The notes beneath the pieces are model-generated. The model saw only the letters and a program-made list of their open reading frames with translations. It had not been told where the DNA came from and did not search any database. DNA of 60,422 nucleotides from a virus. Position numbers and translations under genes: made by a program. The DNA lies in IMG/VR virus record IMGVR_UViG_3300032047_000013, positions 1 through 60,422 of that record. One strand, written 5' to 3'. Numbering within the stretch: position 1 is the first letter of the stretch; each line of letters begins with the position of its first letter. Positions 1 to 60,422 of this stretch are shown here, one piece after another.

Positions 1-75
1 GCTGCCATCACCAAGAAGTATGGTGACCAGTTGAGTGAGAAGCAAGTAGCAGGACTCCAGAAGTTTGTACGATGA
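1..75 (+). CDS. C-terminal fragment of a CDS cut by the window edge
   Basis: Frame 1 is open from the first base and encodes 24 residues ending KQVAGLQKFVR before TGA. The stop overlaps the ATG of the next gene (ATGA), the compact spacing seen through the whole left arm, so this is very probably the end of a real replication-module gene. Too little remains to name it. Confidence 0.6.
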   Translation, partial: AAITKKYGDQLSEKQVAGLQKFVR

Positions 76-221
76 AGAACGCACTACTAATCTCCGCCTT
101 TGTGTCTATGACATTGTCTCTGACGCTATGGTTTATGGGCAGTCAAATGGCTGGCCTGTACGTTGGGATCTGGTGTCCCACCATTCTTGCACTTGAATCC
201 TTTTTACCCAAAGGCAAGTGA
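72..221 (+). CDS. Small membrane protein (49 aa)
   Basis: A short ORF starting with ATG inside the stop of the upstream gene. An N-terminal hydrophobic stretch (about residues 3-22) is followed by a second one containing MAGLYVGIWCPTILAL, ending in PKGK; the pattern suggests one or two inner-membrane helices. Similar short membrane proteins with a W-x-PTILAL stretch occur in other marine phages (recalled, not searched). Its stop overlaps the ATG of the next gene by one base, suggesting coupled translation. Function unknown. Confidence 0.6.
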   Translation: MKNALLISAFVSMTLSLTLWFMGSQMAGLYVGIWCPTILALESFLPKGK

Positions 222-505
222 TGAAAACCAAGCTCAACAAAGGTGGCCTGTTTATACCTCTGACGAATAGAGGTAAGGACAAGCGCCTGATACCTTGGTC
301 TCTCATTCACAAAGAAACAGTCATGAAGTCTGTCAAGCACTGCACATCACCCAAGTACGGCATAGACGTGTACGTAGTAGACAAAACAATCAATGGTCAA
401 AAGCTTAGTCAGGTGTTCCCTAACAAAAGGGAAGCCCTCAAAGCTATTGATATGCTACTAATCCGTAATGGGCGTGAGCCCGAACATATACTGAAACGAT
501 CATGA
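221..505 (+). CDS. Hypothetical protein (94 aa)
   Basis: Basic 94-residue protein. A GTG three bases upstream is in frame, but the ATG at 221 overlaps the previous stop as TGATG and is the more natural start. The middle (SPKYGIDVYVVDK...GQKLSQVFPNKREALKAIDMLL) has an alternating strand-helix look, as in small AP2-like or double-stranded-RNA-binding-like folds, but no catalytic motif is visible. It sits directly upstream of an exonuclease gene, with an ATGA overlap. Function unknown. Confidence 0.6.
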   Translation: MKTKLNKGGLFIPLTNRGKDKRLIPWSLIHKETVMKSVKHCTSPKYGIDVYVVDKTINGQKLSQVFPNKREALKAIDMLLIRNGREPEHILKRS

Positions 506-1266
506 CTATGCGAGAACAACTAACGGAGCGTGTGGGCAAGCCCCACCTCTCCTACTCCTCTCTCAAGTACGCTCTCGGAGACATGCGTCTCTGGGAGATG
601 TACATGAGGGGGCAACTGAAGAAAGAGTCTGAGGCCTTGACCTTTGGCTCTATGTATGACATGCTTTTGTTTGAACCAGACAAAGCCCACGACAAGTACG
701 TTGTGCTTGACGACCTAGCAATCGTTGACACAATCGGAGGTAAGTTCCCCCGCAACACTAAGCGCTACCGCGAATGGAAGGCTCAGTTTGCAGAGGAGCA
801 TGTGGGAAAGGAGGTAGTGGGCCAAGCTGACTGGAAGAAAGCGCATGAGATGATACAACGCCTCAGGGACTGCGGCCTCTATGACAAGAGGTTTGCAGGA
901 GGCAAGTATCAGGTAGAGTTCAACGTAGACGTTGATGGTGTCCCCCTCAAGGGATTTCTCGACTGCCTACAGGATGACTGCATCATTGACTCCAAGTCGT
1001 CACGCTCGATCGACAAGTTCAGGTACGACGTCAACAGCTGGAGCTATGACATCCAAGCATACATATACACCAAGGTATTTGACATACCTAATTTCTACTG
1101 GGTGGTTCAAGAGAAGGCCTTTCCCTTTTACCCTGCAGATGTTAAATGCACAGAGGAGACTCTGTTCCGAGGAGAGATGAAGTTTCATCAAGCCCTCGAA
1201 AACATCCAAGTGTACCTAAGTAGCGATAAAAAACCAGAAACACATTATGCAGAATTTGTGGTCTAA
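502..1266 (+). CDS. PD-(D/E)XK exonuclease (exodeoxyribonuclease VIII-like)
   Basis: 254 residues of the phage exonuclease type related to RecE/YqaJ nucleases. The N-terminal HLSYSSLKYALGD...LTFGSMYDMLLFEPD is the signature of this group (sample choice, then binding of the DNA end). The metal-binding core is visible as E139, D154 in GFLD and D163-S-K165, followed by the helical Q-A-Y-I-Y motif near residue 181 that RecB-family nucleases carry. It probably resects double-stranded ends for recombination-dependent replication, working with the SSB-tailed protein encoded just downstream. ATG overlaps the upstream stop; a 69-base spacer follows. Confidence 0.85.
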   Translation: MTMREQLTERVGKPHLSYSSLKYALGDMRLWEMYMRGQLKKESEALTFGSMYDMLLFEPDKAHDKYVVLDDLAIVDTIGGKFPRNTKRYREWKAQFAEEHVGKEVVGQADWKKAHEMIQRLRDCGLYDKRFAGGKYQVEFNVDVDGVPLKGFLDCLQDDCIIDSKSSRSIDKFRYDVNSWSYDIQAYIYTKVFDIPNFYWVVQEKAFPFYPADVKCTEETLFRGEMKFHQALENIQVYLSSDKKPETHYAEFVV

Positions 1267-1290
1267 AGTCAGAATTTTAATTTACGCAGT

Positions 1291-1298
1291 TATTTTTG
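1291..1298 (+). promoter_or_regulatory. Possible Bacteroidota -7 box (TATTTTTG)
   Basis: The AT-rich 69-base spacer between the exonuclease gene and the next CDS contains TATTTTTG, matching TAnnTTTG, 37 bases before the ATG at 1336. No TTG lies at the expected 17-23 base spacing upstream, so only half of the consensus is present. Confidence 0.3.
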
Positions 1299-1335
1299 TT
1301 TTCCTTAATTACACCTTTTTTAATTTCATCACATC

Positions 1336-1638
1336 ATGAGCGATAAGCAATATGATTCAGTACTCGTAGGGTACGCCGAAGAACCCCGTTACAATGACGA
1401 GGGCCAACTAATGTCTTGGAACGTCCGTTTCAAGGATAACGAACTCACCGAGATGGTTGAGAAATACGCTACATCCCGCAATGCCGAAGGGCAGGGTGGT
1501 AATCTGTACGTAACCATGTTTATGTCTAAGAACGGTAAGGCTTGCTGCCGCGTGTTCGATCCTAACAGCGCAGCTGCCAAGGAGAAGCGAGCGGCCAAGG
1601 CTGCCTCTCAGGAGACAACAAGTGACCTCCCCTTCTAA
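1336..1638 (+). CDS. Putative single-stranded-DNA-binding or SSB-tailed accessory protein
   Basis: 100 residues. The body (YDSVLVGYAEEPRYN, SWNVRFKDNEL, GNLYVTMFMSK, KACCRVFDP) is a run of beta strands compatible with a small OB-like barrel. It is followed by an Ala/Lys-rich linker and a C-terminal tip SDLPF. That tip mimics the DIPF tail through which bacterial SSB recruits repair proteins. Its place between an exonuclease and a primase-helicase supports a single-strand-binding role. No canonical SSB family motif is recognised, so the function is inferred from the tail and the context. Confidence 0.55.
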   Translation: MSDKQYDSVLVGYAEEPRYNDEGQLMSWNVRFKDNELTEMVEKYATSRNAEGQGGNLYVTMFMSKNGKACCRVFDPNSAAAKEKRAAKAASQETTSDLPF

Positions 1639-1921
1639 GGGAGCACCTATCTACTACATGAGCGCTCGTGTCGCCTTCAAGAAAAAGAAGGTTGTACACG
1701 AGCGTCTTGTGTGGATAGTATCCGTCTTCGACAACCCCAATGACATACGCAACTATGACGCAAAAACAATGAGTAGAATCGAACAAGAGTTCTACGGAAA
1801 GACAAAGGCGGTCAGGAGCGTGATGATACGGGAGATCGTAGACAAGAAGCTTTTATCACATTCAAACCTAACACTCGATGAGCACAAGAAGCAGTATCAG
1901 GAGCAAATGCAAAGAACTTGA
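1622..1921 (+). CDS. Hypothetical basic protein (99 aa)
   Basis: The GTG at 1622 is chosen because AGGAG lies 7 bases before it, a rare clear Shine-Dalgarno in this window; it overlaps the upstream gene by 17 bases. An internal ATG at 1658 has poorer spacing. The product is Lys/Arg-rich, with a central beta region (MSARVAFKKKKVVHERLVWIVSVFD) and a helical C-terminus, and no recognised domain. It is part of the replication gene run. Confidence 0.55.
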   Translation: MTSPSKGAPIYYMSARVAFKKKKVVHERLVWIVSVFDNPNDIRNYDAKTMSRIEQEFYGKTKAVRSVMIREIVDKKLLSHSNLTLDEHKKQYQEQMQRT

Positions 1922-2243
1922 GGAGTTACTCCTCTCGAAGAACGAAAAATATGGAAACTCAGCTCTTGAACCGCTGAATGTTTTCTCAGAGGCTGGGGCT
2001 GTCGCAGGCATCAAGATGCGTATCGACGACAAGCTCAAGCGAATCAAGAACGCAGGACTTGTAGATGCAACGGAGGACACGCTACAGGATCTTGCTGGTT
2101 ACCTAATCCTCCTCATGATTGCCAAAGAAAATGAAAGTCACGATATTCAAAAACGTCTACGACAAAACGAACCCACACCACATAGCTCTGGAAACCGCAC
2201 TGCAACGTATCCAGACAGGGAAGTCGTCTACGCTGGTATCTGA
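1878..2243 (+). CDS. DUF1599-like (nucleotide-modification-associated) protein
   Basis: 121 residues. The core LLLSKNEKYGNSALEPLNVFS...GIKMRIDDKLKRIKN...EDTLQDLAGYLILLMI is the all-helical pattern of phage proteins I associate with DUF1599 (nucleotide modification associated domain 1), which also resembles MazG-like folds; D/E residues in KYGN, RIDDK and EDTLQD could bind metal and nucleotide. A role in nucleotide-pool or modified-base metabolism is inference. Both ends overlap neighbours: 44 bases with the gene before and over 110 bases with the primase gene after. The last 38 or so residues, after the conserved core, lie entirely in that overlap and look less protein-like. Confidence 0.65.
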   Translation: MSTRSSIRSKCKELEELLLSKNEKYGNSALEPLNVFSEAGAVAGIKMRIDDKLKRIKNAGLVDATEDTLQDLAGYLILLMIAKENESHDIQKRLRQNEPTPHSSGNRTATYPDREVVYAGI

Positions 2244-3927
2244 CGTCCGCAATGGCGATAAAGAGAAGAAGAAAGAGCTCCCTGTTGTATGTTTCAGCGG
2301 GGAGTTTTCGTCGAGATCCGATGACGCGCTCTTCGAGCATTCGGGATTTCTTGTTCTGGACTTTGACCACGTTGACGTTGACTCGACCAAGGCGGCCCTT
2401 GGCATGGACGATTTCATTCATTCATGCTGGACTTCGCCTAGTGGAAACGGCATCAAGGCGCTGGTCCATATCACGAACCCTGAGCGACACAGAGACCACT
2501 TTAGAGCGCTTGTCAAGTATTTCGAAAGAACCCATGGACTAGATCTTGACGAGTCAGGCATCAATGAGTCCCGTGCATGCTTTGAGTCATACGACCCAGA
2601 GATCATCATCAAAGATGACTACAACAAGTTCGGTCACTTTACTACTGAACATGCTGAGGCACAGACACCCACCAACGAAGCCTACGACTATACCGACTAC
2701 ATGAAGCTCAACCTAGCTGCCCGCATGATCAGGCAAGCTAAGGATGGGGAGAAATGGATTACGCTCAACAGGGCGGCTATCCTTTGTGGTGGTTACGTGG
2801 CCGCTGGACGTATGGAAGAGGAGGAAGTACTACGAGTCCTTTTCCGTGAGGTGTGCAAGCGCGAGGTAGACAACGAGGACCATGCCAAGCAGACAATCAT
2901 TGCTGGTGTCGAGAAGGGTAAGCAGATGCCCATCCGTGACATCATCGACGAGGAGAAGTCAGCACAGCGGGAGATGTTGCTTAGCGATGGCGACATGTCT
3001 TTTATCTCATCAGATGATGAGGACTTCCGATGGATCGACGACTTCTCACAGGGTAAGATTGAGATTGGTCTTGACACAGGCGACCCCAAGCTTGACGAGT
3101 TCTTCCGTTACAAGAAGGAGTTTGTCATTGTCAATGGTCACTCCAACGTGGGCAAGACCACCACTATGCTATACCTTATTGCCAACTCATCCATTCGTCA
3201 CGACTGGAAGTGGGTCATCTACTCCTCAGAGAACCGCACCGCATCCGTGAAGATGCAGCTCATGCAGTTCGCTATGGACAAGAAGGTTGCTGATATGACG
3301 TATGCTGAGCGCAAGCAGGCGTACAAGTGGGTGCAAGGCCACTTCACTATCATCAACAACAACCAGATCTACAGCTACAGTGATATCATCCTGTTCATGG
3401 AGAAGGTAATGCGACAGCAACCCGTAGACGCCATCTTCGTTGACCCCTACAACAGCCTCAAGCTGGACATGAAGGGCAGCGGTATTGGTGTACACGACTA
3501 CCACTACGAGGCAGCCAGTGAGTTCCTCACGTTCAGCAAGGCAAATGATGTAGCCGTGTGGCTCAACATGCATGCTGTTACTGAGGCTCAGCGTCGCAAG
3601 GGTCCTGATGGTCTACCTGTGGCTCCGTATGCTGAGGATACAGAGGGTGGCGGAAAGTTCGTAAACAGAGCGGATTGCTTCATGACGATTCACCGAAAGG
3701 TTCAAGCAATGGACCATGACATACGGAAACTCAGTGAGTTACATGTCCGCAAGGTCAGGGAGGTAGAAACAGGTGGTTCCCCTACTCCACTGGAGGATCC
3801 CTACTGCCTTCAAATGAATCTTTCGCACACTGGATTCACCAACAGATTGGGCCAAAGGGCTATGTTTAAGCCTATTACGTTCGAGGAGTCAACACAAATG
3901 CCCATAAACATGAGCTTCCTGAGTTGA
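2131..3927 (+). CDS. Replicative primase-helicase (BT4734-like N-domain plus RecA-like ATPase)
   Basis: 598 residues from the ATG at 2131; an in-frame TTG 12 bases earlier is the alternative start. The N-terminal half matches the BT4734/VirE-N domain of Bacteroidota mobile elements, with its hallmark SPSGNGIKALV at about 102-112. This is a primase-polymerase-like module. The C-terminal half is a RecA-like ATPase: Walker A GHSNVGKT at 336-343, a serine-rich segment YSSENRTASVKMQ after it, and Walker B IFVD at 435-438. The fusion implies one protein that unwinds and primes at the phage fork. It overlaps the upstream gene by 113 bases and is the largest protein of the left arm. Confidence 0.8.
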   Translation: MKVTIFKNVYDKTNPHHIALETALQRIQTGKSSTLVSDVRNGDKEKKKELPVVCFSGEFSSRSDDALFEHSGFLVLDFDHVDVDSTKAALGMDDFIHSCWTSPSGNGIKALVHITNPERHRDHFRALVKYFERTHGLDLDESGINESRACFESYDPEIIIKDDYNKFGHFTTEHAEAQTPTNEAYDYTDYMKLNLAARMIRQAKDGEKWITLNRAAILCGGYVAAGRMEEEEVLRVLFREVCKREVDNEDHAKQTIIAGVEKGKQMPIRDIIDEEKSAQREMLLSDGDMSFISSDDEDFRWIDDFSQGKIEIGLDTGDPKLDEFFRYKKEFVIVNGHSNVGKTTTMLYLIANSSIRHDWKWVIYSSENRTASVKMQLMQFAMDKKVADMTYAERKQAYKWVQGHFTIINNNQIYSYSDIILFMEKVMRQQPVDAIFVDPYNSLKLDMKGSGIGVHDYHYEAASEFLTFSKANDVAVWLNMHAVTEAQRRKGPDGLPVAPYAEDTEGGGKFVNRADCFMTIHRKVQAMDHDIRKLSELHVRKVREVETGGSPTPLEDPYCLQMNLSHTGFTNRLGQRAMFKPITFEESTQMPINMSFLS

Positions 3928-3958
3928 CTTTCAAGATTTCCCTTGGTACCTTCACGAT

Positions 3959-4417
3959 ATGAAAAAACGGACAAAGACTCCGAAAAGGCGTTCAGCCAAG
4001 AAAAAAAATCTCGGAAGGTACGCTAGTGGACTAGAGAAGTATTGTGCTGACCAGCTCAAAGAATACGGGCTAGCTTTTGATTATGAAGAACACCAGTTCG
4101 AATTGATGGAAAGGTTTCGGTACCCCAACAAGTACTTCAAGATGACTTCCAAAGGTAAGGAGATGGCAGATCGAACAGGGTCTGTCATCCTCCCTATCAC
4201 TTACAAGCCCGACTTCGTCGGCAGAGACCACGACTGGATCATAGAAACAAAGGGTTATTTGCCTTCTCATCATGATTTTACGATGAGGTGGAAACTTTTT
4301 CTTCGCCATCTAGTTGGAAATCAAGCCAAAACGATTGTATTTTTAGCCAAGAATAGCGGTCAAGTAGACAAAGCTATCCAAGAAATCCTACAATCAATCA
4401 AAAATGGAGATATCTAA
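3959..4417 (+). CDS. Endonuclease I-like Holliday junction resolvase
   Basis: 152 residues. After a Lys/Arg-rich N-terminus, the active-site layout of T7 endonuclease I is visible: E26 in SGLEKYCADQL, P84-D85-F in YKPDFVG, and E96-T-K98 in IIETKGY, followed by MRWKLF. Such enzymes resolve branched DNA made by recombination and clear it before packaging. The gene follows the primase-helicase after a 31-base gap and overlaps the next gene by 14 bases. Confidence is high for the PD-(D/E)XK fold and good for the family. Confidence 0.8.
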   Translation: MKKRTKTPKRRSAKKKNLGRYASGLEKYCADQLKEYGLAFDYEEHQFELMERFRYPNKYFKMTSKGKEMADRTGSVILPITYKPDFVGRDHDWIIETKGYLPSHHDFTMRWKLFLRHLVGNQAKTIVFLAKNSGQVDKAIQEILQSIKNGDI

Positions 4418-4631
4418 ACTAAGCTGGTACTATTACCATGCTTGTGATAGGATTCATGAGGTCGTGGACGACCTGTATGAGGCCTTGCATGAAGAGACGG
4501 GTGTTCCGAAGGAAGAGTTGGCACTAGTGGAGGAGGCTTTAGAGGGTGTGAAGATGGCAATTTATCAGGAGTTGGACTTGATTAAATCTGCATCAGATGA
4601 GCACCAGTCAGGCGCGAAGGAGGTACAGTAA
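4404..4631 (+). CDS. Hypothetical acidic helical protein (75 aa)
   Basis: Mostly helical and acidic (YYYHACDRIHEVVDDLYEALHEETGVPKEELALVEEALEGVKMAIYQEL), with a Gln/Lys-rich tail. The start lies within the end of the resolvase gene and the end overlaps the next gene by 35 bases. No domain is recognised. It resembles small coiled-coil accessory proteins but gives no functional clue. Confidence 0.55.
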   Translation: MEISKLSWYYYHACDRIHEVVDDLYEALHEETGVPKEELALVEEALEGVKMAIYQELDLIKSASDEHQSGAKEVQ

Positions 4632-5100
4632 CTCCACGGGCCGTATGGCCGAGGTTAGATTCCAAAGGTCGGCTAGGGCCAAAGGATTATTTGTAACCAA
4701 GTCTAGCCGCAACGAAGACATGCACCAGCACATAGACTACTGGCTGGCAATGTCTGAGTCTGGATCTAAATGGGGTGTGGATGTAAAAGGCAATAACCTC
4801 CCAGATGAGATTTGGTGTGAGTTCAAAAATGTAGCTGGAAATCCAGGATGGATGTACGGCGGGGCTACAATCATAGCTTTTGATATGCCAGAGGAAGGCG
4901 GGTTCTCCATAGTAGACAGGGAGGAGCTCGCCCTTTTTTGTGAGAAGAATGTAAAAGACGAGGCTGTCACCGATAAGAAGAATGCGTACCTAAAAAGGTA
5001 CACCCGAAAGGACCGTCAGGACGTCATCACTATACTTAAGTTGCACGATATCAAGACGTTAGTTTCTTATCGTGTCTGGGAGTACGACCAGAATTATTGA
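4597..5100 (+). CDS. PD-(D/E)XK-like nuclease-fold protein
   Basis: 167 residues from ATG 4597; a second ATG at 4645 (MAEVRF) is a reasonable alternative. Spaced acidic residues match a PD-(D/E)XK core: E19 in MAEVRFQ, D47 in HQHIDYWL and D62-V-K64 in WGVDVKG. They are followed by a conserved-looking IWCEFKNVAGNPGWMYGGA. Conserved phage proteins with HIDYW...VDVK and EFKNV-x-G-x-x-GW are known to me only as uncharacterised. Nuclease activity is inferred from the motif. It closes the replication gene run. Confidence 0.65.
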   Translation: MSTSQARRRYSNSTGRMAEVRFQRSARAKGLFVTKSSRNEDMHQHIDYWLAMSESGSKWGVDVKGNNLPDEIWCEFKNVAGNPGWMYGGATIIAFDMPEEGGFSIVDREELALFCEKNVKDEAVTDKKNAYLKRYTRKDRQDVITILKLHDIKTLVSYRVWEYDQNY

Positions 5101-5101
5101 G

Positions 5102-5109
5102 TATCTTTG
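5102..5109 (+). promoter_or_regulatory. Possible -7 box TATCTTTG inside a small palindrome
   Basis: TATCTTTG matches the Bacteroidota TAnnTTTG element and ends 7 bases before the ATG at 5117, which would give a leaderless or nearly leaderless transcript. It is embedded in GTATC-TTT-GATAC, a perfect 5-base inverted repeat. No TTG is found at the expected distance upstream. Confidence 0.4.
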
Positions 5110-5116
5110 ATACCCC

Positions 5117-5326
5117 ATGAAAACAAACCGACACAAACAAATCAAGATGAATATAGATAGACTTCTTGAGCAGAACGCTAAGTATCAAGCCGCACATAAC
5201 TGCGTGACAAACACACCAGAGAGGCAGAAAGAGATCGACGATTACTGCAATAAGAACTTTATTGATCCCATCAGAAACATTGATTGTCGGACTCATGCCT
5301 TGATCGCCAAACAAAGCGACACATAA
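5117..5326 (+). CDS. Hypothetical protein (69 aa)
   Basis: Small basic, hydrophilic, helical protein beginning MKTNRHKQIKMNIDRLLEQNAKYQAAH, with three cysteines (in HNC, DYC and IDC). No domain is recognised. It is the last gene before the cargo operon and has a possible promoter box of its own directly upstream. Confidence 0.5.
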   Translation: MKTNRHKQIKMNIDRLLEQNAKYQAAHNCVTNTPERQKEIDDYCNKNFIDPIRNIDCRTHALIAKQSDT

Positions 5327-5348
5327 TAAGGCATTGATCGGTTGTTTG

Positions 5349-5356
5349 TATCTTTG
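5349..5356 (+). promoter_or_regulatory. Possible promoter box for the cargo operon (TATCTTTG)
   Basis: TATCTTTG lies 23 bases before the ATG of the metalloprotease gene, in the 53-base spacer after the preceding gene, the same octamer as at 5102. The nearest upstream TTG is only 12 bases away, shorter than the 17-23 usual in Bacteroidota, so the -33 element is not convincing. It implies that the two cargo genes can be transcribed separately from the replication genes. Confidence 0.45.
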
Positions 5357-5379
5357 AATGCTAATCTAATTCGAGATAC

Positions 5380-7140
5380 ATGTTCAACTTTAAGTTCATT
5401 TACTTCATCCTCATTACGCTGTGGTTTGTACAGCTGGATGAGATGTTTGGTCAGGAGGAGTGCATTCAGATGCACACCAAGACACAGATCATGGGGCTCA
5501 AGAAGAGGGCCGATGTAAACCTTGAAGATGTACAGGTTCAGACGCTGCCCATTGTGTTTCACGTTGTGCATACTGGAGCGGGCGAGCCCAACAACATTTC
5601 TGACGATCAAATCCTTTCTCAGGTAGATGTACTGAACGAGGAGTTCGCTGACAGCAAGATTCAGTTCTGCATGGCTGTGCGTGACCCTGACGGCAACCCA
5701 ACGAACGGGATAACTAGGTACGATGCCAGCTGGAACGAGGACTACGTGACTGGGGGTATAGGTAACACCCCCTCAAATCTTGATCCAGTAGGGTGGGAGC
5801 AGACGCAGCTTAAGTCAGCTGCTGGGTGCTGGAATCCTGACGAGTACATCAACTACTACGTAGTCTCAGAGATCAACGGCAATGACGGAAACAATGGAGT
5901 GCAGGGCTACGCATACCTAGGCCCGACAGGTGACTGTAGAGACGGCGTTGTTGTCCTGTACAATGCTACAGGAACCGTAGGGGTGCAGAAGCCTGGAAGA
6001 ACGTTGGGGTTTACAGGGGTACACGAAGTGGGGCACCACCTTTCTTTGTGGCATACGTTCTCCAACACATCCTCGTGTACTTCAGAAAGTAACTGTGAGA
6101 CTCAAGGCGATCAGGTGTGTGACACGCCTACCACTACCTCTAACTCCACAGCTCAGTGTGACGGTGGCGTATGCCCAGACGCCCTTGTAAACAACTTCAT
6201 GGACTACAGCTCTGAGACGTGTAAGGATGCCTTTACTGTGGGTCAGGCTGAGCGCATGCACGAGATGCTTCAGAGCAGCAGACAAGGCCTTGTAGATAAT
6301 CTAGCATGTGTGCCTGTCGTAGACTACGACGTAACCGCTGGTGCCGCCTACTACCAACAAGAGTGGTGCGACCCATACCAAGACATCTGGGTTGATGTTA
6401 TCAATCAAGGCACTCAGCCCATTCCTTTTGTAGATGTCGAGATGTTCTGTAACGGTCCCCAGGAGGTGATCACTTTGTATGACTTACCGCCTGGATCTAC
6501 TCAGGTGCTCTTCGAGGAAGTCTATGTAGAAGGCGCAGATGAGTTTACCATCCAGACAATCTCTAGCCTTGACCAGTTCCCAGACAATGATGCCTCTTGG
6601 TGGCCTCTAGACGTTACAGAAGGAGATTTCATGGAGGTGTGGGTTACACCTGATGTCTTTGGCAACGAAACGTCTTGGGAGTTGAGGGACGGAGAAGGCG
6701 AGATTGTGCTGTCTGACGGTGGCTATGGCACCAACAGCAACGATACCTTCTACTATACAGCCTGTATCTTTGATGACTGCTATGTTTTTGAGATAGAAGA
6801 CACTGCGGGTGACGGATTCTGTACGGTTGACTTTGACAATGACGGCGTATGTGACATCGGTAGTGATGGAATCCTTGCTACTGTTGGCCTTGACACATTG
6901 GTCGACACGGGCTTTGGATTGCAGTTCGATGTAATTCAGTTTGAATTCTGTAACTCACTGTCTCAGTGCAACATGGACTACAACGGTGACGGCTACATAG
7001 GCAACACCGACGTGCTTGAGTTGCTTGTAGACATGGGGTGCGTTGGTGCTTGCTACACCGATCCAAACGATGACAATGTTGTAAACATCCAAGACCTGCT
7101 GCTCATGCTTGCAAGCACTGGTCCATGCCCTAAGGAATGA
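5380..7140 (+). CDS. Secreted pappalysin-like (M43) metalloprotease with dockerin-like C-terminus
   Basis: 586 residues. A hydrophobic N-terminus (about 1-25) acts as an export signal. The catalytic domain has the extended zinc motif H215-E-x-x-H219-x5-H225 and a Met-turn at M274 in NNFMDYSSE, with the Cys-rich segment between them typical of M43 (pappalysin/cytophagalysin) enzymes. Beta-rich domains follow, and the last 57 residues hold two calcium-loop motifs, DYNGDGYIGNTD (533-544) and DPNDDNVVNIQD (561-572), as in dockerin type I repeats. No T9SS sorting domain is seen at the end. It overlaps the next gene by four bases (ATGA), so the pair is an operon. Proteases of this type belong to Bacteroidota secretomes and are unexpected in a phage. 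Confidence 0.85.
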   Translation: MFNFKFIYFILITLWFVQLDEMFGQEECIQMHTKTQIMGLKKRADVNLEDVQVQTLPIVFHVVHTGAGEPNNISDDQILSQVDVLNEEFADSKIQFCMAVRDPDGNPTNGITRYDASWNEDYVTGGIGNTPSNLDPVGWEQTQLKSAAGCWNPDEYINYYVVSEINGNDGNNGVQGYAYLGPTGDCRDGVVVLYNATGTVGVQKPGRTLGFTGVHEVGHHLSLWHTFSNTSSCTSESNCETQGDQVCDTPTTTSNSTAQCDGGVCPDALVNNFMDYSSETCKDAFTVGQAERMHEMLQSSRQGLVDNLACVPVVDYDVTAGAAYYQQEWCDPYQDIWVDVINQGTQPIPFVDVEMFCNGPQEVITLYDLPPGSTQVLFEEVYVEGADEFTIQTISSLDQFPDNDASWWPLDVTEGDFMEVWVTPDVFGNETSWELRDGEGEIVLSDGGYGTNSNDTFYYTACIFDDCYVFEIEDTAGDGFCTVDFDNDGVCDIGSDGILATVGLDTLVDTGFGLQFDVIQFEFCNSLSQCNMDYNGDGYIGNTDVLELLVDMGCVGACYTDPNDDNVVNIQDLLLMLASTGPCPKE

Positions 7141-8072
7141 AAAAACTTATCTTTTTCCTCATGCCTCTGCTCAGCTACGGGCAGTGTGACATAGAGATAC
7201 TAGGATTCGATCCTATCTCCACGGACATCATGATGGTTGTCAACGGAGGTGCCTGCTGCACTGAGTCTGACAGCATCGGAGAGTTTATCCTAGCCCTTGG
7301 GTTCAATCCTCCTCAAGACGAATACCCCTGGCCCTGCTTTGGGGATCAAGACTGGATGCTGTTGCTCTACCCTCTAGACTTCCCTGGATTTGAAATGGGT
7401 CAGGGACCTGACAACATCTATCAGACTGGAGATACGATAGCCTTCAACATTATCGAAGATACACCTCTTGCTGGAAGCGGTACGCTACAGTGCTGGGAAC
7501 AAGCCCTTCAGGAAGGTATATTCATGGAGGACTGCATGGTCATTACGGTGTGGCAGATCAACGACAGCGAAACGTTAGACGGTAGCTCCGCAGGCATTGC
7601 AGGTTGCGACTACCCAGACGAGAACATACCTAACAGCTGGCTAGAGTTTTCTATGGAGGCCAACTGTGGACCGCCTCCTCCTCCCGTACCTAACGAGCCA
7701 CAACCATGGGAGCCCGTAGAGACAACGGATACAACAGACACGTCTGGACCTCCACCACCTGAGCCGCCCAACGTAGACGACTGTAAGGACCCGTGCATAT
7801 ACGTATCCAACGTATTCACGCCTAATGGCGACTACGTGAACGACACATGGAGGCCCGTTACAAAGCCTGACTGCTGGTGGAGATGGGAATGCAAGGTCTA
7901 CAACAGATGGGGTGCTGTAGTGTGGGAGAGCTATGATCCCCGTGACAAGTGGATGGGTGAGGGAGGCCTTTCCTATGTGCCTGACGGTGTTTACCTCTGG
8001 ACGATCAGGGGAACCACCTATAGATCAACCAAGGTTGTCAGCATGCAGGGTCATATAACGGTCTTCCGTTAA
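7137..8072 (+). CDS. Secreted protein with CHU_C (gliding-motility, T9SS type B) sorting domain
   Basis: 311 residues. A lipid-free signal peptide (MKKLIFFLMPLLSYG-Q) leads into a Cys-containing beta domain, then a Pro-rich linker (about 179-208). The C-terminal domain starts near residue 225 with NVFTPNGDYVNDTW and continues through VYNRWGAVVWES and DGVYLWTI. This is the classic CHU_C module that directs substrates to the type IX secretion system. The phage product would therefore leave the host through T9SS, to the surface or the medium. Its start overlaps the protease stop. Its TAA overlaps the TAA of the opposing gene so that TTAA serves both. Confidence 0.85.
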   Translation: MKKLIFFLMPLLSYGQCDIEILGFDPISTDIMMVVNGGACCTESDSIGEFILALGFNPPQDEYPWPCFGDQDWMLLLYPLDFPGFEMGQGPDNIYQTGDTIAFNIIEDTPLAGSGTLQCWEQALQEGIFMEDCMVITVWQINDSETLDGSSAGIAGCDYPDENIPNSWLEFSMEANCGPPPPPVPNEPQPWEPVETTDTTDTSGPPPPEPPNVDDCKDPCIYVSNVFTPNGDYVNDTWRPVTKPDCWWRWECKVYNRWGAVVWESYDPRDKWMGEGGLSYVPDGVYLWTIRGTTYRSTKVVSMQGHITVFR

Positions 8073-8434
8073 AAGTCGCTCATCAGGACCTCGTCGATCG
8101 CTTCCTGAACGTCACCTTTCGTAGCCTCCATCGTCATCATAATGTTGGCTTGGAATCTCTTCACCTCCTCTCCTTCGTTGAATACAACAATGGTTGGGAC
8201 AACTACAATCTTGTGCTCTTTTTGGAGGTCTGGAGAGGTGGCTATGTCTACACGACTAGTCTCACAGTCGCTAAGCTTTTCGATCCATGGTACACTGTTC
8301 TGTGAGTTAAACGAAGCGTTAAACTCAATCACGCATATGCCCGAACTGCAGGCTTCTTTCTCTTCAGCAACCCCCGCATAGGTGGCCACCAAGAAGAATG
8401 CAGAGAATACAAACAGGGTTAGTATTACTTTCAT
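8069..8434 (-). CDS. Exported thioredoxin-fold protein lacking the CxxC
   Basis: 121 residues with an N-terminal signal (MKVILTLFVFSAFFLVATYA). The order of secondary-structure motifs matches thioredoxin: VIEFNASFN..., VDIATSPDLQKEHKI, and the cis-proline segment VVVPTIVVFNEGEE. Where thioredoxins have WCGPC, this protein has FNSQN, so it cannot be an ordinary disulfide oxidoreductase. Similar proteins occur in other marine Bacteroidota phages (recalled). A periplasmic chaperone-like or binding role is inference. It is the last gene of the minus-strand envelope cluster, three bases after the coiled-coil gene. Confidence 0.7.
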   Translation of the reverse strand: MKVILTLFVFSAFFLVATYAGVAEEKEACSSGICVIEFNASFNSQNSVPWIEKLSDCETSRVDIATSPDLQKEHKIVVVPTIVVFNEGEEVKRFQANIMMTMEATKGDVQEAIDEVLMSDF

Positions 8435-8437
8435 TTT

Positions 8438-8722
8438 TCATTTTAGTTGGTCTATTTTTTCTTCGATCCTCTTCATGTCCTCTTTAATCTCAGTTACGTC
8501 CTCCTGGGTAGTCATGATTGTCTGACGGACGAGCTGGTCCTTCATGTCAAACTCCATGCGCGTAATCTCTGGAGCCAACGGCTCAGGCAGTTCTTTCGCC
8601 TCTGCTATGTCGGCCTGCAAAGCAAACCACATGCTTATCAATACACCCAGCCCTGTGACTGCCATACCTATAGTCTTTAGGTCCAGTGTGACCTTAGTGT
8701 CCTCCCCAATTTGCTGAGCCAT
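8438..8722 (-). CDS. Membrane-anchored coiled-coil protein (spanin- or XhlA-like candidate)
   Basis: 94 residues. One membrane helix (about 17-38, VTLDLKTIGMAVTGLGVLISMWFAL) is followed by a Pro-containing turn and a long charged coiled coil (TQEDVTEIKEDMKRIEEKIDQL). This architecture occurs in inner-membrane spanins and in XhlA-type lysis accessory proteins. The neighbours, an outer-membrane-barrel-like protein and a holin a few genes upstream, support a lysis or envelope role. There is no lipobox partner, so the assignment remains a candidate. Confidence 0.55.
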   Translation of the reverse strand: MAQQIGEDTKVTLDLKTIGMAVTGLGVLISMWFALQADIAEAKELPEPLAPEITRMEFDMKDQLVRQTIMTTQEDVTEIKEDMKRIEEKIDQLK

Positions 8723-8723
8723 G

Positions 8724-9758
8724 TCAGATTATTACGTAGTTAATGCCAATAGAAAAGTCGTGCCATGATCGGTCCCAGTACTTGTGGTACTTGCCCTCAG
8801 CAAACACGCCAAAACTCCTATTGAATCTTTTACCAAAGATAAGGCCTCCTGAGTAATCCAGCCATTGGTCGCTACTTACGAAACGGTGGTAGGAGTATTC
8901 CCCGTCTGTGTCTACGTGGTAGGGGATTAGGTTGCCCCAAGTGTGTACCCAGAAGTCCTTTGTGAAGTGGTAGTAGTCGAATCCTACAACGAATGAATGG
9001 ACCCATTGGTTGGGCAACTCGCCTCTTTTCTTTGTCACGTAATTGTCAAGTACCTGAGGCACAACGACTTCCTCCCACACCTCATAGCTACTGGCTACAA
9101 GCTCACCCTGAGGGTTGAAGAACTCCCCTGTGTTGACGTCTATATTATAGCCCTCCTGAAGCGCCAAAGAGGTGAAGTGGAGCTGGTTGTTGTCCAGAAC
9201 CCATTCGTTCAAAGGATCGTACCCGTATGGCTCTGAGAGGCGCTGCATGATCCCCGCATTCAAGGACAGCTTACCTAGGTTGGCTCTCACCCTCTGTGAA
9301 CCCTCGAAGTAGCTTACGTCCGCAAACCCATCCTGCAGGTACTCTACCTTGGTGATCCAGCGCTCGCCTACGTAGCGCAAGAAGTGATCTTGGTCTAAGT
9401 AGTTGATTCCCTGCTGTCTACGGTAGTCACCCTCGAACAAGAACTCGAATCCTTTTACTTTACCTATCGTAGCAGCGTCCCCGTAGGACTTCTCTGTTCC
9501 GTTGTAGAAGGTGTTGGCCCTGTTCTCGTATCCGAAGCGAGCGATCTTACGCACCCCAGCAGTGAACGAGTAGTCGAATGGCGTCTTGAGTACGTCTGTC
9601 TGTAGCCCGTTGCCTACAGAAAACACCTCTTGATCTGAGATAGAGTTGCCTCCGCTGAACGCTGTGTAGAACGTAGCGAACTTCAGGGCCTTCTTTACTG
9701 CCTGTCCTGATGCGCTGGCGCTGACAAGAAAAAGCAGTAGTGTCGCTACATATCTCAT
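8724..9758 (-). CDS. Outer-membrane beta-barrel-like protein
   Basis: 344 residues with a clear signal peptide (MRYVATLLLFLVSASASG-Q). The rest alternates short amphipathic strands and charged turns (for example WITKVEYLQDGFADVSYF, SGGLIFGKRFNRSFGVFAEGKYHKYW), rich in Tyr, Trp and Phe, and ends in a strand, DFSIGINYVII, as outer-membrane barrels do. It shares a four-base overlap with the upstream T9SS-substrate gene. Related proteins seem to recur in marine flavobacterial phages (recalled), so it may be a conserved phage function in envelope lysis or receptor blocking. It lacks the motifs of PorP/SprF, which often accompany T9SS type B substrates. Confidence 0.6.
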   Translation of the reverse strand: MRYVATLLLFLVSASASGQAVKKALKFATFYTAFSGGNSISDQEVFSVGNGLQTDVLKTPFDYSFTAGVRKIARFGYENRANTFYNGTEKSYGDAATIGKVKGFEFLFEGDYRRQQGINYLDQDHFLRYVGERWITKVEYLQDGFADVSYFEGSQRVRANLGKLSLNAGIMQRLSEPYGYDPLNEWVLDNNQLHFTSLALQEGYNIDVNTGEFFNPQGELVASSYEVWEEVVVPQVLDNYVTKKRGELPNQWVHSFVVGFDYYHFTKDFWVHTWGNLIPYHVDTDGEYSYHRFVSSDQWLDYSGGLIFGKRFNRSFGVFAEGKYHKYWDRSWHDFSIGINYVII

Positions 9759-12187
9759 TGTTTGATGATTTTCTTTTTGACTCTTCTGTTCTCGTAGTCT
9801 ATCACGAACATATATGCTCCGTCAGGCAAGTCACCTAGGCTTACCACCTTGTCTTTTGTAGGGTCTATCACCCTTTGGCCCAGTGAGTTGTATACGGTTG
9901 CAACGGCTCCTGCAGGGGATTGAATCCTTACTATGTCTCTGGTTGGGTTAGGGTTCACTTCGCAGATAGTATTGTCTAGTATGGTTACGTTGGTCACCCC
10001 GTCACCGCAGTACTCGTACAGGTTGATGCAGTACGCATCCCATCCCACCTCACAGCAGTAGGGGTCCACCTCGATCACCCATGAGTAGCAGTAGTCGTTG
10101 GCCCAGTATGGAGATCCAGCACCCGTCACACAGCCAGCGTCATACACGCAGTCATCAGCGTCTGTGTTGGCCTCTTCGTTGTAGTTGTAGGCGTCGATGT
10201 CCAAGCATCCTTCGATCACAGGTATGCAGGAGTCAATGTCTACGTTGGCCTCTGGGTCGTAGTTAAGTGCCTCAGGATCAGTGCATCCGAACATGGCTAG
10301 TGTGACGCAAGAACCGTCATCATAATCAGCCTCAAATCCTTGCTCGTAGTATTCAAGGTACCCAGCCTGTGTACAGCCCGCTGCGTAGTAGCATCCACTA
10401 TCATCAATGTTCGCCACGCTGCTGTAGTTCTGGGCTTCTTCGTCTGTGCATCCAGGCACAAACGGCTCGCACGTATTTCCGCAGTAGGGAGTCACCGAGT
10501 AGGTGTTAGGGTACGGGACCATGCTCCACTGAGCTACGTCGATTAGAGTGTCACCTGTAGGCCCCATCAGCATGAATCCACACTGCTCTACTTGGTTTTG
10601 GGACTGAGGAGTCGTAAAGAAGTAGATCTCAATCTCTTCCTCGGACGACAGGTACACATCAAAGGACTCGTCGTTACCATCGTTAGGTCCCATCTTGTAC
10701 TGAGGTGAGGTCCATCCGTCTTGATAGATGCCTAGCCAGCTACCAAACCATCCATCGCCCACTCCGTCTGTAATGGTCAGGGTGTAGAAACAAGAGTCTA
10801 TGGCATCCTCTGTGTTGGCCAGCTCGTCGTAGTTAAAGAAAGATTCGTCAGTACAGCCATAAACCTTTTGCGTTAAACATAGGTCTTGAGAAAACTCTGT
10901 GGCCATCTCGTTGTACTCAAGGTACTCTGGGTCACCGCAACCCAATACAACCTCTGGTGCCTCGCATGCAGGGACCTCAAGGTTGGCGGCTACAGTGTAT
11001 CCAAAGTCCGCTACCTCTAGATGCCATAAGGTGTCTTGACAGGCGGTGATGTAAGCGTCCCCGTCTTGACCACCCCACTGCGAGGCCCCAAGACCATCAC
11101 CAAACGTATCGTTCAGCTTGAACTCTATGGCACTGCCTACCGCTATGCAAGTATTGAACACGAGTGGTATGCCGACTATCTGATCTGATACCTCACCTAT
11201 TGACACATCAATAATGTTTTCTGCAACGTCTTGATTCTCAAGCGAAAAGCTGGTTTCAGATGGGTAGTTGTCAAGGACAAGGGTTACAGAAACCTCTGTA
11301 TCTCCCTCCTCGCAATCAACATCTCCGCTTGTGGAACACGATCCGTCATCGAAGTTGGCCCAAGGGTTCCAGTTACTGGCACTAGGGTTCACGCACCCAG
11401 GAACAGCGCCACATGGCAGGCAGCTCTCCCAACAAAAAGGGGGTAGTGACAAAGGCCCGTCTACCACAAGGCTCCTGTTTACATAACCAAACTCATCAAA
11501 CAAAAAACAAGGAGACTCAGAAACGCCCACTGGCAACTCCTGAACCTCCCATTCGTCTGCAGAGAACTTCCATAGATAGCTGCCCTGCTGTATGGAAGCG
11601 GTAAGCTCCCACACCCCATCGCCGTCATCATCGTTCATCTGAGAACAACTGCCGCACCATGCGTTCCATTCTCCGTTTACTTCAGGAATGTCTATTTCAG
11701 GCGGATGCGGTCCATTAAGATCCAGCCTAAATGTCACATCGTACTGGCAGTTCTCTAAGTCAAAATATGCCTGTGGGTTGTAGTTGTTGGCCTCTGGGTC
11801 CGTGCAGTCAGAAAGGGGTGGAGGGCAAGGTAGTACTTCGAACAGAACAGTGATCTGAGACTCAGCAAAGTCGTACACAAACTCACTGACACCGCACGTA
11901 TTCTCTATGCCAAACCACCCCTCTCCAAAATCACAGCAGATGCCGTCACCATACTGATCACTTACGACGAGATTGTACTCCCCAACAGGTAGAAGTACGA
12001 GTTGTTGGTTGTAAGAGTTGTTTTCAAAGGGTACTGATGAAGCGTAAACGCTGTCACTACCCACCATAAGGATCTCCCACGTACTTTCTGCACCGTAGTT
12101 GTCAGCCTGAAACTCTACGTTTACCCATCCTATCTGCGCTGTGGCAAACAGCGGCAACAACAAAAGAACAGAGCTTAGCCACTGCAT
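9755..12187 (-). CDS. Large secreted Cys-rich repeat protein with T9SS type A sorting domain
   Basis: 810 residues from the ATG at 12187; a GTG nine bases upstream is in frame, but the ATG places the signal peptide (MQWLSSVLLLLPLFATA-Q) at the very start. Six clear copies of a GC-x-D-x-x-A-x-N-Y-x-x-x-A-x-x-D-x-x-C repeat and two degenerate ones are spread through the protein, between beta domains containing DGVGDGWFGSW and DPYCCEVGWDAYC. The final 75 residues (NPNPTRDIVRI...VYNSLGQRV...LPDGAYMFVI...KKIIKQ) are a textbook T9SS type A C-terminal domain. It should be exported by the host T9SS and displayed or released. Adhesion is the usual role of such proteins. Confidence 0.85.
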   Translation of the reverse strand: MQWLSSVLLLLPLFATAQIGWVNVEFQADNYGAESTWEILMVGSDSVYASSVPFENNSYNQQLVLLPVGEYNLVVSDQYGDGICCDFGEGWFGIENTCGVSEFVYDFAESQITVLFEVLPCPPPLSDCTDPEANNYNPQAYFDLENCQYDVTFRLDLNGPHPPEIDIPEVNGEWNAWCGSCSQMNDDDGDGVWELTASIQQGSYLWKFSADEWEVQELPVGVSESPCFLFDEFGYVNRSLVVDGPLSLPPFCWESCLPCGAVPGCVNPSASNWNPWANFDDGSCSTSGDVDCEEGDTEVSVTLVLDNYPSETSFSLENQDVAENIIDVSIGEVSDQIVGIPLVFNTCIAVGSAIEFKLNDTFGDGLGASQWGGQDGDAYITACQDTLWHLEVADFGYTVAANLEVPACEAPEVVLGCGDPEYLEYNEMATEFSQDLCLTQKVYGCTDESFFNYDELANTEDAIDSCFYTLTITDGVGDGWFGSWLGIYQDGWTSPQYKMGPNDGNDESFDVYLSSEEEIEIYFFTTPQSQNQVEQCGFMLMGPTGDTLIDVAQWSMVPYPNTYSVTPYCGNTCEPFVPGCTDEEAQNYSSVANIDDSGCYYAAGCTQAGYLEYYEQGFEADYDDGSCVTLAMFGCTDPEALNYDPEANVDIDSCIPVIEGCLDIDAYNYNEEANTDADDCVYDAGCVTGAGSPYWANDYCYSWVIEVDPYCCEVGWDAYCINLYEYCGDGVTNVTILDNTICEVNPNPTRDIVRIQSPAGAVATVYNSLGQRVIDPTKDKVVSLGDLPDGAYMFVIDYENRRVKKKIIKQ

Positions 12188-12306
12188 GACTCGCACTCTT
12201 CAGGGCTGTCAAGGTTGCAGCTAATTTCTCCAGACTTAACCTTATCCTCTTGCTTTTTGAGCTTATCCTGATCCAAAAAGCTGATGTCGTCAAACTCGTC
12301 CTCCAT
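12175..12306 (-). CDS. Small acidic Cys-containing protein (43 aa)
   Basis: An ATG-initiated frame starts two bases after the holin stop and overlaps the start of the T9SS-substrate gene. The product, MEDEFDDISFLDQDKLKKQED...ISCNLDSPEECESCSG, is highly acidic with three cysteines at the end. Tight coupling to both neighbours supports it being real; no function is recognised. Confidence 0.45.
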   Translation of the reverse strand: MEDEFDDISFLDQDKLKKQEDKVKSGEISCNLDSPEECESCSG

Positions 12307-12308
12307 GG

Positions 12309-12743
12309 TTATTTTTTTGATTTTTCGATTGTTCTGCCAGCGAAATATGCACCAAATGCTGTTAGCATTAAGATCTCCAGCAAAGATACGTATGAATCTT
12401 TGACGTTAAATGGCCAGTCATCCATGCTGTCAGCCACCATAGTCACCATAAACATGGTCATAAGGGCTATCAAAGTCACTGGCCTGATGAGCTTTGCGAG
12501 CTTTACGTCGCTACCCATGTCGGCCTTCCAGCGCTCCGTTACGTTCTCCTGAAACCTTACCTCTGCGTCGATCATAGCTTGCGCCTCTGCAGGATCTACA
12601 TCAGGCTCGTTGCCAAGAAGGTTCTTAACAATACCCAACGCACCCTTGTCAGGAAGGGCATCACCCATGACATCCAAAACCTTTGGGGCCTTTGACTTTA
12701 GCCAAGCCCCGAGCTTAGTGTCTTTAATTTTCTTATCCTTCAT
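12309..12743 (-). CDS. Holin (GTA_holin_3TM-like)
   Basis: 144 residues. A charged N-terminal half with an amphipathic helix (AEAQAMIDAEVRFQENVTERWKADM) is followed by RPVTLIALMTMFMVTMVADS and SLLEILMLTAFGAYFAGRTIEK, two or three membrane helices. The conserved RPVT at the start of the first helix and the GRxIEK tail are features I associate with the phage/GTA holin-3TM family. It would form the inner-membrane lesion that releases the endolysin; the M15 peptidase at 56.2-56.7 kb is the likely partner. Four-base overlap with the upstream gene. Confidence 0.7.
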   Translation of the reverse strand: MKDKKIKDTKLGAWLKSKAPKVLDVMGDALPDKGALGIVKNLLGNEPDVDPAEAQAMIDAEVRFQENVTERWKADMGSDVKLAKLIRPVTLIALMTMFMVTMVADSMDDWPFNVKDSYVSLLEILMLTAFGAYFAGRTIEKSKK

Positions 12744-12985
12744 TTTCTTTTCTTTACTCTGTATCTAGAAACCCTACCTTTCTCTCTCTTTTCTTTTCTG
12801 GCCCTTGCCTTCTCAGCAGGCGTTAGCTCCCCCGCTGTCACTGGTGTGTCTTTTGAAATCCTTTTCGTGGGTCTAAACGACCTATCCCCCTTGGAGTAAT
12901 CCTTGTCTCCAGAAAGTGTTCTCCAGTCCTCCTTGAACCAGCGCTTCAGGTTAAGCCCAGCCTTTGTCTTCCTGACCTTAGGCAT
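12740..12985 (-). CDS. Small basic protein, DUF5872-like
   Basis: 81 residues, strongly basic. The order LKRWFKEDWRTLSGDKDY...SFRPTKRISKDTPVTAGELTPAEK matches the pattern I associate with DUF5872 proteins, found in phages and giant viruses, in which a W-F-K-E-x-W box is followed by RPTKR and TP-x-T-x-x-E-L-TP. The function of that family is not known to me. It overlaps its neighbours by one to four bases in a run of small Lys-rich genes that share the MPKV[RK]K start. Confidence 0.6.
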   Translation of the reverse strand: MPKVRKTKAGLNLKRWFKEDWRTLSGDKDYSKGDRSFRPTKRISKDTPVTAGELTPAEKARARKEKREKGRVSRYRVKKRK

Positions 12986-13332
12986 TACTTCTTGCTTTTA
13001 TTGCCCCAGTTGGCAGCCCCAACCTTGCGGCACTTTGCGAGAGCCCCTGATGCGTATGCCGAGGGCCACACGCTATATCTTGCTCGAACCTTGTTATAGC
13101 AAGCGTCTTTCTTGGCCTTCATTTTACCTCCCTTGGCCATCTTTTCGGTCTTTCTGTACCTATACTCCCCACTCTTCGTGTCTTGATAAAGCTTAAAGGA
13201 TGGAGCCCTACTATCTGATGCCCCACTGGTGTACCCTTCTGATCTAAGCTTATTATCAAGCATCTTCTCTGCCGTTTGACGACTCTTGCTGGCCGCGTAA
13301 GCTGGATTTGATTTCTTCTTAACCTTTGGCAT
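12985..13332 (-). CDS. Small basic protein with WPSAYASGALAKCR motif
   Basis: 115 residues, starting MPKVKKKSNPAY. The C-terminal third, KDACYNKVRARYSVWPSAYASGALAKCRKVGAANWGN, is a highly recognisable motif shared by small proteins in many marine phages (recalled), with two conserved cysteines and a tryptophan pair. The Lys-rich composition suggests nucleic-acid or virion association; no activity is known. One base separates it from the next gene downstream, and its start overlaps the end of the upstream gene by 14 bases. Confidence 0.6.
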   Translation of the reverse strand: MPKVKKKSNPAYAASKSRQTAEKMLDNKLRSEGYTSGASDSRAPSFKLYQDTKSGEYRYRKTEKMAKGGKMKAKKDACYNKVRARYSVWPSAYASGALAKCRKVGAANWGNKSKK

Positions 13333-13510
13333 GGTTGGCAGTTTTGAATTTAGCTTTTGCTACAGCCCCAGGATGAGGCTTGTAGTCACCCTTCATCAAG
13401 AAGTAGCGTCCACGCTCTTCCATCCAGTGATATCCTTTAGGAGGCTCCACTGACACGGTCTTCTGAGAAACCTTGAGCTTTCCTCCTTTGTTATACTTAA
13501 CTGTTTTCAT
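13319..13510 (-). CDS. Small basic protein (63 aa)
   Basis: The ATG at 13510 (MKTVKYNKGGKLKVSQ) is chosen because it lies just after the upstream stop at 13512; a longer in-frame TTG start would run inside that gene. The product has a KGGKLK motif and a beta segment PPKGYHWMEERGRYFLMKG. Basic Gly/Lys-rich K-x-GG motifs recur in several proteins of this window. Function unknown. Confidence 0.55.
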   Translation of the reverse strand: MKTVKYNKGGKLKVSQKTVSVEPPKGYHWMEERGRYFLMKGDYKPHPGAVAKAKFKTANHAKG

Positions 13511-13511
13511 G

Positions 13512-13805
13512 TCAGCAATTCCATTTTCTAAGAGCAAGGGCCTTGCGTGTAGGCTTGCCGTTTGGTTTTCTCATTGGCCCCTTCACTCCGCTCATGCGAG
13601 CGCAGAAGGACTTCCTTCTCCCAGCGGCCTTACTTCCCTTCTTGAGTTTTGATGGAGGGGTAGTTACAGCAGTCTTAAGTTTGCTTCCTGGGTTTGCTCG
13701 CCTGTACGCGGCCACACCAGCCTTGGTCAGCCCACCAGATCTGCTCTTGTGAACACCCATCTTCATCTTAGGCATTACGCCCTTCTTCTTTTTAACCTTA
13801 GGCAT
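13512..13805 (-). CDS. Small basic protein, DUF6321-like
   Basis: 97 residues, starting MPKVKKKKGVMPKMKMG. The C-terminal motif RRKSFCARMSGVKGPMRKPNGKPTRKALALRKWNC is characteristic of a small phage protein family I associate with DUF6321. It has a pair of cysteines and an Arg-Lys-Trp-Asn-Cys end. It is the first gene of a run of five small basic genes, and a TATATTTG box lies five bases upstream of its ATG. Confidence 0.6.
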   Translation of the reverse strand: MPKVKKKKGVMPKMKMGVHKSRSGGLTKAGVAAYRRANPGSKLKTAVTTPPSKLKKGSKAAGRRKSFCARMSGVKGPMRKPNGKPTRKALALRKWNC

Positions 13806-13810
13806 GACTG

Positions 13811-13818
13811 CAAATATA
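13811..13818 (-). promoter_or_regulatory. TATATTTG -7 box, near-leaderless
   Basis: On the minus strand TATATTTG lies in the 30-base gap after the giant virion gene, five bases before the ATG at 13805. In Bacteroidota the start of transcription falls a few bases after this box, so the mRNA would begin at or next to the ATG. No TTG is seen at 17-23 bases upstream. Confidence 0.5.
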
Positions 13819-13835
13819 AGAAATTATTAGGCGGC

Positions 13836-16800
13836 TCACTTTCCTTTTAGATTGTTGTAAACCCTGTTGAACTCCATGATAACCTTTCTTTCCTCCTCAA
13901 AAAGCTTTTGCAGCTTAGAGGTTCTCAGAGTGTAGTCCTTTTCTCTTCTCGCTTCTCTTTTAATGGCTCTTAGCTTCTTTAGCTCTCTTTCAGATTTTTT
14001 TAATTGTCTGTCTAGCTTTTTAAGTCCGTCGTATCTGTCTCCTTTGCTGTTTCTCTGAGCCCTGCTTAGCTTCTTGTACTCTCTGCTAAGCTGAACAATT
14101 CCATCCCTTCTGTCAGCATAAAGCTCAAAGTCGTAGTACTTTGATGGCTCCCCGTATAGGGCTCTCATCATTGCAATATCATTGAACTCTACATCTATTG
14201 ATGGGTCAACTGTCTTCGCAGCTACCTTTCTGGTCGCCTCAACACCCCTGGTGATATCCCTTCCCACACCTCCAATAGCGTACTCAAACAAGTACCACAT
14301 TTTGTCTGGGTTGAAATCAACAGATCCAGATACCTCAGAAGACCCTCCTGTTGCCTCATTCATCCACCTAAAGAAACTTTGAACGCTTTCAGGTGATCTA
14401 AACGCCAACTCCGACTCTGGCTTAGGCGCCCCGAATGGTGACTGATCTGCGTGAACCTTTCCCCCGAAGTATGTTTCGTTAGCCAACACGTCAACTATGG
14501 GCTTGAATGGCGTAGGTACGGCACCCTTGCTTATAGATGTAATCAAGTCCTTTGACTGCCCGAAGCTAACTGGTGAGAACGAAGTGAGAATTGAGTTCGT
14601 CATGAACGTAACCCCAGACCAAGGCTTCCTGTGGCCCATAGCCACCTCCGTCATAGACTGACCCATGTTTGCGAATACATTGTACCCGTATGGCATAGGG
14701 ACCTTGATGTAGTTCTCTCCGTCTACCATGATAACCATGGCTCTTTCCTTGACGTAATCTGGAATCTTATTGTAGAACAACTCGTCATCCTCATCTCTGT
14801 CTGATAGAGCTATGTTAAGCATAGTAAGCATGGAGTTGAATAGAACCATGCCCCCAGCAAGCTTCTGAGGCGTAGTAATTCTTTCTCTCCCCTTGCGCGT
14901 CGTACCGTCAGCCTTCTGCTTAGGCTTAAGGGTTCCCATGGATCTAGCAAATCTAGCCGTACCCTGAACGCCAGCGTTGAAGAAGAGGTATACTGCATTG
15001 AGGACTTGTCCGTACTCTCCCTGCTTGTTGAAGTTCACTGTTACGTTCTTAGCAAACTGAGCCGACTTAGATCTGCTCACACCGTTCTTCCTCGCGGCAA
15101 CATACGCGGCCATCCTTACGCTGTTCTCAAAGGCCTCGTTGACACCCTCTACGAACTCGGCAGTGTCGCTAATCTTTCCAAAGAGCTTTTGAGCTACACC
15201 CTTGACTCCTGACTTAGGGTCTGATGTGTCTGATACGATGCCCTCTTGTATTTCCTGAATAGATTTAACGTGACTCCATCCAGTCCTTCCGCCGTCCTCT
15301 TTGAACTCTTCAAAGTACTTCTTGATCAGAGGGTCTGAATCCTTTCCTACAGAGTCTTTAAGGAATGCGCTTAGTGAAGAAGGAACCATCTTCATCATAT
15401 CCTTTACGACCTTCTGTCCGTTCAACACACCTCCCTCAATCTCCGTCTCTGCCGAGGCGTTAAATACAGCGGAGCCTATGTCCCTAACGAAGTTGTTGAT
15501 CGCAAACTCAGGACGCAGGGTAGTGTAAGACCTTCTTAACCAACCAGATAGACCCCTCATGACCTTCAGGAAGGTGTTGGTTTTAGACACCCCCATATCC
15601 CTAAGTGACTGAGCGTGAGATGGATCAGCAAACTGCATAGCCATCTGTTTCCCGTCAACCCTAACACCTACGACGTCCAGGTTGCCTATGCTTCTCTTCT
15701 CCCCCTTCTTCTCTGGATCAAATACACTCCAGACATCCTTGTTTGAATTCTCCTTTATGAGGTTGTATAGAGATTTCATAACCTCGTTCTTCTGACCTCT
15801 TACGTGAGTAGCAGCGTTCATGTGAACCGTTTGGGCGAACAGGTTGATGGCTGGCGTCTTACGGCCTTCTGCCTTCTTTATCCTGCTTCCGCTAACGTGA
15901 AAGCCTGTGCTTCCGCTGGGATATGTGCCTACGTTTTCTCCGCTTTCATCAATGGCAATACCAGCAAGTGGAACGTAATTCTTAAACATGTCCTCAAACG
16001 CATCAATCCGTGCGTCTGTCTCTAGACCGAGCTTCCGCATGGTATTTCTTGTGTCTTGAGCTATGTCTTGAATCTTCTGCCCTGCTTCTTCAAAAGCCTT
16101 AAGCTTTCCAGACTTAGCTATCTCATCAATGATTTCCTGAGCCTCAAGGTCGCTAATACCACTACCGTTGTCAACGCCTTCTCTCTCAAGGAGTAGGGCG
16201 TTTCTCTCAGGTGCGTGAAGGGCATACAGGTAGTCGGTAATGTCTTGCTCTGTGATACCGTTGTCCTTCATTATAGAAGTAATATCACTTACTCTTTCAT
16301 CGAGCTTCTCCAGGGCTGTAGCCGCCTTTCCGTACATGAGCTCCTCGGCCATCTTGAAGTCCTGACTCTCATCAACGGGTCGGCCCTTAGATTTTTCGAC
16401 GTCAGCCTGAATAAGCTCTATCTCTCTGTACTTGTTGGCCATCTTCCGAAGGAAGTTGTCTGTCACCTCTTGAACCCGACTCTTGGATCGCACATCAAAT
16501 GACTTTCCGTCGTGCTCTACTGTTGTCATAGGGTTGGCCTTTGAGAACCTTCCAGCCATCCCGCTGTCAAGCCTACCTCTTATCGAAGACCTTACGGCTT
16601 GTGCAGACTCTTCTGGCTGGAACTTTGGGTCCATCTCTGAAAGATTGGGCCACTCCTGAAGATAAGTGAGGTCCTGTTCAAATCCGTCGATTACAACCTC
16701 GAAGGGGAATGCGCTTTCTGGATTGTTACGAATAAGCACATCGTCTGCGCTTACCACAGGTATTAACTTTGCTGCTACTGCGTGACCTGACTTTGCAGCC

Positions 16801-19800
16801 GCAAGTTCGGCGTCAAGAAACTGAGCCCTAGACAAAGACAAGGAGGGTATAGACTTAAGAGCTCCTCTTTTTCTTGGTGTGGTTTTTCTTGCGTCTATGT
16901 TCAACAACAGCGCCTTCATGAAGTCATTTCTTTTTGAGAAAGAGAGCTCGTTTATACTCTGCACCTCTTTATTTATAACGTTGGAAAGTGTTTCAAATAC
17001 AGCCAGAAGGTTGTTGTTGTCTGGTATGGAGATCTTTAATCCCTTCTCCTTAATCTTCATAACGCCGTTCTTGTAAAGCTTTTCTGCGGTTGCTTGCAGC
17101 TTGTCCTTTCCTCGGCCCTCAATTACTGCTGGGTGACTCTTAAGTCTAAGAAGCACGTTTCTCAACAAATCCGTCCTTTGCTTTGACCCCCCACGTTTAG
17201 AAAAGTCCAATACGTCTTCGACGGCTTCTCTTATTTGCTTTGAAGCCACTGGATCGCTCTCAGCCACCTCCATGATCTGCCTCCAGGTTTGCTCAAAGAC
17301 TTCAGGGTTTCCGTGAACATACTCTTTACCCTGAGTAAAATAGGTGATTACAATTTTTCTGTTTCTGTTCGGAGATGCGTTGTCAGCTCTAATCGCCTTC
17401 TGTATCTTCTTCTTTGTTTCAAGTGCCTGATTTCGGTTTCTGTGAGAAAACAAAACATCGGGCTTAGTTTCTGCAACTCCAGACTTATTAGCGATCCAGC
17501 TTGAGTCGTAAGCCATCGCCACATAAATGGGATTCACCAAGCCCTTGATAAGGCCCTTAAGAGTTCCCATTACAGAGTTTGGTCTCCCCTCCATTGCCTT
17601 AAGCTGCTTCTTTGTTGGCTTCTGCGAAACCACCTCAGAAGGTGCCTTGGCAAATCTTCCCGTGCTTCTTGCGCTCTCTTGCTCTTCAGGATTTTGTTCT
17701 GCGAGCAAAGAGTGCTCTCTTTCGCTTAGGTTGAATAGCTCTGGGTACTTGGCCGTGCTGATCGTATTACCGCGCCCAAGCATATCCTGCATCTCCTCCT
17801 CTGTAATCTCTAGCTCATTGAACAGGTTAATGTTTTCGAGCTGTATCTCTGCTGCCTCAAGCTTAGCCTCTGCAAGCTGCCTCTCAAGACCCAAGGACTT
17901 TCTCACGGGGGCATCCCTTAGGATTTTATCTATAGCTGGAGCAAAGTCAAAGAAGTTGGTGTTTGAGTAATTTGGATTACTCCTCCAAGCATCTCCAGCG
18001 TCTTTTTGTACCTCTGAGGCCTTTTTTCTGATTGCGTCAACTTGGTTGCCCAACTCTAACTTCTTCTCCGTTTGGCGCTCCTGATAAGTGGAGTACCTTC
18101 TCTTAGCCTTTCCAGTTGGACGCTCTTTTGGTTGAGGAAGGATGTACTCCTGTCCATCTATATCAACACGCATCTCAGTAACTCTGTCTGGATATACGTA
18201 TGATCCGTCAGCATTGGTTCCAGCCATACCCCTGTACCAGTTGGCAAAGTGATCGTAGCTGTTGAATGGTCCTGCTGTCTTTGGCCTTCCGTATTCCCCT
18301 TGAGCCACACCGCCAGTTCTTATTACATATTCGTGGCCCTTGTATCTAACTCTAGCTCCTTCCTTTGGCCACTGAGCCTTAGCCATCCTTCCGCTGGCCT
18401 GAGTCTGATCTCCCTGGATATCTACCTGCTTGCCTCTAGTAGCTCTTTCAAGCTTCTTGCCGAGGGCGATAACGTCGTTCTCGCTCTTAATTGTTCCGCC
18501 GAGACCCATGGTGTCAAGAACCTTTTGAGCGGCCTTGATGAACCAATTCTTTTGAGACTTGTACTTTGATGGGTCGTTAGCGTAGTCAATCATGAGGCCC
18601 ATAATGGCCTCTTCCTCAAGCATAGCGGTGTCTTTGCCCTGCTCTCTGGCAGCCTTAGCCATCTGATCGACAGACATTTCAGACGCATCTATATCTCCGT
18701 AATTCTGAAGCCTTTCTCTAAGTATGGCCTCTGCAGCTTTATTCTTCTTCGCCAAAGAGATAAGGCTGTCAAACGTAGCGGCTCTCGTCTTAGAGTCTTG
18801 ACCAATAGCATTAACAAAGGCCTTGTGTGCAAACTCCTCCCTTACGGTGTTTCTTGTTGCCTTTGGACCAAGGTGTATTGTTCCATCTGGAGCCATGTAT
18901 CCATCTATCGGGCCTGCCTCCGCTCTGGTTTGCTCGTCTACGTTCCCAATGGACTCTTGAGTCTTGTGAAACACAACCTTACCCTCCTGCATCGTGTCGC
19001 TCTTGAGGCTTCCCTGAAGAGTCCTTACTTCCTCCGCGATAGTTGTATCTACTGTTTCTGACTCAAGAAGCTTTCCTCCAACATCATCGTTAAGGTCAAA
19101 CTCCTCGAAGTCATCGACAAGCTGCTCCTCTTGTGTTGGTTCTGCCTGCACAGGTTGCTGCTGAGTGTCATCCTCTATGGTAACCTCAGTTGGCTTACCC
19201 TGCTCGTCTGGGATTGCTACAGTCTCTGGCTCCGCCTTTACGCCCAGCAAGTCCCTAAGGTCTCCCTCAAGCTCTGCTTGTTTTGCAGCCGCCTCATTAA
19301 GGTCACCAAACTCTGCAGCCTCTGTAGCTGCTGTTGCTTCTGCGTCTGAGGTTTGCTCTTGAGCTTGACCGACTTCTCCGATAAGTCTTAGTGCCTCCTT
19401 CTTTCTAGCCTTCAAGGTTGCAACCTTTTGAGTTGCTGCTTCTTGAGCTTGAGGCGACTCCGCGTCAATACCTGCCCTCTCTGCAGCCTCATCTACTTCT
19501 GCTTGAGCTTGTTCTATTTCCGAATCAATGCTCTCAAGGGCCTGTGACACTTCGTCACTAAGCGTCTGCTCTTGTGGCTGAGCCTCTTCCGATACATCCT
19601 CCTGAGTCGTCTCTGCTTCAGGTGCAGAAACATCAGCTTCCTCTGACACAGACTCACCTGTTCTTGTTTGATCTTTCTTCGACTCAATGGATTCAATAAG
19701 GGCTCCACCAAAAGCTTCGTCCTCGTTCACCTCAATCTTCATCTTTTGAAGCTGATCGTAGGTGGATGTTGAGACCACATCCTCAAGAGCCTCTTTGGTC

Positions 19801-21203
19801 GTTTCTTGACCATTAAGCCTGTATGTAGGCTTCTTTACGAACGCAGAGGTTATGGCTGTGTTGGCAAGCCCACCTGGGGTTCCAGCAGTAGCCTCCAATA
19901 TGACCTCAACTCCAGACAACTCATCTCCAGCGGCTAGAGTACCAGCGACTTCACCAAGGCCTCCAACAACGCCCTCACCTCCAAGCTCTATAGCTAGTGA
20001 CTTAGCCGTTGTCTTTGTTGACTCAGCTATGACTTTCTCTGCAGTCTTAGCAACAGTTCTTGATCCTTTCGCAAGCTGAGATACTGCAACCCCTCCTACG
20101 AACTCAAAGGCTCCGATAGTAGCTCCTCTAGCTATTGAGGAGTTTCTAATTCTCTTCATTGCATCTTCATTGGACAAGATTTCTCTTAGTCTGTCTGGAG
20201 TAAGGTTTTCTGCACCTCCCGCCTCTTCAGCGAGAGCCTGAGAGAAGTACTGCATTGTCTCCATGGTTGCTCCAGCAGCGCCCATTCCTACTCGAAGAGC
20301 ATAGGGAAGCGCTGCTATGGCTGCGGCGCCCGATCCAACGGGCGTTGCTATAAGACCAGCTGTAGCCGCGCCTGCCTCTACAGTAGCCACGCCAGCTCCG
20401 AAAGCCTTTAATGACTGCTTGTTCAGCATGCTAGTTAGCGATGAAGCCATAACCTCCACCCCAACCCCTGGGTTCTTCGCCATGGCTACAAGAGCCCCCA
20501 GATATTCGTTATCGTACTTTTCTACCTCAGCATTAAAAGACTTCATAGCCTCAGAAGCCCCATGTTTCTTTTGATGATCCTCAGAAGCCTGTAGTGCTTG
20601 GATATACTCTATAGCGTCTTTGTCAGACACCTCTTCCATGTCTCTAAACACATCACCGACTTGACCATTGACCCTAATTTGAGTCATGCCGTCGGCAACC
20701 CCACGAATAGGGTGAGACAAGGCCTCTCCCATCCAACCCATCTCTTCCACGGCCTCAGACAGGGCCATAACCTTGTCTGCAGTTTTTGAGTCTTCTGCTC
20801 TAAAGGCCTCTCCAAAAGCACTCCAACCCTTCTTTACCTCGTCCCAGTTTTGATATATGTCCGCAACGGTCCTTGCCGCCATTCCAATGGGGCTAGAACT
20901 CATCTGCCCAACAGCGCTTACAGCCTCTACAGCGCTAGGTAGTCTACTCTCTGAAGAGTCCGACTTTCCAGAGGGAGCCTGAGAAACTGAAGGAGATACC
21001 CCAGAATCGTCTTTTTTTTTTACAAGAGAGTACTTCGCATCGAACTCCTCACGGCTCTTTGTGTAGAGTCCGTCACGAGTTACAACGCCAAAGACCTTAT
21101 CTCTGTAGGCTGGGTCTGCGTACTGTTCTTGAAAATCCTCAAACGACTTTGTATAGTAGCCCTCTCTTGAGAGAGAGTCGTAAAGCTTCTGTAGTTCTTC
21201 CAT
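13836..21203 (-). CDS. Giant polyvalent internal-virion protein (2455 aa, LPD38-like region)
   Basis: The largest gene of the window. The N-terminus has two tandem Y-Y/L-T-K-S units (EGYYTKSFEDFQEQY and DGLYTKSREEFDAKY, residues 15-60). A long Ala/Gly-rich hydrophobic stretch near 270-310 could insert in a membrane. An acidic low-complexity region (about 500-720) follows, then a segment near 780 (TIHLGPKATRNTVREEFAHKAF) resembling a metallopeptidase box in which HExxH has become EEFAH. Around 1888-1915, RRSYTTLRPEFAINNFVRDIGSAVF is the pattern of large polyvalent protein domain 38. The C-terminus is a basic coiled coil. Multi-domain proteins of this size at the end of the tail module are usually packaged in the head and ejected with the DNA. 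Confidence 0.75.
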   Translation of the reverse strand: MEELQKLYDSLSREGYYTKSFEDFQEQYADPAYRDKVFGVVTRDGLYTKSREEFDAKYSLVKKKDDSGVSPSVSQAPSGKSDSSESRLPSAVEAVSAVGQMSSSPIGMAARTVADIYQNWDEVKKGWSAFGEAFRAEDSKTADKVMALSEAVEEMGWMGEALSHPIRGVADGMTQIRVNGQVGDVFRDMEEVSDKDAIEYIQALQASEDHQKKHGASEAMKSFNAEVEKYDNEYLGALVAMAKNPGVGVEVMASSLTSMLNKQSLKAFGAGVATVEAGAATAGLIATPVGSGAAAIAALPYALRVGMGAAGATMETMQYFSQALAEEAGGAENLTPDRLREILSNEDAMKRIRNSSIARGATIGAFEFVGGVAVSQLAKGSRTVAKTAEKVIAESTKTTAKSLAIELGGEGVVGGLGEVAGTLAAGDELSGVEVILEATAGTPGGLANTAITSAFVKKPTYRLNGQETTKEALEDVVSTSTYDQLQKMKIEVNEDEAFGGALIESIESKKDQTRTGESVSEEADVSAPEAETTQEDVSEEAQPQEQTLSDEVSQALESIDSEIEQAQAEVDEAAERAGIDAESPQAQEAATQKVATLKARKKEALRLIGEVGQAQEQTSDAEATAATEAAEFGDLNEAAAKQAELEGDLRDLLGVKAEPETVAIPDEQGKPTEVTIEDDTQQQPVQAEPTQEEQLVDDFEEFDLNDDVGGKLLESETVDTTIAEEVRTLQGSLKSDTMQEGKVVFHKTQESIGNVDEQTRAEAGPIDGYMAPDGTIHLGPKATRNTVREEFAHKAFVNAIGQDSKTRAATFDSLISLAKKNKAAEAILRERLQNYGDIDASEMSVDQMAKAAREQGKDTAMLEEEAIMGLMIDYANDPSKYKSQKNWFIKAAQKVLDTMGLGGTIKSENDVIALGKKLERATRGKQVDIQGDQTQASGRMAKAQWPKEGARVRYKGHEYVIRTGGVAQGEYGRPKTAGPFNSYDHFANWYRGMAGTNADGSYVYPDRVTEMRVDIDGQEYILPQPKERPTGKAKRRYSTYQERQTEKKLELGNQVDAIRKKASEVQKDAGDAWRSNPNYSNTNFFDFAPAIDKILRDAPVRKSLGLERQLAEAKLEAAEIQLENINLFNELEITEEEMQDMLGRGNTISTAKYPELFNLSEREHSLLAEQNPEEQESARSTGRFAKAPSEVVSQKPTKKQLKAMEGRPNSVMGTLKGLIKGLVNPIYVAMAYDSSWIANKSGVAETKPDVLFSHRNRNQALETKKKIQKAIRADNASPNRNRKIVITYFTQGKEYVHGNPEVFEQTWRQIMEVAESDPVASKQIREAVEDVLDFSKRGGSKQRTDLLRNVLLRLKSHPAVIEGRGKDKLQATAEKLYKNGVMKIKEKGLKISIPDNNNLLAVFETLSNVINKEVQSINELSFSKRNDFMKALLLNIDARKTTPRKRGALKSIPSLSLSRAQFLDAELAAAKSGHAVAAKLIPVVSADDVLIRNNPESAFPFEVVIDGFEQDLTYLQEWPNLSEMDPKFQPEESAQAVRSSIRGRLDSGMAGRFSKANPMTTVEHDGKSFDVRSKSRVQEVTDNFLRKMANKYREIELIQADVEKSKGRPVDESQDFKMAEELMYGKAATALEKLDERVSDITSIMKDNGITEQDITDYLYALHAPERNALLLEREGVDNGSGISDLEAQEIIDEIAKSGKLKAFEEAGQKIQDIAQDTRNTMRKLGLETDARIDAFEDMFKNYVPLAGIAIDESGENVGTYPSGSTGFHVSGSRIKKAEGRKTPAINLFAQTVHMNAATHVRGQKNEVMKSLYNLIKENSNKDVWSVFDPEKKGEKRSIGNLDVVGVRVDGKQMAMQFADPSHAQSLRDMGVSKTNTFLKVMRGLSGWLRRSYTTLRPEFAINNFVRDIGSAVFNASAETEIEGGVLNGQKVVKDMMKMVPSSLSAFLKDSVGKDSDPLIKKYFEEFKEDGGRTGWSHVKSIQEIQEGIVSDTSDPKSGVKGVAQKLFGKISDTAEFVEGVNEAFENSVRMAAYVAARKNGVSRSKSAQFAKNVTVNFNKQGEYGQVLNAVYLFFNAGVQGTARFARSMGTLKPKQKADGTTRKGRERITTPQKLAGGMVLFNSMLTMLNIALSDRDEDDELFYNKIPDYVKERAMVIMVDGENYIKVPMPYGYNVFANMGQSMTEVAMGHRKPWSGVTFMTNSILTSFSPVSFGQSKDLITSISKGAVPTPFKPIVDVLANETYFGGKVHADQSPFGAPKPESELAFRSPESVQSFFRWMNEATGGSSEVSGSVDFNPDKMWYLFEYAIGGVGRDITRGVEATRKVAAKTVDPSIDVEFNDIAMMRALYGEPSKYYDFELYADRRDGIVQLSREYKKLSRAQRNSKGDRYDGLKKLDRQLKKSERELKKLRAIKREARREKDYTLRTSKLQKLFEEERKVIMEFNRVYNNLKGK

Positions 21204-21204
21204 T

Positions 21205-23097
21205 TTAATCTAGTTCGCCGCTATTTCCTGTGGATGTTGATTCTGCTTCTTGCAAGAAGTCCTTATTCATAAGAGCCGCCAATGTAGCGTCTGGGCCGTA
21301 AACCATCTTCAAGTTGTCCTCGATTTGCTTAAGTATTGATGCTGAAGCCCTATCCCCCTCCTTCAACTCAACATCTGGGATGCGGTTTCCTTTATCTGAA
21401 CCTGTTTCGTGATACAGATTTGTTAGTACAATCTTACCTTCGCTAGGGTAGAACAGGATGTCAACGGGCTCTACATTGACCCTACCGCCGTCACCGTCGG
21501 GAACCGTAACCCTTACGTTTGAGTTCTTAAGGGCCGTGAGAGTATACTGGTGACCCGCTGGGGCCTCGTTTGAAATGGCATGATCCTTAATCCAGGACCT
21601 CATTCTTTCTTGCTCTTCTGCGCCCTTTTCTAGATAGAACTTTTCTTCTTCCTTTGTATTGGAGTCTGTGAGGGTCACGACTTCGTCGCCATCCCACGTT
21701 GTGGCACCAGCGCTTATGTGCTTGAGCTCCTCTCCTTCTAGCTGTTCGTTTAGCCTTCTAGCCACCTTCTTGTCGTTGATGGTGTCTGTAACATTTCCGT
21801 TTTCATCTAGCTCAATTCCAAAGTCAACGCTATCAAGTGTCGAGCTAACCCTCTCTTCTATGGGTACGGGCTCTATTCTTGCAGCTGTTCCTAGCTGCCC
21901 ACGGCGCTCAGTTCTTGCTCTTTCGTCTTTTGTTAGCTTACGGGGATCTTTTGGCTTCTCGTTCTCTTTTGCGAACCTAGACGTTTCTCTCCACCTTCTT
22001 CTCGCGTCCTCCATAGCAAGCTCATTCATGCCTTGGTATTCTCCGTTCTCTATGAACTGCTGCCTTTGTTCCTTGCTGAGGTCTGGGAATATGTCATCCA
22101 CGACAACCCTCCTAAACTTCTGAGTTGTAATGTTGTTGTCCCAATACTGATCTGAAATATACTGCTGCTGTTGTTGCTCGGAAAGGTCTCCGACTTTCTT
22201 TGTTACGTATCCATCTTCATTTTCAGGGTCAGAGGGATCGTAAAATGTTATTGGGCTTGCAGGATCAGCGTTAATCAAACTATCCTGAATCCTTTGCGCT
22301 TGATTCTGATACTCGTCTCCATCAGCGACGTCAAAAAGGGTCTGGCTTGCGATGGTCGTCATATCAGGCTGGAAGGTTCTGGCTCCATCCATAACGTGAG
22401 GCATCTGGAAGATATCCATCTCCTCGCCCTCTTGATAGATGGGCATGCCGTTCTCGTCACGTTCTCCAGTATCAATCTTCATGGTGGAGACAAGTTCTCC
22501 GTTCTCATTGATCCTCATCTTGGTTGTGAAGAACCCTCCTTCGTTAACGAAGTCGAGTCTTTCTTGAGCCCAATCAAATTCATCTATAGGATTGCCGTCC
22601 TCATCCATAAGCGCAAATCCGTTCTCTTCGTAGAACTCCCTTGAGTTGCCATTCGTTGCCCGCTGCATTGAGTCCTGCATCGTAAAGCCAGTGCCTGTAG
22701 CGTTATTGTCTCCGTAAGACTGAATGTAATAGTTCTCAGCCGTGTCTATATATGCGTTAAGCTTTGCAAGGTCCTGAGAAAAACCCTCAGGGTTGTCGTA
22801 ATAGCCTCCGCTTTTCCACTTCTGCGCAAGGTGATCTCTGTAGAACGAGATAGCCTCTCTATGCCCATCGTAAACCTTTCCGAGCTTGGCCCCATAGAGC
22901 TGTTCGTTTTGCTTCTGACGCTCGTCCCTAGCAGCCTTTATCCTTCCAGCATACAGCTCGTCCTTAGTGACGGCCTCTTTTACTCCGTCCTGAAGAGTGG
23001 GCTTTCTGAACGTTTGAGCTGGAGCTGGAACCCCAACACCAGCCTGGCTTACCTGCTGCCCGCCTCTTTGAGGCATATATACTATACCCTGTGGCAT
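21205..23097 (-). CDS. Putative internal virion protein (630 aa)
   Basis: Hydrophilic, Gln/Asp/Glu-rich protein that starts at the stop of the upstream gene and ends one base before the giant protein gene begins. Helical segments (KEAVTKDELYAGRIKAARDERQKQNEQLYG) alternate with beta regions that look like repeated acidic turns (ENGELVSTMKIDTGERDENGMPIYQEGEEMDIF). No enzyme motif is seen. Its place between the tail genes and the giant protein is that of podovirus internal-core or ejection proteins. Confidence 0.6.
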   Translation of the reverse strand: MPQGIVYMPQRGGQQVSQAGVGVPAPAQTFRKPTLQDGVKEAVTKDELYAGRIKAARDERQKQNEQLYGAKLGKVYDGHREAISFYRDHLAQKWKSGGYYDNPEGFSQDLAKLNAYIDTAENYYIQSYGDNNATGTGFTMQDSMQRATNGNSREFYEENGFALMDEDGNPIDEFDWAQERLDFVNEGGFFTTKMRINENGELVSTMKIDTGERDENGMPIYQEGEEMDIFQMPHVMDGARTFQPDMTTIASQTLFDVADGDEYQNQAQRIQDSLINADPASPITFYDPSDPENEDGYVTKKVGDLSEQQQQQYISDQYWDNNITTQKFRRVVVDDIFPDLSKEQRQQFIENGEYQGMNELAMEDARRRWRETSRFAKENEKPKDPRKLTKDERARTERRGQLGTAARIEPVPIEERVSSTLDSVDFGIELDENGNVTDTINDKKVARRLNEQLEGEELKHISAGATTWDGDEVVTLTDSNTKEEEKFYLEKGAEEQERMRSWIKDHAISNEAPAGHQYTLTALKNSNVRVTVPDGDGGRVNVEPVDILFYPSEGKIVLTNLYHETGSDKGNRIPDVELKEGDRASASILKQIEDNLKMVYGPDATLAALMNKDFLQEAESTSTGNSGELD

Positions 23098-24005
23098 TAC
23101 TTCTTAAATTGGGGTTCTTTGAAAAGCTTCTTAAGGAAAGTCATGAGTCCTTTCTCGTCTCCGCCTGATATGAGTTTGTCTATGGTCCCTTTTTGATCTG
23201 GATTAAACACTATAACTTCTTCGTCTCCAGTAAACTCAGCCTCCTTGACTCCGCTCTCCTCGTCGACAACGGCCTTCTTGTTTGTTTTGTGAGAGAACTC
23301 ACCGCCAGTCTTAAATCTTCTTGCTGCGTCTAGAGCCGCCTCAACCTTACCCCCCTTCTTCATAGAAGCAACCAGTGGTTCAACAGCACTCAGTCCTACA
23401 TCAAGAGCCATATCTCCAAAAGCCCGCTTCTTAGCCTTCTTAGCCATTCCGAACTGATCTTTTGCCGCCCTCATATCGGCTCTTGAGCCAGTCTTAAGCA
23501 TCTCTGCGGCTGCAATCTCTTTCTGCTTCTGAGCCTCAAAGTTCTCCGTGTTGGCCATGTCAATCTCTGACTCCCTACCAGCTAAAGTTTGGGTAGCCTC
23601 CTGCCTGCCCTGCATGCCCGCAAGAGCGTCCTGTCTAGCCATCTGACCAAAGGCATCACCCTGCATGCTTTGAGCGAGTCTTTGATCTCCTCCGCCTACA
23701 ACTGAGGCCAAGGCTTGCTCCCTAGCTTGAGAGGCAGCGTCTTCTGCCCCTCTACCCATAGCCATATCGTAGGCATCAGTCTCTCTGCTTGAGAGCTTGT
23801 ACTTCTCTGGCTCAAACTCCAGCTTTCCTTCCTTTATGTTTTTAAGAGCCTCACTAGCGATATTCATGTCTCCACGAGATCTACTTCTGTCTTTGGCCGC
23901 CTGCTCCATAACGTCCTTAGCGGCACGTCTTTTCGCAATCATTCCGCGTATGCCACCCGTAAACGCTCCTGCAGCGCCTTGAGCTGATTTTCTAGTTAGT
24001 CCCAT
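23097..24005 (-). CDS. Putative internal virion protein, Ala/Lys-rich (302 aa)
   Basis: The ATG at 24005 (MGLTRKSAQGAAGAFTGGIRGM) is preferred over an in-frame start 66 bases upstream, because a good promoter (TTG-N20-TAACTTTG) lies in between. The protein is Ala/Gln/Lys-rich and helical, with an amphipathic N-terminus and K-x-GGK/TGGE motifs near the end, like small ejection proteins of podoviruses (P22 gp7- or T7 gp14-like by character, not by sequence). Overlaps the next gene by one base. Confidence 0.6.
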   Translation of the reverse strand: MGLTRKSAQGAAGAFTGGIRGMIAKRRAAKDVMEQAAKDRSRSRGDMNIASEALKNIKEGKLEFEPEKYKLSSRETDAYDMAMGRGAEDAASQAREQALASVVGGGDQRLAQSMQGDAFGQMARQDALAGMQGRQEATQTLAGRESEIDMANTENFEAQKQKEIAAAEMLKTGSRADMRAAKDQFGMAKKAKKRAFGDMALDVGLSAVEPLVASMKKGGKVEAALDAARRFKTGGEFSHKTNKKAVVDEESGVKEAEFTGDEEVIVFNPDQKGTIDKLISGGDEKGLMTFLKKLFKEPQFKK

Positions 24006-24019
24006 ATTGTCAGTTTTTA

Positions 24020-24050
24020 CAAAGTTAACGAAATCACATCGAAGAGTCAA
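24020..24050 (-). promoter_or_regulatory. Bacteroidota-type promoter TTG-N20-TAACTTTG
   Basis: On the minus strand TTG (24048-24050) and TAACTTTG (24020-24027) are separated by 20 bases, a full match to the Bacteroidota -33/-7 pattern. It lies across the end of the upstream large tail gene and 14 bases before the ATG at 24005. It would drive the internal-virion genes and fixes their start. Confidence 0.65.
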
Positions 24051-27000
24051 GGTTAGACGGCATTGAGTCAACGCCTATGCTAAGCAAAGCCCCATTAGTC
24101 TTTGGGATTGCAGCATCTACAATCAGGTACTTATCTCTAAGCTGATCCCCATAGTAGTTAGGGTCTGAAACAATAATAACATCTCTACCGTTTATATCAT
24201 CAAAAAAGTCTGTCGCAATAAACCCCTCGCTGTACTGTATGGACGCCTCGATTATGTTTTCTTTTATAGACTTAACAAAAACGACCTCTACATTAGGTAG
24301 AGAGGACATGCTTGTGATTTGATTCTCAATCCCTACAGAGATGTCTACGGACTCTCCGACATTAAAGGTGTAATCTGAGCTATTGGACAATAAGAACGTC
24401 AACGGAACAAGCTCTCCTGGGCTGCTCTGTTGAGTCAAGGTCATTGATGACAAAATGCCTACGGACTTAATGTTTGAGCTGCCACCAAGCTCACTCCTTG
24501 GGAGGTCGCTGTAAAAGGTGCCTTCTTTTTCAGTAAAACTAGTAAGGCTTGCCTTCTCATTGTCTGTCTCAAACTTCAAAGACCATTGTTCGTCACCTTC
24601 AATAAATGAAGATTTATAGGCGTGAACCGTAGCACCATTGTCATTAAATACAGACCTAAAGTGAGATACAAAGTCGTATCCATGAAATCTGTTTGGAAGG
24701 TCATTCTTGTTGTGCTCATAAAAAAATGAATCTCCATCAATTTGGTTTTTTGAAGACAAAAACGACTCGTTTACAAATGAATAATCAAGCGAATCAAATG
24801 AATAAAAAGTCTTCCAGTAGGGGTCTCCTGCCGCATTAAAGGCAACCGTGTTGTGATTAGTAGAATCTAAATTCCAGTAAGTGTCAGTAAACTGAGATAG
24901 ATTTGATCCAAGATTTGTGCTCATAGAAGAACCTCTAGAAATAATAAGCTCCCTGTTTACTGGATTGTACCCTGTAACAACCTTAAATGATACAGGATCT
25001 TCAGGTGTTTTTAAAAAGTCCCTAAAGAAGCCCCTCATCTTGTTGTTAGAAATCTCCTCTATTGATTTGCCGCTTACTCTTACAACAACCCTGTTGTCGG
25101 TGTCTGCAAAATATACATCGTTGTCTACTATTGTGACCGACTCTGGATGTCCAGACGTTCCAAAGTCATTTGCATAGCCTTGATGATTTTGAAGGACATT
25201 AGAGCTAAGTGCTAAATTTTCAACACCGTCAGCGGTTGACGTGATTGACTTATTTACAAACACGTCCGAAACCTTAGAGTCTTGAATTGCAACAAGTCTG
25301 TTTCCAACCTCAGCCATGTAGTCTATCTTTCCGTATCTCTTAGGGAGGTCATAAAAGTTGGCTGAAGAGGGGAATGAAAAAATGCTAGGCCTAAATGTTT
25401 CAGAAGAGTTCTTCTCTCCAAAAATTATTGAAGCCTCGTTTCTTGTTTCTCCAGAGTCCCTGTTGACGTAATGAATCCTTCCGTAGGATTTAGATTTAGA
25501 TCTGTATAGATCTGTTACAGAGTTTGACTCCATGAAAAATCCCCTAAACCTAGATTTAGACTTATCCTCTTCTGTTGTATTGTCACCTTCTATCAGGTCT
25601 ATAAATTCTGATGTGGCAGCATTGTACTCTCTTGCATTCTGAGGCACCGCCCTAAAGAACACATCCCCCTTGGTTACCCTGATTTTATCTGGTAGATGGC
25701 TGAGGGCGCTCTTTATTCCACGAGCACTTGTTTCGAAGTATGGCAAAAGATCCTCATCTAGGTCTGATTTCTCTGTAACTATTTCAAATACACACCTGTT
25801 TCCCCATTTGTCAACCTGATTTAAAACAGAGGCAGCGTCAAACCCATGAGCGTTTATGTTGTTTCTTAGGACCAGGAATGAGCCTGTTCTTTTGATTTTT
25901 GCATCAAAATCGTCTTCCCCCCCAACGAGCGGGTTATCTTCCTCCGATGATATCTCTTTCGTGCCCATTACGTCAAAGACAAAAGTCCTTGGGTGATAAG
26001 CTACATTTTCGTCGTCAGAAAAACTACTGATTATCCTAACCTTGTCTCCTTCCGAGAAACGATAAAGAGTTGGCTCCAGGGTGTCCTGATCTCTTGCTCC
26101 AAAAGCCTTAGTGTAGGATATTTTGCTACCCTGCAAGTAATTCATGGAAACGTATATGGAGTCGTCCTGATTCCCATTAGATCCCTTTTCAACAAAAGCA
26201 CCTCCAGAAACCATTTGAGTAAACCTTCTTGTACTAGAGGCTCCACCATAAACGATTCTCCATGATTCAGCCCATGTTGGCATAGGGTGAAAAAGCTCTA
26301 TTTCAACGTCAACGCTTCCCCTTCCATTGGCTTGTCCTTCTTGAGAGTAGTTCTGAATAGAAGATCTTTCAGAATCGGAATAACCTGGAACAAATGCGCT
26401 GTCAAGGGGGAAGACAGAACTCGCTCTGCCTTTATTGTCGTAGTACACTATCCCGAAGTTGTGAACGTCGTTTGTTTTAAACGAGTAGTCAATATCTCCT
26501 GAATCCGTTATGATAGAAACAATGTTGCCCACATCTTCAAACCCCCCTGCGCTTAAGTCAGAATTCTCAAATTCATCGTCAGAGGGGAGCATAAAGGTCT
26601 TGTCTATGTTTAGATACGGAAGATTGTCTACAACACCTATCATAGTCGTGTTCCAAACACTACCCCTTCTATTTGATACAGGCAAAGAATCTCCAGTTGC
26701 CTCCCCTCCAAACTCGTCGCCTGGGTTGTAGCTCCTTACTACCTCTGAGCTATATGAAGCCTGACTTCTTCCTCCAGGACCAGCGTCCCCATCTATAACA
26801 GAGAACGAATAAGTTCCATCATCATCGAGCGCATTCTCTCTTATGTCAAGAGTCTCGAATTTTGTTAACCATGCAAATCCGTAACCTCTAAGCTCTAGAG
26901 ACCCAGTGTTTTCTTGTTCTTCGGCTGTAACCTCGTATGGGTATGGAAGCCAGTGAACTGGGTGTCTGGGTCGAAACGTATAACTTCCAGAAAAGTTGTG

Positions 27001-29625
27001 TTTATCGTTGAGTCTTCCCTCAAGAGTCCCGTGCTGACCATTGCTGTTTTTAATGACCACATCCGCTGAAAACTCAAAATCATCCTTCCACGCTCCATAC
27101 AGTGCGTCACTTCCAGAATAAACATACCACTTTCCTATGGCTGTGGGGCCATCACCACCCTGAACCCTTCCGTTGTTTAGTATTCCAAGCTGCTCCCTTG
27201 GAGTTCCGCTGTTATCCTCAAGAGTGTTAGTTACTGACGTGTCGGTGTACGTTTGATATGAAACGTAGGTGCCGTCACTTTTTTTAACTCCAAGACCATT
27301 GCTAGCGGGGTGAGCTATGTTTGAGTTTGGCACATTGTTCCCGCTTACTGTTTTTGCAACAGGCCACCTGTAAGTAAAACTTCCGTCTTCAACCCTTCCT
27401 ACGCAAAAAGGCATAAGAGGAGTAGAGTAATAACTCCAGTTACTCAGTGTTTCCCATTCGTCGTTTGGATCCCAATCCACAGTGTCTGGATCAAGGTTCC
27501 CCTCCTCGTCTGCAAACCCATTGAAGTAAACCTCACCCTTTCTCCATTCAAAGGAATCTCCTTGGGTCCAGCTACCCTGAGATGGAAAAGAAATCATGTC
27601 TTTTCCGTTGCCGCTCATTTGAGCGGAAATGGTCTGAAGTCCAAGCCCCTCCTTTGGAGAAGGAATACATGTAAGTATGTTTTCAAACAAAGCACTTCTG
27701 TAGTATCCGTCTGGCTTAGATCCACTAAACAGCCCGCTATCAAAGTCTGAGCCGTTAGGAAAATCAAAGCTTTTGAGCTTAAACTTATAAAACAAGCTAT
27801 CCGAGTATGGGTTAGTTCCTCCGCTGCCAAAAAGAGGATCGTCTGAAGAGCTTTGAGTGCCCTGAACTTTGGATATTTTGAGGGAGTATTTGGCTCTATT
27901 TACAATGTAGTATGCAATAGGGTGGTTCCCGAACCCCCCAAAAGTTGTGGTCCATCCTCCAAGTTCTCCGTTGGGGGATGCACCGCCTTCAGATCCTCCA
28001 ATTCCACAGACCAAGTCCGCTAGATCAGAATCAGCGTCAAAGCTGTCCTTTGAGTCTAACCCAAGGTCTACAATAAGGTCCACAACGGCCTCTCCTGTTT
28101 CTAATGCTGGAGAGTCAAATACCTCTACATCATCTTCGCTTAGGTTGACAATGGACCCATCATACGACCCAGTAGATACTATTTGGTCGAATAGCGCCAT
28201 AAATGAGTCTCTTGGCAGCTCTACCGTTGTTCTAAAGGCAATCCTAAAGGATATTAGTCTCGATTGAACAATAACTGGGTTGGCTGGGGAGCTACCTATT
28301 TTTGCTTGCCACGCTGAATCACCTTCGGCTCTATTTATGTGACCAACCTGGGCTATGTTGTTTAGCTTTGTCTTTGAGTTAAAGTGCCCAAAGGCATTAT
28401 CTTTATCTCCTATGTATGGTACTCCAGCGCCGTTGCCAGAAAGATCATTGCTCTGAGGGGCAAAAGTGCTTAAGTGTCCAACGGCATTAGGAATGGTGCC
28501 TCCAAATTCCGAGAAAAAATTAGATGCCTGGGCGCTATTTATATTGCCCTGACTGTCCATGAATGGCCACGGGGTTCCAGCAGAGCCATTAAAATACCCG
28601 AAACCAGTAGGGTAGTAGGATTGAGATGAAAAAAAGTGAAGGTTTCGTTTTGGGCGAACATTAACCCTTATGTCATACAATCCAGCCTCCCCCGTCTCTT
28701 CTGGAAGGTTTGAGAAGTTTAAATGAAAGGTTGAGTGAACTTGCTTCCCTATGTTTGTGGTCCCTGTCTCAGGAGTCGCTCCACGAGCATATTCCCCAAG
28801 AGTCTGATCCATTCCCAACTCTATCTCGCCACCGACAAGATTTTCTCTTTTCTCGTTGAAAATGACAGTTGACCTTGATACAGGCTGAACCTGATCAAAG
28901 TTTTCCGTATAGTCTCCATACATCATTCTTTCTCCAACAACAGACTGAGTACCAGCCTTTTGAGGAACACTATCAAAGTTTTTATTTAGGGTTGCAGTTG
29001 ACAACACCCCATAAGTTTTGTCGTTTCTGAACCTATACGTAAGGGTTTCCAGATCCCACTCCTCTATAGACTGATTAACTTTTAGAGATACCTCATCTAT
29101 AATTTTTAAAACTCCACCATTGCCCTCCCTGAAAAGAATCCTTACTCTTATGGCTTCATTACCAATATCAGGTATGTTTATATCTGCGGCGTTCTCAAGA
29201 TCAATAACAGAGACTGAGTTCACCCCTATGCCAAACAAGGCTGTAGGGTACTCCACGTCCGACAAGGGTGATATTGCACTAACAAAACCGTCATTATAAA
29301 CAGCTTGATAGCAAAATTGAAATCCATTAGAACCCTTGAACCTGCTAGGGACTGGGAGGCCAGACGAAATGTCTGTTTCGGTGTCCCATGTTACAGATGG
29401 AGAAATCATAGGGACCCTTGTGCAGGCATCCATAAAGTCTTTTAAATCTTGAGATGAGGATTCATATCCAGTAGCATTCCCTGTAAACTCAGTATCTCCC
29501 TCTATAGACCTTCTTATGTTTATTCTCCTGGGCTCGTTATGACCATCGGTAAAAGCCAAAACGATGTCAACCTCTTCATCAGAGCCAACAAAAGGCGTGA
29601 TGTCTTTATTCTTCTGATAAGCCAT
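24034..29625 (-). CDS. Large tail structural protein (1863 aa)
   Basis: The N-terminus (TPFVGSDEEVDIVLAFTDGHNEPRRINIRRSIEG) and the following region resemble large tail proteins of crAss-like phages, where a strand pair with FTDG-x-N-x-P-R is typical. The body is beta-rich, Ser/Asp/Asn-rich and free of cysteine clusters. Near residue 1480, VTIVDNDVYFADTDNRVVVRVSG looks like one blade of a beta-propeller. It is adjacent to the tail ring genes. A role as tail hub, nozzle or receptor-contact protein is inferred from size and position. Confidence 0.65.
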   Translation of the reverse strand: MAYQKNKDITPFVGSDEEVDIVLAFTDGHNEPRRINIRRSIEGDTEFTGNATGYESSSQDLKDFMDACTRVPMISPSVTWDTETDISSGLPVPSRFKGSNGFQFCYQAVYNDGFVSAISPLSDVEYPTALFGIGVNSVSVIDLENAADINIPDIGNEAIRVRILFREGNGGVLKIIDEVSLKVNQSIEEWDLETLTYRFRNDKTYGVLSTATLNKNFDSVPQKAGTQSVVGERMMYGDYTENFDQVQPVSRSTVIFNEKRENLVGGEIELGMDQTLGEYARGATPETGTTNIGKQVHSTFHLNFSNLPEETGEAGLYDIRVNVRPKRNLHFFSSQSYYPTGFGYFNGSAGTPWPFMDSQGNINSAQASNFFSEFGGTIPNAVGHLSTFAPQSNDLSGNGAGVPYIGDKDNAFGHFNSKTKLNNIAQVGHINRAEGDSAWQAKIGSSPANPVIVQSRLISFRIAFRTTVELPRDSFMALFDQIVSTGSYDGSIVNLSEDDVEVFDSPALETGEAVVDLIVDLGLDSKDSFDADSDLADLVCGIGGSEGGASPNGELGGWTTTFGGFGNHPIAYYIVNRAKYSLKISKVQGTQSSSDDPLFGSGGTNPYSDSLFYKFKLKSFDFPNGSDFDSGLFSGSKPDGYYRSALFENILTCIPSPKEGLGLQTISAQMSGNGKDMISFPSQGSWTQGDSFEWRKGEVYFNGFADEEGNLDPDTVDWDPNDEWETLSNWSYYSTPLMPFCVGRVEDGSFTYRWPVAKTVSGNNVPNSNIAHPASNGLGVKKSDGTYVSYQTYTDTSVTNTLEDNSGTPREQLGILNNGRVQGGDGPTAIGKWYVYSGSDALYGAWKDDFEFSADVVIKNSNGQHGTLEGRLNDKHNFSGSYTFRPRHPVHWLPYPYEVTAEEQENTGSLELRGYGFAWLTKFETLDIRENALDDDGTYSFSVIDGDAGPGGRSQASYSSEVVRSYNPGDEFGGEATGDSLPVSNRRGSVWNTTMIGVVDNLPYLNIDKTFMLPSDDEFENSDLSAGGFEDVGNIVSIITDSGDIDYSFKTNDVHNFGIVYYDNKGRASSVFPLDSAFVPGYSDSERSSIQNYSQEGQANGRGSVDVEIELFHPMPTWAESWRIVYGGASSTRRFTQMVSGGAFVEKGSNGNQDDSIYVSMNYLQGSKISYTKAFGARDQDTLEPTLYRFSEGDKVRIISSFSDDENVAYHPRTFVFDVMGTKEISSEEDNPLVGGEDDFDAKIKRTGSFLVLRNNINAHGFDAASVLNQVDKWGNRCVFEIVTEKSDLDEDLLPYFETSARGIKSALSHLPDKIRVTKGDVFFRAVPQNAREYNAATSEFIDLIEGDNTTEEDKSKSRFRGFFMESNSVTDLYRSKSKSYGRIHYVNRDSGETRNEASIIFGEKNSSETFRPSIFSFPSSANFYDLPKRYGKIDYMAEVGNRLVAIQDSKVSDVFVNKSITSTADGVENLALSSNVLQNHQGYANDFGTSGHPESVTIVDNDVYFADTDNRVVVRVSGKSIEEISNNKMRGFFRDFLKTPEDPVSFKVVTGYNPVNRELIISRGSSMSTNLGSNLSQFTDTYWNLDSTNHNTVAFNAAGDPYWKTFYSFDSLDYSFVNESFLSSKNQIDGDSFFYEHNKNDLPNRFHGYDFVSHFRSVFNDNGATVHAYKSSFIEGDEQWSLKFETDNEKASLTSFTEKEGTFYSDLPRSELGGSSNIKSVGILSSMTLTQQSSPGELVPLTFLLSNSSDYTFNVGESVDISVGIENQITSMSSLPNVEVVFVKSIKENIIEASIQYSEGFIATDFFDDINGRDVIIVSDPNYYGDQLRDKYLIVDAAIPKTNGALLSIGVDSMPSNLDSSM

Positions 29626-31634
29626 TATTTACCTAATTTGATATTCCTTTTAGACTCAGTAATTTTTCTTCTTACTGATTCCTCCTTGGTTTCTGTAGAT
29701 GAAGATTCACCCCCTTCTGAGGAGTTATCTTCGTTGATGTCTATTTGGGGGTCCTCTATTTGCTCTACGTTTACTTCAATTAAAGCGGGAGCAGATACAA
29801 TTCTGCCTTCTACTCCACAGCTAGATAGAGACTCAAAACAGTAGGGAACTACGTCCGAAATGTAATCGCCGCTGTCATAAGACATAAAACATGTGTCAGA
29901 CTCGTAACCGCTTATGTCTGTAAAAAACTCTCCGTCTGTATCCTTTGCGCTTACCTCAAAAGTTCTGTAAGCCACCAAAACCGCTCCGTAATTCTCTATT
30001 GTGACTTCGTCTGAGATTTTTTTGTTTTCAGTTTTCTTGCTCCACATAAACGAACCGCTAACGGGGCTTTCATCAAGAACCTCGTTGTCTATTTCGGTGC
30101 TAGAGTTTATGCTAAAGTAAAATCCATTTTTGGCTCTCATCGTGCCACACGAACTCAATCTAGATGGAATGGAAAACCTAAACTTACTGGTAAGGAATGG
30201 CCCAGATGGGTCATAAACATACTGTGTTGAACTAGGAATTGTTTGAGTGTCTCCGCTTTTAAAGTCAATAACTTTTACGTATGGAGTTCCATCAAATGAT
30301 GATTGGTAGATATCTGATATACAGTTAGGTAGCTCAAGAACCTGTATTGTGTTTGAGGGGATTCCATTTCCCACTAGGAAGCTCCACTGAGCAAGAGCTT
30401 CTGACTGAGATGGAAACACATCGAAGCCCTGATAGCTTTCTATTTCTGTTCCTGGGCAATAATAAATGTATACGGTTCCACTAATGTCGTCGTCGTCGTC
30501 ACCTCCTCCAAAGCCTGATCCTACGTCTCCTTCATCAAATCTACCAGCGGTAAACGCTCCATCGTTGTATTGCTGAGACAAAAAGAAAGCGTTCCATTCT
30601 TCTGTTAAAGACATGTCAAGCTCTACAAGAGCTGTGGTAAATCTGTCTTTTACGTACCCTGTACTGGATATACTTGAATTTATGATGTCTATCTCAGTGT
30701 CTCCAGTTAAGAATTCAATCGTAGCTTCTTTTATCGAAACGGACCTGCCAAACAGCCTGATTTCATCTGCCTCAGATAGGTCAGAAGGCGTAGAGTAATT
30801 TGTTATGCTGTATTGATCTTCTGAAGAAAGAATTTCATCTACATACACTTCGGTTGAAATGTCGCTTTCAGAGTTAAGGGTCTGCACAAATGAGTAGCTA
30901 AGAGTCGCATCAGGCTGTTCCCAAATGCTTGCAGAAAAATGAACGTCGTCAATAGCCTGAGCAACCCACCCCCCATGTACGTTTTCCCTAATTTGACAAT
31001 CAAAATCAAGTTGATAGCTTTGATTTAATAGATCGGACTTAGTCCGCCCGACAAAAAACCCAGATGACTGAAATCTCAGTTTTGCTGTATACTCACCAAC
31101 CCCAATGCTTGATGCGCTAAAGCCCTCATTCTCTGCCTCTATGGACATGTCTACAGCCAAATCAAAATTCATTTTGACCGACTCATATACTACTGGTGGC
31201 TCTTCTGGCTCTGGCACATTTATGATAGCCTCTAGGTCTTCAGGAACCCTTCTTAGCCTAAGGACATCCGCCTTAACAAATCCATTTTCAGGGAATGCAA
31301 GAGAGCTATCCTTAAATACAATCCTGTATGTTTTTTTCTTGGAGCTGTATGCCGCTATAAAGTGCTCGTTATTTGAGTTGTGCACAAAGTAGTATATAAC
31401 TCCTAGCTGATCGTCAGAAACGCTCCCTATGACGCTGTTTAGACCCTCAGGGAGGGTCATTGATTCATCAGAGAAAGGAACGGGAGAGTTCCCAGGAGCG
31501 GATCTAACCAATCCGTCCTGATTTTGTAAGCTACTGTCTACCTCGATATTTAGAGAGGAAAGGGTTTCTCCTGGCTTAAGAAGCAGCTTATCATCATCTC
31601 TGTTAATAGACCTTGGTGATACCTTCTTCTTCAT
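29625..31634 (-). CDS. Tail structural protein (669 aa)
   Basis: Begins MKKKVSPRSINRDDDKLLLKPGETLSSLNIEVDS and contains GLNSVIGSVSDDQLGVIYYFVHNSN, a combination typical of a tail protein that accompanies the ring proteins in crAss-like podoviruses (recalled pattern). The middle is Ser-rich beta structure with a run of Gly/Asp (FGGGDDDDDISG near 372-384). The C-terminus is a charged coiled coil. Stop and start overlap neighbours by one and four bases. Confidence 0.6.
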   Translation of the reverse strand: MKKKVSPRSINRDDDKLLLKPGETLSSLNIEVDSSLQNQDGLVRSAPGNSPVPFSDESMTLPEGLNSVIGSVSDDQLGVIYYFVHNSNNEHFIAAYSSKKKTYRIVFKDSSLAFPENGFVKADVLRLRRVPEDLEAIINVPEPEEPPVVYESVKMNFDLAVDMSIEAENEGFSASSIGVGEYTAKLRFQSSGFFVGRTKSDLLNQSYQLDFDCQIRENVHGGWVAQAIDDVHFSASIWEQPDATLSYSFVQTLNSESDISTEVYVDEILSSEDQYSITNYSTPSDLSEADEIRLFGRSVSIKEATIEFLTGDTEIDIINSSISSTGYVKDRFTTALVELDMSLTEEWNAFFLSQQYNDGAFTAGRFDEGDVGSGFGGGDDDDDISGTVYIYYCPGTEIESYQGFDVFPSQSEALAQWSFLVGNGIPSNTIQVLELPNCISDIYQSSFDGTPYVKVIDFKSGDTQTIPSSTQYVYDPSGPFLTSKFRFSIPSRLSSCGTMRAKNGFYFSINSSTEIDNEVLDESPVSGSFMWSKKTENKKISDEVTIENYGAVLVAYRTFEVSAKDTDGEFFTDISGYESDTCFMSYDSGDYISDVVPYCFESLSSCGVEGRIVSAPALIEVNVEQIEDPQIDINEDNSSEGGESSSTETKEESVRRKITESKRNIKLGK

Positions 31635-32368
31635 ACCTTAGTGCTCAACTTAAAGTTTTTTCTAATCACTTGGAACACGTCCTCCTTAGCAAAGGACTTC
31701 ATCCTTGAATTAGCTTTTCTTCTTTCGTTGTAGTACTCCTGCCTAGCTCTTTGTTTTTCACCCTGAGGTACGCTAGACTTTCTTTCAATCAGCTTGTAGT
31801 ATATGTATAGCCTCAGAGCCTCTTCAGCGAACACATGGACACTTGGGTCTTCAGACCTGGCTTCGTCAGCTATGTATTCTACAGCTACTTTTTTGTGATC
31901 CATAGAAGAGTTAAACTCTAGTCTGTTTTGATCTAAATTCACTTTGTAAAAGCCAGGTCTGTAGCCACCCCCTACTCCGTAGAGAACGCCGTGCTCTCCA
32001 TTATGGATGAAGTTCCTAAAAACAAAATCGTCGTGATATGAGTCTGGATCAATAGTAGAGAGGCCACTTGAGGGCTCTTTAGTGATGTTGTTGTTTTTAG
32101 AGAACGTAATCACCTGACCTTCGTCAGAAACAAGTCCAACCTTTGTGATACTAACAAAATCGTCAGGAAGTACCGCAGTGTTGTTCTCTTTTACGTCGAT
32201 AGTTTTAGACTTTATAACCTTTAACATGTCAAAGCCCATATCCCTAATGCCCCTCAAGGCGTTATTCCTGATAATAGATTCTGATGTGCCATAGATGTAG
32301 TCTTCGGCATCAATACCCATCATGAATTCCTTCACAATGTCCTTGATTGTTACAGTGTTTTGAGCCAT
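31631..32368 (-). CDS. Tail ring / head-tail connector protein (245 aa)
   Basis: An N-terminal helical part (VKEFMMGIDAEDYIYGTSESIIRNNALRGIRDMGFDML) leads to the beta region TAVLPDDFVSITKVGLVSDEGQV and a final helical part (FAEEALRLYIYYKLIERKSSVPQGEKQRARQEYYNERRKA). ALPDD[YF]V followed by EKQR-x-R-x-EYYNE-R-R is a pattern of ring proteins in crAss-like phages. The protein would help build the neck below the portal. It overlaps the upstream ring gene by one base (TAATG). Confidence 0.7.
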   Translation of the reverse strand: MAQNTVTIKDIVKEFMMGIDAEDYIYGTSESIIRNNALRGIRDMGFDMLKVIKSKTIDVKENNTAVLPDDFVSITKVGLVSDEGQVITFSKNNNITKEPSSGLSTIDPDSYHDDFVFRNFIHNGEHGVLYGVGGGYRPGFYKVNLDQNRLEFNSSMDHKKVAVEYIADEARSEDPSVHVFAEEALRLYIYYKLIERKSSVPQGEKQRARQEYYNERRKANSRMKSFAKEDVFQVIRKNFKLSTKV

Positions 32369-33057
32369 TACGTTTTGTTATCCTCTATTGTCCCATAAGA
32401 CTGAACCGTCTGATCTTTTAGATTGACCCCAATCATCTTTGAAATTTTATAAACAAGCTCATCTTCATACTGCCTTGGCAGCTCAAAGTTTACAGAAAGA
32501 GAGGAGTCAAAAACTTCAACTCTCCCAGACAGGGACTCAAAGTATTTTATCTGATAGGACGGAGAGTTTGGCGTCCTGTAATAAGACAAGTTTATTCTGC
32601 TCACACTTGTCGGAAACACAGAAATGCTTTTACCAAACAAGGCTACAGGAAACTCTTCAGTAGGAGCACTTAAAGAACTTTCTAAAATTCTGTTTGCCTG
32701 CTCCTCGTCATATATTACGTCAGCTTGAGTTGCTGGTACGGTCTTGGTAGAAACAGAAACTAAAGAATACAAATTGTCTGGATACGAAAAAACTCCGCTA
32801 CTCTTTGAGAGGGAGGCCTTTTCCATAAACCGAGAAAGGTCTGATTTGTTTCTCTTCACAAAAGACAATCCGTACTCTGGGTCTAACCTGGCCCTTTTTA
32901 TCTTTTTCGCATCAAGCGTTTCTAGAAAAATCTCTTTAAAAATGTCTTGTTGAGCAAGGGTCGCAAAAGAATTAAACATTTCAAACGTCACAAAGCCCTT
33001 CTGGTCCTTATTGGCCAGATTTTTTACAGACTCGTATACCCTTTGTACGCTTATCAT
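32368..33057 (-). CDS. Tail ring protein (229 aa)
   Basis: The N-terminus ISVQRVYESVKNLANKDQKGFVTFEMFNSFATLAQQDIFKEIF is a strong signature of a conserved crAss-like and marine podovirus tail/ring protein (V-x-RVY...LNK-x-Q-x-G-[YF]-[IV]-[TS]-P/F-x-x-FN). A beta-rich middle and a short helical tail follow. A TATATTTG box and the terminator of the previous unit lie directly upstream, so it starts a transcription unit that runs into the tail genes. Confidence 0.7.
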   Translation of the reverse strand: MISVQRVYESVKNLANKDQKGFVTFEMFNSFATLAQQDIFKEIFLETLDAKKIKRARLDPEYGLSFVKRNKSDLSRFMEKASLSKSSGVFSYPDNLYSLVSVSTKTVPATQADVIYDEEQANRILESSLSAPTEEFPVALFGKSISVFPTSVSRINLSYYRTPNSPSYQIKYFESLSGRVEVFDSSLSVNFELPRQYEDELVYKISKMIGVNLKDQTVQSYGTIEDNKT

Positions 33058-33073
33058 AGCTAATGATTTGAGA

Positions 33074-33081
33074 CAAATATA
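33074..33081 (-). promoter_or_regulatory. TATATTTG -7 box for the ring/tail genes
   Basis: Minus-strand TATATTTG, 16 bases before the ATG at 33057 and immediately after the T-run of an intrinsic terminator. No TTG at standard spacing, because that position is taken by the terminator hairpin. Confidence 0.5.
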
Positions 33082-33082
33082 C

Positions 33083-33107
33083 GAAAAAGGCCAGCACTGG
33101 GCTGGCC
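33083..33107 (-). terminator. Intrinsic terminator after the 279-aa protein gene
   Basis: On the minus strand GGCCAGC and GCTGGCC (33101-33107 and 33089-33095) form a perfect 7-bp GC-rich stem with a five-base loop, followed by five T residues (33088-33084). It ends the unit coming from 33973 and sits back to back with the next promoter. Confidence 0.8.
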
Positions 33108-33133
33108 TCTCTCTCTAAGCTGTAACGCTGAGA

Positions 33134-33973
33134 TTATGCTAGACGCTCAAGTCTCTCTTCTAGAGAGCCAAGAACGGATGATCCTTTCTCGGTCAGGCAA
33201 AACCTAGTCAATACATCAGAGGACTTTTGACCAACTGGGGTTGATACAATAAGGCCGTTTGAGTCAAACCAGTAAGCTCCGTCTTGACGCAAGTCAATGA
33301 TCTGATACTCAGACGCTTGGGTAATAATGCTTCTTGCAGCAACCTGAGGCGAGTCAAAAGCCTTGATAAACTCAGAAGGCTTCTTCTTTGCAATCTTCAA
33401 TAGATCATATCGGATGTCCGATGTGCTTCTGTCTATGTTTAGGCCATAGTAAATGGCGACAGGGAGAAGCTCCTGAATGTCCTTGTCTCTAACAGCGGAA
33501 ATGGCTTCAACTTGACCAAATTCCTTTGCAAGGATATCCTCAGCCTTCTTGGTCTCATTGACGAGGTTGAAAGTGGTTCCCCCGTTAGACATGTTTTGAG
33601 GGTGGTTCTCTAGGAACTTACGAAGGTTTGGCTTCTCCTTGGGGACCATAAGCTTTCCGTTTCGGAAGATTACGGCCTCTTTCTTTGCGTTTTCGCTTTG
33701 CTCGTCAACCCAAATAGAGTTCTCGTTAGGACAATAGCGCATTTGGCGAACCTGATCCTTCTCTTTGTCAAATACAGTGATTCCTCTCTGCTGGATCATG
33801 AAAGCGATACCACCATTCTTTGGAATCTCCCACATGGTGTGTTCAAGCTCTACTTCCTTTCGGAGGATAGGAGCCTTCTTCTTAGCTTTTACTTGAGGCT
33901 CTGGAGCTTCTACGATAGCTTCAGATGAGGCCTTTTTGGGGCGGCCTGGGGCCCGTCTTGTTTGTTGTGACAT
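33134..33973 (-). CDS. Conserved phage protein, probably virion-associated (279 aa)
   Basis: A Lys/Pro-rich N-terminus (APGRPKK, an AT-hook-like GRPKK) leads into a body with RYCPNENSIWVDEQSENAKKEAVIFRNGKLMVPKEKPNLRKFLENHPQN and IQELLPVAIYYGLNIDRSTSDIRYDLL. I recognise this arrangement as a conserved protein of marine phages without known function. The gene forms its own unit: a full promoter upstream and a strong terminator downstream, between the collagen-like fibre gene and the ring genes. It may be needed in larger or differently timed amounts than its neighbours. Confidence 0.6.
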   Translation of the reverse strand: MSQQTRRAPGRPKKASSEAIVEAPEPQVKAKKKAPILRKEVELEHTMWEIPKNGGIAFMIQQRGITVFDKEKDQVRQMRYCPNENSIWVDEQSENAKKEAVIFRNGKLMVPKEKPNLRKFLENHPQNMSNGGTTFNLVNETKKAEDILAKEFGQVEAISAVRDKDIQELLPVAIYYGLNIDRSTSDIRYDLLKIAKKKPSEFIKAFDSPQVAARSIITQASEYQIIDLRQDGAYWFDSNGLIVSTPVGQKSSDVLTRFCLTEKGSSVLGSLEERLERLA

Positions 33974-33997
33974 AAAATTAAATTAAAAGAATTATTG

Positions 33998-34026
33998 CAA
34001 ATATAATCAACTTTCTCCTGGGTCAA
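33998..34026 (-). promoter_or_regulatory. Bacteroidota promoter TTG-N18-TATATTTG
   Basis: Minus-strand TTG (34024-34026) and TATATTTG (33998-34005) lie 18 bases apart, 24 bases before the ATG at 33973. Both consensus elements are exact, making this one of the best promoters of the window. The -33 element lies in the end of the 32-codon gene upstream. Confidence 0.7.
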
Positions 34027-34105
34027 GAAGCTGTATTATTTCGTTAATCTTGTCTATAATCTCCGCCTGAGTTGCAGAGTCAGAAAGAGCAGATATAAGG
34101 TCCAT
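34007..34105 (-). CDS. Very small acidic helical protein (32 aa)
   Basis: Start codon ATG overlaps the stop of the fibre gene by one base (TGATG), a layout for coupled translation. The product MDLISALSDSATQAEIIDKINEIIQLL-DPGES is one amphipathic helix. Short proteins with this AEI[IL]-x-KINEII-x-LL pattern could be chaperones or trimerisation partners of the upstream fibre, but that is inference. Confidence 0.5.
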   Translation of the reverse strand: MDLISALSDSATQAEIIDKINEIIQLLDPGES

Positions 34106-35139
34106 CAGGTTATAATTGAAAGGTCTATAAGCATGTACTGAAGCGCAGTTGATGAAATCGTTTGCGCGTCCATCGCAAGTGTTACAAAAACGTAATTTCC
34201 AGCAGTAACACTGGAAGTGGTCGTCATGCTTTCAGTTTTTGCATGATTTGTAAGGCCAGTAGTTATGGCGGTAACGGCTCTAAGCGTACAGGTCACGTAA
34301 CCAAATGAGGAAGTATCGTCGGCTGAAAACTCCCACAACTGTAGGTAATAGGGCAAGGATTGTGAAGATGAGTTTGCTGGCCTGTGAATCGCATCAAGTT
34401 TAATCTTACCCGTGACAGGAACCCTTGTGGCTGCGTAATACTGATTTGCTCTGGCTATACTGGTCGTGGTCGTGTCTACGGTTCCACCCCCAGAAGTCGT
34501 GATGCCCAGGAGAGTACTCCAAAAATTGTAGTTAGTTCCGTAAATCCCTCCAGCAAGAATCATGACGGAATCTTGAGAGGTGGTGTGCTGAAATCTACCA
34601 GAATAACTATTCAAGGGAAGGATCCTATCTTGATAAGCTAGATCGTAGTCAGTGGCAGAAGCTTTTACTAGTATCTGACCACCAGTACCTCCAGTAATTA
34701 AGCCCTGCCCATCAGCACCATTTGTGCCGTTTGTTCCGTTTGTCCCGTCGGCACCATCGGCACCTGCAGCTCCAGTTGGACCCGTCGGCCCTGTTGCCCC
34801 AGCGGGTCCAGTCGTAATACTAGGACTCTCTGTGGTCGTAATGCTTGTGATGCCTGTGACGTCTGTAGTATGAAACTTTCCAGGAGTCGAGGAGGCATCG
34901 TACCTCATGATATCAGCCTTCCCTGCGGTGATCTGATTTGTAATGCGGCTAACCACATCATTTGCTTTGCCGCTGGAGACGGTAAGGACAACCGATATTG
35001 TGGCATCCTTACCGCCTCTTTTGGCATCGAAGTACATAGTAACAGTAGTGTCACTCGTGTACTCAGCATGAGAAAAGGAATCCACGGGGATGACCGCAGA
35101 TTCCGTAGCAGATTTTATGAAAAGAAAATTCCTTTTCAC
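34105..35139 (-). CDS. Fibre-like protein with collagen-like triple-helix segment (344 aa)
   Basis: Residues 111-146 are an uninterrupted run of twelve G-x-y triplets (GPAGATGPTGPTGAAGADG... then GTNGTNGTNGADGQG), a collagen-like segment seen in phage fibres, where it forms a trimeric rod. An N-terminal domain of about 100 residues probably anchors it, and the C-terminal beta domain (about 150-344) would be the exposed head. It is encoded just downstream of the major capsid gene, so it may be a capsid or collar fibre and not a tail fibre. Confidence 0.7.
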   Translation of the reverse strand: MKRNFLFIKSATESAVIPVDSFSHAEYTSDTTVTMYFDAKRGGKDATISVVLTVSSGKANDVVSRITNQITAGKADIMRYDASSTPGKFHTTDVTGITSITTTESPSITTGPAGATGPTGPTGAAGADGADGTNGTNGTNGADGQGLITGGTGGQILVKASATDYDLAYQDRILPLNSYSGRFQHTTSQDSVMILAGGIYGTNYNFWSTLLGITTSGGGTVDTTTTSIARANQYYAATRVPVTGKIKLDAIHRPANSSSQSLPYYLQLWEFSADDTSSFGYVTCTLRAVTAITTGLTNHAKTESMTTTSSVTAGNYVFVTLAMDAQTISSTALQYMLIDLSIIT

Positions 35140-35147
35140 TTTAGTTA

Positions 35148-35576
35148 TTAGTCAGATGCAGTGTTTGCGGTGCTATCCGCGAATGCTACAAATTCTCCAT
35201 CAGCGTCCATCACAGCGTACCTATCAGCAGAGAGTCCATCACCAGAAGACTGGGTTTGGGGTACTCTCATAAGAGATATGGTTTCTGCAACGTCCAAGAA
35301 GAATGCTTGACCTCCAGCAAGTGTTACCTTAACTTCAGAGTTGGCTCCGACACCTCCAGCGTTTAAGCTTCCAGCAATAAGCTTGAAAACATATCCGACT
35401 GGCACGTCTCTGAGCTCAACATTTACAACGACGGCGGCATCTCCAGCGTCAGCCTTTCCGTCAGATTGAAGTGTAATAACCTGAGCTTCGATATCAGCTT
35501 TTTGTGATGCAGCCACGAGCTTACCAATAGTTTGAGCAAGCTTGACTGGGTAGATTTTATGAAATCCGTTATTCAT
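35148..35576 (-). CDS. Capsid-associated protein candidate (142 aa)
   Basis: Beta-rich protein (AQVITLQSDGKADAGDAAVVVNVELRDVPVGYVFKLIAGSLN) with a short helical N-terminus. It lies immediately after the capsid gene and its hairpin, the usual place for a head decoration or capsid-stabilising protein. No family is recognised. Confidence 0.5.
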   Translation of the reverse strand: MNNGFHKIYPVKLAQTIGKLVAASQKADIEAQVITLQSDGKADAGDAAVVVNVELRDVPVGYVFKLIAGSLNAGGVGANSEVKVTLAGGQAFFLDVAETISLMRVPQTQSSGDGLSADRYAVMDADGEFVAFADSTANTASD

Positions 35577-35597
35577 GTTTATCAGGTTATGAAGTTA

Positions 35598-35623
35598 GAG
35601 CGAGGGCCCGAAAGCCCTCACTC
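35598..35623 (-). terminator. Hairpin downstream of the major capsid gene
   Basis: Arms 35598-35607 and 35614-35623 pair over ten positions with a single G-T type mismatch, around a six-base loop. No T-run follows on the minus strand, so it may slow transcription or protect the 3' end of the abundant capsid mRNA, without full termination. Confidence 0.5.
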
Positions 35624-35638
35624 ATCACCTCAGGTTAA

Positions 35639-37036
35639 TTATCCCTTGATAGCAACGTGCTGGTTCGCAGCGCGAGTAATCAAGTTGATTTCAGAGCGGT
35701 AGTGGAACGTAGCAGAGTCCTCACCAGTGTCACCATTGTTGTAGTGACCCAAGACGCTACCAGTTACCCAGTGCTCCATCTCTCTGTTGTAGCCATTAGA
35801 AGCCTTGTAGTTCATCTCCAAAGCTGGGGCCTTAGTACCAGTGCGAGCGTCCGTGACCTGAGTCATTGGAACCATTGCGCCTTGGAACTGAGAAGAGGCA
35901 CCCAACAAAGTAGGATCGTTCAAGAGCTTCCAGTCGTGCTTGTGGAAGGTGTAGCCACCGCGAGTAAACGACTTAAAGCCAAGCTGTACAGCCAAGTCAG
36001 AGTCGTTGTTAAACGCTCCGAACTGACCAGCCAAGCCAGCAGTCACCTGCGTAGCAATACCTCCTGCCAACATGTCGTCGATAGCCAAGGACTGCTTTCT
36101 GTTCAAGTACATAGCGTACTCGGCAGGAGCGCCTTCCTTGTCCAACTCCAAGATGATGTCATCAAACTCAGCAATAGAGTCGAGAGGAGAAGCAGCAGTG
36201 TTAGAAACAACGATACCTCTGTCCTCAATAGCAGAGAAGTAACCTTCAGAGCCAGTGATGTCCTGACCAGCCAATCCAGTCTGACCGAAGAGCATCATCA
36301 TCTCTCTCTTGTCCTCAAAGCGAGCGCGAGTCTCTTGCTCACCCTTCATGTACCATCTGTAGTCACCGTTGCCGATGTTCACCCAGCCGATGTTGGTAGC
36401 TTGAGATCCATTCACCTTGTAGCGCTCCTTCATAATCATGAAAGGATTCACTCTCTTGATGAGATCTGGCTCCATGTAAGCTGAAGGCTGATCGGTTCCC
36501 TGAGCGTACAGGTTACCGAGAACGATAAACTTGGAAGCGTCGCCTTCGTTGGTGAGGGTTCCTCCGTCAAGTGCAGCAATCGTGTACTTCACTGCCAAAT
36601 TTTCGGTAGTAGCTGTGGAGTCTGTCAACGTAGGAGCAGAGCAGAAGAATCTCTGACCGTTAGCAGCAGACATCAAAACGTCATTCTTTCTGACGCCAGC
36701 GCCAGCTGAAATGGTGAGAAGGTTCGCGCCTGTGATTTGTCCTTCGACGATCTTGTGACGACGACCTTCTTCCCAGTACTGTACTTCATCCTGAGTTGCA
36801 GCCGCGTTTACAGCGCCAGTCAACTTCAGAAATCCAGTAATGCCCTGGTCTCCGTAGGTTTTAATCAACAAGTCTCTGTTGTCGGGCTTCGCGTAGGAGC
36901 CGACGAGTTCACCAATAGAGGTGTAAGTGTCTGGGGTAATTTTCAGTGCTGGGTTAACAGAGCCAGAAGCGAGCTTGTTGCCCGATGTTTCTGCCGCTGT
37001 ACCACCAGCTGTTCTACCCGAATTCAAAGTAGCCAT
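35639..37036 (-). CDS. Major capsid protein (HK97-fold, crAss-like)
   Basis: 465 residues. The centre, DLIKRVNPFMIMKERYKVNGSQATNIGWVNIGNGDYRWYMKGEQETRARFEDKREMMMLFGQ, is the characteristic stretch of major capsid proteins in crAss-like and related Bacteroidota phages. Upstream is an acidic scaffold-like gene and downstream a hairpin, as expected for capsid genes. The N-terminal 50 residues are polar and Gly/Ser/Thr-rich. No protease gene is evident next to it. It should form the icosahedral shell. Confidence 0.85.
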   Translation of the reverse strand: MATLNSGRTAGGTAAETSGNKLASGSVNPALKITPDTYTSIGELVGSYAKPDNRDLLIKTYGDQGITGFLKLTGAVNAAATQDEVQYWEEGRRHKIVEGQITGANLLTISAGAGVRKNDVLMSAANGQRFFCSAPTLTDSTATTENLAVKYTIAALDGGTLTNEGDASKFIVLGNLYAQGTDQPSAYMEPDLIKRVNPFMIMKERYKVNGSQATNIGWVNIGNGDYRWYMKGEQETRARFEDKREMMMLFGQTGLAGQDITGSEGYFSAIEDRGIVVSNTAASPLDSIAEFDDIILELDKEGAPAEYAMYLNRKQSLAIDDMLAGGIATQVTAGLAGQFGAFNNDSDLAVQLGFKSFTRGGYTFHKHDWKLLNDPTLLGASSQFQGAMVPMTQVTDARTGTKAPALEMNYKASNGYNREMEHWVTGSVLGHYNNGDTGEDSATFHYRSEINLITRAANQHVAIKG

Positions 37037-37047
37037 AGTAGTCTAGT

Positions 37048-38166
37048 TTATATGTTGAAAGTCATTGGACTTCCACCTCCCATCATAATTTGTTTTAGTT
37101 GATCGGGAACGGAAGCCTCATTTGGTTGTCCCGTGTTTTGGGTTGGGCTTACTGCTCCAACGTTAGCCGCTCTGTCAACCAAACCCCTCTGACCATCACC
37201 CTGTCCTTGGCGATAAGCCGCAGATACGATTTGATCAATGTTGTTTAGGACAGCTCGGTGAGAGTTAAGCATGTCGTAATCCCAGCTACCATCCTCACGG
37301 ATATAAGGATCAAAATAGTTGTCAAGCTTGGAGTTGTTGTCAAATATCTCCTGAAGTTGATTTTGTTCAAGTCCAAAGGTCCACGAGTTTCCGTTGCCTA
37401 GGTCGAACTCCAACCCCTCCATAGATTCTACTTCATCAACAAGCCCACTAATAAAAGCTTCATCAACTATTGGTTCACTATCATCATCCTGCATGTCAGA
37501 CACTTCTGGTTCAAGATATTCAGATCGAATTGCATCAATCTCATCTCTTGCCCGTCCAGCGTCCATCTTAAGCTGAAGATTAGCGAGTCGGACTTCGTCC
37601 TCTGAATAGAGGTCTTCATCCGTTTTGTACTTGCTGCCAACAAGTGTCATTATCTCGTCAGAACTGAGGTTAGGGTAGTCTGTCGCCATCTGAACGCGAA
37701 TAGCGGTCATGTCATCCATTTCGGATGGGTTAAGCGACTGATACGCAAACCAGTCTTGTGGAGATCTGCCAGTGTCCTCAACGAATCGTTGAATGGTGGC
37801 AAGACGCTCGTCAACCTCAAGTGGTTGTGAAAAAGAATCAAGGTCTTCGACTTCTCTCCCAAGCCTTTCGCTTAAGAACGTGAGAACCGCAGCCTCTATT
37901 TCTTCATCAGAGTATTCTTCTTCCTGATTCTGTGAATCTGGTTGCTCTTCGTACACTTCTTCCTGTACGGGAGCTGCCTCAGGGTCCACGTAGCTCGACT
38001 CTTCGAACTGCTCTGGCTCTTCTTGAGGATCAGAAATAAGCGACGCAGCAGCTTCTTCAGTATTGTCAAAAAACTGAAGTCCTGAGCCTTCGCTTTGTTG
38101 CTCAGGAGCTGTCTCCTGAACTTGGTCTTGGGCATTGTCCATGCCCTCAATGGTTTCGTTTTCCAT
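37048..38166 (-). CDS. Scaffold-like head assembly protein (372 aa)
   Basis: The N-terminal 140 residues are very rich in Glu, Gln and Asp (QEEPEQFEESSYVDPEAAPVQEEVYEEQ). The centre is helical and acidic and the C-terminus has a short motif, PDQLKQIMMGG. Acidic helical proteins encoded directly before the capsid gene are scaffolds that fill the procapsid and leave or are cleaved on maturation. Eleven bases separate it from the capsid gene, so the two are co-expressed. Confidence 0.7.
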   Translation of the reverse strand: MENETIEGMDNAQDQVQETAPEQQSEGSGLQFFDNTEEAAASLISDPQEEPEQFEESSYVDPEAAPVQEEVYEEQPDSQNQEEEYSDEEIEAAVLTFLSERLGREVEDLDSFSQPLEVDERLATIQRFVEDTGRSPQDWFAYQSLNPSEMDDMTAIRVQMATDYPNLSSDEIMTLVGSKYKTDEDLYSEDEVRLANLQLKMDAGRARDEIDAIRSEYLEPEVSDMQDDDSEPIVDEAFISGLVDEVESMEGLEFDLGNGNSWTFGLEQNQLQEIFDNNSKLDNYFDPYIREDGSWDYDMLNSHRAVLNNIDQIVSAAYRQGQGDGQRGLVDRAANVGAVSPTQNTGQPNEASVPDQLKQIMMGGGSPMTFNI

Positions 38167-38188
38167 TTTATTTAAGATTTAGATTTAA

Positions 38189-38539
38189 TTACTTGTATGC
38201 GATCACCTTAGATGAGCCTACGCTTATCTTGGTGAATCTTCCGTACACGGTCATTCCAGAAGCAACAGGAATGTCTATGTCGGCTGTGCCGATAACTTCG
38301 TATATACCAGCAGCGTGGGTGCCAGAAAGAGCACCAGATCCGTCTGACTTAAGGTGAGTGGATCCGTCTGAAGCGTTTTCCGCTAGATACTCAAATATCC
38401 CTCCACCATTAACAGTGACAGACGTACCAGAGATAACGGTAAATGAAGAGAAAAACTCCCCGTCAGATGCAGTCAACACATCACTAGACCCGTCAAGGAC
38501 ATAAGTGTTTCTAGGTATTTTTACTGAAGGATGTGCCAT
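38189..38539 (-). CDS. Small virion-like beta protein (116 aa)
   Basis: Begins MAHPSVKIPRNTYVLDGSSDVLTASDGEFFSSFTVISGTSV; beta-rich, Gly/Ser/Thr-rich, without cysteine. It shares the opening M-x-HPS and a similar strand order with the next upstream gene (MHPSAETSRRIIILD), suggesting duplication of a small head or fibre-base module. Function unknown; one-base overlap with that gene. Confidence 0.5.
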   Translation of the reverse strand: MAHPSVKIPRNTYVLDGSSDVLTASDGEFFSSFTVISGTSVTVNGGGIFEYLAENASDGSTHLKSDGSGALSGTHAAGIYEVIGTADIDIPVASGMTVYGRFTKISVGSSKVIAYK

Positions 38540-39213
38540 TATGCTAGGAATACTATGCAGGTTGTCGCCCCAGAGGTGACAAACTTTATTTCTGTTAGAT
38601 CTGCAAAAACTACTTGGCCGCCAGTAGATGGGGTGATTTCAATGTAGTCGTTGGTTTCGTGAACGTCAGGAACTGGGTTGATGTTTCGATCAGCAACCTT
38701 AACTCTAAATGAGTACTGAACACCAGAGACGGTAAACTTCACCTCAAGGATATCTCCTTCCCTAAAGCCTATATCGTTTCTAAGCTGATCAGCACTGAGG
38801 GTGCCGCTAGTAGTTATAGTGAGAGAGGGAACCCCCTCGGACGTCGTATCTACAGTACCTGCCACAGCCGCAGTAACTGGATTGTTTTGACCTACTACCA
38901 AAAGGACAGAATCAGTAGCCACAGACGACTGACTTACAGGGAGGCCCGAGTAAGACCCAGACACTACATCTACCGAATTAGCAGCAGGAGTGCCAGAGGA
39001 AGAAGTAGAAAGGACTCCAAATCTATCGACAAGCTTAGCCCCTTCAGAAGCTGTATGCCTCTGATAAACACCCTGTCCCTTAAACTTAACAGCAGCAGAT
39101 GTAGTTGTAGCAAAACCATAGGCGCCATCGGGAAGCGAAACACCGTTAGTGGTGCCAGCCTCCGATACGTCAAGGATAATAATCCTTCTTGATGTTTCTG
39201 CTGATGGGTGCAT
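38539..39213 (-). CDS. Virion-like beta protein (224 aa)
   Basis: Starts MHPSAETSRRIIILDVSEAG and consists of predicted strands with Ser/Thr/Val-rich loops. The N-terminus resembles that of the downstream 116-residue protein. It overlaps both neighbours by one base, so the four small genes 38189-40024 behave as one translational unit. A structural role is inferred from composition and place. Confidence 0.5.
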   Translation of the reverse strand: MHPSAETSRRIIILDVSEAGTTNGVSLPDGAYGFATTTSAAVKFKGQGVYQRHTASEGAKLVDRFGVLSTSSSGTPAANSVDVVSGSYSGLPVSQSSVATDSVLLVVGQNNPVTAAVAGTVDTTSEGVPSLTITTSGTLSADQLRNDIGFREGDILEVKFTVSGVQYSFRVKVADRNINPVPDVHETNDYIEITPSTGGQVVFADLTEIKFVTSGATTCIVFLA

Positions 39214-39614
39214 TAGGTGTATCTTATTCCAGAGCTGTCCGTACCAAACACTCCGTACTCCACAAGATCATCTGGAGTCGAAACAATAGCGTGAAAAGAA
39301 GAAGCAACGTCTATTGGAAGAAAAGCAAACTCACCGCCTCTAATCTTAAGAACGGTGTCGTTATTTGTGCTCTCGTACAACGTGACTACGTCAGAATCAT
39401 TTGCCTGAAGGTTTCTTACATAAAGGTAAGCGGAACCAGTTTTATCACCGCCCTTGTATACCACCTCACCGTTAGTTCCGACAACAGTTGAAGCAACCTT
39501 AACCTTTTTAACTGATCCAGAATCAGCTGAAATGTCAGACGACAGCTCCACATTTAGAGGAGAAGACAAGACATCAAGTGACTTCAAAAACAATCTAGCT
39601 GAAACTTTTCCCAT
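39213..39614 (-). CDS. Virion-like beta protein (133 aa)
   Basis: Starts MGKVSARLFLKSLDVLSSPLNVELSSDISADSGSVKKVKVAS; strand-rich. It contains AYLYVRNLQANDSDVVTLYE, with pattern similarity to LYLANTSNVASEYFQVEV in the next upstream protein, and both place a GEFAFLPI or GDWAFIPW segment afterwards. They are probably paralogous small structural domains. Confidence 0.5.
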   Translation of the reverse strand: MGKVSARLFLKSLDVLSSPLNVELSSDISADSGSVKKVKVASTVVGTNGEVVYKGGDKTGSAYLYVRNLQANDSDVVTLYESTNNDTVLKIRGGEFAFLPIDVASSFHAIVSTPDDLVEYGVFGTDSSGIRYT

Positions 39615-40024
39615 TATCCTTCGTAAATAAGCATGTATTCCAGGGTCATAGTAGTAGCTTCGCTTGGAGTGATGGTTACGTCATTTTGCCCAGACCAAGG
39701 AATAAACGCCCAATCTCCAGCATATATGTAACCAACCAATGTTCCGCCAACCTCTACCTGAAAGTACTCAGAGGCAACGTTTGATGTGTTTGCTAGGTAA
39801 AGCTTGTGAGCTTTTTTTGTGGTGCCTGTAAGAGGGGCGTATTCTGCGGCCTGGAAAAGTGTAAACTCAGATTGAGAAGCTGTAGTTTTTCTTCCTACTC
39901 CTGTGGTCTGATCAAGTCCATTAGTGTATCCAGCTTTTGAAATAGCAGAAGATCTGACCAGCGACAAGGCGTCTCCAGTGAGGTCTGAACTTGATAGCTG
40001 TACGGTTGCTGTGGTAGTCGGCAT
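39614..40024 (-). CDS. Virion-like beta protein (136 aa)
   Basis: Starts MPTTTATVQLSSSDLTGDALSLVRSSAISKAGYTNGLDQTTG and ends in a strand MTLEYMLIYEG. AGDWAFIPWSGQNDVTITPS is the counterpart of a similar segment in the next protein. A TATATTTG box lies 29 bases upstream, so this is probably the first gene of the short structural unit. Confidence 0.5.
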   Translation of the reverse strand: MPTTTATVQLSSSDLTGDALSLVRSSAISKAGYTNGLDQTTGVGRKTTASQSEFTLFQAAEYAPLTGTTKKAHKLYLANTSNVASEYFQVEVGGTLVGYIYAGDWAFIPWSGQNDVTITPSEATTMTLEYMLIYEG

Positions 40025-40053
40025 TTTGGGTGTTTTGGGTGAGTTGCTTTGTG

Positions 40054-40061
40054 CAAATATA
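40054..40061 (-). promoter_or_regulatory. TATATTTG -7 box
   Basis: Minus-strand TATATTTG in the 41-base gap upstream of the 136-residue protein gene, 29 bases before its ATG. The nearest TTG upstream is 27 bases away, longer than usual. Confidence 0.45.
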
Positions 40062-40065
40062 ACAA

Positions 40066-41118
40066 TTATGAGATAGTCACCTCTATGTCAAGAAAGTTGA
40101 TGGTTCCCGTGCCCGTAGTGTCAATATCATAGTAAACTTTTAGATCGCTGAAGTTTGTCACATTGAAAGTTTTTGTAATAAAAGACGTGACTACGCCAGT
40201 CGAAGAAACAGACACTTCAAATGCAGACTGAAGCACTCTATCGCAGTCAACACGCAAAACACAGGGTTGGGTCAAGTGGGTTTTTATTGACGCATCCACC
40301 TTTACGGTAGCCCCAGTGCTAAGACCACCTATACAAATGTAGTTCCTCTGTCCAGTTCCACGAGTATTGTCCTGGTCGCCAATAGATACTGATCCCTGTA
40401 TAAGTCCGTTTGATATGGATCCGTCAAGAGTTGAATCAGGCAACTCTAATTCTGAATCGTTCCCATTTACTGAAATGTTGTTTACTTCTTGAGCTACGCC
40501 AGAACTAGCCGTAAACTTCCAAACAGAAAGCGGAGCCTGAGAAACCTTAAGCTGGCCCTTTACGTCAACAGTTGAATCTTGAGAATCAGACTTTCCGATT
40601 ATTTTTATCGCCTCCGCAGATTGACCCTGGGTGTTGGCAGTGTTTGATTTCACACTAAGAGTAGTGGTTCCGCCCTCGATTTTTACTTCACTAAGGCCTT
40701 GTTTCATTTGGACCTTATTCTCCTGAACATCAAGCTTGCCTCCTGTGGCGCTGAACTGAACGGATTTTTCGGCTGCAACATCGGTCTTTAGAAGAGCCGA
40801 TATGGGGCTAAGTACCTGATCAAACGTCGCCGTCTTTACGATAGAGCTGGGGTCGTCGTCATCAAGCAAGGAGTCTAGAACGACCTTGAGTCCAGCGCTA
40901 GTGCCCGCATAGCCGTTTCCTGCTTTATTCCTAATCCTTGAGAAAAGAACATTATAAAATATGTAAGCCCCTGTGTAGGAGTCTTTTAGGTGTATGTAGT
41001 CACCATCTCTCTCAGCCTCTAGAGATTCCGCATCATAAAGAGCTGGAGATCCATAAGGTAGCTTTACTGCAATCGCACCAAAGCTCTCATAAATTTTAAA
41101 TAAAGAATCTAGAGGCAT
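40066..41118 (-). CDS. Fibre-like structural protein (350 aa)
   Basis: Starts MPLDSLFKIYESFGAIAVKLPYG. The first 100 residues form a mixed domain; the rest is beta-rich and polar with many Ser/Thr/Asn (VKSNTANTQGQSAEAIKIIG, GNDSELELPDSTLDGSISNG). No enzyme motif is visible. It starts one base after the next upstream gene ends, within the block of fibre-like genes between portal and scaffold. Confidence 0.5.
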   Translation of the reverse strand: MPLDSLFKIYESFGAIAVKLPYGSPALYDAESLEAERDGDYIHLKDSYTGAYIFYNVLFSRIRNKAGNGYAGTSAGLKVVLDSLLDDDDPSSIVKTATFDQVLSPISALLKTDVAAEKSVQFSATGGKLDVQENKVQMKQGLSEVKIEGGTTTLSVKSNTANTQGQSAEAIKIIGKSDSQDSTVDVKGQLKVSQAPLSVWKFTASSGVAQEVNNISVNGNDSELELPDSTLDGSISNGLIQGSVSIGDQDNTRGTGQRNYICIGGLSTGATVKVDASIKTHLTQPCVLRVDCDRVLQSAFEVSVSSTGVVTSFITKTFNVTNFSDLKVYYDIDTTGTGTINFLDIEVTIS

Positions 41119-41119
41119 G

Positions 41120-42694
41120 TTAAATGTTTGATACTGGTGGCGTTATCCATAAAAACCTTAGCTTTTTGAGCTTCGCGTCCCAGAGGCTTTGATCAAGCTG
41201 AGAGGCGACGCCCACCCTGACATCAACGTAGTCTACATCATCACTAATAAACAACTGAAAAGTACTAGTAGTAAATCCTTCCTCTTGAGGGTCGTTCAGC
41301 ATCACGGTGTATTTGTATGAGCCCTGGTCGCCAATACCCCCAATAGGGCCTGAAGGATTTGTAAGAACCATAGTGCTAACCGCCTCTTGAGCGAGGCCTG
41401 GAAAGTACGTTTGTGGATTACACACATCGTAATACAAAACATCATCCTCTATAACCTGAGCACCAGCTCCAATGTCTCCCAAAAGACTAAATGTAGGGCC
41501 ATTCAAATATGTAGAGTTGGCTGCTGGGGCAAAGCCTTGGTTTTGGGAATAAATCCACCCCCTATTCGTACATCTGAAATTCTTAACAGTCCCGTTAGCA
41601 AGAACAGCCGTTCCGTCGAGGATTAAAAAAAGAGGGGTGTGACTTACGTTTGCAATAGACTCTATTGTTGCATCAACCCTAAGGATTCTGTTCGCAAGAC
41701 TACTTTGAGGAGCGTAGCTAGGTCCTTGAAATCTCACGTAATCCTTTTCTGTTTCTGGAGATGGGGATCTGTTGACCGAAAAAGAAGTCCAGCCAAATAA
41801 GTTCTCTTGATTGGAAGTGTCTATGGTTATATTCGCTGGATCGATTGGCCATCTAAAAAAGGCGTGGTCATCAACATTAGCTGCTCTTCCAATAAACTGA
41901 CTGTTAGCTACGGTGTCATCAGGGTAATGATAATGAATCGTATTTAAGTTCAGATATGGCTCATTTGTGTCAAAAGTAACAGAGCATGTAGACGGAGTGT
42001 TTGCCACCGTCGTGCTACCCTGCCCGAATGCAGTCAAGAAGTTTAGCAGGTCGCCCACATTGACGGATCCATCTTGATTAAGATCGTATGGATTTACACT
42101 AGCATCTGGATTTAGGCTTGTTCTAAACTGATATGAATCAACAAAATCTCCAACAATTTGACCCATGACGAAAGTCGGAGAAACAGTTTGAAACTCTCTC
42201 TTGTCTTTCCTCCAAACGAGGAAATCGTAAAGAGTGGGGTTGAGGTCAAAATGAGATTGATCTATTGGGTTGTACTTGTCAAACTGCATACAAAACTCAT
42301 GAAAGTTTGATCGCAGCTGCCAGTCCCTCGCCATGTCAGAAACTGAAGAGTCAAATACAGGGTAAGGATTTCCAGCGTTATAAGTAGTAGTTTCGTCAAC
42401 TCTGCTTATGGCTTGGTAGTAAGTTATAGCGGGCTCATCACTTCCATTAGGATCCTCTGCCGTAACGATGGCACCCTGAACCATTTGATTTCTAGGAGGA
42501 GCTATAGAGTTCTCTATATAGGCGGGTGCGCTAACTCCATTATTGTCAAGAACAGAAAAAGACCCCCTAAGGTGATACACACCTCTGACAGGATTGAAAT
42601 CATTTAAAACGCCTATATCACTAGCCTTTGCTATGTCTAGGACTAAACCATCATCAAATGATGGTTGTACTATGTCACCCGTCTTTATTGGCAT
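41120..42694 (-). CDS. Fibre-like virion protein with embedded dockerin-like calcium loop (524 aa)
   Basis: Begins MPIKTGDIVQPSFDDGLVLDIA, an N-terminus shared with another protein of the block (MPIKFGDLIENS), which suggests a common attachment domain. At 204-215 it has DLNQDGSVNVGD followed by LLNFLTAFG, a single dockerin-like EF-hand motif of the kind seen in secreted Bacteroidota proteins. The C-terminal half is beta-rich with aromatic residues. Its start overlaps the small upstream gene by 20 bases. A calcium-stabilised fibre is a reasonable inference. Confidence 0.6.
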   Translation of the reverse strand: MPIKTGDIVQPSFDDGLVLDIAKASDIGVLNDFNPVRGVYHLRGSFSVLDNNGVSAPAYIENSIAPPRNQMVQGAIVTAEDPNGSDEPAITYYQAISRVDETTTYNAGNPYPVFDSSVSDMARDWQLRSNFHEFCMQFDKYNPIDQSHFDLNPTLYDFLVWRKDKREFQTVSPTFVMGQIVGDFVDSYQFRTSLNPDASVNPYDLNQDGSVNVGDLLNFLTAFGQGSTTVANTPSTCSVTFDTNEPYLNLNTIHYHYPDDTVANSQFIGRAANVDDHAFFRWPIDPANITIDTSNQENLFGWTSFSVNRSPSPETEKDYVRFQGPSYAPQSSLANRILRVDATIESIANVSHTPLFLILDGTAVLANGTVKNFRCTNRGWIYSQNQGFAPAANSTYLNGPTFSLLGDIGAGAQVIEDDVLYYDVCNPQTYFPGLAQEAVSTMVLTNPSGPIGGIGDQGSYKYTVMLNDPQEEGFTTSTFQLFISDDVDYVDVRVGVASQLDQSLWDAKLKKLRFLWITPPVSNI

Positions 42695-43043
42695 CCTCTA
42701 TGGTTATGAATTCTGAACATCCAATCAGATCTTCAGCAGCCACAGAGATGTCAGAACACTTTGAGAGGTCAATGGTTTCAAGAGACACGTCAACATCAGT
42801 GTCCAAAAGCTCATCAAGTTCTTTCTGGAAGGCCTGGGTCTTCTCTTTTGCTTCTTTAGAATCTGAGTCCTTTATAGCGTTTAACTCGTTTGCTCTTTTT
42901 TCCCTCTCTTTGTAGAAATTGTCTACCACTACGATTAGACTAGAAACGTTTTTGGCGATCCCGAAGCTAACGGCCAGAGGCATTTTGTTTTTAGACAAAG
43001 AAACTAGGCTCTTGTGAGCCTGGAGGCAATTTAATACTTTCAT
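42675..43043 (-). CDS. DUF1617-like phage protein (122 aa)
   Basis: Helical, with the pattern MPLAVSFGIAKNVSSLIVVVDNFYKEREKRANELN...FQKELDELLDTDVDVSLETIDLSKC, matching the general shape of DUF1617 phage proteins (P-V-x-x-S/A-F-x-L-x-K-N then a long helix and E[LF]-x-x-L-L-x-x-E/D-V). These are encoded among virion genes in other phages, function unknown. A full TTTG-N20-TATATTTG promoter precedes it. Confidence 0.55.
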   Translation of the reverse strand: MKVLNCLQAHKSLVSLSKNKMPLAVSFGIAKNVSSLIVVVDNFYKEREKRANELNAIKDSDSKEAKEKTQAFQKELDELLDTDVDVSLETIDLSKCSDISVAAEDLIGCSEFITIEDANKDG

Positions 43044-43061
43044 TTAATTGTTTTTGTTACA

Positions 43062-43093
43062 CAAATATATCAAAAAACAATTACAATGTCAAA
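43062..43093 (-). promoter_or_regulatory. Bacteroidota promoter TTTG-N20-TATATTTG
   Basis: Minus-strand TTTG (43090-43093) and TATATTTG (43062-43069) with 20 bases between, 18 bases before the ATG at 43043. It is an exact match to both elements and overlaps the end of the upstream fibre-like gene. Confidence 0.7.
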
Positions 43094-44560
43094 GATTTCT
43101 CCAGCCGTCAAGTCCGCCTGTTTCAGCTCAATAACCAAGTCGCCCGTGGAGCTTGAAGGGAGGACCTCCGCTCCAAACAACTCCTGACGTATTGGGACGG
43201 CCACGGACGACGACTGTGAGTGCTTGTAAACAGAAACTGACATAACGTTCAGTGGATCAAATCCAGTAGCGCCGCTTGGGATGTCTATCGTAAGGCGTTT
43301 TGACGTGGCATTAGTGTCAGTGCAGAAAGCCCTGATATTCATTATTCTAGCCGCCCTCACCTTATTGAAGGTTTCAAATCCATTATTAGTGGTGGTGGCC
43401 AAAAGAGTGTTACCTAAAACAGATGTCTGAGTGTTTCCATCCTGAGCCATCGACTGGTTACTAGTGATTGGGCTTGCTAAACTATCTATATCATAGTCGG
43501 AGCCTGCGTTTCCAAACTCATGATAAGTAAACGCCGTCTTTGGGGTCAAGTAGTAGTGATCAAAAGGATCGTTCCCCGTAGCAGTAAAGTAAGCATCGGT
43601 AAAATCTGCAGTCTCTAGAACAGGCACGTTAGGTGTTGCTTCAGCATGAGCTACCTCAGAGTATACGGCGGTTGCGTCTGACGTAGGCGCAGTGAAATGA
43701 GATTTTCTCCAGTGGCTGTCGGCTGCGTCCCAAAAGATACCGACCTGAAGAAAGTCAGACCCAGTTGTCTGCCCATACTGAACCAAGAATCCACCCTGTG
43801 CTGATGCTGCGTTATACGTTCCAGCTGGATCCTGAGTGTTTCCGTCGTTAGACTTGATGTACTGATTGGTTACATCAAGAGAAGAAGAAGTGGTGTTGGA
43901 TCCTTGAGTGAGGTTCCCCGTTACGGTGAAGTCACCTGTAAACGTTCCAGTATCAAGAGTTCCGTTTGAAGTAACCTGAAGGGGAGAAGGCCTAAACTGC
44001 CCATCGCTATCCCACATAGGGATGTTCATGTCGTCGCCATTGTCCATGTCGTAGGTGCTGCTAAGGCCCCCAGAGTCCCCCTCCCCCTTAAGCTTAAGCC
44101 TAAAGGTGTCATTTACGTCAGGCGTAATATCAGTCCTTTCGTTTGAAAGGGCAACGCTGAGACCGCCAGTATCATCAGCCCCAACTCTTACAACAGGTAC
44201 AGAAAACTGGTTGGTGTCGTCGGTGACTGGTGAGGCCTCTGTGCCTGGAAGCTGAATAGCTACATTAGCCTCAAGGTCGCCCAAGTAATCCCTGAGAGGC
44301 TCCCATGATGACCCGTTGTAGACCCTAAACTCCTCAGCACCAGTATCATACCCCAAAGAAGTCATAGACCTCAGGGTAAATAGCCCGCTGGCTGCACTAA
44401 GGTAGGAGTCAAGGGACCCTGCAATCTTAAGACCCCCTCTAACCTCTTGAGTGTCCAAGAGAGGGTTTACAGCTAAATTACTGTCTGCTGTTGATTGTTC
44501 AAATCCACTACCCCCATGGGTTATTTGTCCCCCAAAAACTATATTTGCTGGTCCTGGCAT
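43070..44560 (-). CDS. Fibre-like virion protein (496 aa)
   Basis: Starts MPGPANIVFGGQITHGGSG and contains GYDTGAEEFRVYNGSSWEPLRDYLG, a short module common in phage tail fibres and spike bases, then TGTFTGDFTVTGNLTQGSNTT, a repeated beta-helix-like unit. The C-terminal 200 residues are a polar beta domain. No chaperone or peptidase motif is seen. It belongs to the fibre block encoded downstream of the portal. Confidence 0.6.
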   Translation of the reverse strand: MPGPANIVFGGQITHGGSGFEQSTADSNLAVNPLLDTQEVRGGLKIAGSLDSYLSAASGLFTLRSMTSLGYDTGAEEFRVYNGSSWEPLRDYLGDLEANVAIQLPGTEASPVTDDTNQFSVPVVRVGADDTGGLSVALSNERTDITPDVNDTFRLKLKGEGDSGGLSSTYDMDNGDDMNIPMWDSDGQFRPSPLQVTSNGTLDTGTFTGDFTVTGNLTQGSNTTSSSLDVTNQYIKSNDGNTQDPAGTYNAASAQGGFLVQYGQTTGSDFLQVGIFWDAADSHWRKSHFTAPTSDATAVYSEVAHAEATPNVPVLETADFTDAYFTATGNDPFDHYYLTPKTAFTYHEFGNAGSDYDIDSLASPITSNQSMAQDGNTQTSVLGNTLLATTTNNGFETFNKVRAARIMNIRAFCTDTNATSKRLTIDIPSGATGFDPLNVMSVSVYKHSQSSSVAVPIRQELFGAEVLPSSSTGDLVIELKQADLTAGEIFDIVIVF

Positions 44561-44578
44561 TTTGTTCTTTTTTAATGT

Positions 44579-46525
44579 TTAGTCAGAGATCTTAATTACT
44601 GAGCCCCCCGTTGAGTTGCCCGTCTTCTGAACATAAACTCTGTACTTGTTGTTTTCGATTCTTCTGGTGAAAGATCCATACTGAGCGGATCCGTTAAGTC
44701 TTCCGTGAACGTTTATCCCAGAGGAAGCTCCGTACTCAGAAGTTACGAATGCGCCAAGCTGAGGAGTTGTGTTGCTGCCAATTTGCAAATCACCCACCGC
44801 CTCAGAGTTAGACGTGCTTCCAAATGAAATGGAGCTTCCTGAGTTTTCCGCATACATGAAGTAGAACCTCTCCCCAGCAACAGCTCCGTTGGCTACGGTG
44901 TTATCGGGCCTGATGAGGTTTGCAATAGAATCAAACGGGAAGGTCTCAAAGAGCCTTGGGAACTGCAGGGAATCCTCATCAGTAAAGACAGAAGGGGTAA
45001 GACTCGATGCGGCCACAGCATCAACCTTAAGCTCGGACAACTTGTTGGAGTTTATAGAAGACAAAGATCCGTTGGAGATGTTTGCGGAGTCTGTAAACAG
45101 ATAGCTTCCGACAAAAACTGGAAGTCTAAAGTGTATGAAGGATGAGTTATAAGGGGCGGACTCTGCGCTGGAATCAAAGTCGTCGTAACCACTAGTGAAG
45201 TTATTCCAAGAAAAACTATTGTCCGTAAGCATGTTTATGCCCTCGGTTTCAGTGTAGTGGTCAAGTATTATAACCTTATACTGAACTTCAGAAGAATCAA
45301 TGTCAGCAGCCGTAGCGCCTTCGTCATCAAAAGTGATGCCCGTAGCGCTAAAGTTACTTATAGCAACCACCTGGGGTGAACCAAGAGAGGCGAAAACGCC
45401 GAACGACCCATTGACCTTCTCTCTTCTATAAACCTCAAACTTATGAGTTCCTCCAGAGACGGTAGAGTCATTAGCCGAACTAACCGTAACATTAAAGGTT
45501 ACTCTAGAGTCAACATTTGAAGCAACACGAAGAGAATCTGTTTCGTTTTTAGCGAAAGTGGTATTGCTGTACTTTCTTGTAACGCCAGTTACAGTGGCAA
45601 AAGGAGCTACGTAGTTGTTTCTTGTTATATTGGTTGAACCCGTTCCAGTAGCACCAGAAGTATCGGTACAAACGGCTTGAATTTCAAACCCATCGAAATC
45701 AAAGAAGTCGTCTGAAGGAGTAAAGTTTGCGTTAGAAAGGACGACGGTAGCAGTAGCCTGACTGTTGTCGATTTGGGCTTGCGCAAAAGTTCCACTGGGT
45801 ATATCAGTGAAGGTCGAAGAGCCAATTTCTCTCCTTTTAAGCACGATGCTGTCTATGTCTACCCCATTGGCCTTTGGAACATTAACCGTAATGCTTGAAA
45901 CAGTGAAGTCCTGCTCATTAAAAGGCACAGAGGTTGTAGAGCTTATAACAGTTGGAGACAAGCTAAATGCCTCATTCAAAGCATCCCTTATAATCTCCAA
46001 AGCAGTAGCTCCCTGAGAAGAGGCGATAACAGCATAACCAGGGTTTGCTGCCTTTTCAGTCATCCAAGCAGCGACGGGTACGATGCCAACCTGAGAACCC
46101 TGCGAACCAACAGTCTGAGTAAACGAAGGGTGATACTTACCAAAAGTCTTTCCCTCTCCGTTGAAGTCAGAATCAATGTTTACGTCTATGTCTTCTGTCT
46201 GAAGTTCAAGACTACCAACTGACTTCCATGGGGTTCCAGTTTGGCCTGGGGCAATACTGAATAAACCGTCAGTATAAGAAGAAGGTGGGCCAGCGACATC
46301 AGGAGATCCTTCTAGTATGAAAACCTCCGCAGTAGCTTTGTCAACGAGCAGCATACCCTGCTTTCTTTTGTCAGAAGCGATACCCTCTATGGCAGCAGAT
46401 GTGGTACCAGAAAGAGGAAGAATATCGTCCAAGAAAGCAACACCTCTACTCTGGTTGTCCGTTAGGTCAATTACAGCATAAGAGGAGTTTGAATTCTCTA
46501 TAAGGTCTCCAAATTTTATCGGCAT
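44579..46525 (-). CDS. Fibre-like virion protein (648 aa)
   Basis: Begins MPIKFGDLIENSNSSYAVIDL, similar to the start of the 524-residue protein at 41.1-42.7 kb, so both may dock to the same virion site. Long Ser/Thr/Asp-rich beta domains follow (SSTTSVPFNEQDFTVSSITVNVPKANG, Ig-like in character). A strong promoter lies in the end of the upstream gene. Confidence 0.6.
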   Translation of the reverse strand: MPIKFGDLIENSNSSYAVIDLTDNQSRGVAFLDDILPLSGTTSAAIEGIASDKRKQGMLLVDKATAEVFILEGSPDVAGPPSSYTDGLFSIAPGQTGTPWKSVGSLELQTEDIDVNIDSDFNGEGKTFGKYHPSFTQTVGSQGSQVGIVPVAAWMTEKAANPGYAVIASSQGATALEIIRDALNEAFSLSPTVISSTTSVPFNEQDFTVSSITVNVPKANGVDIDSIVLKRREIGSSTFTDIPSGTFAQAQIDNSQATATVVLSNANFTPSDDFFDFDGFEIQAVCTDTSGATGTGSTNITRNNYVAPFATVTGVTRKYSNTTFAKNETDSLRVASNVDSRVTFNVTVSSANDSTVSGGTHKFEVYRREKVNGSFGVFASLGSPQVVAISNFSATGITFDDEGATAADIDSSEVQYKVIILDHYTETEGINMLTDNSFSWNNFTSGYDDFDSSAESAPYNSSFIHFRLPVFVGSYLFTDSANISNGSLSSINSNKLSELKVDAVAASSLTPSVFTDEDSLQFPRLFETFPFDSIANLIRPDNTVANGAVAGERFYFMYAENSGSSISFGSTSNSEAVGDLQIGSNTTPQLGAFVTSEYGASSGINVHGRLNGSAQYGSFTRRIENNKYRVYVQKTGNSTGGSVIKISD

Positions 46526-46526
46526 A

Positions 46527-47615
46527 TCAAGTTGTCTTTAGTCTTATCTTTAAGCTGGATCCCTCTTTGAGAGAGCCCTTTTGAGTGCTTTGGTGCAAAT
46601 ATACATCATAAGAAACTGACCCAAAGACGACAGTATAGAGCTGATTGTTGCTATCGAAAGAGAAGGATCGGTCAGAAACTCCAGCGTCAGCAGTCACCTC
46701 AGCTATAGAGTCTATTCTTAGGGCAGCAGGTATGGCTATGTAGGTGTAGTTGTCAGGAGACTCTGTAAAAGAGCTTCCCTTTAGAAATATCTCATGGCCA
46801 GAGTACTCTTCGGAGTCTGGAACATCAAAAGAAACAGAGTTGGTATATGCTTGATTTGCTAAGGAAGGGTCGGCAGTCAAAGAAGAAGGCAGGTAGGACA
46901 GATAAGCCGCCCTGCCGTAATACAACATGTCCGAATAATCATAGCCGTTAAGACCATTGAAAAATCTAATTACCTTCTTAGAGCCATGCTCCGTAACGGC
47001 TGAGTGAGAAGAACCGTTCATTTCATAATAAACCTTTCTTCCTCCAACTCCAGCCGCAGAACCAGCAGATCCTATCTGACCTCCATCGACAGAAACAGAA
47101 AGAGAGCTATTCGTCGCAGCCCATGGCCTATGCACATCAGCAAAGACGCTGCTAATCGGGAACCCTCGACCTATGGGTATTTTATATCCAGGGTTCAATC
47201 CATAAGACCAGGAAGGCAATACCTCTTTTATAGAAGCATTAGAGGGGGAGAGGATATCCCTTAGGGCCGACTCAATAGTCTCTGGACTAGAGTAAGACTC
47301 CCCAACTGCATCTCCAAGAGCTGGAGAAAAGTTAGTGACGTCAAGGTCCGAAGAAAAAACGCCCCCAGCAACAATGGTTGTAGCGTCTACGTATGTATAT
47401 GTGTTTGTCTGTAAATCATATACTATAATGCTGCCGTCAGAAGGATCACCGCTAACCAACTCTCCAAGACCCACAGCACCAGAGTTGGTGTTTATTTCAA
47501 TAATATCTGGAGTCTCACTTTGAACAGATATAGATCCAGGGAGAACAGAGGGGGTTATGCTTACTGCTACTCCCTCATCAATGGATACTACTATAGAATC
47601 TGGACAAGACATCAA
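46527..47615 (-). CDS. Fibre-like virion protein (362 aa)
   Basis: Begins with short beta repeats (VVSIDEGVAVSITPSVLPGSISV) and contains GSIIVYDLQTNTYTYVDATTIVAGG, a trimeric-fibre-like element. The C-terminal part, with SYGLNPGYKIPIG and SHAVTEHGSKKVIRF, is a mixed beta domain. Two cysteine-poor domains and no enzyme motif. Four-base overlap with the upstream gene. Structural role by context. Confidence 0.55.
   Translation of the reverse strand: MMSCPDSIVVSIDEGVAVSITPSVLPGSISVQSETPDIIEINTNSGAVGLGELVSGDPSDGSIIVYDLQTNTYTYVDATTIVAGGVFSSDLDVTNFSPALGDAVGESYSSPETIESALRDILSPSNASIKEVLPSWSYGLNPGYKIPIGRGFPISSVFADVHRPWAATNSSLSVSVDGGQIGSAGSAAGVGGRKVYYEMNGSSHSAVTEHGSKKVIRFFNGLNGYDYSDMLYYGRAAYLSYLPSSLTADPSLANQAYTNSVSFDVPDSEEYSGHEIFLKGSSFTESPDNYTYIAIPAALRIDSIAEVTADAGVSDRSFSFDSNNQLYTVVFGSVSYDVYLHQSTQKGSLKEGSSLKIRLKTT
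46595..46625 (-). promoter_or_regulatory. Internal promoter TTTG-N19-TATATTTG
   Basis: Minus-strand TTTG (46622-46625) and TATATTTG (46595-46602) are 19 bases apart inside the 3' part of the 362-residue protein gene. It would start a transcript about 60 bases upstream of the 648-residue fibre gene, boosting the downstream fibre genes independently. Confidence 0.55.
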
Positions 47616-48100
47616 ACAGACGTTGATGAAGAAACAGTAACGTCTTCATTGAATGTTATTCTTCCTGTAAGCCAGGTTGTAACAACTGGCTCTTCTCCTT
47701 CCGAAGGAACAGTTTCTGCCTGTATGTCATAAAAGTAGGTCCCAGAAAGGATGTTGGCCATGGCTCTCCTGTCGGCAGTAAAAGAAACGTTACCGTTAGA
47801 TCCATCACTTTGATCAACAGTAATAGCTCCCGTCGTATTGTTTACAACATTAGCCCCCGTGCCAAACGTAGTTACAGACGCAGTGGGATCCATATCTGTT
47901 GAAAGGATGGCTGTATTTAGTCCATCATCAAAGGCGTCCTCTCTAACCTGCATGTAAAACAAGTAATTTGCAGCTTGAACTTGCTTTGGGGTCGAGTTTG
48001 AGTTCTTGAACGTAAGGCTAAGCTTAAAGGTATCACCTCGCCTAGCCGTAATATCCAGCCTCTGTGCAACATCAAGATTTACTTTGTTCGTGGTGGCCAT
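47612..48100 (-). CDS. Fibre-base or baseplate-upper-like protein (162 aa)
   Basis: Begins NLDVAQRLDITARRGDTFKLSLTFKNSNSTPKQVQAANYLFYMQVRED, a beta-sandwich pattern found at the N-termini of phage baseplate-upper and fibre-adaptor proteins (R-G-D-T-F-x-L-x-[IL]-x-[FL]-K ... M-Q-[VI]-R). It is the first gene after the portal, a plausible adaptor linking the fibre block to the virion. Family assignment is tentative. Confidence 0.55.
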   Translation of the reverse strand: MATTNKVNLDVAQRLDITARRGDTFKLSLTFKNSNSTPKQVQAANYLFYMQVREDAFDDGLNTAILSTDMDPTASVTTFGTGANVVNNTTGAITVDQSDGSNGNVSFTADRRAMANILSGTYFYDIQAETVPSEGEEPVVTTWLTGRITFNEDVTVSSSTSV

Positions 48101-48114
48101 TGTAGTTGTGTTGT

Positions 48115-50553
48115 TTATGATCTAGTGATTTTAACATTGCTCATCTCCTCTGGAAGCTCACCTCTACTTCCCTGCCTTTGTGACACAAGCTTACTTTGCT
48201 CTACAGCCTGCTGCTTGACCCTATCGTCCTTCCTGTCTTCCTTAAGCACCTCTAGCTTCTCCTTGAACTCCTGCTCCTCAGTCCTGAATCCAAGAGTAGC
48301 CTGAGCCTTAATCATCTCTATCTCTTTCCGTAGAGCGTGAAGCGCCTGAGCAACCTGTATCTCTGACTGAGCCTTAGCCTGGATTTTTTGCATCTCAAAC
48401 TGAGCCTCCATCTGAAGCTTCTGGGCCTCTACCTGGGCAGAAACCTGTTGTTGCTGCATAGCCATCTCTTGCTGCTGCTGAGCCATTTGCTGCTGCTCCT
48501 GCATGGCCTGTTGCTTTCTCTTCTTTCTCCTCACCATCAAAAGACGCTCGGCCTGATCAACATCCTTAAGGTCCCTAATAACCATAGCGTCCTCAAGGTC
48601 TATCTCCTTCTGACCAAGAGAGATTTGAATCATCTGCTCAAGATCCATCTTCTCCTTGTTGCCCATCTCCTTGACCACCTTGACTCCGAAGTTGTACATA
48701 GAAAGGTCTTCGAATGATGAAAGAACCTCCATGTTCTTCTTACCTATGGCGTTAGCATAGGCCTCGTAGATAGCGCTACCCTGGGGTATTATCTGCAGAC
48801 ACTTTACGACGTCCTCGCACACTCTCTTGTAAAGGAGCATGGATGCGTCAGTTACATCATGGATGGCGTTGTTGCTGGCCTGTATAGCCTGCTCCCTAAC
48901 CCCCACCAAGGCCTCACTATTTGGAGAACTTGCATCGGTAACCTCGTTGATACCAGTAGTGTCTCTAATGAGTCTTAGGTAGTGATTGTATATACCGATA
49001 AGCTCATTTATGTTCCTGATGCTGTTTCCGATCTCTCGAATAGGGGGGTTCTGGAAGCCGCCATCGGGGTTTTTGCTTCTGTAGTAGAAAACACCAGTCT
49101 GCTCGTAGATGTCATGAAGATCAAGAGGCTCAAGCTCCCCGCCCTTGCCCAGCTGAACATTCTCTAGCCCCTCTATGTCAATGATCAAACCGTCAGGCTT
49201 GGCCTTGGCTATAGCCTGCTGAATCTTAAGGTGCGTGAGCTGAAGCATATCAGCAAAGCCTAAGCAGCTGCCAACCAGCGACTTAGGCATCATGTCTTGA
49301 AGGTTTGATGCAGACACAGAGTAAGACATTCTAGCCCTTGAGATGTCATGGGCATTCTTTGGAATGTTCTTCTTTTTCCCGTAGTTAAACAGGAAGCCAC
49401 AACCTAGAACGTAGCTACCACCATACACAGTGGTGACGTCCATCTTTACGGGCTTTCTGTCAAAGACACTTCCTGGGCGCTGCTTGTAGGAGCTGCCCTT
49501 AAAGTAAAATCCAGTATTGCCAAACCTACTCTCCTTTTCTTCAAAGAAGATGCAGTCAACGGTAAGGAACTCAAACTCAAGGACATCAACGAGATAGTCG
49601 TCATACCCATAGGCCATGGTGCCAGACATCTCATTTCTTACACGGCGATTCATTCTCGATGAGTCATTACCGTACTTCCCAGCGAACTTGCTAGCAATCT
49701 TCTGATACTGATCCTCGCTGAGATCATCTCCAGCTATTCTTTTTAGCTCATGGATCGCAATCTTCTTAACGTGCCCACCATAAACAACATCAGAGAAGTT
49801 GGGGTCCTCGGTATGGCTATGGACAAAGTTCAAGGGGTCAACATAGTCAACCTTAATGCCATAGTTAGGATCGTTGCTTCTTTTGGTTACAGCCATGCCA
49901 CAAGTGACAAGGTCTTGGACGCATCTGCGGAACGTGGTATCATTGAACTCGTTCCACTCCATCGTCATGTTGGTAGCAACCTGAGCCGCTATCTCTGCAT
50001 CAGTCTTGATGTTGGTCCCCATAAAGATCTCTGCCTCCTCAAGGGTATCAGGTATCTCACCCACATCCCTAGTCACTATCATACCCGTCTTCTGCTGAAG
50101 CTGAGCAAGCTGAGCCTTAGCAGCAACCTCTGCCTCGACCTTCTTTTTTTCAACGTCCTTATAGGAAGAAGAAAGGGGGTCTATGGCCTCGACGTTAGGA
50201 TGAGGGGACTTGGACAATATGTTATTGGCGACTATCCTCACAAACTTCGGGAGGATGGGCACTGGGGTAAAGTCAAGGTTTAGAAGCGTTCCGTCATTTC
50301 CGTTAGGATCCAGCGACGTAAGTAGTTTCTTGTAGATAGAAACATCTTGTGTGCCGTTGGCGTACTTCCTGTTTTTGTTGAATACGTCGTATCGCTTCTT
50401 GAAAACAGAACTACTGTCGTTAACGCTCCCCCATTGAGACTCAATGGCCTTGGCGTAGCTCAAACCATACTCTCTAGACTCCTTCTCCTCAGCGGGGGCC
50501 AGGGGGTTTGGAAAGCTCTTCCCGTCTTTTGGCTTATTGCTGAAATTATACAT
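48115..50553 (-). CDS. Portal protein (812 aa)
   Basis: The region NMTMEWNEFNDTTFRRCVQDLVTCGMAVTKRSNDPNYGIKVDYVDPLNFVHSHTEDPNFSDVVYGGHVKK is a strong signature of portals in crAss-like and marine Bacteroidota podoviruses. It is encoded directly after the terminase, as usual. The C-terminal portion (about 665-760) is a Gln/Met-rich coiled coil (QQMAQQQQEMAMQQQQ), probably the barrel reaching into the head. The portal forms the dodecameric ring through which DNA is packaged and ejected. Confidence 0.85.
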   Translation of the reverse strand: MYNFSNKPKDGKSFPNPLAPAEEKESREYGLSYAKAIESQWGSVNDSSSVFKKRYDVFNKNRKYANGTQDVSIYKKLLTSLDPNGNDGTLLNLDFTPVPILPKFVRIVANNILSKSPHPNVEAIDPLSSSYKDVEKKKVEAEVAAKAQLAQLQQKTGMIVTRDVGEIPDTLEEAEIFMGTNIKTDAEIAAQVATNMTMEWNEFNDTTFRRCVQDLVTCGMAVTKRSNDPNYGIKVDYVDPLNFVHSHTEDPNFSDVVYGGHVKKIAIHELKRIAGDDLSEDQYQKIASKFAGKYGNDSSRMNRRVRNEMSGTMAYGYDDYLVDVLEFEFLTVDCIFFEEKESRFGNTGFYFKGSSYKQRPGSVFDRKPVKMDVTTVYGGSYVLGCGFLFNYGKKKNIPKNAHDISRARMSYSVSASNLQDMMPKSLVGSCLGFADMLQLTHLKIQQAIAKAKPDGLIIDIEGLENVQLGKGGELEPLDLHDIYEQTGVFYYRSKNPDGGFQNPPIREIGNSIRNINELIGIYNHYLRLIRDTTGINEVTDASSPNSEALVGVREQAIQASNNAIHDVTDASMLLYKRVCEDVVKCLQIIPQGSAIYEAYANAIGKKNMEVLSSFEDLSMYNFGVKVVKEMGNKEKMDLEQMIQISLGQKEIDLEDAMVIRDLKDVDQAERLLMVRRKKRKQQAMQEQQQMAQQQQEMAMQQQQVSAQVEAQKLQMEAQFEMQKIQAKAQSEIQVAQALHALRKEIEMIKAQATLGFRTEEQEFKEKLEVLKEDRKDDRVKQQAVEQSKLVSQRQGSRGELPEEMSNVKITRS

Positions 50554-50577
50554 TCTGGGGGTAGGTCATCATTTGTG

Positions 50578-50585
50578 CAAATATA
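50578..50585 (-). promoter_or_regulatory. TATATTTG -7 box upstream of the portal
   Basis: Minus-strand TATATTTG lies 24 bases before the portal ATG, in the 50-base gap after the terminase gene. No TTG at 17-23 bases upstream. Confidence 0.5.
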
Positions 50586-50603
50586 GTAAATGCGGCGGTG
50601 ACG

Positions 50604-52721
50604 TTAGATTTCGTACCTCCTGAAGAATTTCTTATCTACAAAGTTCGAAACTTCTCTTTTCTTTTTGACTTTCTGAGCAGCCAATAGACACAACCCCGAA
50701 CTTATACTTAGGTCAAACTTTGTTCTGTTATCTATCTTAAATCCAATCCAATCCTCAAGGGTTCTGTCAAAATACATGTTCCCAATAGAACCAGTGTCGT
50801 AGTTAAGACCAACATGATCATGGATGTAAGCTTCAATGGCGTGGGCGTGAGCCTGTATTATATCCTGAGAGTTAGAAGGAATGCCTTTGGTCTTGGACTT
50901 CATCCCGCTGTTAACAGCCAGCAAGTGGCGTGGACGATCCATTAAGTATCCGTCGTAACCTCTTGATTCAAAGTATCTTGCGATACCGTACTTATTGTTT
51001 TCAATTAACAAGGGGTAGCCGTAAAACACAGATGCCATAAGACAATCTTCGTAGAAGATCTTAGCTAAAGGCGGACGGGACGCATACTCAAGCACAAACA
51101 TGTTCGATGGATGCTCCATGTGGAACTTGTTGTACAGGTGCAGCGCACCCTTAGACCCCCGTCCATCGACGGTGGCGTCAAGGTCGTAAGAGTCAACCCC
51201 GCCTACCCCCAGCTCTGCATTAGGTGCAACGCGCTTATTCTTATTGAACTTCTTCAGGTTTCTTAACTCATTGGGAGGCATCCAGGAAATACGGAATCTA
51301 CCGTTGACATCAGGAGAGAAAACCACCTCAGTGTCCTGCTCCCCGCCCTTCCAGTGAAAGTTGCCTATGACGACAGGGTTGGGGAATAGCTCCTCGTTAT
51401 GCTGTACCTGTTCGTATATTTTGCCGATATTAAAAAGGCTACCATCTATACTATCCCTAAATGCCTCATCCTCTGTAAAGGGAAACTGACGGGTTATCTC
51501 ATTAAGCTCAGAAGCATCGTTCTTGAGAGCCTCTCTCTCATTTTTGAGATAGGTTCTGGCTCCTATAGTTACTTCTTCGCCGTCGAGACCGTCAACAGGT
51601 TCGGGAGGGTTCTTTACTATGGGGTTGCCATAAAGATCAAAGAATCCCTCAAGCGAGTCGTAGGCAGGGATAAATAAACGATACAGCCCAGACCTAGTCC
51701 TCCCATTCGCGTTCCTCTCTGTAGGATTCGAGTCCCTCCATAGATCCTTGTACTCTTTTCCTCCCTTGTCCATGGGGTTTACGGTGCTTCCCACCATTGC
51801 CTTTCCCACGATTTTTCGCCCTACGATCAAACACGTCCGTTGAATCCTCCAGGCGTCCCTTATGTCTGTTGGTCTTTCCCATTTTCCAGCCTCGTCTAAA
51901 TAAAGTATATGGAGCTTCTCTCCATCATAAGCGTTGTTTGTTGTGTTCTTCCAGTTTATCACAGTGTTCAGGGCCTCTCCAGTCTGGGAGGTCTTGTTGT
52001 TCTTCGTGATTCTTTTACTGGGTTCTCTAAAAGCAAGCTCCATCCGAGGGTTGGTGGTACCGTCCTGAATAGGCTTGAAGAAGAAGGGGTAGTGCCTGAA
52101 CATGTACACCACCTTCTTCATGAAGATGTTCTCCTGCGCGTCTTTACCAGTCTTAGACTGGATACCAAGGAGTTTGTCTTTGACCTGAGTGGCCTCATCA
52201 ACCAAAACGGCGGAACAGATATTCGTATATCCACTCCGCCGACACTTGGTGTACAGCTGCCCTATGCAGCGTGGGTCCGCCTCACACGCAGCCAAATGTA
52301 AGAAAATTTCTCTTTGGAAAGAAAGGAAGCTGGGGTGACCCACATCCATCCTCGTCCACTGAAGCATCATGTAGTGGCGCCCCGTAATATATGTAGGCTC
52401 ACCGTTATTATAAAACCAAAAGCCCTCACGCCTACGGCGAAACTCCTCCTCGATATACGGAGAAAACTTTTGTCGAAACTCCCGTGGCATCTCCCCCCAC
52501 TCATCCATAGACTTAATCCTAGACAGCTCCTCTGGCATAGAAATCCTCTCCCACAGCTGCATGTGGTCTGGACGTCCATGTCCTGCAATTTCTTTTTTGG
52601 GAGGCTGAGCGGGAAGTGCAATGAGTAGCCCACCGAGTTCAATACTTTCACCTTTCGAACCGTTGGGGCAAATTGAGACAGCAGGGTCTTCATATCCTTC
52701 TATGTTTATTAGAACGCTCAA
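50604..52721 (-). CDS. Terminase large subunit
   Basis: 705 residues. The ATPase domain has a P-loop-like KCRRSGYT at 159-166, in which the usual final GKT/S is altered as in several phage terminases, and Walker B LYLDEAG with D276-E277. The nuclease domain begins around GVDSYD (D510), the first metal-binding aspartate of the RNase H-like fold. The start is a TTG overlapping the stop of the upstream 48-codon gene; the INIEGYEDPAVSICPNG that follows appears to be part of the conserved N-terminus. It cuts and translocates concatemeric DNA into the procapsid. No small subunit is recognised nearby. Confidence 0.85.
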   Translation of the reverse strand: MSVLINIEGYEDPAVSICPNGSKGESIELGGLLIALPAQPPKKEIAGHGRPDHMQLWERISMPEELSRIKSMDEWGEMPREFRQKFSPYIEEEFRRRREGFWFYNNGEPTYITGRHYMMLQWTRMDVGHPSFLSFQREIFLHLAACEADPRCIGQLYTKCRRSGYTNICSAVLVDEATQVKDKLLGIQSKTGKDAQENIFMKKVVYMFRHYPFFFKPIQDGTTNPRMELAFREPSKRITKNNKTSQTGEALNTVINWKNTTNNAYDGEKLHILYLDEAGKWERPTDIRDAWRIQRTCLIVGRKIVGKAMVGSTVNPMDKGGKEYKDLWRDSNPTERNANGRTRSGLYRLFIPAYDSLEGFFDLYGNPIVKNPPEPVDGLDGEEVTIGARTYLKNEREALKNDASELNEITRQFPFTEDEAFRDSIDGSLFNIGKIYEQVQHNEELFPNPVVIGNFHWKGGEQDTEVVFSPDVNGRFRISWMPPNELRNLKKFNKNKRVAPNAELGVGGVDSYDLDATVDGRGSKGALHLYNKFHMEHPSNMFVLEYASRPPLAKIFYEDCLMASVFYGYPLLIENNKYGIARYFESRGYDGYLMDRPRHLLAVNSGMKSKTKGIPSNSQDIIQAHAHAIEAYIHDHVGLNYDTGSIGNMYFDRTLEDWIGFKIDNRTKFDLSISSGLCLLAAQKVKKKREVSNFVDKKFFRRYEI

Positions 52722-52864
52722 AAGTAAGGTTGATTGGAAAGAAACTCTAGCCAGTCTAACACAGTGACTATTCCGTCTCCGTCATAATCGTAAAGCTTGT
52801 TGTCCGTTCCGAAGGAGTTGTAAAACCCTGCTACCTCCTGCATAAAGTCGAGAAAGTCCTGCAT
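52718..52864 (-). CDS. Small EF-hand/dockerin-like protein upstream of the terminase (48 aa)
   Basis: ATG overlaps the upstream stop (TAATG) and TGA overlaps the terminase TTG start, so it is translated in a chain. The product begins MQDFLDFMQEVAGFYNSFG and then has one calcium loop, DYDGDGIVTVLD, followed by WLEFLSN. The loop has Asp at 1, 3, 5 and 12, exactly as in dockerin repeats. It could be a minimal terminase partner or a calcium-sensing accessory; function unknown. Confidence 0.6.
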   Translation of the reverse strand: MQDFLDFMQEVAGFYNSFGTDNKLYDYDGDGIVTVLDWLEFLSNQPYF

Positions 52865-53046
52865 TAGAATACCTGACCCCACCTGTTGCTTCTGAAGCTA
52901 GGGGCTCCTGTTTTAGGGTTTTTGATATCCATGTGCTTACCGCATGGACACTGTATCTGATGCTGAGCCTTGTCGTCAACAAACCTGATGGTAACACCAG
53001 TCTTATCCTCTTCGTGATCTCCGCACTCGCAAATGTAAGTAGCCAT
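52864..53046 (-). CDS. Small zinc-ribbon protein (60 aa)
   Basis: Two Cys pairs, CEC near residues 6-8 and CPC near 33-35, frame a short beta hairpin, giving a compact zinc-binding ribbon. The C-terminus GAPSFRSNRWGQVF is conserved-looking, with a basic and aromatic end that could contact nucleic acid. Proteins of this size with CxC...CPCG occur next to terminase genes in marine phages (recalled). Binding of zinc is inferred. Confidence 0.6.
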   Translation of the reverse strand: MATYICECGDHEEDKTGVTIRFVDDKAQHQIQCPCGKHMDIKNPKTGAPSFRSNRWGQVF

Positions 53047-53048
53047 GA

Positions 53049-53180
53049 TTATCGACCTTGTGAAGCATAAGGCTTCTTGTAGTTAACTGAACCCTTACTC
53101 TTGGATGTCTTGGTCTTTGCGTGGACACCCTTCCTGCGAATACGCTTCTTCTTGTATTCTGAAATCTGAACTTTAGCCAT
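53049..53180 (-). CDS. Small highly basic protein (43 aa)
   Basis: The ATG frame gives MAKVQISEYKKKRIRRKGVHAKTKTSKSKG...YKKPYASQGR, about half Lys/Arg. The same sequence type occurs in other marine phages (recalled). It ends three bases before the zinc-ribbon gene and begins 20 bases after tRNA-Arg. It is likely to bind nucleic acid; function unknown. Confidence 0.6.
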   Translation of the reverse strand: MAKVQISEYKKKRIRRKGVHAKTKTSKSKGSVNYKKPYASQGR

Positions 53181-53199
53181 TCCTTTTAATTAAATTTCG

Positions 53200-53273
53200 T
53201 ACACCCGCAGGGACTCGAACCCCGAACCGTCGCCTTAGAAGGGCGATGCTCTATCCAGTTGAGCTACAGGTGC
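53200..53273 (-). tRNA. tRNA-Arg (anticodon UCU)
   Basis: A complete cloverleaf is readable on the minus strand: acceptor GCACCTG / CGGGTGT (one G-T and one T-G pair), D arm GCTC...GAGC, anticodon stem TCGCC/GGCGA with loop CTTCTAA (anticodon TCT), and T arm CGGGG-TTCGAGT-CCCTG. CCA is not encoded. It reads AGA, a codon common in AT-rich genes. Confidence 0.9.
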
Positions 53274-53278
53274 ATGTG

Positions 53279-53506
53279 TTACCTGCTTCTTCTTTTTTGC
53301 GGCCTGTTGTTGGCCCTGTTCTTAGATTCTGACTGAGGTGAGGTCTTATCAGACGTACCTACATGCGCTTCATCGAGACCATCACCGTTCCCGTATGTAC
53401 CCTTACGGCGGTTGATTTTGTTCAGAGAAGCCCTGTACTTCTTGGCTTTTCCGCCCTTTCCGTACTTAGCATACTCTTTCTGGTAGTCTCTTTTCTTGAG
53501 CTTCAT
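53279..53506 (-). CDS. Small basic protein, HNH-remnant-like (75 aa)
   Basis: KKRDYQKEYAKYGKGGKAKKYRASLNKINRRKGTYGNGDGLDEAHVG...SESKNRANNRPQKRRSR follows the layout of small phage HNH-like proteins (KEYxKY...R-x-x-NK-x-R...D-x-x-H...S-x-x-NR), but the D-H pair of the nuclease is here D-E-A-H and the second histidine is absent. It is probably a non-catalytic DNA-binding relative. A TATATTTG box lies four bases before its ATG. Confidence 0.6.
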   Translation of the reverse strand: MKLKKRDYQKEYAKYGKGGKAKKYRASLNKINRRKGTYGNGDGLDEAHVGTSDKTSPQSESKNRANNRPQKRRSR

Positions 53507-53510
53507 GGTA

Positions 53511-53518
53511 CAAATATA
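53511..53518 (-). promoter_or_regulatory. TATATTTG -7 box, near-leaderless
   Basis: Minus-strand TATATTTG between tRNA-Ile and the 75-residue protein gene, four bases before its ATG. The mRNA would start at or beside the initiation codon. The tRNA occupies the -33 position. Confidence 0.5.
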
Positions 53519-53526
53519 ATAAATTG

Positions 53527-53600
53527 TTGGGGCGGCGGGACTTGAACCCGCGACTTCCTGTGTATAAGACAGACGCTCTAACCAACTGAACTACGCCCCA
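53527..53600 (-). tRNA. tRNA-Ile (anticodon UAU)
   Basis: Minus-strand cloverleaf: acceptor TGGGGCG / CGCCCCA (all seven pairs), D arm GTTC...GAGC, anticodon stem TCTGT/ACAGG with loop CTTATAC, and T arm GCGGG-TTCAAGT-CCCGC. The anticodon by position is TAT, which reads the isoleucine codon AUA directly. Bacteria normally read AUA with a lysidine-modified CAU tRNA, so a UAU form is unusual. Confidence 0.85.
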
Positions 53601-53649
53601 GTTGATAAGCCCTTTATGCGTAGAAGGCCGTCTGACGAAAACCAACAAC

Positions 53650-53784
53650 TCAGTCTTCTTTGTCTTCGTTCCAGGAATCCTCCCAGAACTTATAATCTGT
53701 TTTATTGTGTTGCCATACTATTTTCTTCCAATCACTTAGAGAATCTTTCAGCGAAACCTCCGCTGTAGTCTTTTGCTTGTTCAA
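53650..53784 (-). CDS. Possible small Trp-rich protein (44 aa)
   Basis: An open frame from TTG, overlapping the end of the upstream gene by 53 bases, encodes LNKQKTTAEVSLKDSLSDWKKIVWQHNKTDYKFWEDSW-NEDKED. The amino-acid choice (four Trp, acidic tail) looks protein-like, but the start is a TTG only two bases after a GGAGG. It fills the otherwise empty stretch before tRNA-Ile. Confidence 0.3.
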   Translation of the reverse strand: MNKQKTTAEVSLKDSLSDWKKIVWQHNKTDYKFWEDSWNEDKED

Positions 53785-54022
53785 TCCCTCCACTTGTTTG
53801 TAGATCTTTAATCATTTGCTCTAGTCGCTGTCTTTCAACGATGAGTTCTTTGCAATCCGTAGCTGTCTGTTTGATCGACTGCAGCTCAGCTTTTCTGGCG
53901 CTCCCGTTGATCTCAGGATCAACTGGCTTTTTGATCTCATCAATCATATTATCTATGGCAGCTTCCATTGATGACATGAGCCTCTTGGCTGCGCTTACGG
54001 TATCAAACTTCTTCTTCGACAT
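53732..54022 (-). CDS. Hypothetical coiled-coil protein (96 aa)
   Basis: The ATG at 54022 (MSKKKFDTVSAAKRLMSSMEAAID) is preferred over an in-frame GTG 15 bases upstream. The product is almost wholly helical, with heptad-like spacing (MIDEIKKP...ELQSIKQTATDCKELIVERQRLEQMIKDLQ). Overlaps the co-chaperonin gene by 20 bases. Function unknown. Confidence 0.55.
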   Translation of the reverse strand: MSKKKFDTVSAAKRLMSSMEAAIDNMIDEIKKPVDPEINGSARKAELQSIKQTATDCKELIVERQRLEQMIKDLQTSGGIEQAKDYSGGFAERFSK

Positions 54023-54593
54023 ACATAAGGTCTTCACATCGAACCCTGTAGTAGACTACATCGTCGATAGTTATCTTGTATTGCATCTTATCTCTAAAGA
54101 CAACGGTGTCTCCAGCGTACACGTCCATCTCCTTAAGCCAGGGGGCGTCAAAACCAATGGTCCCCCTAGTAGTGGACTTGTCTTCAAGAGACACAACCTC
54201 AATAAGATCAGAAGAGACTTCCTCTTCAACAAACTCAGGTTTAATAAGGGTCCAACCAGCGAGGGTATATATGTGTCCACTTTTTGAACTCTTATATCCA
54301 ATGGCTTGATTGTTGATCGTGTGATCTGGGTCAAACCTAACCACGTAGTGGTTTTCGTGCCCAGTCAGCACCTGCCCTTCGTTCATGACTACCAGGTGGT
54401 GGAAGTACAGGGTGTCGCCCTCCTCTACTCCAGTGTCGTGCTTAAAAGGAGCGCATACGACTGGGCCTTCGGTAACCCTCCACTCGAACTCATTGAACTT
54501 AGAGTCGAGGTACAGCTTGGCGCCGTTGTTAAGCGTAATCTCGTCGTTAACTGGTTTCTCCAGCTCTACGACAAATAAATCAAGAGTCTTCAT
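54003..54593 (-). CDS. GroES-like co-chaperonin with two Cpn10 domains (196 aa)
   Basis: The first domain reads LFVVELEKPVNDEITLNNGAKLYLDSKFNEFEWRVTEGPVVCAPFKHDTGVEEGDTLYFHHLVV, the order of strands of Cpn10/GroES with its G-x-V-x-[AS] roof and V-x-x-GD-x-L motif. A second copy follows from about 130 (LIEVVSLEDK...RGTIGFDAPWLKEMDVYAGDTVVFRDKMQYKITIDDVVYYRVRCEDLMYVEE). Phages such as T4 replace host GroES to fold their capsid protein; a tandem-domain form probably makes a ring from fewer subunits. It is encoded within the virion region, fitting that role. Confidence 0.75.
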   Translation of the reverse strand: MKTLDLFVVELEKPVNDEITLNNGAKLYLDSKFNEFEWRVTEGPVVCAPFKHDTGVEEGDTLYFHHLVVMNEGQVLTGHENHYVVRFDPDHTINNQAIGYKSSKSGHIYTLAGWTLIKPEFVEEEVSSDLIEVVSLEDKSTTRGTIGFDAPWLKEMDVYAGDTVVFRDKMQYKITIDDVVYYRVRCEDLMYVEEEV

Positions 54594-54735
54594 TGTTGTA
54601 CGGGAACTTTTTGTTCAAGTACTCTTTTCTTTCCTGACATCCGCAGTCCTTGGAGTACTTCTCCACGAGCTGCTTAATGCCTGTAGCTTTGGTAAGCTTC
54701 TCTACAGTGTCGCCAAGGCCCTTGCTTTTAGACAT
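54580..54735 (-). CDS. Small conserved-looking protein (51 aa)
   Basis: The ATG frame gives MSKSKGLGDTVEKLTKATGIKQLVEKY-SKDCGCQERKEYLNKKFPY. The combination GLGD-T-[VI]-EK-[VL]-TK-x-TGIK followed by CGC-x-x-R-x-x-x-LN recurs in small phage proteins (recalled), possibly with a metal site at the CGC. It overlaps the co-chaperonin start by 14 bases and the next gene by one base. Confidence 0.6.
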   Translation of the reverse strand: MSKSKGLGDTVEKLTKATGIKQLVEKYSKDCGCQERKEYLNKKFPYNNEDS

Positions 54736-54971
54736 CAGAAATTCAAATCGTATTCAATTATACATGGCATATCATCTACAGACTTCCAGAGTACCTGACC
54801 CTCATCTGTTTGGATATAAACAAAGTAACGATTTTTTCCGTAACGATGCAAGTGTTTTCCATCTAATTCTATGGTAGACACTTTGCCGTTTCCAGCCTTC
54901 ATGCCCACGTAGTAAGCCATGGCATCTTTGGGGTCTCTGCCAATGACAATCTTCCTAATAAGTCCCTCCAT
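54735..54971 (-). CDS. Hypothetical conserved phage protein (78 aa)
   Basis: RKIVIGRDPKDAMAYYVGMKAGNGKVSTIELDGKHLHRYGKNRYFVYIQTDEGQVLWKSVDDMPCIIEYDLNF has a clear alpha-beta pattern and a distinctive end, VDDMPCIIEYDLNF, that I associate with an uncharacterised marine-phage family. One-base overlaps on both sides place it in one translational unit with the co-chaperonin. Confidence 0.6.
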   Translation of the reverse strand: MEGLIRKIVIGRDPKDAMAYYVGMKAGNGKVSTIELDGKHLHRYGKNRYFVYIQTDEGQVLWKSVDDMPCIIEYDLNF

Positions 54972-55273
54972 TAGTTTAGTGAAATACCGAGGTCTCCAAG
55001 CATGCCATCCAAATCAGGGCCGCTTTGATCCTCGTATGTGTTCTTTATAAATTCATTCATAATCTCCATCTCGGTATATGACTCCAAGTTGTAGCTGAAT
55101 ATAGCTTTCATGGTGCTGTTGTCGTCGTCGAAAGGAGTCAATACCCCAGTGACCACAACTGAAAGCACCTTCTCTCTCATACCATACCTCTCGATCAGCA
55201 TGTCCATCTTGTGATGGAGCTCCTGCATTTCAATCAAGAAGTCGTATTCCTCTGTATCTTTGTTCTCCATCAT
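54971..55273 (-). CDS. Hypothetical protein (100 aa)
   Basis: Acidic protein, with an N-terminal coiled helix (EYDFLIEMQELHHKMDMLIERYGMREK), a beta segment (VLSVVVTGVLTPFDD) and a helical C-terminus ending in DGMLGDLGISLN. The start is one of two adjacent ATG codons (55273 or 55270) a few bases from the divergent gene on the other strand. Function unknown. Confidence 0.55.
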   Translation of the reverse strand: MMENKDTEEYDFLIEMQELHHKMDMLIERYGMREKVLSVVVTGVLTPFDDDNSTMKAIFSYNLESYTEMEIMNEFIKNTYEDQSGPDLDGMLGDLGISLN

Positions 55274-55284
55274 CAATTCATTTC

Positions 55285-55704
55285 ATGCCCAAGAGTAGAG
55301 TCGGTAAAAACAAACTCTTTAGGGAGTTTTCCAAGCTTAATCAAAGGTACGTAAAAAACAACTACCTCAAGAGGCTTAGGGTTGTCAGCAGAGACTTCTG
55401 CAAGAAGAATGATATCTTCGAGAAAGAGCTCATGTTTATGCTGTGGGCTTACGACCTAGAGTTCTGGACGCTAAGGTACGCAGCAAAAGATTACGAGTAC
55501 TCAGAAAAGAAGCTATCGGAACGCATTGTGTATGAGCTAGTTAACAACGGTTACATCTACAAACACTTTGACAAGCTTACACCGTCTGACACATACGAAG
55601 ATCACCTCTTTAGAGAGGAAACGAAATACAACTTTAGGGTGAGATACGCCCTTACTCAAAAGGCAAGGCTTCTCGTACAGCGCTTTTACAGCGAGTTTAA
55701 TTGA
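55285..55704 (+). CDS. Putative winged-helix-like regulator (139 aa)
   Basis: The only plus-strand gene in the minus-strand late region. The protein is basic at the N-terminus, then has a predicted helix-turn-helix-wing arrangement (EKELMFMLWAYDLEFWTLRYAAKDYEYSEKKLSERIVYELVNNGYIYKHFDKL) and a final helical segment, YNFRVRYALTQKARLLVQRFY, reminiscent of MarR/PadR-type proteins. It starts 11 bases from the opposing gene, so shared control of the divergent pair is possible. The DNA-binding role is inference. Confidence 0.6.
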   Translation: MPKSRVGKNKLFREFSKLNQRYVKNNYLKRLRVVSRDFCKKNDIFEKELMFMLWAYDLEFWTLRYAAKDYEYSEKKLSERIVYELVNNGYIYKHFDKLTPSDTYEDHLFREETKYNFRVRYALTQKARLLVQRFYSEFN

Positions 55705-55796
55705 TCGAGAGCCATCTGGCCAAGCTCTTGAGCGTTTTCAAGGCCAGAGTTGGCTTCCATCCAAGCCTCTACGGATGCTATTTGAAGTTCAATCAT
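55686..55796 (-). CDS. Very small acidic helical protein (36 aa)
   Basis: ATG overlaps the stop of the upstream gene by one base. The product MIELQIASVEAWMEANSGLENAQELGQMAL-DQLNSL is one or two helices. Its last 19 bases run antisense to the end of the plus-strand winged-helix-like gene. Coupled layout supports expression; function unknown. Confidence 0.45.
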   Translation of the reverse strand: MIELQIASVEAWMEANSGLENAQELGQMALDQLNSL

Positions 55797-56224
55797 TAGG
55801 AAAGAAGATGACTTGTTCTGACGCCCTTAGAGCAGTAGGCGCCTTCAATAGTATATACGAATTCAAGTTCGATAGTATCTCCTTGAGATGGGTTTGTAAC
55901 ACCCATTGCGGTTAACGTGGTGTTGCTTGACAATAAAATAATATTACCTATAACAACTAAAAGAGTCAGCTCGAAATTAAATCTTTCTTTTTTCTTTGTG
56001 GTGACATTTCTGAACATACCGCTCAAAATAATACCAGAGGGCTGGAATGCGACCTGGGAGGAAAGAAGGCTTGTATCAGAAAGTGTGACGGCAACAGACG
56101 GAGCTATTGTATAAATGTCGTTTGAAGAGGATATAGACACGGCTGGTACGCCATAAGCCTCTATAGTATCGAGCCCCTCAGTAAAGGACTTTCCGTGGCC
56201 GTTATTTATTGATAGAGATGGCAT
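55796..56224 (-). CDS. Beta-rich hypothetical protein (142 aa)
   Basis: The ATG at 56224 (MPSLSINNGHGKSFTEGLDTIEAYGVPAVSI) lies one base after the upstream stop and is preferred over an in-frame GTG 18 bases earlier. The product is a polar beta protein with Ser/Thr-rich strands and a late pair of cysteines absent from most other structural proteins here. It may be a small virion or envelope-interacting protein, next to the endolysin gene. Confidence 0.5.
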   Translation of the reverse strand: MPSLSINNGHGKSFTEGLDTIEAYGVPAVSISSSNDIYTIAPSVAVTLSDTSLLSSQVAFQPSGIILSGMFRNVTTKKKERFNFELTLLVVIGNIILLSSNTTLTAMGVTNPSQGDTIELEFVYTIEGAYCSKGVRTSHLLS

Positions 56225-56225
56225 A

Positions 56226-56705
56226 TCAGAGTCCTTTACCAAATATCACTTCGTAGTAAGTCTTTCCCTCATCATCACGACAAGCCTTGAGACAGCGACC
56301 ACGATTAACGCCATCATGAACATAAGAGACGTGAACCCAATCAGGATTGTCTTCATCACCAAACTCCCAAATGAGCTGATCAAACGTAAGGTTATTGAGT
56401 ATATACTGGAAGATTTCAGCATTCGTACACTTTCCGTATACGTCTGCATCAAGGTCCAATGCTCTTCCCTCCACATGCTGACTACGAGTTGAGCCCCCGA
56501 TCGCAACATTGAGCTCAGCCGAACGATACCCGCTCGAAACGAATATAGGGCACTTGAAAGCACTCCTAAGAGGTTGAAATACGTGTTCTGCAACCGCCTT
56601 GAGATTTCCTTGTACCCAATCATCTGGAGTGTTATCTATATTAAGGCGCTTAGCCGTGATGCTTTTGGTCACCTCGGCGAGTGACAGATTTTTTGATAGC
56701 TTCAT
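56226..56705 (-). CDS. Endolysin, M15 peptidase (D,D-carboxypeptidase-like)
   Basis: 159 residues. The M15A zinc site is complete: H77 and D84 in QHVEGRALDLD and H125 in WVHVSY, with E114 (LIWEFG) as the likely catalytic acid and SSGYRS before it shaping the pocket. Such enzymes cut peptidoglycan peptide cross-links. There is no signal peptide, so release depends on the holin encoded at 12.3-12.7 kb. Overlaps a small basic ORF at its 5' end. Confidence 0.85.
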   Translation of the reverse strand: MKLSKNLSLAEVTKSITAKRLNIDNTPDDWVQGNLKAVAEHVFQPLRSAFKCPIFVSSGYRSAELNVAIGGSTRSQHVEGRALDLDADVYGKCTNAEIFQYILNNLTFDQLIWEFGDEDNPDWVHVSYVHDGVNRGRCLKACRDDEGKTYYEVIFGKGL

Positions 56706-56781
56706 TCTTAAGCCTTATTTTTTCATTTTCTACAACAGGGTCCTTTCGCTTGCGCTTGGGATTGAAGTAGAATTTTTTCAC
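56650..56781 (-). CDS. Possible small basic protein (43 aa)
   Basis: A GTG whose first bases overlap the upstream stop (GTGA) opens a frame encoding MKKFYFNPKRKRKDPVVENEKIRLKN-EAIKKSVTRRGDQKHHG. It fills the 72-base gap before the endolysin gene and continues 56 bases into it in another frame. The basic, non-random composition and the coupled start are in favour; the alternative start codon and overlap are against. Confidence 0.35.
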   Translation of the reverse strand: MKKFYFNPKRKRKDPVVENEKIRLKNEAIKKSVTRRGDQKHHG

Positions 56782-56993
56782 TTAGTACCAGTAAGCTTCC
56801 TATACTGATCAACAAGAGGCTTAGCAGCAGGTGTACCCTTGGCCTTCTTAATCTTGGCCTCTAGGCCTTTCTTCATTGCCTCTTTTCTAGGGTCATACTT
56901 ACCGCCCTTCTCCATGTAGCCCATCTTGTTACGGACGGCTGTAGGTAGCTTCTTCAGCCCCTTCTGGTCTGCAGTTGCTTTCTTGAGTTTCAT
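56778..56993 (-). CDS. Small basic protein (71 aa)
   Basis: MKLKKATADQKGLKKLPTAVRNKMGYMEKGGKYDPRKEAMKKGLEAKIKKAK is Lys-rich and helical with the K-GGK motif shared by several proteins of the window. Proteins with KGLKKLPT-x-VRNKMGY are found in many marine phages (recalled). Four-base overlap with the histone-like gene upstream. Function unknown. Confidence 0.6.
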   Translation of the reverse strand: MKLKKATADQKGLKKLPTAVRNKMGYMEKGGKYDPRKEAMKKGLEAKIKKAKGTPAAKPLVDQYRKLTGTK

Positions 56994-58060
56994 GAGTAGC
57001 GATCTCTCTTCTTATCAAGATTTGCTTTTCTCTTCTCCATTTTATCCTGCTGCTTTCCGTATCGCTTTACAATTCTTGCAGCTCTCTTCTTACCGATAGC
57101 TTTTGTCGTCTCCCTGTCATAGGAGGTAGCGCCTCTTTTCTTATTTTTTCTATCAGAGAAACCGATCTTCTTCTTTGTGATCGTGCCTTCACCAGCATCC
57201 ACCTCTTTTGTGCGCATGCGCTTGTAAGTGTTGCTATCGCCCTTGCCGCTCATCTTAGTCTTCATAGCAACTTTTCTGGTATCCGTAGACGGCCTCAAGG
57301 TTCGCTCATTGTTTGAGTAACCTGGGAGCATGTCTCTTCTATCCAGGGTCTCAATAGTCTTGGACCTACGCTTTGTGCTCTTGTTAGACATCTTGTAATT
57401 TTCAGCCCGACTCTTTCTGCCGCCATCTCTGAAAGACTCAGCTTTTTCTGCCTTCTTTCGCTTGATAGCGTCAGTGACCTTCTTCTCAAGTCGGTTCTTA
57501 ACGGCGCCTGCCTTGTTGTTGGCTTTTCTAATAGCAGCCTTAACCTTCTTCAAGGGACCTTTGCGGCCACCGTCTTCGTATTTACCTCCGTTTTTCATTC
57601 TACCTTTTGTTGCAAATTTATCCATGGCGGAAGACCTTCTGTCTTTCCTCTCCAGGGCACTCATTGATTTCTTATATATATCCTGTGAAGATTCTTTCTC
57701 CTTGGACTCTCCAGAAGATTGTTGTTCTTGTTCTTTGGAGCGAGCCTCCATGTTCTTCTTCATCTCCCCAACCTTATCCTTGAAGTTGGTTCTGCGCTCA
57801 TCGCGCTTAAGAAGCCTGTCCGTCTTGCTCTGTTGCTTAAGCTTATTCTTAGAAGCCTTTAGGTTCTCCTTGGAACCAACATTGTTGAAGCCTTTGGTCA
57901 TCAACTGCTTGGGGCCTCCTGCAGCCTTTGCAGCTTTAGCTCCCTTAGCAGCAGATCCTGCAGCCTTCATAGACTTAGCAGCCTTAAGTGCCTTAGCAGC
58001 TTTAAGTGCTTTTGCGGCTTTAAGTGCTTTTGCGGCTCCGAGTACTAGTGGTAATGGCAT
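56990..58060 (-). CDS. Histone H1-like Lys/Ala-rich protein (356 aa)
   Basis: The N-terminus carries four tandem AAKALK-type hexapeptides (residues 9-32) followed by AAGSAAKGAKAAKAAGG, like the tails of bacterial and eukaryotic H1 histones. The rest is extremely Lys/Arg-rich with G-G-[KR]-K and RDGGRKS motifs. It would bind and condense DNA and may be packaged. A TATATTTG box lies only four bases before the ATG. Confidence 0.65.
   Translation of the reverse strand: MPLPLVLGAAKALKAAKALKAAKALKAAKSMKAAGSAAKGAKAAKAAGGPKQLMTKGFNNVGSKENLKASKNKLKQQSKTDRLLKRDERRTNFKDKVGEMKKNMEARSKEQEQQSSGESKEKESSQDIYKKSMSALERKDRRSSAMDKFATKGRMKNGGKYEDGGRKGPLKKVKAAIRKANNKAGAVKNRLEKKVTDAIKRKKAEKAESFRDGGRKSRAENYKMSNKSTKRRSKTIETLDRRDMLPGYSNNERTLRPSTDTRKVAMKTKMSGKGDSNTYKRMRTKEVDAGEGTITKKKIGFSDRKNKKRGATSYDRETTKAIGKKRAARIVKRYGKQQDKMEKRKANLDKKRDRYS
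57965..58036 (-). repeat. Four tandem 18-bp units encoding AAKALK
   Basis: Within the histone-like gene four 18-bp copies follow one another. Two are identical, one differs slightly, and the fourth (AAKSMK) has diverged. The in-frame unit length allows expansion or contraction of the H1-like tail. Confidence 0.75.
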
Positions 58061-58064
58061 GGGG

Positions 58065-58072
58065 CAAATATA
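58065..58072 (-). promoter_or_regulatory. TATATTTG -7 box, near-leaderless
   Basis: Minus-strand TATATTTG, four bases before the ATG of the histone-like gene, in a 24-base gap. No TTG at standard spacing. Same arrangement as at 13811 and 53511. Confidence 0.5.
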
Positions 58073-58084
58073 ACACTAATCAAA

Positions 58085-58549
58085 TTAGTACTTCGTCTTC
58101 CTTAGCTTCATAAAACCACCCTTGGCATAAAGGCCTGCAGCACTAGCAGCCGTCTTGATCAAACCCGACTTTATAAACCCAGTACCCCTCTGATCGAGTA
58201 TACCATCAACCAAAGATCTAGTGTCAAGGTCGTAGTTGTCTCTCAACCCCTGCACAGTATCCTTTATCTCCCCAAGATTACCCATAGCATTTTTGATGCC
58301 ACCAGAAACATCTCCTTTGTCTTCAGGAGCCATCCTCTGAACCAAGTCAAGAAGGCCTTTCATCTCATCATCGGACATACCCTTGAGCTTGTCAAAATTA
58401 AGCCCAGGGAGATCTGTCAAACCCTTCAACTCCCGACCCGACATCTTCTGTGCCCGCTCAAGGAACTCAGATCTAGCGTCTGCACCCTTCTTGGCAGGGT
58501 CGCCTGGGCTGTTCAATGCCCCTCCAGCTTCGTACTTACGTAGTTTCAT
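58085..58549 (-). CDS. Hypothetical helical protein with KLRK termini (154 aa)
   Basis: The ATG at 58549 (MKLRKYEAGGALNSPGDPAKKG) is preferred over one 12 bases upstream. Helical, acidic middle (DDEMKGLLDLVQRMAPEDKGDVSGG), a short hydrophobic segment near the C-terminus (IKTAASAAGLYAKGG) and an end, FMKLRKTKY, that echoes the beginning. It is the most upstream gene of the minus-strand region and faces the long leader of the early genes. Confidence 0.55.
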   Translation of the reverse strand: MKLRKYEAGGALNSPGDPAKKGADARSEFLERAQKMSGRELKGLTDLPGLNFDKLKGMSDDEMKGLLDLVQRMAPEDKGDVSGGIKNAMGNLGEIKDTVQGLRDNYDLDTRSLVDGILDQRGTGFIKSGLIKTAASAAGLYAKGGFMKLRKTKY

Positions 58550-59287
58550 GCTTATATACAACTATTCTCGCGCCATAAAAGAAAAGGACTCCTCTGTGTA
58601 CACACAAAAATCATTTTTGGATGCTTAATCACGTCTGAATCGCTTAGATGCCGTAAAGGTATAAAGGAAAATCTTAAAAGTCAATAGTGAACGAACGGTT
58701 TAAGCAAGGACTCATAATACACTACTAATCAAAGGGTTAGGTAGCAGCCACATAGGTTTTGTTTGTAAGTCATGAATACCGATTAGAGCGAATTTTCGCC
58801 TCTGAAGGCAATGATCCGAAAAAATGCGGTAGAAATGTATAGGGTGGGGATTATATATATACACAGGCGAGGACCACTGAATCCGAAACGGATTCAAAAT
58901 AGCCTCAAACCCTCCCTTTAGGGAGGTTTTGGCATACTTTTCAGCTTTCTGCCAACTGACTGTAAGTCAGTTCTTTGCACCTTCTTACATGAAGCTTCGC
59001 TTTCAGCGGGAGAATCGAGGCAGCAGCTCCGAAACACCGAACAATCCCAACCCTATTCTACGAATAGACTGATTACCACCCCTTTAGGGGGTGATACAGA
59101 ACCGATTTTGGGACTGGCTCAACACTTCGTGTTGGGCATAGGAAACCGAAACTCAAAACCGATTGGCAGAGCGGTGTGTAACGCCGTAGTGTACGTAGTC
59201 AACTTGTTGACTTCCTGTGACTACCGAGGTTTGGCTTCAACCATTACTCTACCTTGTAGAGGAATGAAGTTGGGAAGATATAGAGTT

Positions 59288-59332
59288 GTAGTATAAGAGA
59301 GAAGAAGTCTTATGACTTCTCTCTTATACTAC
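59288..59332. repeat. Long inverted repeat upstream of the first early gene
   Basis: A left arm beginning GTAGTATAAGAGAGAAG pairs with a right arm ending CTTCTCTCTTATACTAC. An inner AAGTC/GACTT extension and a TTAT loop complete it, with a small bulge. It is the second longest stem of the hairpin array; no T-run follows on either strand. Confidence 0.75.
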
Positions 59333-59371
59333 TAACTCCTAAAGGGTTTGAGAAGTCGTCCTTTAGGAAGT

Positions 59372-59383
59372 CAAACTTCATTT
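59372..59383 (+). promoter_or_regulatory. Repeated leader motif, copy 1 (CAAACTTCATTT)
   Basis: Lies 12 bases before the ATG at 59396. It differs by one base from the two CAAACTTCAATT copies before the ATGs at 60106 and 60329; the similarity to copy 2 continues into a TTTCC just before the start codon. Confidence 0.55.
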
Positions 59384-59395
59384 AATTCATTTCCA

Positions 59396-59917
59396 ATGAA
59401 TAACTTCAATTTCTCCGACTGCCGTAAGGCAGTAAACCAAGCTTCTTTCCGTCCAACAAAGAGCCGAAAGGCTCTTGCTTCAAAGCTTCTTGCAGAAGCT
59501 TTAGAGTTCGTCGCCAACCTCGAAGAGGTTGCTGACAAGCCTTCGAAGAAGGCTAAGAAGACTCGACGTAAGTCGAGGAAGAAAGCAACTCCAACCCAGA
59601 GGGTTGCTGACAGTCAAGAAAAAGCCTTTCATGGAAAGGCTGACAGTCCAGTCAAGCCTTCGAAGAAGGCTAAGACAGCTTCCGTTAAGGAAGCTAAAGC
59701 ATCTCTGAAAGAGATGGATGAGAAGAAAGCCGTCAAGAAGACAGCGAAGCTGAAGGCCAAGCAAGTGGCTTCAGGGGTCAACGAAGTTGACAGAGTAGCT
59801 TCCTTGGAAGCTAAAATCGAGGCTCTCACCGCAGTGCTCGCTGTGCACATGGAGTCTACGACTCTGGCTTCTCCTTCTAACGAAGTTAGCCTTGACGAAG
59901 TTCCTTTCACCCTTTAA
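59396..59917 (+). CDS. Lys-rich histone-like protein encoded by hairpins (173 aa)
   Basis: The ATG at 59396 (MNNFNFSDCRKAVNQASFRP) follows the leader motif; a TTG further upstream would include leader sequence. After an N-terminal helical part (RKALASKLLAEALEFVANLEEV) comes a long basic region with KPSKKAKK, KTRRKSRKKATP and KPSKKAKTA. A helical C-terminal segment (VASLEAKIEALTAVLAVHME) could oligomerise, and the end (EVSLDEVPFTL) is acidic. The basic part resembles H1-like DNA-binding tails. Fifteen perfect hairpins lie inside this 522-base gene, which implies that codon choice is governed by nucleic-acid folding. Confidence 0.65.
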   Translation: MNNFNFSDCRKAVNQASFRPTKSRKALASKLLAEALEFVANLEEVADKPSKKAKKTRRKSRKKATPTQRVADSQEKAFHGKADSPVKPSKKAKTASVKEAKASLKEMDEKKAVKKTAKLKAKQVASGVNEVDRVASLEAKIEALTAVLAVHMESTTLASPSNEVSLDEVPFTL

Positions 59918-59927
59918 TCCATCGAAG

Positions 59928-60008
59928 ATGATTAACTTAATCCTTTCCTTTGCACTGGCATGCGCTGTCTTGTACTTTGAGTACAAGCTGTTGCTCCGCT
60001 ACCTCTGA
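59928..60008 (+). CDS. Very small membrane peptide (26 aa)
   Basis: ATG at 59928 lies inside a CATC-GAA-GATG hairpin and opens MINLILSFALACAVLYFEYK-LLLRYL, a single hydrophobic helix with a basic end. The codons for residues 14-20 form an 8-bp hairpin with a TTG loop. Such peptides can modify host membranes; it may also be a leader peptide. No leader motif precedes it. Confidence 0.45.
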   Translation: MINLILSFALACAVLYFEYKLLLRYL

Positions 60009-60024
60009 CCCTTTAGAGAGTTAC

Positions 60025-60065
60025 GTGTATATACTCTCTGAACAGAGTGAAGAGAGTATATACAC
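60025..60065. terminator. Perfect 15-bp inverted repeat between early genes
   Basis: GTGTATATACTCTCT (60025-60039) and its exact complement AGAGAGTATATACAC (60051-60065) enclose an 11-base loop. It lies in the 97-base gap between the membrane peptide and the next gene. No poly-T follows, so it may be an mRNA processing or stabilising hairpin or a protein-binding cruciform as well as a terminator. Confidence 0.55.
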
Positions 60066-60080
60066 TTAACCTCTCAATAA

Positions 60081-60092
60081 CAAACTTCAATT
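60081..60092 (+). promoter_or_regulatory. Repeated leader motif, copy 2 (CAAACTTCAATT)
   Basis: Lies 13 bases before the ATG at 60106, directly after the 15-bp inverted repeat. It is identical over 12 bases to copy 3. Confidence 0.6.
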
Positions 60093-60105
60093 AAACCCTT
60101 TCCTT

Positions 60106-60246
60106 ATGGACAAGAACCTACGCCGTCAGCTGATTGCTGACCTCCTGACATCCTCTATGGACTTCGAACTTGTGACCTGCACTGATGTGTGGGACGAGCT
60201 GACCTGCGATGAGCAGATGACCTTGGAAGACTTGATTGACTGCTGA
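60106..60246 (+). CDS. Small acidic early-type protein (46 aa)
   Basis: MDKNLRRQLIADLLTSSMDFELVTCTDVWDELTCDEQMTLEDLIDC is acidic and helical with three cysteines and starts after leader motif copy 2. Hairpins lie at its 5' end (60125-60141) and across its stop codon (60239-60253). Small acidic early proteins of phages often bind host enzymes; no specific target is indicated. Confidence 0.5.
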   Translation: MDKNLRRQLIADLLTSSMDFELVTCTDVWDELTCDEQMTLEDLIDC

Positions 60247-60308
60247 AAGCAGTACAGGTACTCTGATGAGCCTTGTATAGGCGAAACACCCCCTTGGGGT
60301 GTCAGTAT

Positions 60309-60320
60309 CAAACTTCAATT
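60309..60320 (+). promoter_or_regulatory. Repeated leader motif, copy 3 (CAAACTTCAATT)
   Basis: Lies eight bases before the ATG at 60329 and just after a 7-bp hairpin with CTT loop (60286-60302), the strongest GC stem of the region. Confidence 0.6.
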
Positions 60321-60328
60321 CATCTACG

Positions 60329-60422
60329 ATGACAAAACTTCAAGAACTATATTTCACCCTGCAAGGGTGGGACGGGTTCAGCGTCAAACACGACCTGAAC
60401 GAGTACGGAGGCGGAGGCTACG
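60329..60422 (+). CDS. N-terminal part of an early-type CDS cut by the window edge
   Basis: The frame from ATG 60329 gives MTKLQELYFTLQGWDGFS-VKHDLNEYGGGGY and runs off the window. The start codon is inside the TCATC-TAC-GATGA hairpin and a further hairpin (60355-60369) lies in the coding part. Hydrophilic beginning; function unknown. Confidence 0.5.
   Translation, partial: MTKLQELYFTLQGWDGFSVKHDLNEYGGGGY

Follow-up and report, generated by a model that had tools for sequence, protein, structure and literature searches.

A virus-exclusive four-gene cassette headed by a predicted T9SS type A substrate appears to span the host envelope

Introduction

Why would a phage encode a large protein with a sorting signal for the host type IX secretion system (T9SS), and what would such a protein do next to a holin? 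This question is raised by a minus-strand gene in an IMG/VR virus record of 60,422 bases, which was analysed over its full length and is called the window here. Phage-encoded T9SS cargo is known from Cryophage, whose type A cargo has been suggested to act in exclusion (Bellas et al. 2020, PMC7468147), and from crAss-BACON phages, which have ORFs with a T9SS domain (PMC6949934). In the open-access papers that we found, phage use of the T9SS has so far been noted only as scattered cargo genes, and the open-access literature yielded no paper on the gene cassette described below. The window terminase was nearest to that of Caudoviricetes sp. MW202828 (49%), followed by those of Flavobacterium elemo phages (40%), and Cellulophaga phages were also among its matches. 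Judged by the use of the T9SS and by these relatives, the hosts of the phages that carry the cassette are probably Bacteroidota.

The minus-strand gene encodes a predicted type A T9SS substrate

The gene lies at 9755..12196 on the minus strand and encodes 813 aa from a GTG start codon, or 810 aa from an in-frame ATG at 12187. An initial annotation had read the ORF from this ATG (9755-12187) as a T9SS type A substrate, and profile and fold searches bore this out. TIGR04183 matched the protein at 35.1 bits (E 9.5e-9, cut-off 23), PF18962 matched at 27 bits, which equals its cut-off, and the family profile matched solved T9SS C-terminal domains (CTDs), namely the NucA CTD 8glk, 8glj and gingipain CTDs. 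The predicted fold of the CTD, which together with the stop codon occupies 9755..9967 (minus strand, residues 744-813), aligned with 8glk_D at TM 0.76 and an rmsd of 2.3 A. All these matches indicate a true type A sorting domain, and export of the protein is predicted. At the other end, a Sec signal peptide was assigned to residues 1-20 (12137..12196, minus strand) because the N-terminus is hydrophobic and ends in ATAQ, with Q21 at the predicted mature N-terminus in agreement with the Bacteroidetes Q-rule (PMC5837995). As read from the sequence and the alignment, Q21 is present in at least 90% of the members.

The predicted domain order is signal peptide, N-terminal DGDGICC domain, CBM20/48-like module, two further beta-sandwich modules, GCTDPxAxNYxPxAN cysteine repeats, cysteine-rich pre-CTD domain and sorting CTD, and the protein contains 40 Cys in total. 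The CBM20/48-like module, of a glycogen/starch-binding fold, was assigned from the predicted structure of residues 143-266 (11399..11770, minus strand), which matched the AMPK glycogen-binding domain at TM 0.7 in Foldseek; PF22058 gave a weak match to the protein below its cut-off. The conserved pre-CTD domain (9998..10132, minus strand, residues 689-733) carries the motif ANDYCYSWVIEVDPYCCExxWDxxC. Relatives of the protein span about 690 to 1,220 aa and differ in the number of cysteine repeats. Foldseek matches of the full-length protein beyond single modules had low TM values and were dismissed.

The modules raise the possibility that the exported protein is a surface adhesin, which would bind glycans through its CBM-like and cysteine-repeat modules and cause infected cells to adhere to neighbouring cells or to particles, so that the next round of infection is improved, with the barrel described below as its anchor. 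The presence of the CBM20/48-like module, the varying number of cysteine repeats and the frequency of surface adhesins among T9SS substrates all speak for this idea. However, the CBM20/48-like module is missing from about 40% of the relatives (occupancy 0.61), and an adhesin would leave unexplained both the inner-membrane and thioredoxin-like partners of the protein and a locus, L241, that lacks the exported protein altogether. We therefore consider the adhesin role rather improbable.

The gene is the first of a four-gene cassette

The T9SS gene is the first gene of a four-gene cassette, in which it is followed by genes for an outer-membrane barrel, a 94-aa TM/coiled-coil protein and an NxxN protein of probable thioredoxin fold. 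The initial annotation had taken the lone adhesin gene as the key unit, a view that the cassette replaces. A scan for promoters and terminators gave matches that were rarer than in shuffles.

The second gene (8724..9758, minus strand) encodes a protein of 344 aa that has a signal peptide and lacks Cys. Its start and the stop of the T9SS gene share 4 bp, in line with the overlap with an outer-membrane-barrel-like gene that had been noted initially, and the same -4 overlap was found in 59 of 104 unique T9SS/barrel pairs. The AlphaFold2 model of the protein has 12 strands at a pLDDT of 69, and the best Foldseek matches were outer-membrane porins and transporters of the NanC, FapF and OmpG class (E down to 4e-7, with a query TM of only about 0.37). 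With moderate confidence, the product is thus a predicted outer-membrane beta-barrel. Sequence searches found no Pfam match, no convincing PHROG match and no PDB relative at E 10. PorP/SprF or PorV identity was rejected, with no Pfam match to these families in any of 29 members at E 1 and no NCBIfam match, and Pfam matches of some members to SH3_5 or herpes gp350 had weak E values and were taken as noise. The most conserved long loop of the barrel is loop 72-102, in which 17 of 31 positions are invariant and which would face the periplasm, and the long, putatively extracellular loops are less conserved; this sidedness is taken from the moderate-confidence model.

The third gene (8438..8722, minus strand) starts one base after the barrel gene. 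From its sequence and alignment, a single TM helix is predicted in the 94-aa product at about residues 18-37, together with a charged tail that resembles a coiled coil, and we infer an inner-membrane protein with N-in/C-out orientation. This topology, an N-terminal TM helix and a putative periplasmic coiled coil, would resemble that of an i-spanin at the level of sequence. PHROG matches of the protein were weak and mostly to unnamed TM/coiled-coil families.

The fourth gene (8069..8434, minus strand) follows the coiled-coil gene after three bases and encodes a predicted exported thioredoxin-fold protein with NxxN instead of CxxC. PF00085 matched it at 21.4 bits, under the cut-off of 23.5, and its profile matched many PDB thioredoxins, the lowest E value being 3e-5, in alignments that mostly covered the C-terminal half. 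All 114 of 114 unique sequences have NxxN at the CxxC site, as counted with a regular expression plus a check by eye of two sequences that it missed. A redox thioredoxin that helps disulfide formation was ruled out, since CxxC is absent from all members. Taken together, the cassette appears to place one viral protein in each layer of the host envelope.

In T9SS-bearing bacteria, type B substrates are known to pair with PorP/SprF shuttles, for example SprB with SprF (PMC12618676, PMC9143113), and as in such pairs the phage substrate gene adjoins an outer-membrane barrel gene. In contrast to these pairs, the phage substrate is of type A, the 12-strand barrel model has no PorP/SprF or PorV match, and the genes are of phage origin. 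The partner proteins might nevertheless serve only secretion or assembly, the barrel as cognate shuttle or anchor of the single T9SS substrate and the NxxN protein as a chaperone that assists its 40 cysteines without redox activity, with another role left to the exported protein. The tight coupling of substrate and barrel genes at -4 bp would fit this, as would the position of the thioredoxin-like gene directly before the substrate gene in the rearranged loci L093, L122, L123 and L129, and the pairing of substrate and shuttle documented for type B substrates (PMC12618676). On the other hand, type A substrates are served by host PorV (PMC12618676), the barrel matches neither shuttle family, and L241 has the barrel set with no substrate, all of which makes a mere secretion aid quite unlikely.

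The cassette is conserved as a unit across phage lineages

Synteny was examined in related phages, and the T9SS gene proved to be conserved with the same neighbours. With the T9SS protein as seed, 52 viral loci were found, and nearly all of those on long enough contigs showed these neighbours; the T9SS gene was kept in more than 100 viral contigs. The scan seeded on the barrel reached at least 521 viral contigs in several terminase lineages, a count, like the others given here, of contigs or unique sequences rather than of species; IMG/VR contigs may be redundant or fragmentary and come with no completeness value. Of 75 newly fetched loci found with the coiled-coil protein as seed, 61 had the whole cassette, and most exceptions lay at contig ends. 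The barrel was also present in 6 of 7 contigs of at least 50 kb that were found through the terminase alone, in a search not seeded on the cassette. About a dozen loci have a rearranged order, in which the T9SS gene comes after the thioredoxin-like gene.

Outside viral contigs, the barrel was found in 2 of 84,980 species genomes, both MAGs (L054 and L055). These were rejected as host genes, as the contigs are short and the neighbouring genes also match phage contigs. When the barrel was searched for in 395 genomes of the class to which one of these MAGs belongs, that MAG, with its phage-like contig, was the sole hit, and a thioredoxin-like profile run over 149 genomes again found this MAG alone. 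The absence of the barrel from the 394 other genomes suggests that it serves the virus. Among the INPHARED phages, no relative of the barrel, the T9SS protein or the coiled-coil protein was found, and the thioredoxin-like protein gave only partial matches to thioredoxins of Streptomyces phages.

The phrog_6681 terminase scores of the cassette phages fell into groups of about 650-720, about 420-445 and 202 bits, with four phages showing no or only a marginal match, and such scatter indicates that the cassette crosses phage lineages. Between the window and L003, where the cassette adjoins a portal gene, the barrel is 97%, the coiled-coil protein 99% and the terminase 80% identical, and the thioredoxin-like gene is divergent. 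A TIGR04183 search matched a type A CTD in 41 of 43 viral records, nearly all of which had been picked for having the cassette; 38 matches were over the cut-off, and nearly always there was exactly one per record, with two in record G055. This is consistent with the use of the host T9SS route by these phages, as initially proposed. No TIGR04183 match was found in elemo and MW202828, both of which are without the cassette, or in G031. L241 (record G077) retains the barrel, coiled-coil and thioredoxin-like genes and has no type A CTD in its 65.7 kb.

The conservation of the cassette, its movement as a unit among lineages and its occurrence in hundreds of contigs would point to a common step of infection in T9SS-bearing Bacteroidota. 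The barrel, the coiled-coil protein and the NxxN protein, which belong to no clear family in Pfam or PHROG, provide new markers of viral families, by which phages of such hosts can be recognised in metagenomes.

The cassette is under purifying selection and its surface protein is mosaic

Against L002 and L003, dN/dS was about 0.15 for the T9SS protein and 0.04-0.05 for the barrel, which indicates strong purifying selection on both genes. Within the T9SS protein, residues 297-464 (10805..11308, minus strand) are only 55-60% identical to the nearest relatives, whereas most other modules are 83-100% identical. Compared with L002, this stretch has a pS of 0.65 and a pN of 0.29, and pS elsewhere is 0.19-0.41. 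Because of this divergence amid otherwise similar modules, residues 297-464 were taken as an exchanged module. Residues 297-411 are 80% identical to the distant L011, and L006 and L009 show a like difference that is located in the CTD. These patterns point to a mosaic protein whose modules are swapped between phages, as expected for a surface-exposed part.

The initial annotation had also allowed for a chance recent insertion, marked by absence of the gene from relatives and a host-like composition. The gene is kept in relatives, and its composition is within the range of the window's other genes. A chance cargo from the host, useless to the phage, might be suspected from the T9SS protein modules (CBM-like, CTD), which are of kinds seen in secreted proteins of hosts. 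Such an origin is highly improbable and was ruled out by synteny, selection and virus exclusivity: the cassette is conserved in more than 100 contigs under purifying selection, and the virus-exclusive barrel is found in most long terminase relatives.

The cassette may act in superinfection exclusion or receptor masking

By analogy with known exclusion proteins, we propose with a probability of roughly 40% that the cassette encodes a viral envelope complex that displays a variable protein and thereby excludes superinfection or masks the receptor. Of the three candidate roles in the initial annotation, namely superinfection exclusion, aggregation of neighbours and virion release, the first is thus kept as the leading proposal. 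The four genes would be expressed together, probably late, a timing suggested by the neighbouring late genes. The T9SS protein would pass the inner membrane via Sec; its type A CTD would direct it to the type IX system of the host for transport across the outer membrane, and it would remain on the surface. The barrel would insert into the outer membrane beside it, the NxxN thioredoxin-fold protein would reside in the periplasm, and the TM/coiled-coil protein would anchor the assembly to the inner membrane. Such a complex could mask or occupy the phage receptor, so that virions would no longer adsorb to the infected cell or to what is left of it after lysis, which would provide both superinfection exclusion and protection of the progeny. 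The exchange of exposed modules would then follow changes in the receptor. Here we infer where the proteins are located, that they form a complex and that they act in exclusion.

Lambda Lom and the PA-2 Lc porin are phage outer-membrane conversion proteins. T5 Llp is a phage-encoded outer-membrane protein that excludes superinfection (PMC9586334). As is predicted for the cassette, all three systems put phage proteins in the host outer membrane, where they are able to alter receptor access; unlike the cassette, each is a single small lipoprotein or barrel with no T9SS and no inner-membrane or periplasmic partners, and no sequence relation to them was found. The analogy with T5 Llp, together with module exchange, makes exclusion or receptor masking the best supported reading. 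Cryophage and crAss-BACON phages likewise have genes with T9SS sorting domains, presumed secretion by the host, variable exposed cargo and a proposed role in exclusion. Their cargo, however, takes the form of variable enzymes or of PA14/BACON proteins, whereas the phages described here have one cargo per genome, which heads a conserved cassette of four genes that includes a virus-exclusive barrel and occurs in several lineages; the text of the Cryophage paper (PMC7468147) makes no mention of the word 'barrel'.

More broadly, and at somewhat less than even odds, the cassette would be a virus-exclusive trans-envelope machine of four components (inner membrane, periplasm, outer membrane and surface), with a surface part delivered by the host T9SS and a redox-dead NxxN thioredoxin-fold adaptor, common to many distant phages and absent from the isolated phages searched. 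We know of no NxxN thioredoxin-fold adaptor in such a role. If exclusion or envelope opening is confirmed, the cassette would be the first viral system known to us that is based on the T9SS of its host.

Some observations count against exclusion. Exclusion proteins are usually small and encoded by a single gene, so that a four-gene cassette of 1,370 residues is costly, and late placement fits worse than early expression would. Moreover, as L241 indicates, a phage can do without the surface protein.

The holin neighbour and a possible role in lysis

A holin-family gene lies at 12309..12743 on the minus strand (phrog_3427, E 7e-22) and ends 112 bp upstream of the cassette. The holin neighbour of the initial annotation is thus real in the window but not general, as 29 of 69 loci (about 40%) have a holin no more than 6 kb away; elsewhere the cassette adjoins portal and capsid genes.

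The main rival to exclusion, though on balance an unlikely one, is a lysis and egress module, in which the coiled-coil, thioredoxin-fold and barrel proteins would form a trans-envelope link after holin action and open the outer membrane as a substitute for spanins, with the exported protein loosening the surface layer or freeing virions from debris. It takes this rank because of the frequency of the holin neighbour, which directly adjoins the cassette in the window, the putative i-spanin-like topology of the 94-residue protein and the lack of a lipobox o-spanin: a simple lipobox scan gave no o-spanin candidate among ORFs of at least 40 aa on the coding strand of the window. The gene order of L241 also fits lysis, with the barrel, coiled-coil and thioredoxin-like genes coming directly after the holin. 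Spanins would share with the cassette a small N-terminal-TM coiled-coil protein close to the holin and an envelope-spanning logic, and differ from it in that here the outer-membrane lipoprotein partner was not found and there are additional barrel, thioredoxin-like and secreted proteins. A classical spanin pair was rejected, as the scan of the coding strand gave no lipobox partner.

Several points weigh against lysis. No holin was found near most loci, and the cassette often sits amid portal and capsid genes. Related phages with no cassette (elemo and MW202828) must lyse otherwise, membrane fusion has no need of a large mosaic surface protein, and the periplasmic tail of the coiled-coil protein is short, at about 55 residues.

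Accessory genes beside the cassette

Two further genes lie on the plus strand, both of them accessory. The first (5380..7140) encodes a secreted M43 metalloprotease (PF05572, 70 bits), in which a T9SS domain was looked for and not found. It overlaps by 4 bp the second gene (7137..8072), which is convergent with the cassette and encodes a T9SS type B substrate (PF13585, 51 bits, cut-off 27; TIGR04131, 33.7 bits, slightly below the cut-off of 35). The initial annotation had argued from two T9SS sorting classes in one phage; the type B domain is indeed present in the window, but it occurs in only 9 of 44 viral records, and the argument can do without it.

Variation of the T9SS cassette in other loci

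In the viral loci L063, L066, and L069, a single barrel gene is preceded by a tandem pair of ORFs, each with a type A sorting domain, suggesting that the exported protein has been duplicated or split. At locus L241 (4900-6657), the holin gene is followed directly by the barrel, coiled-coil, and NxxN thioredoxin-like genes, and no type A T9SS domain was found anywhere in its 65.7 kb record (G077). Record G055, a 59.7 kb contig, carries two differing copies of the cassette (L040 and L051), close to either end.

Other features of the window

Between the portal and capsid-like genes of the window lie six genes at 40066-47615 (-), with products of 122-648 aa; the five of them that were checked had no match in Pfam or PHROG. 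Roughly this position is occupied by the T9SS cassette in L003, L012, L018, L019, and L024.

The genes for a secreted M43 metalloprotease and a T9SS type B protein, which overlap by 4 bp in the window (5380-8072, +), travel as a pair, and in L003 and L005 the pair is immediately ahead of the terminase gene, unlike its placement in the window. A 2,455-residue protein is encoded at 13836-21203 (-), and its C-terminal part is related to phrog_14770 and phrog_616, giant phage proteins of unknown function. At 53199-53600 (-), the window carries two genes for tRNAs, one for Arg (tct) and one for Ile (tat).
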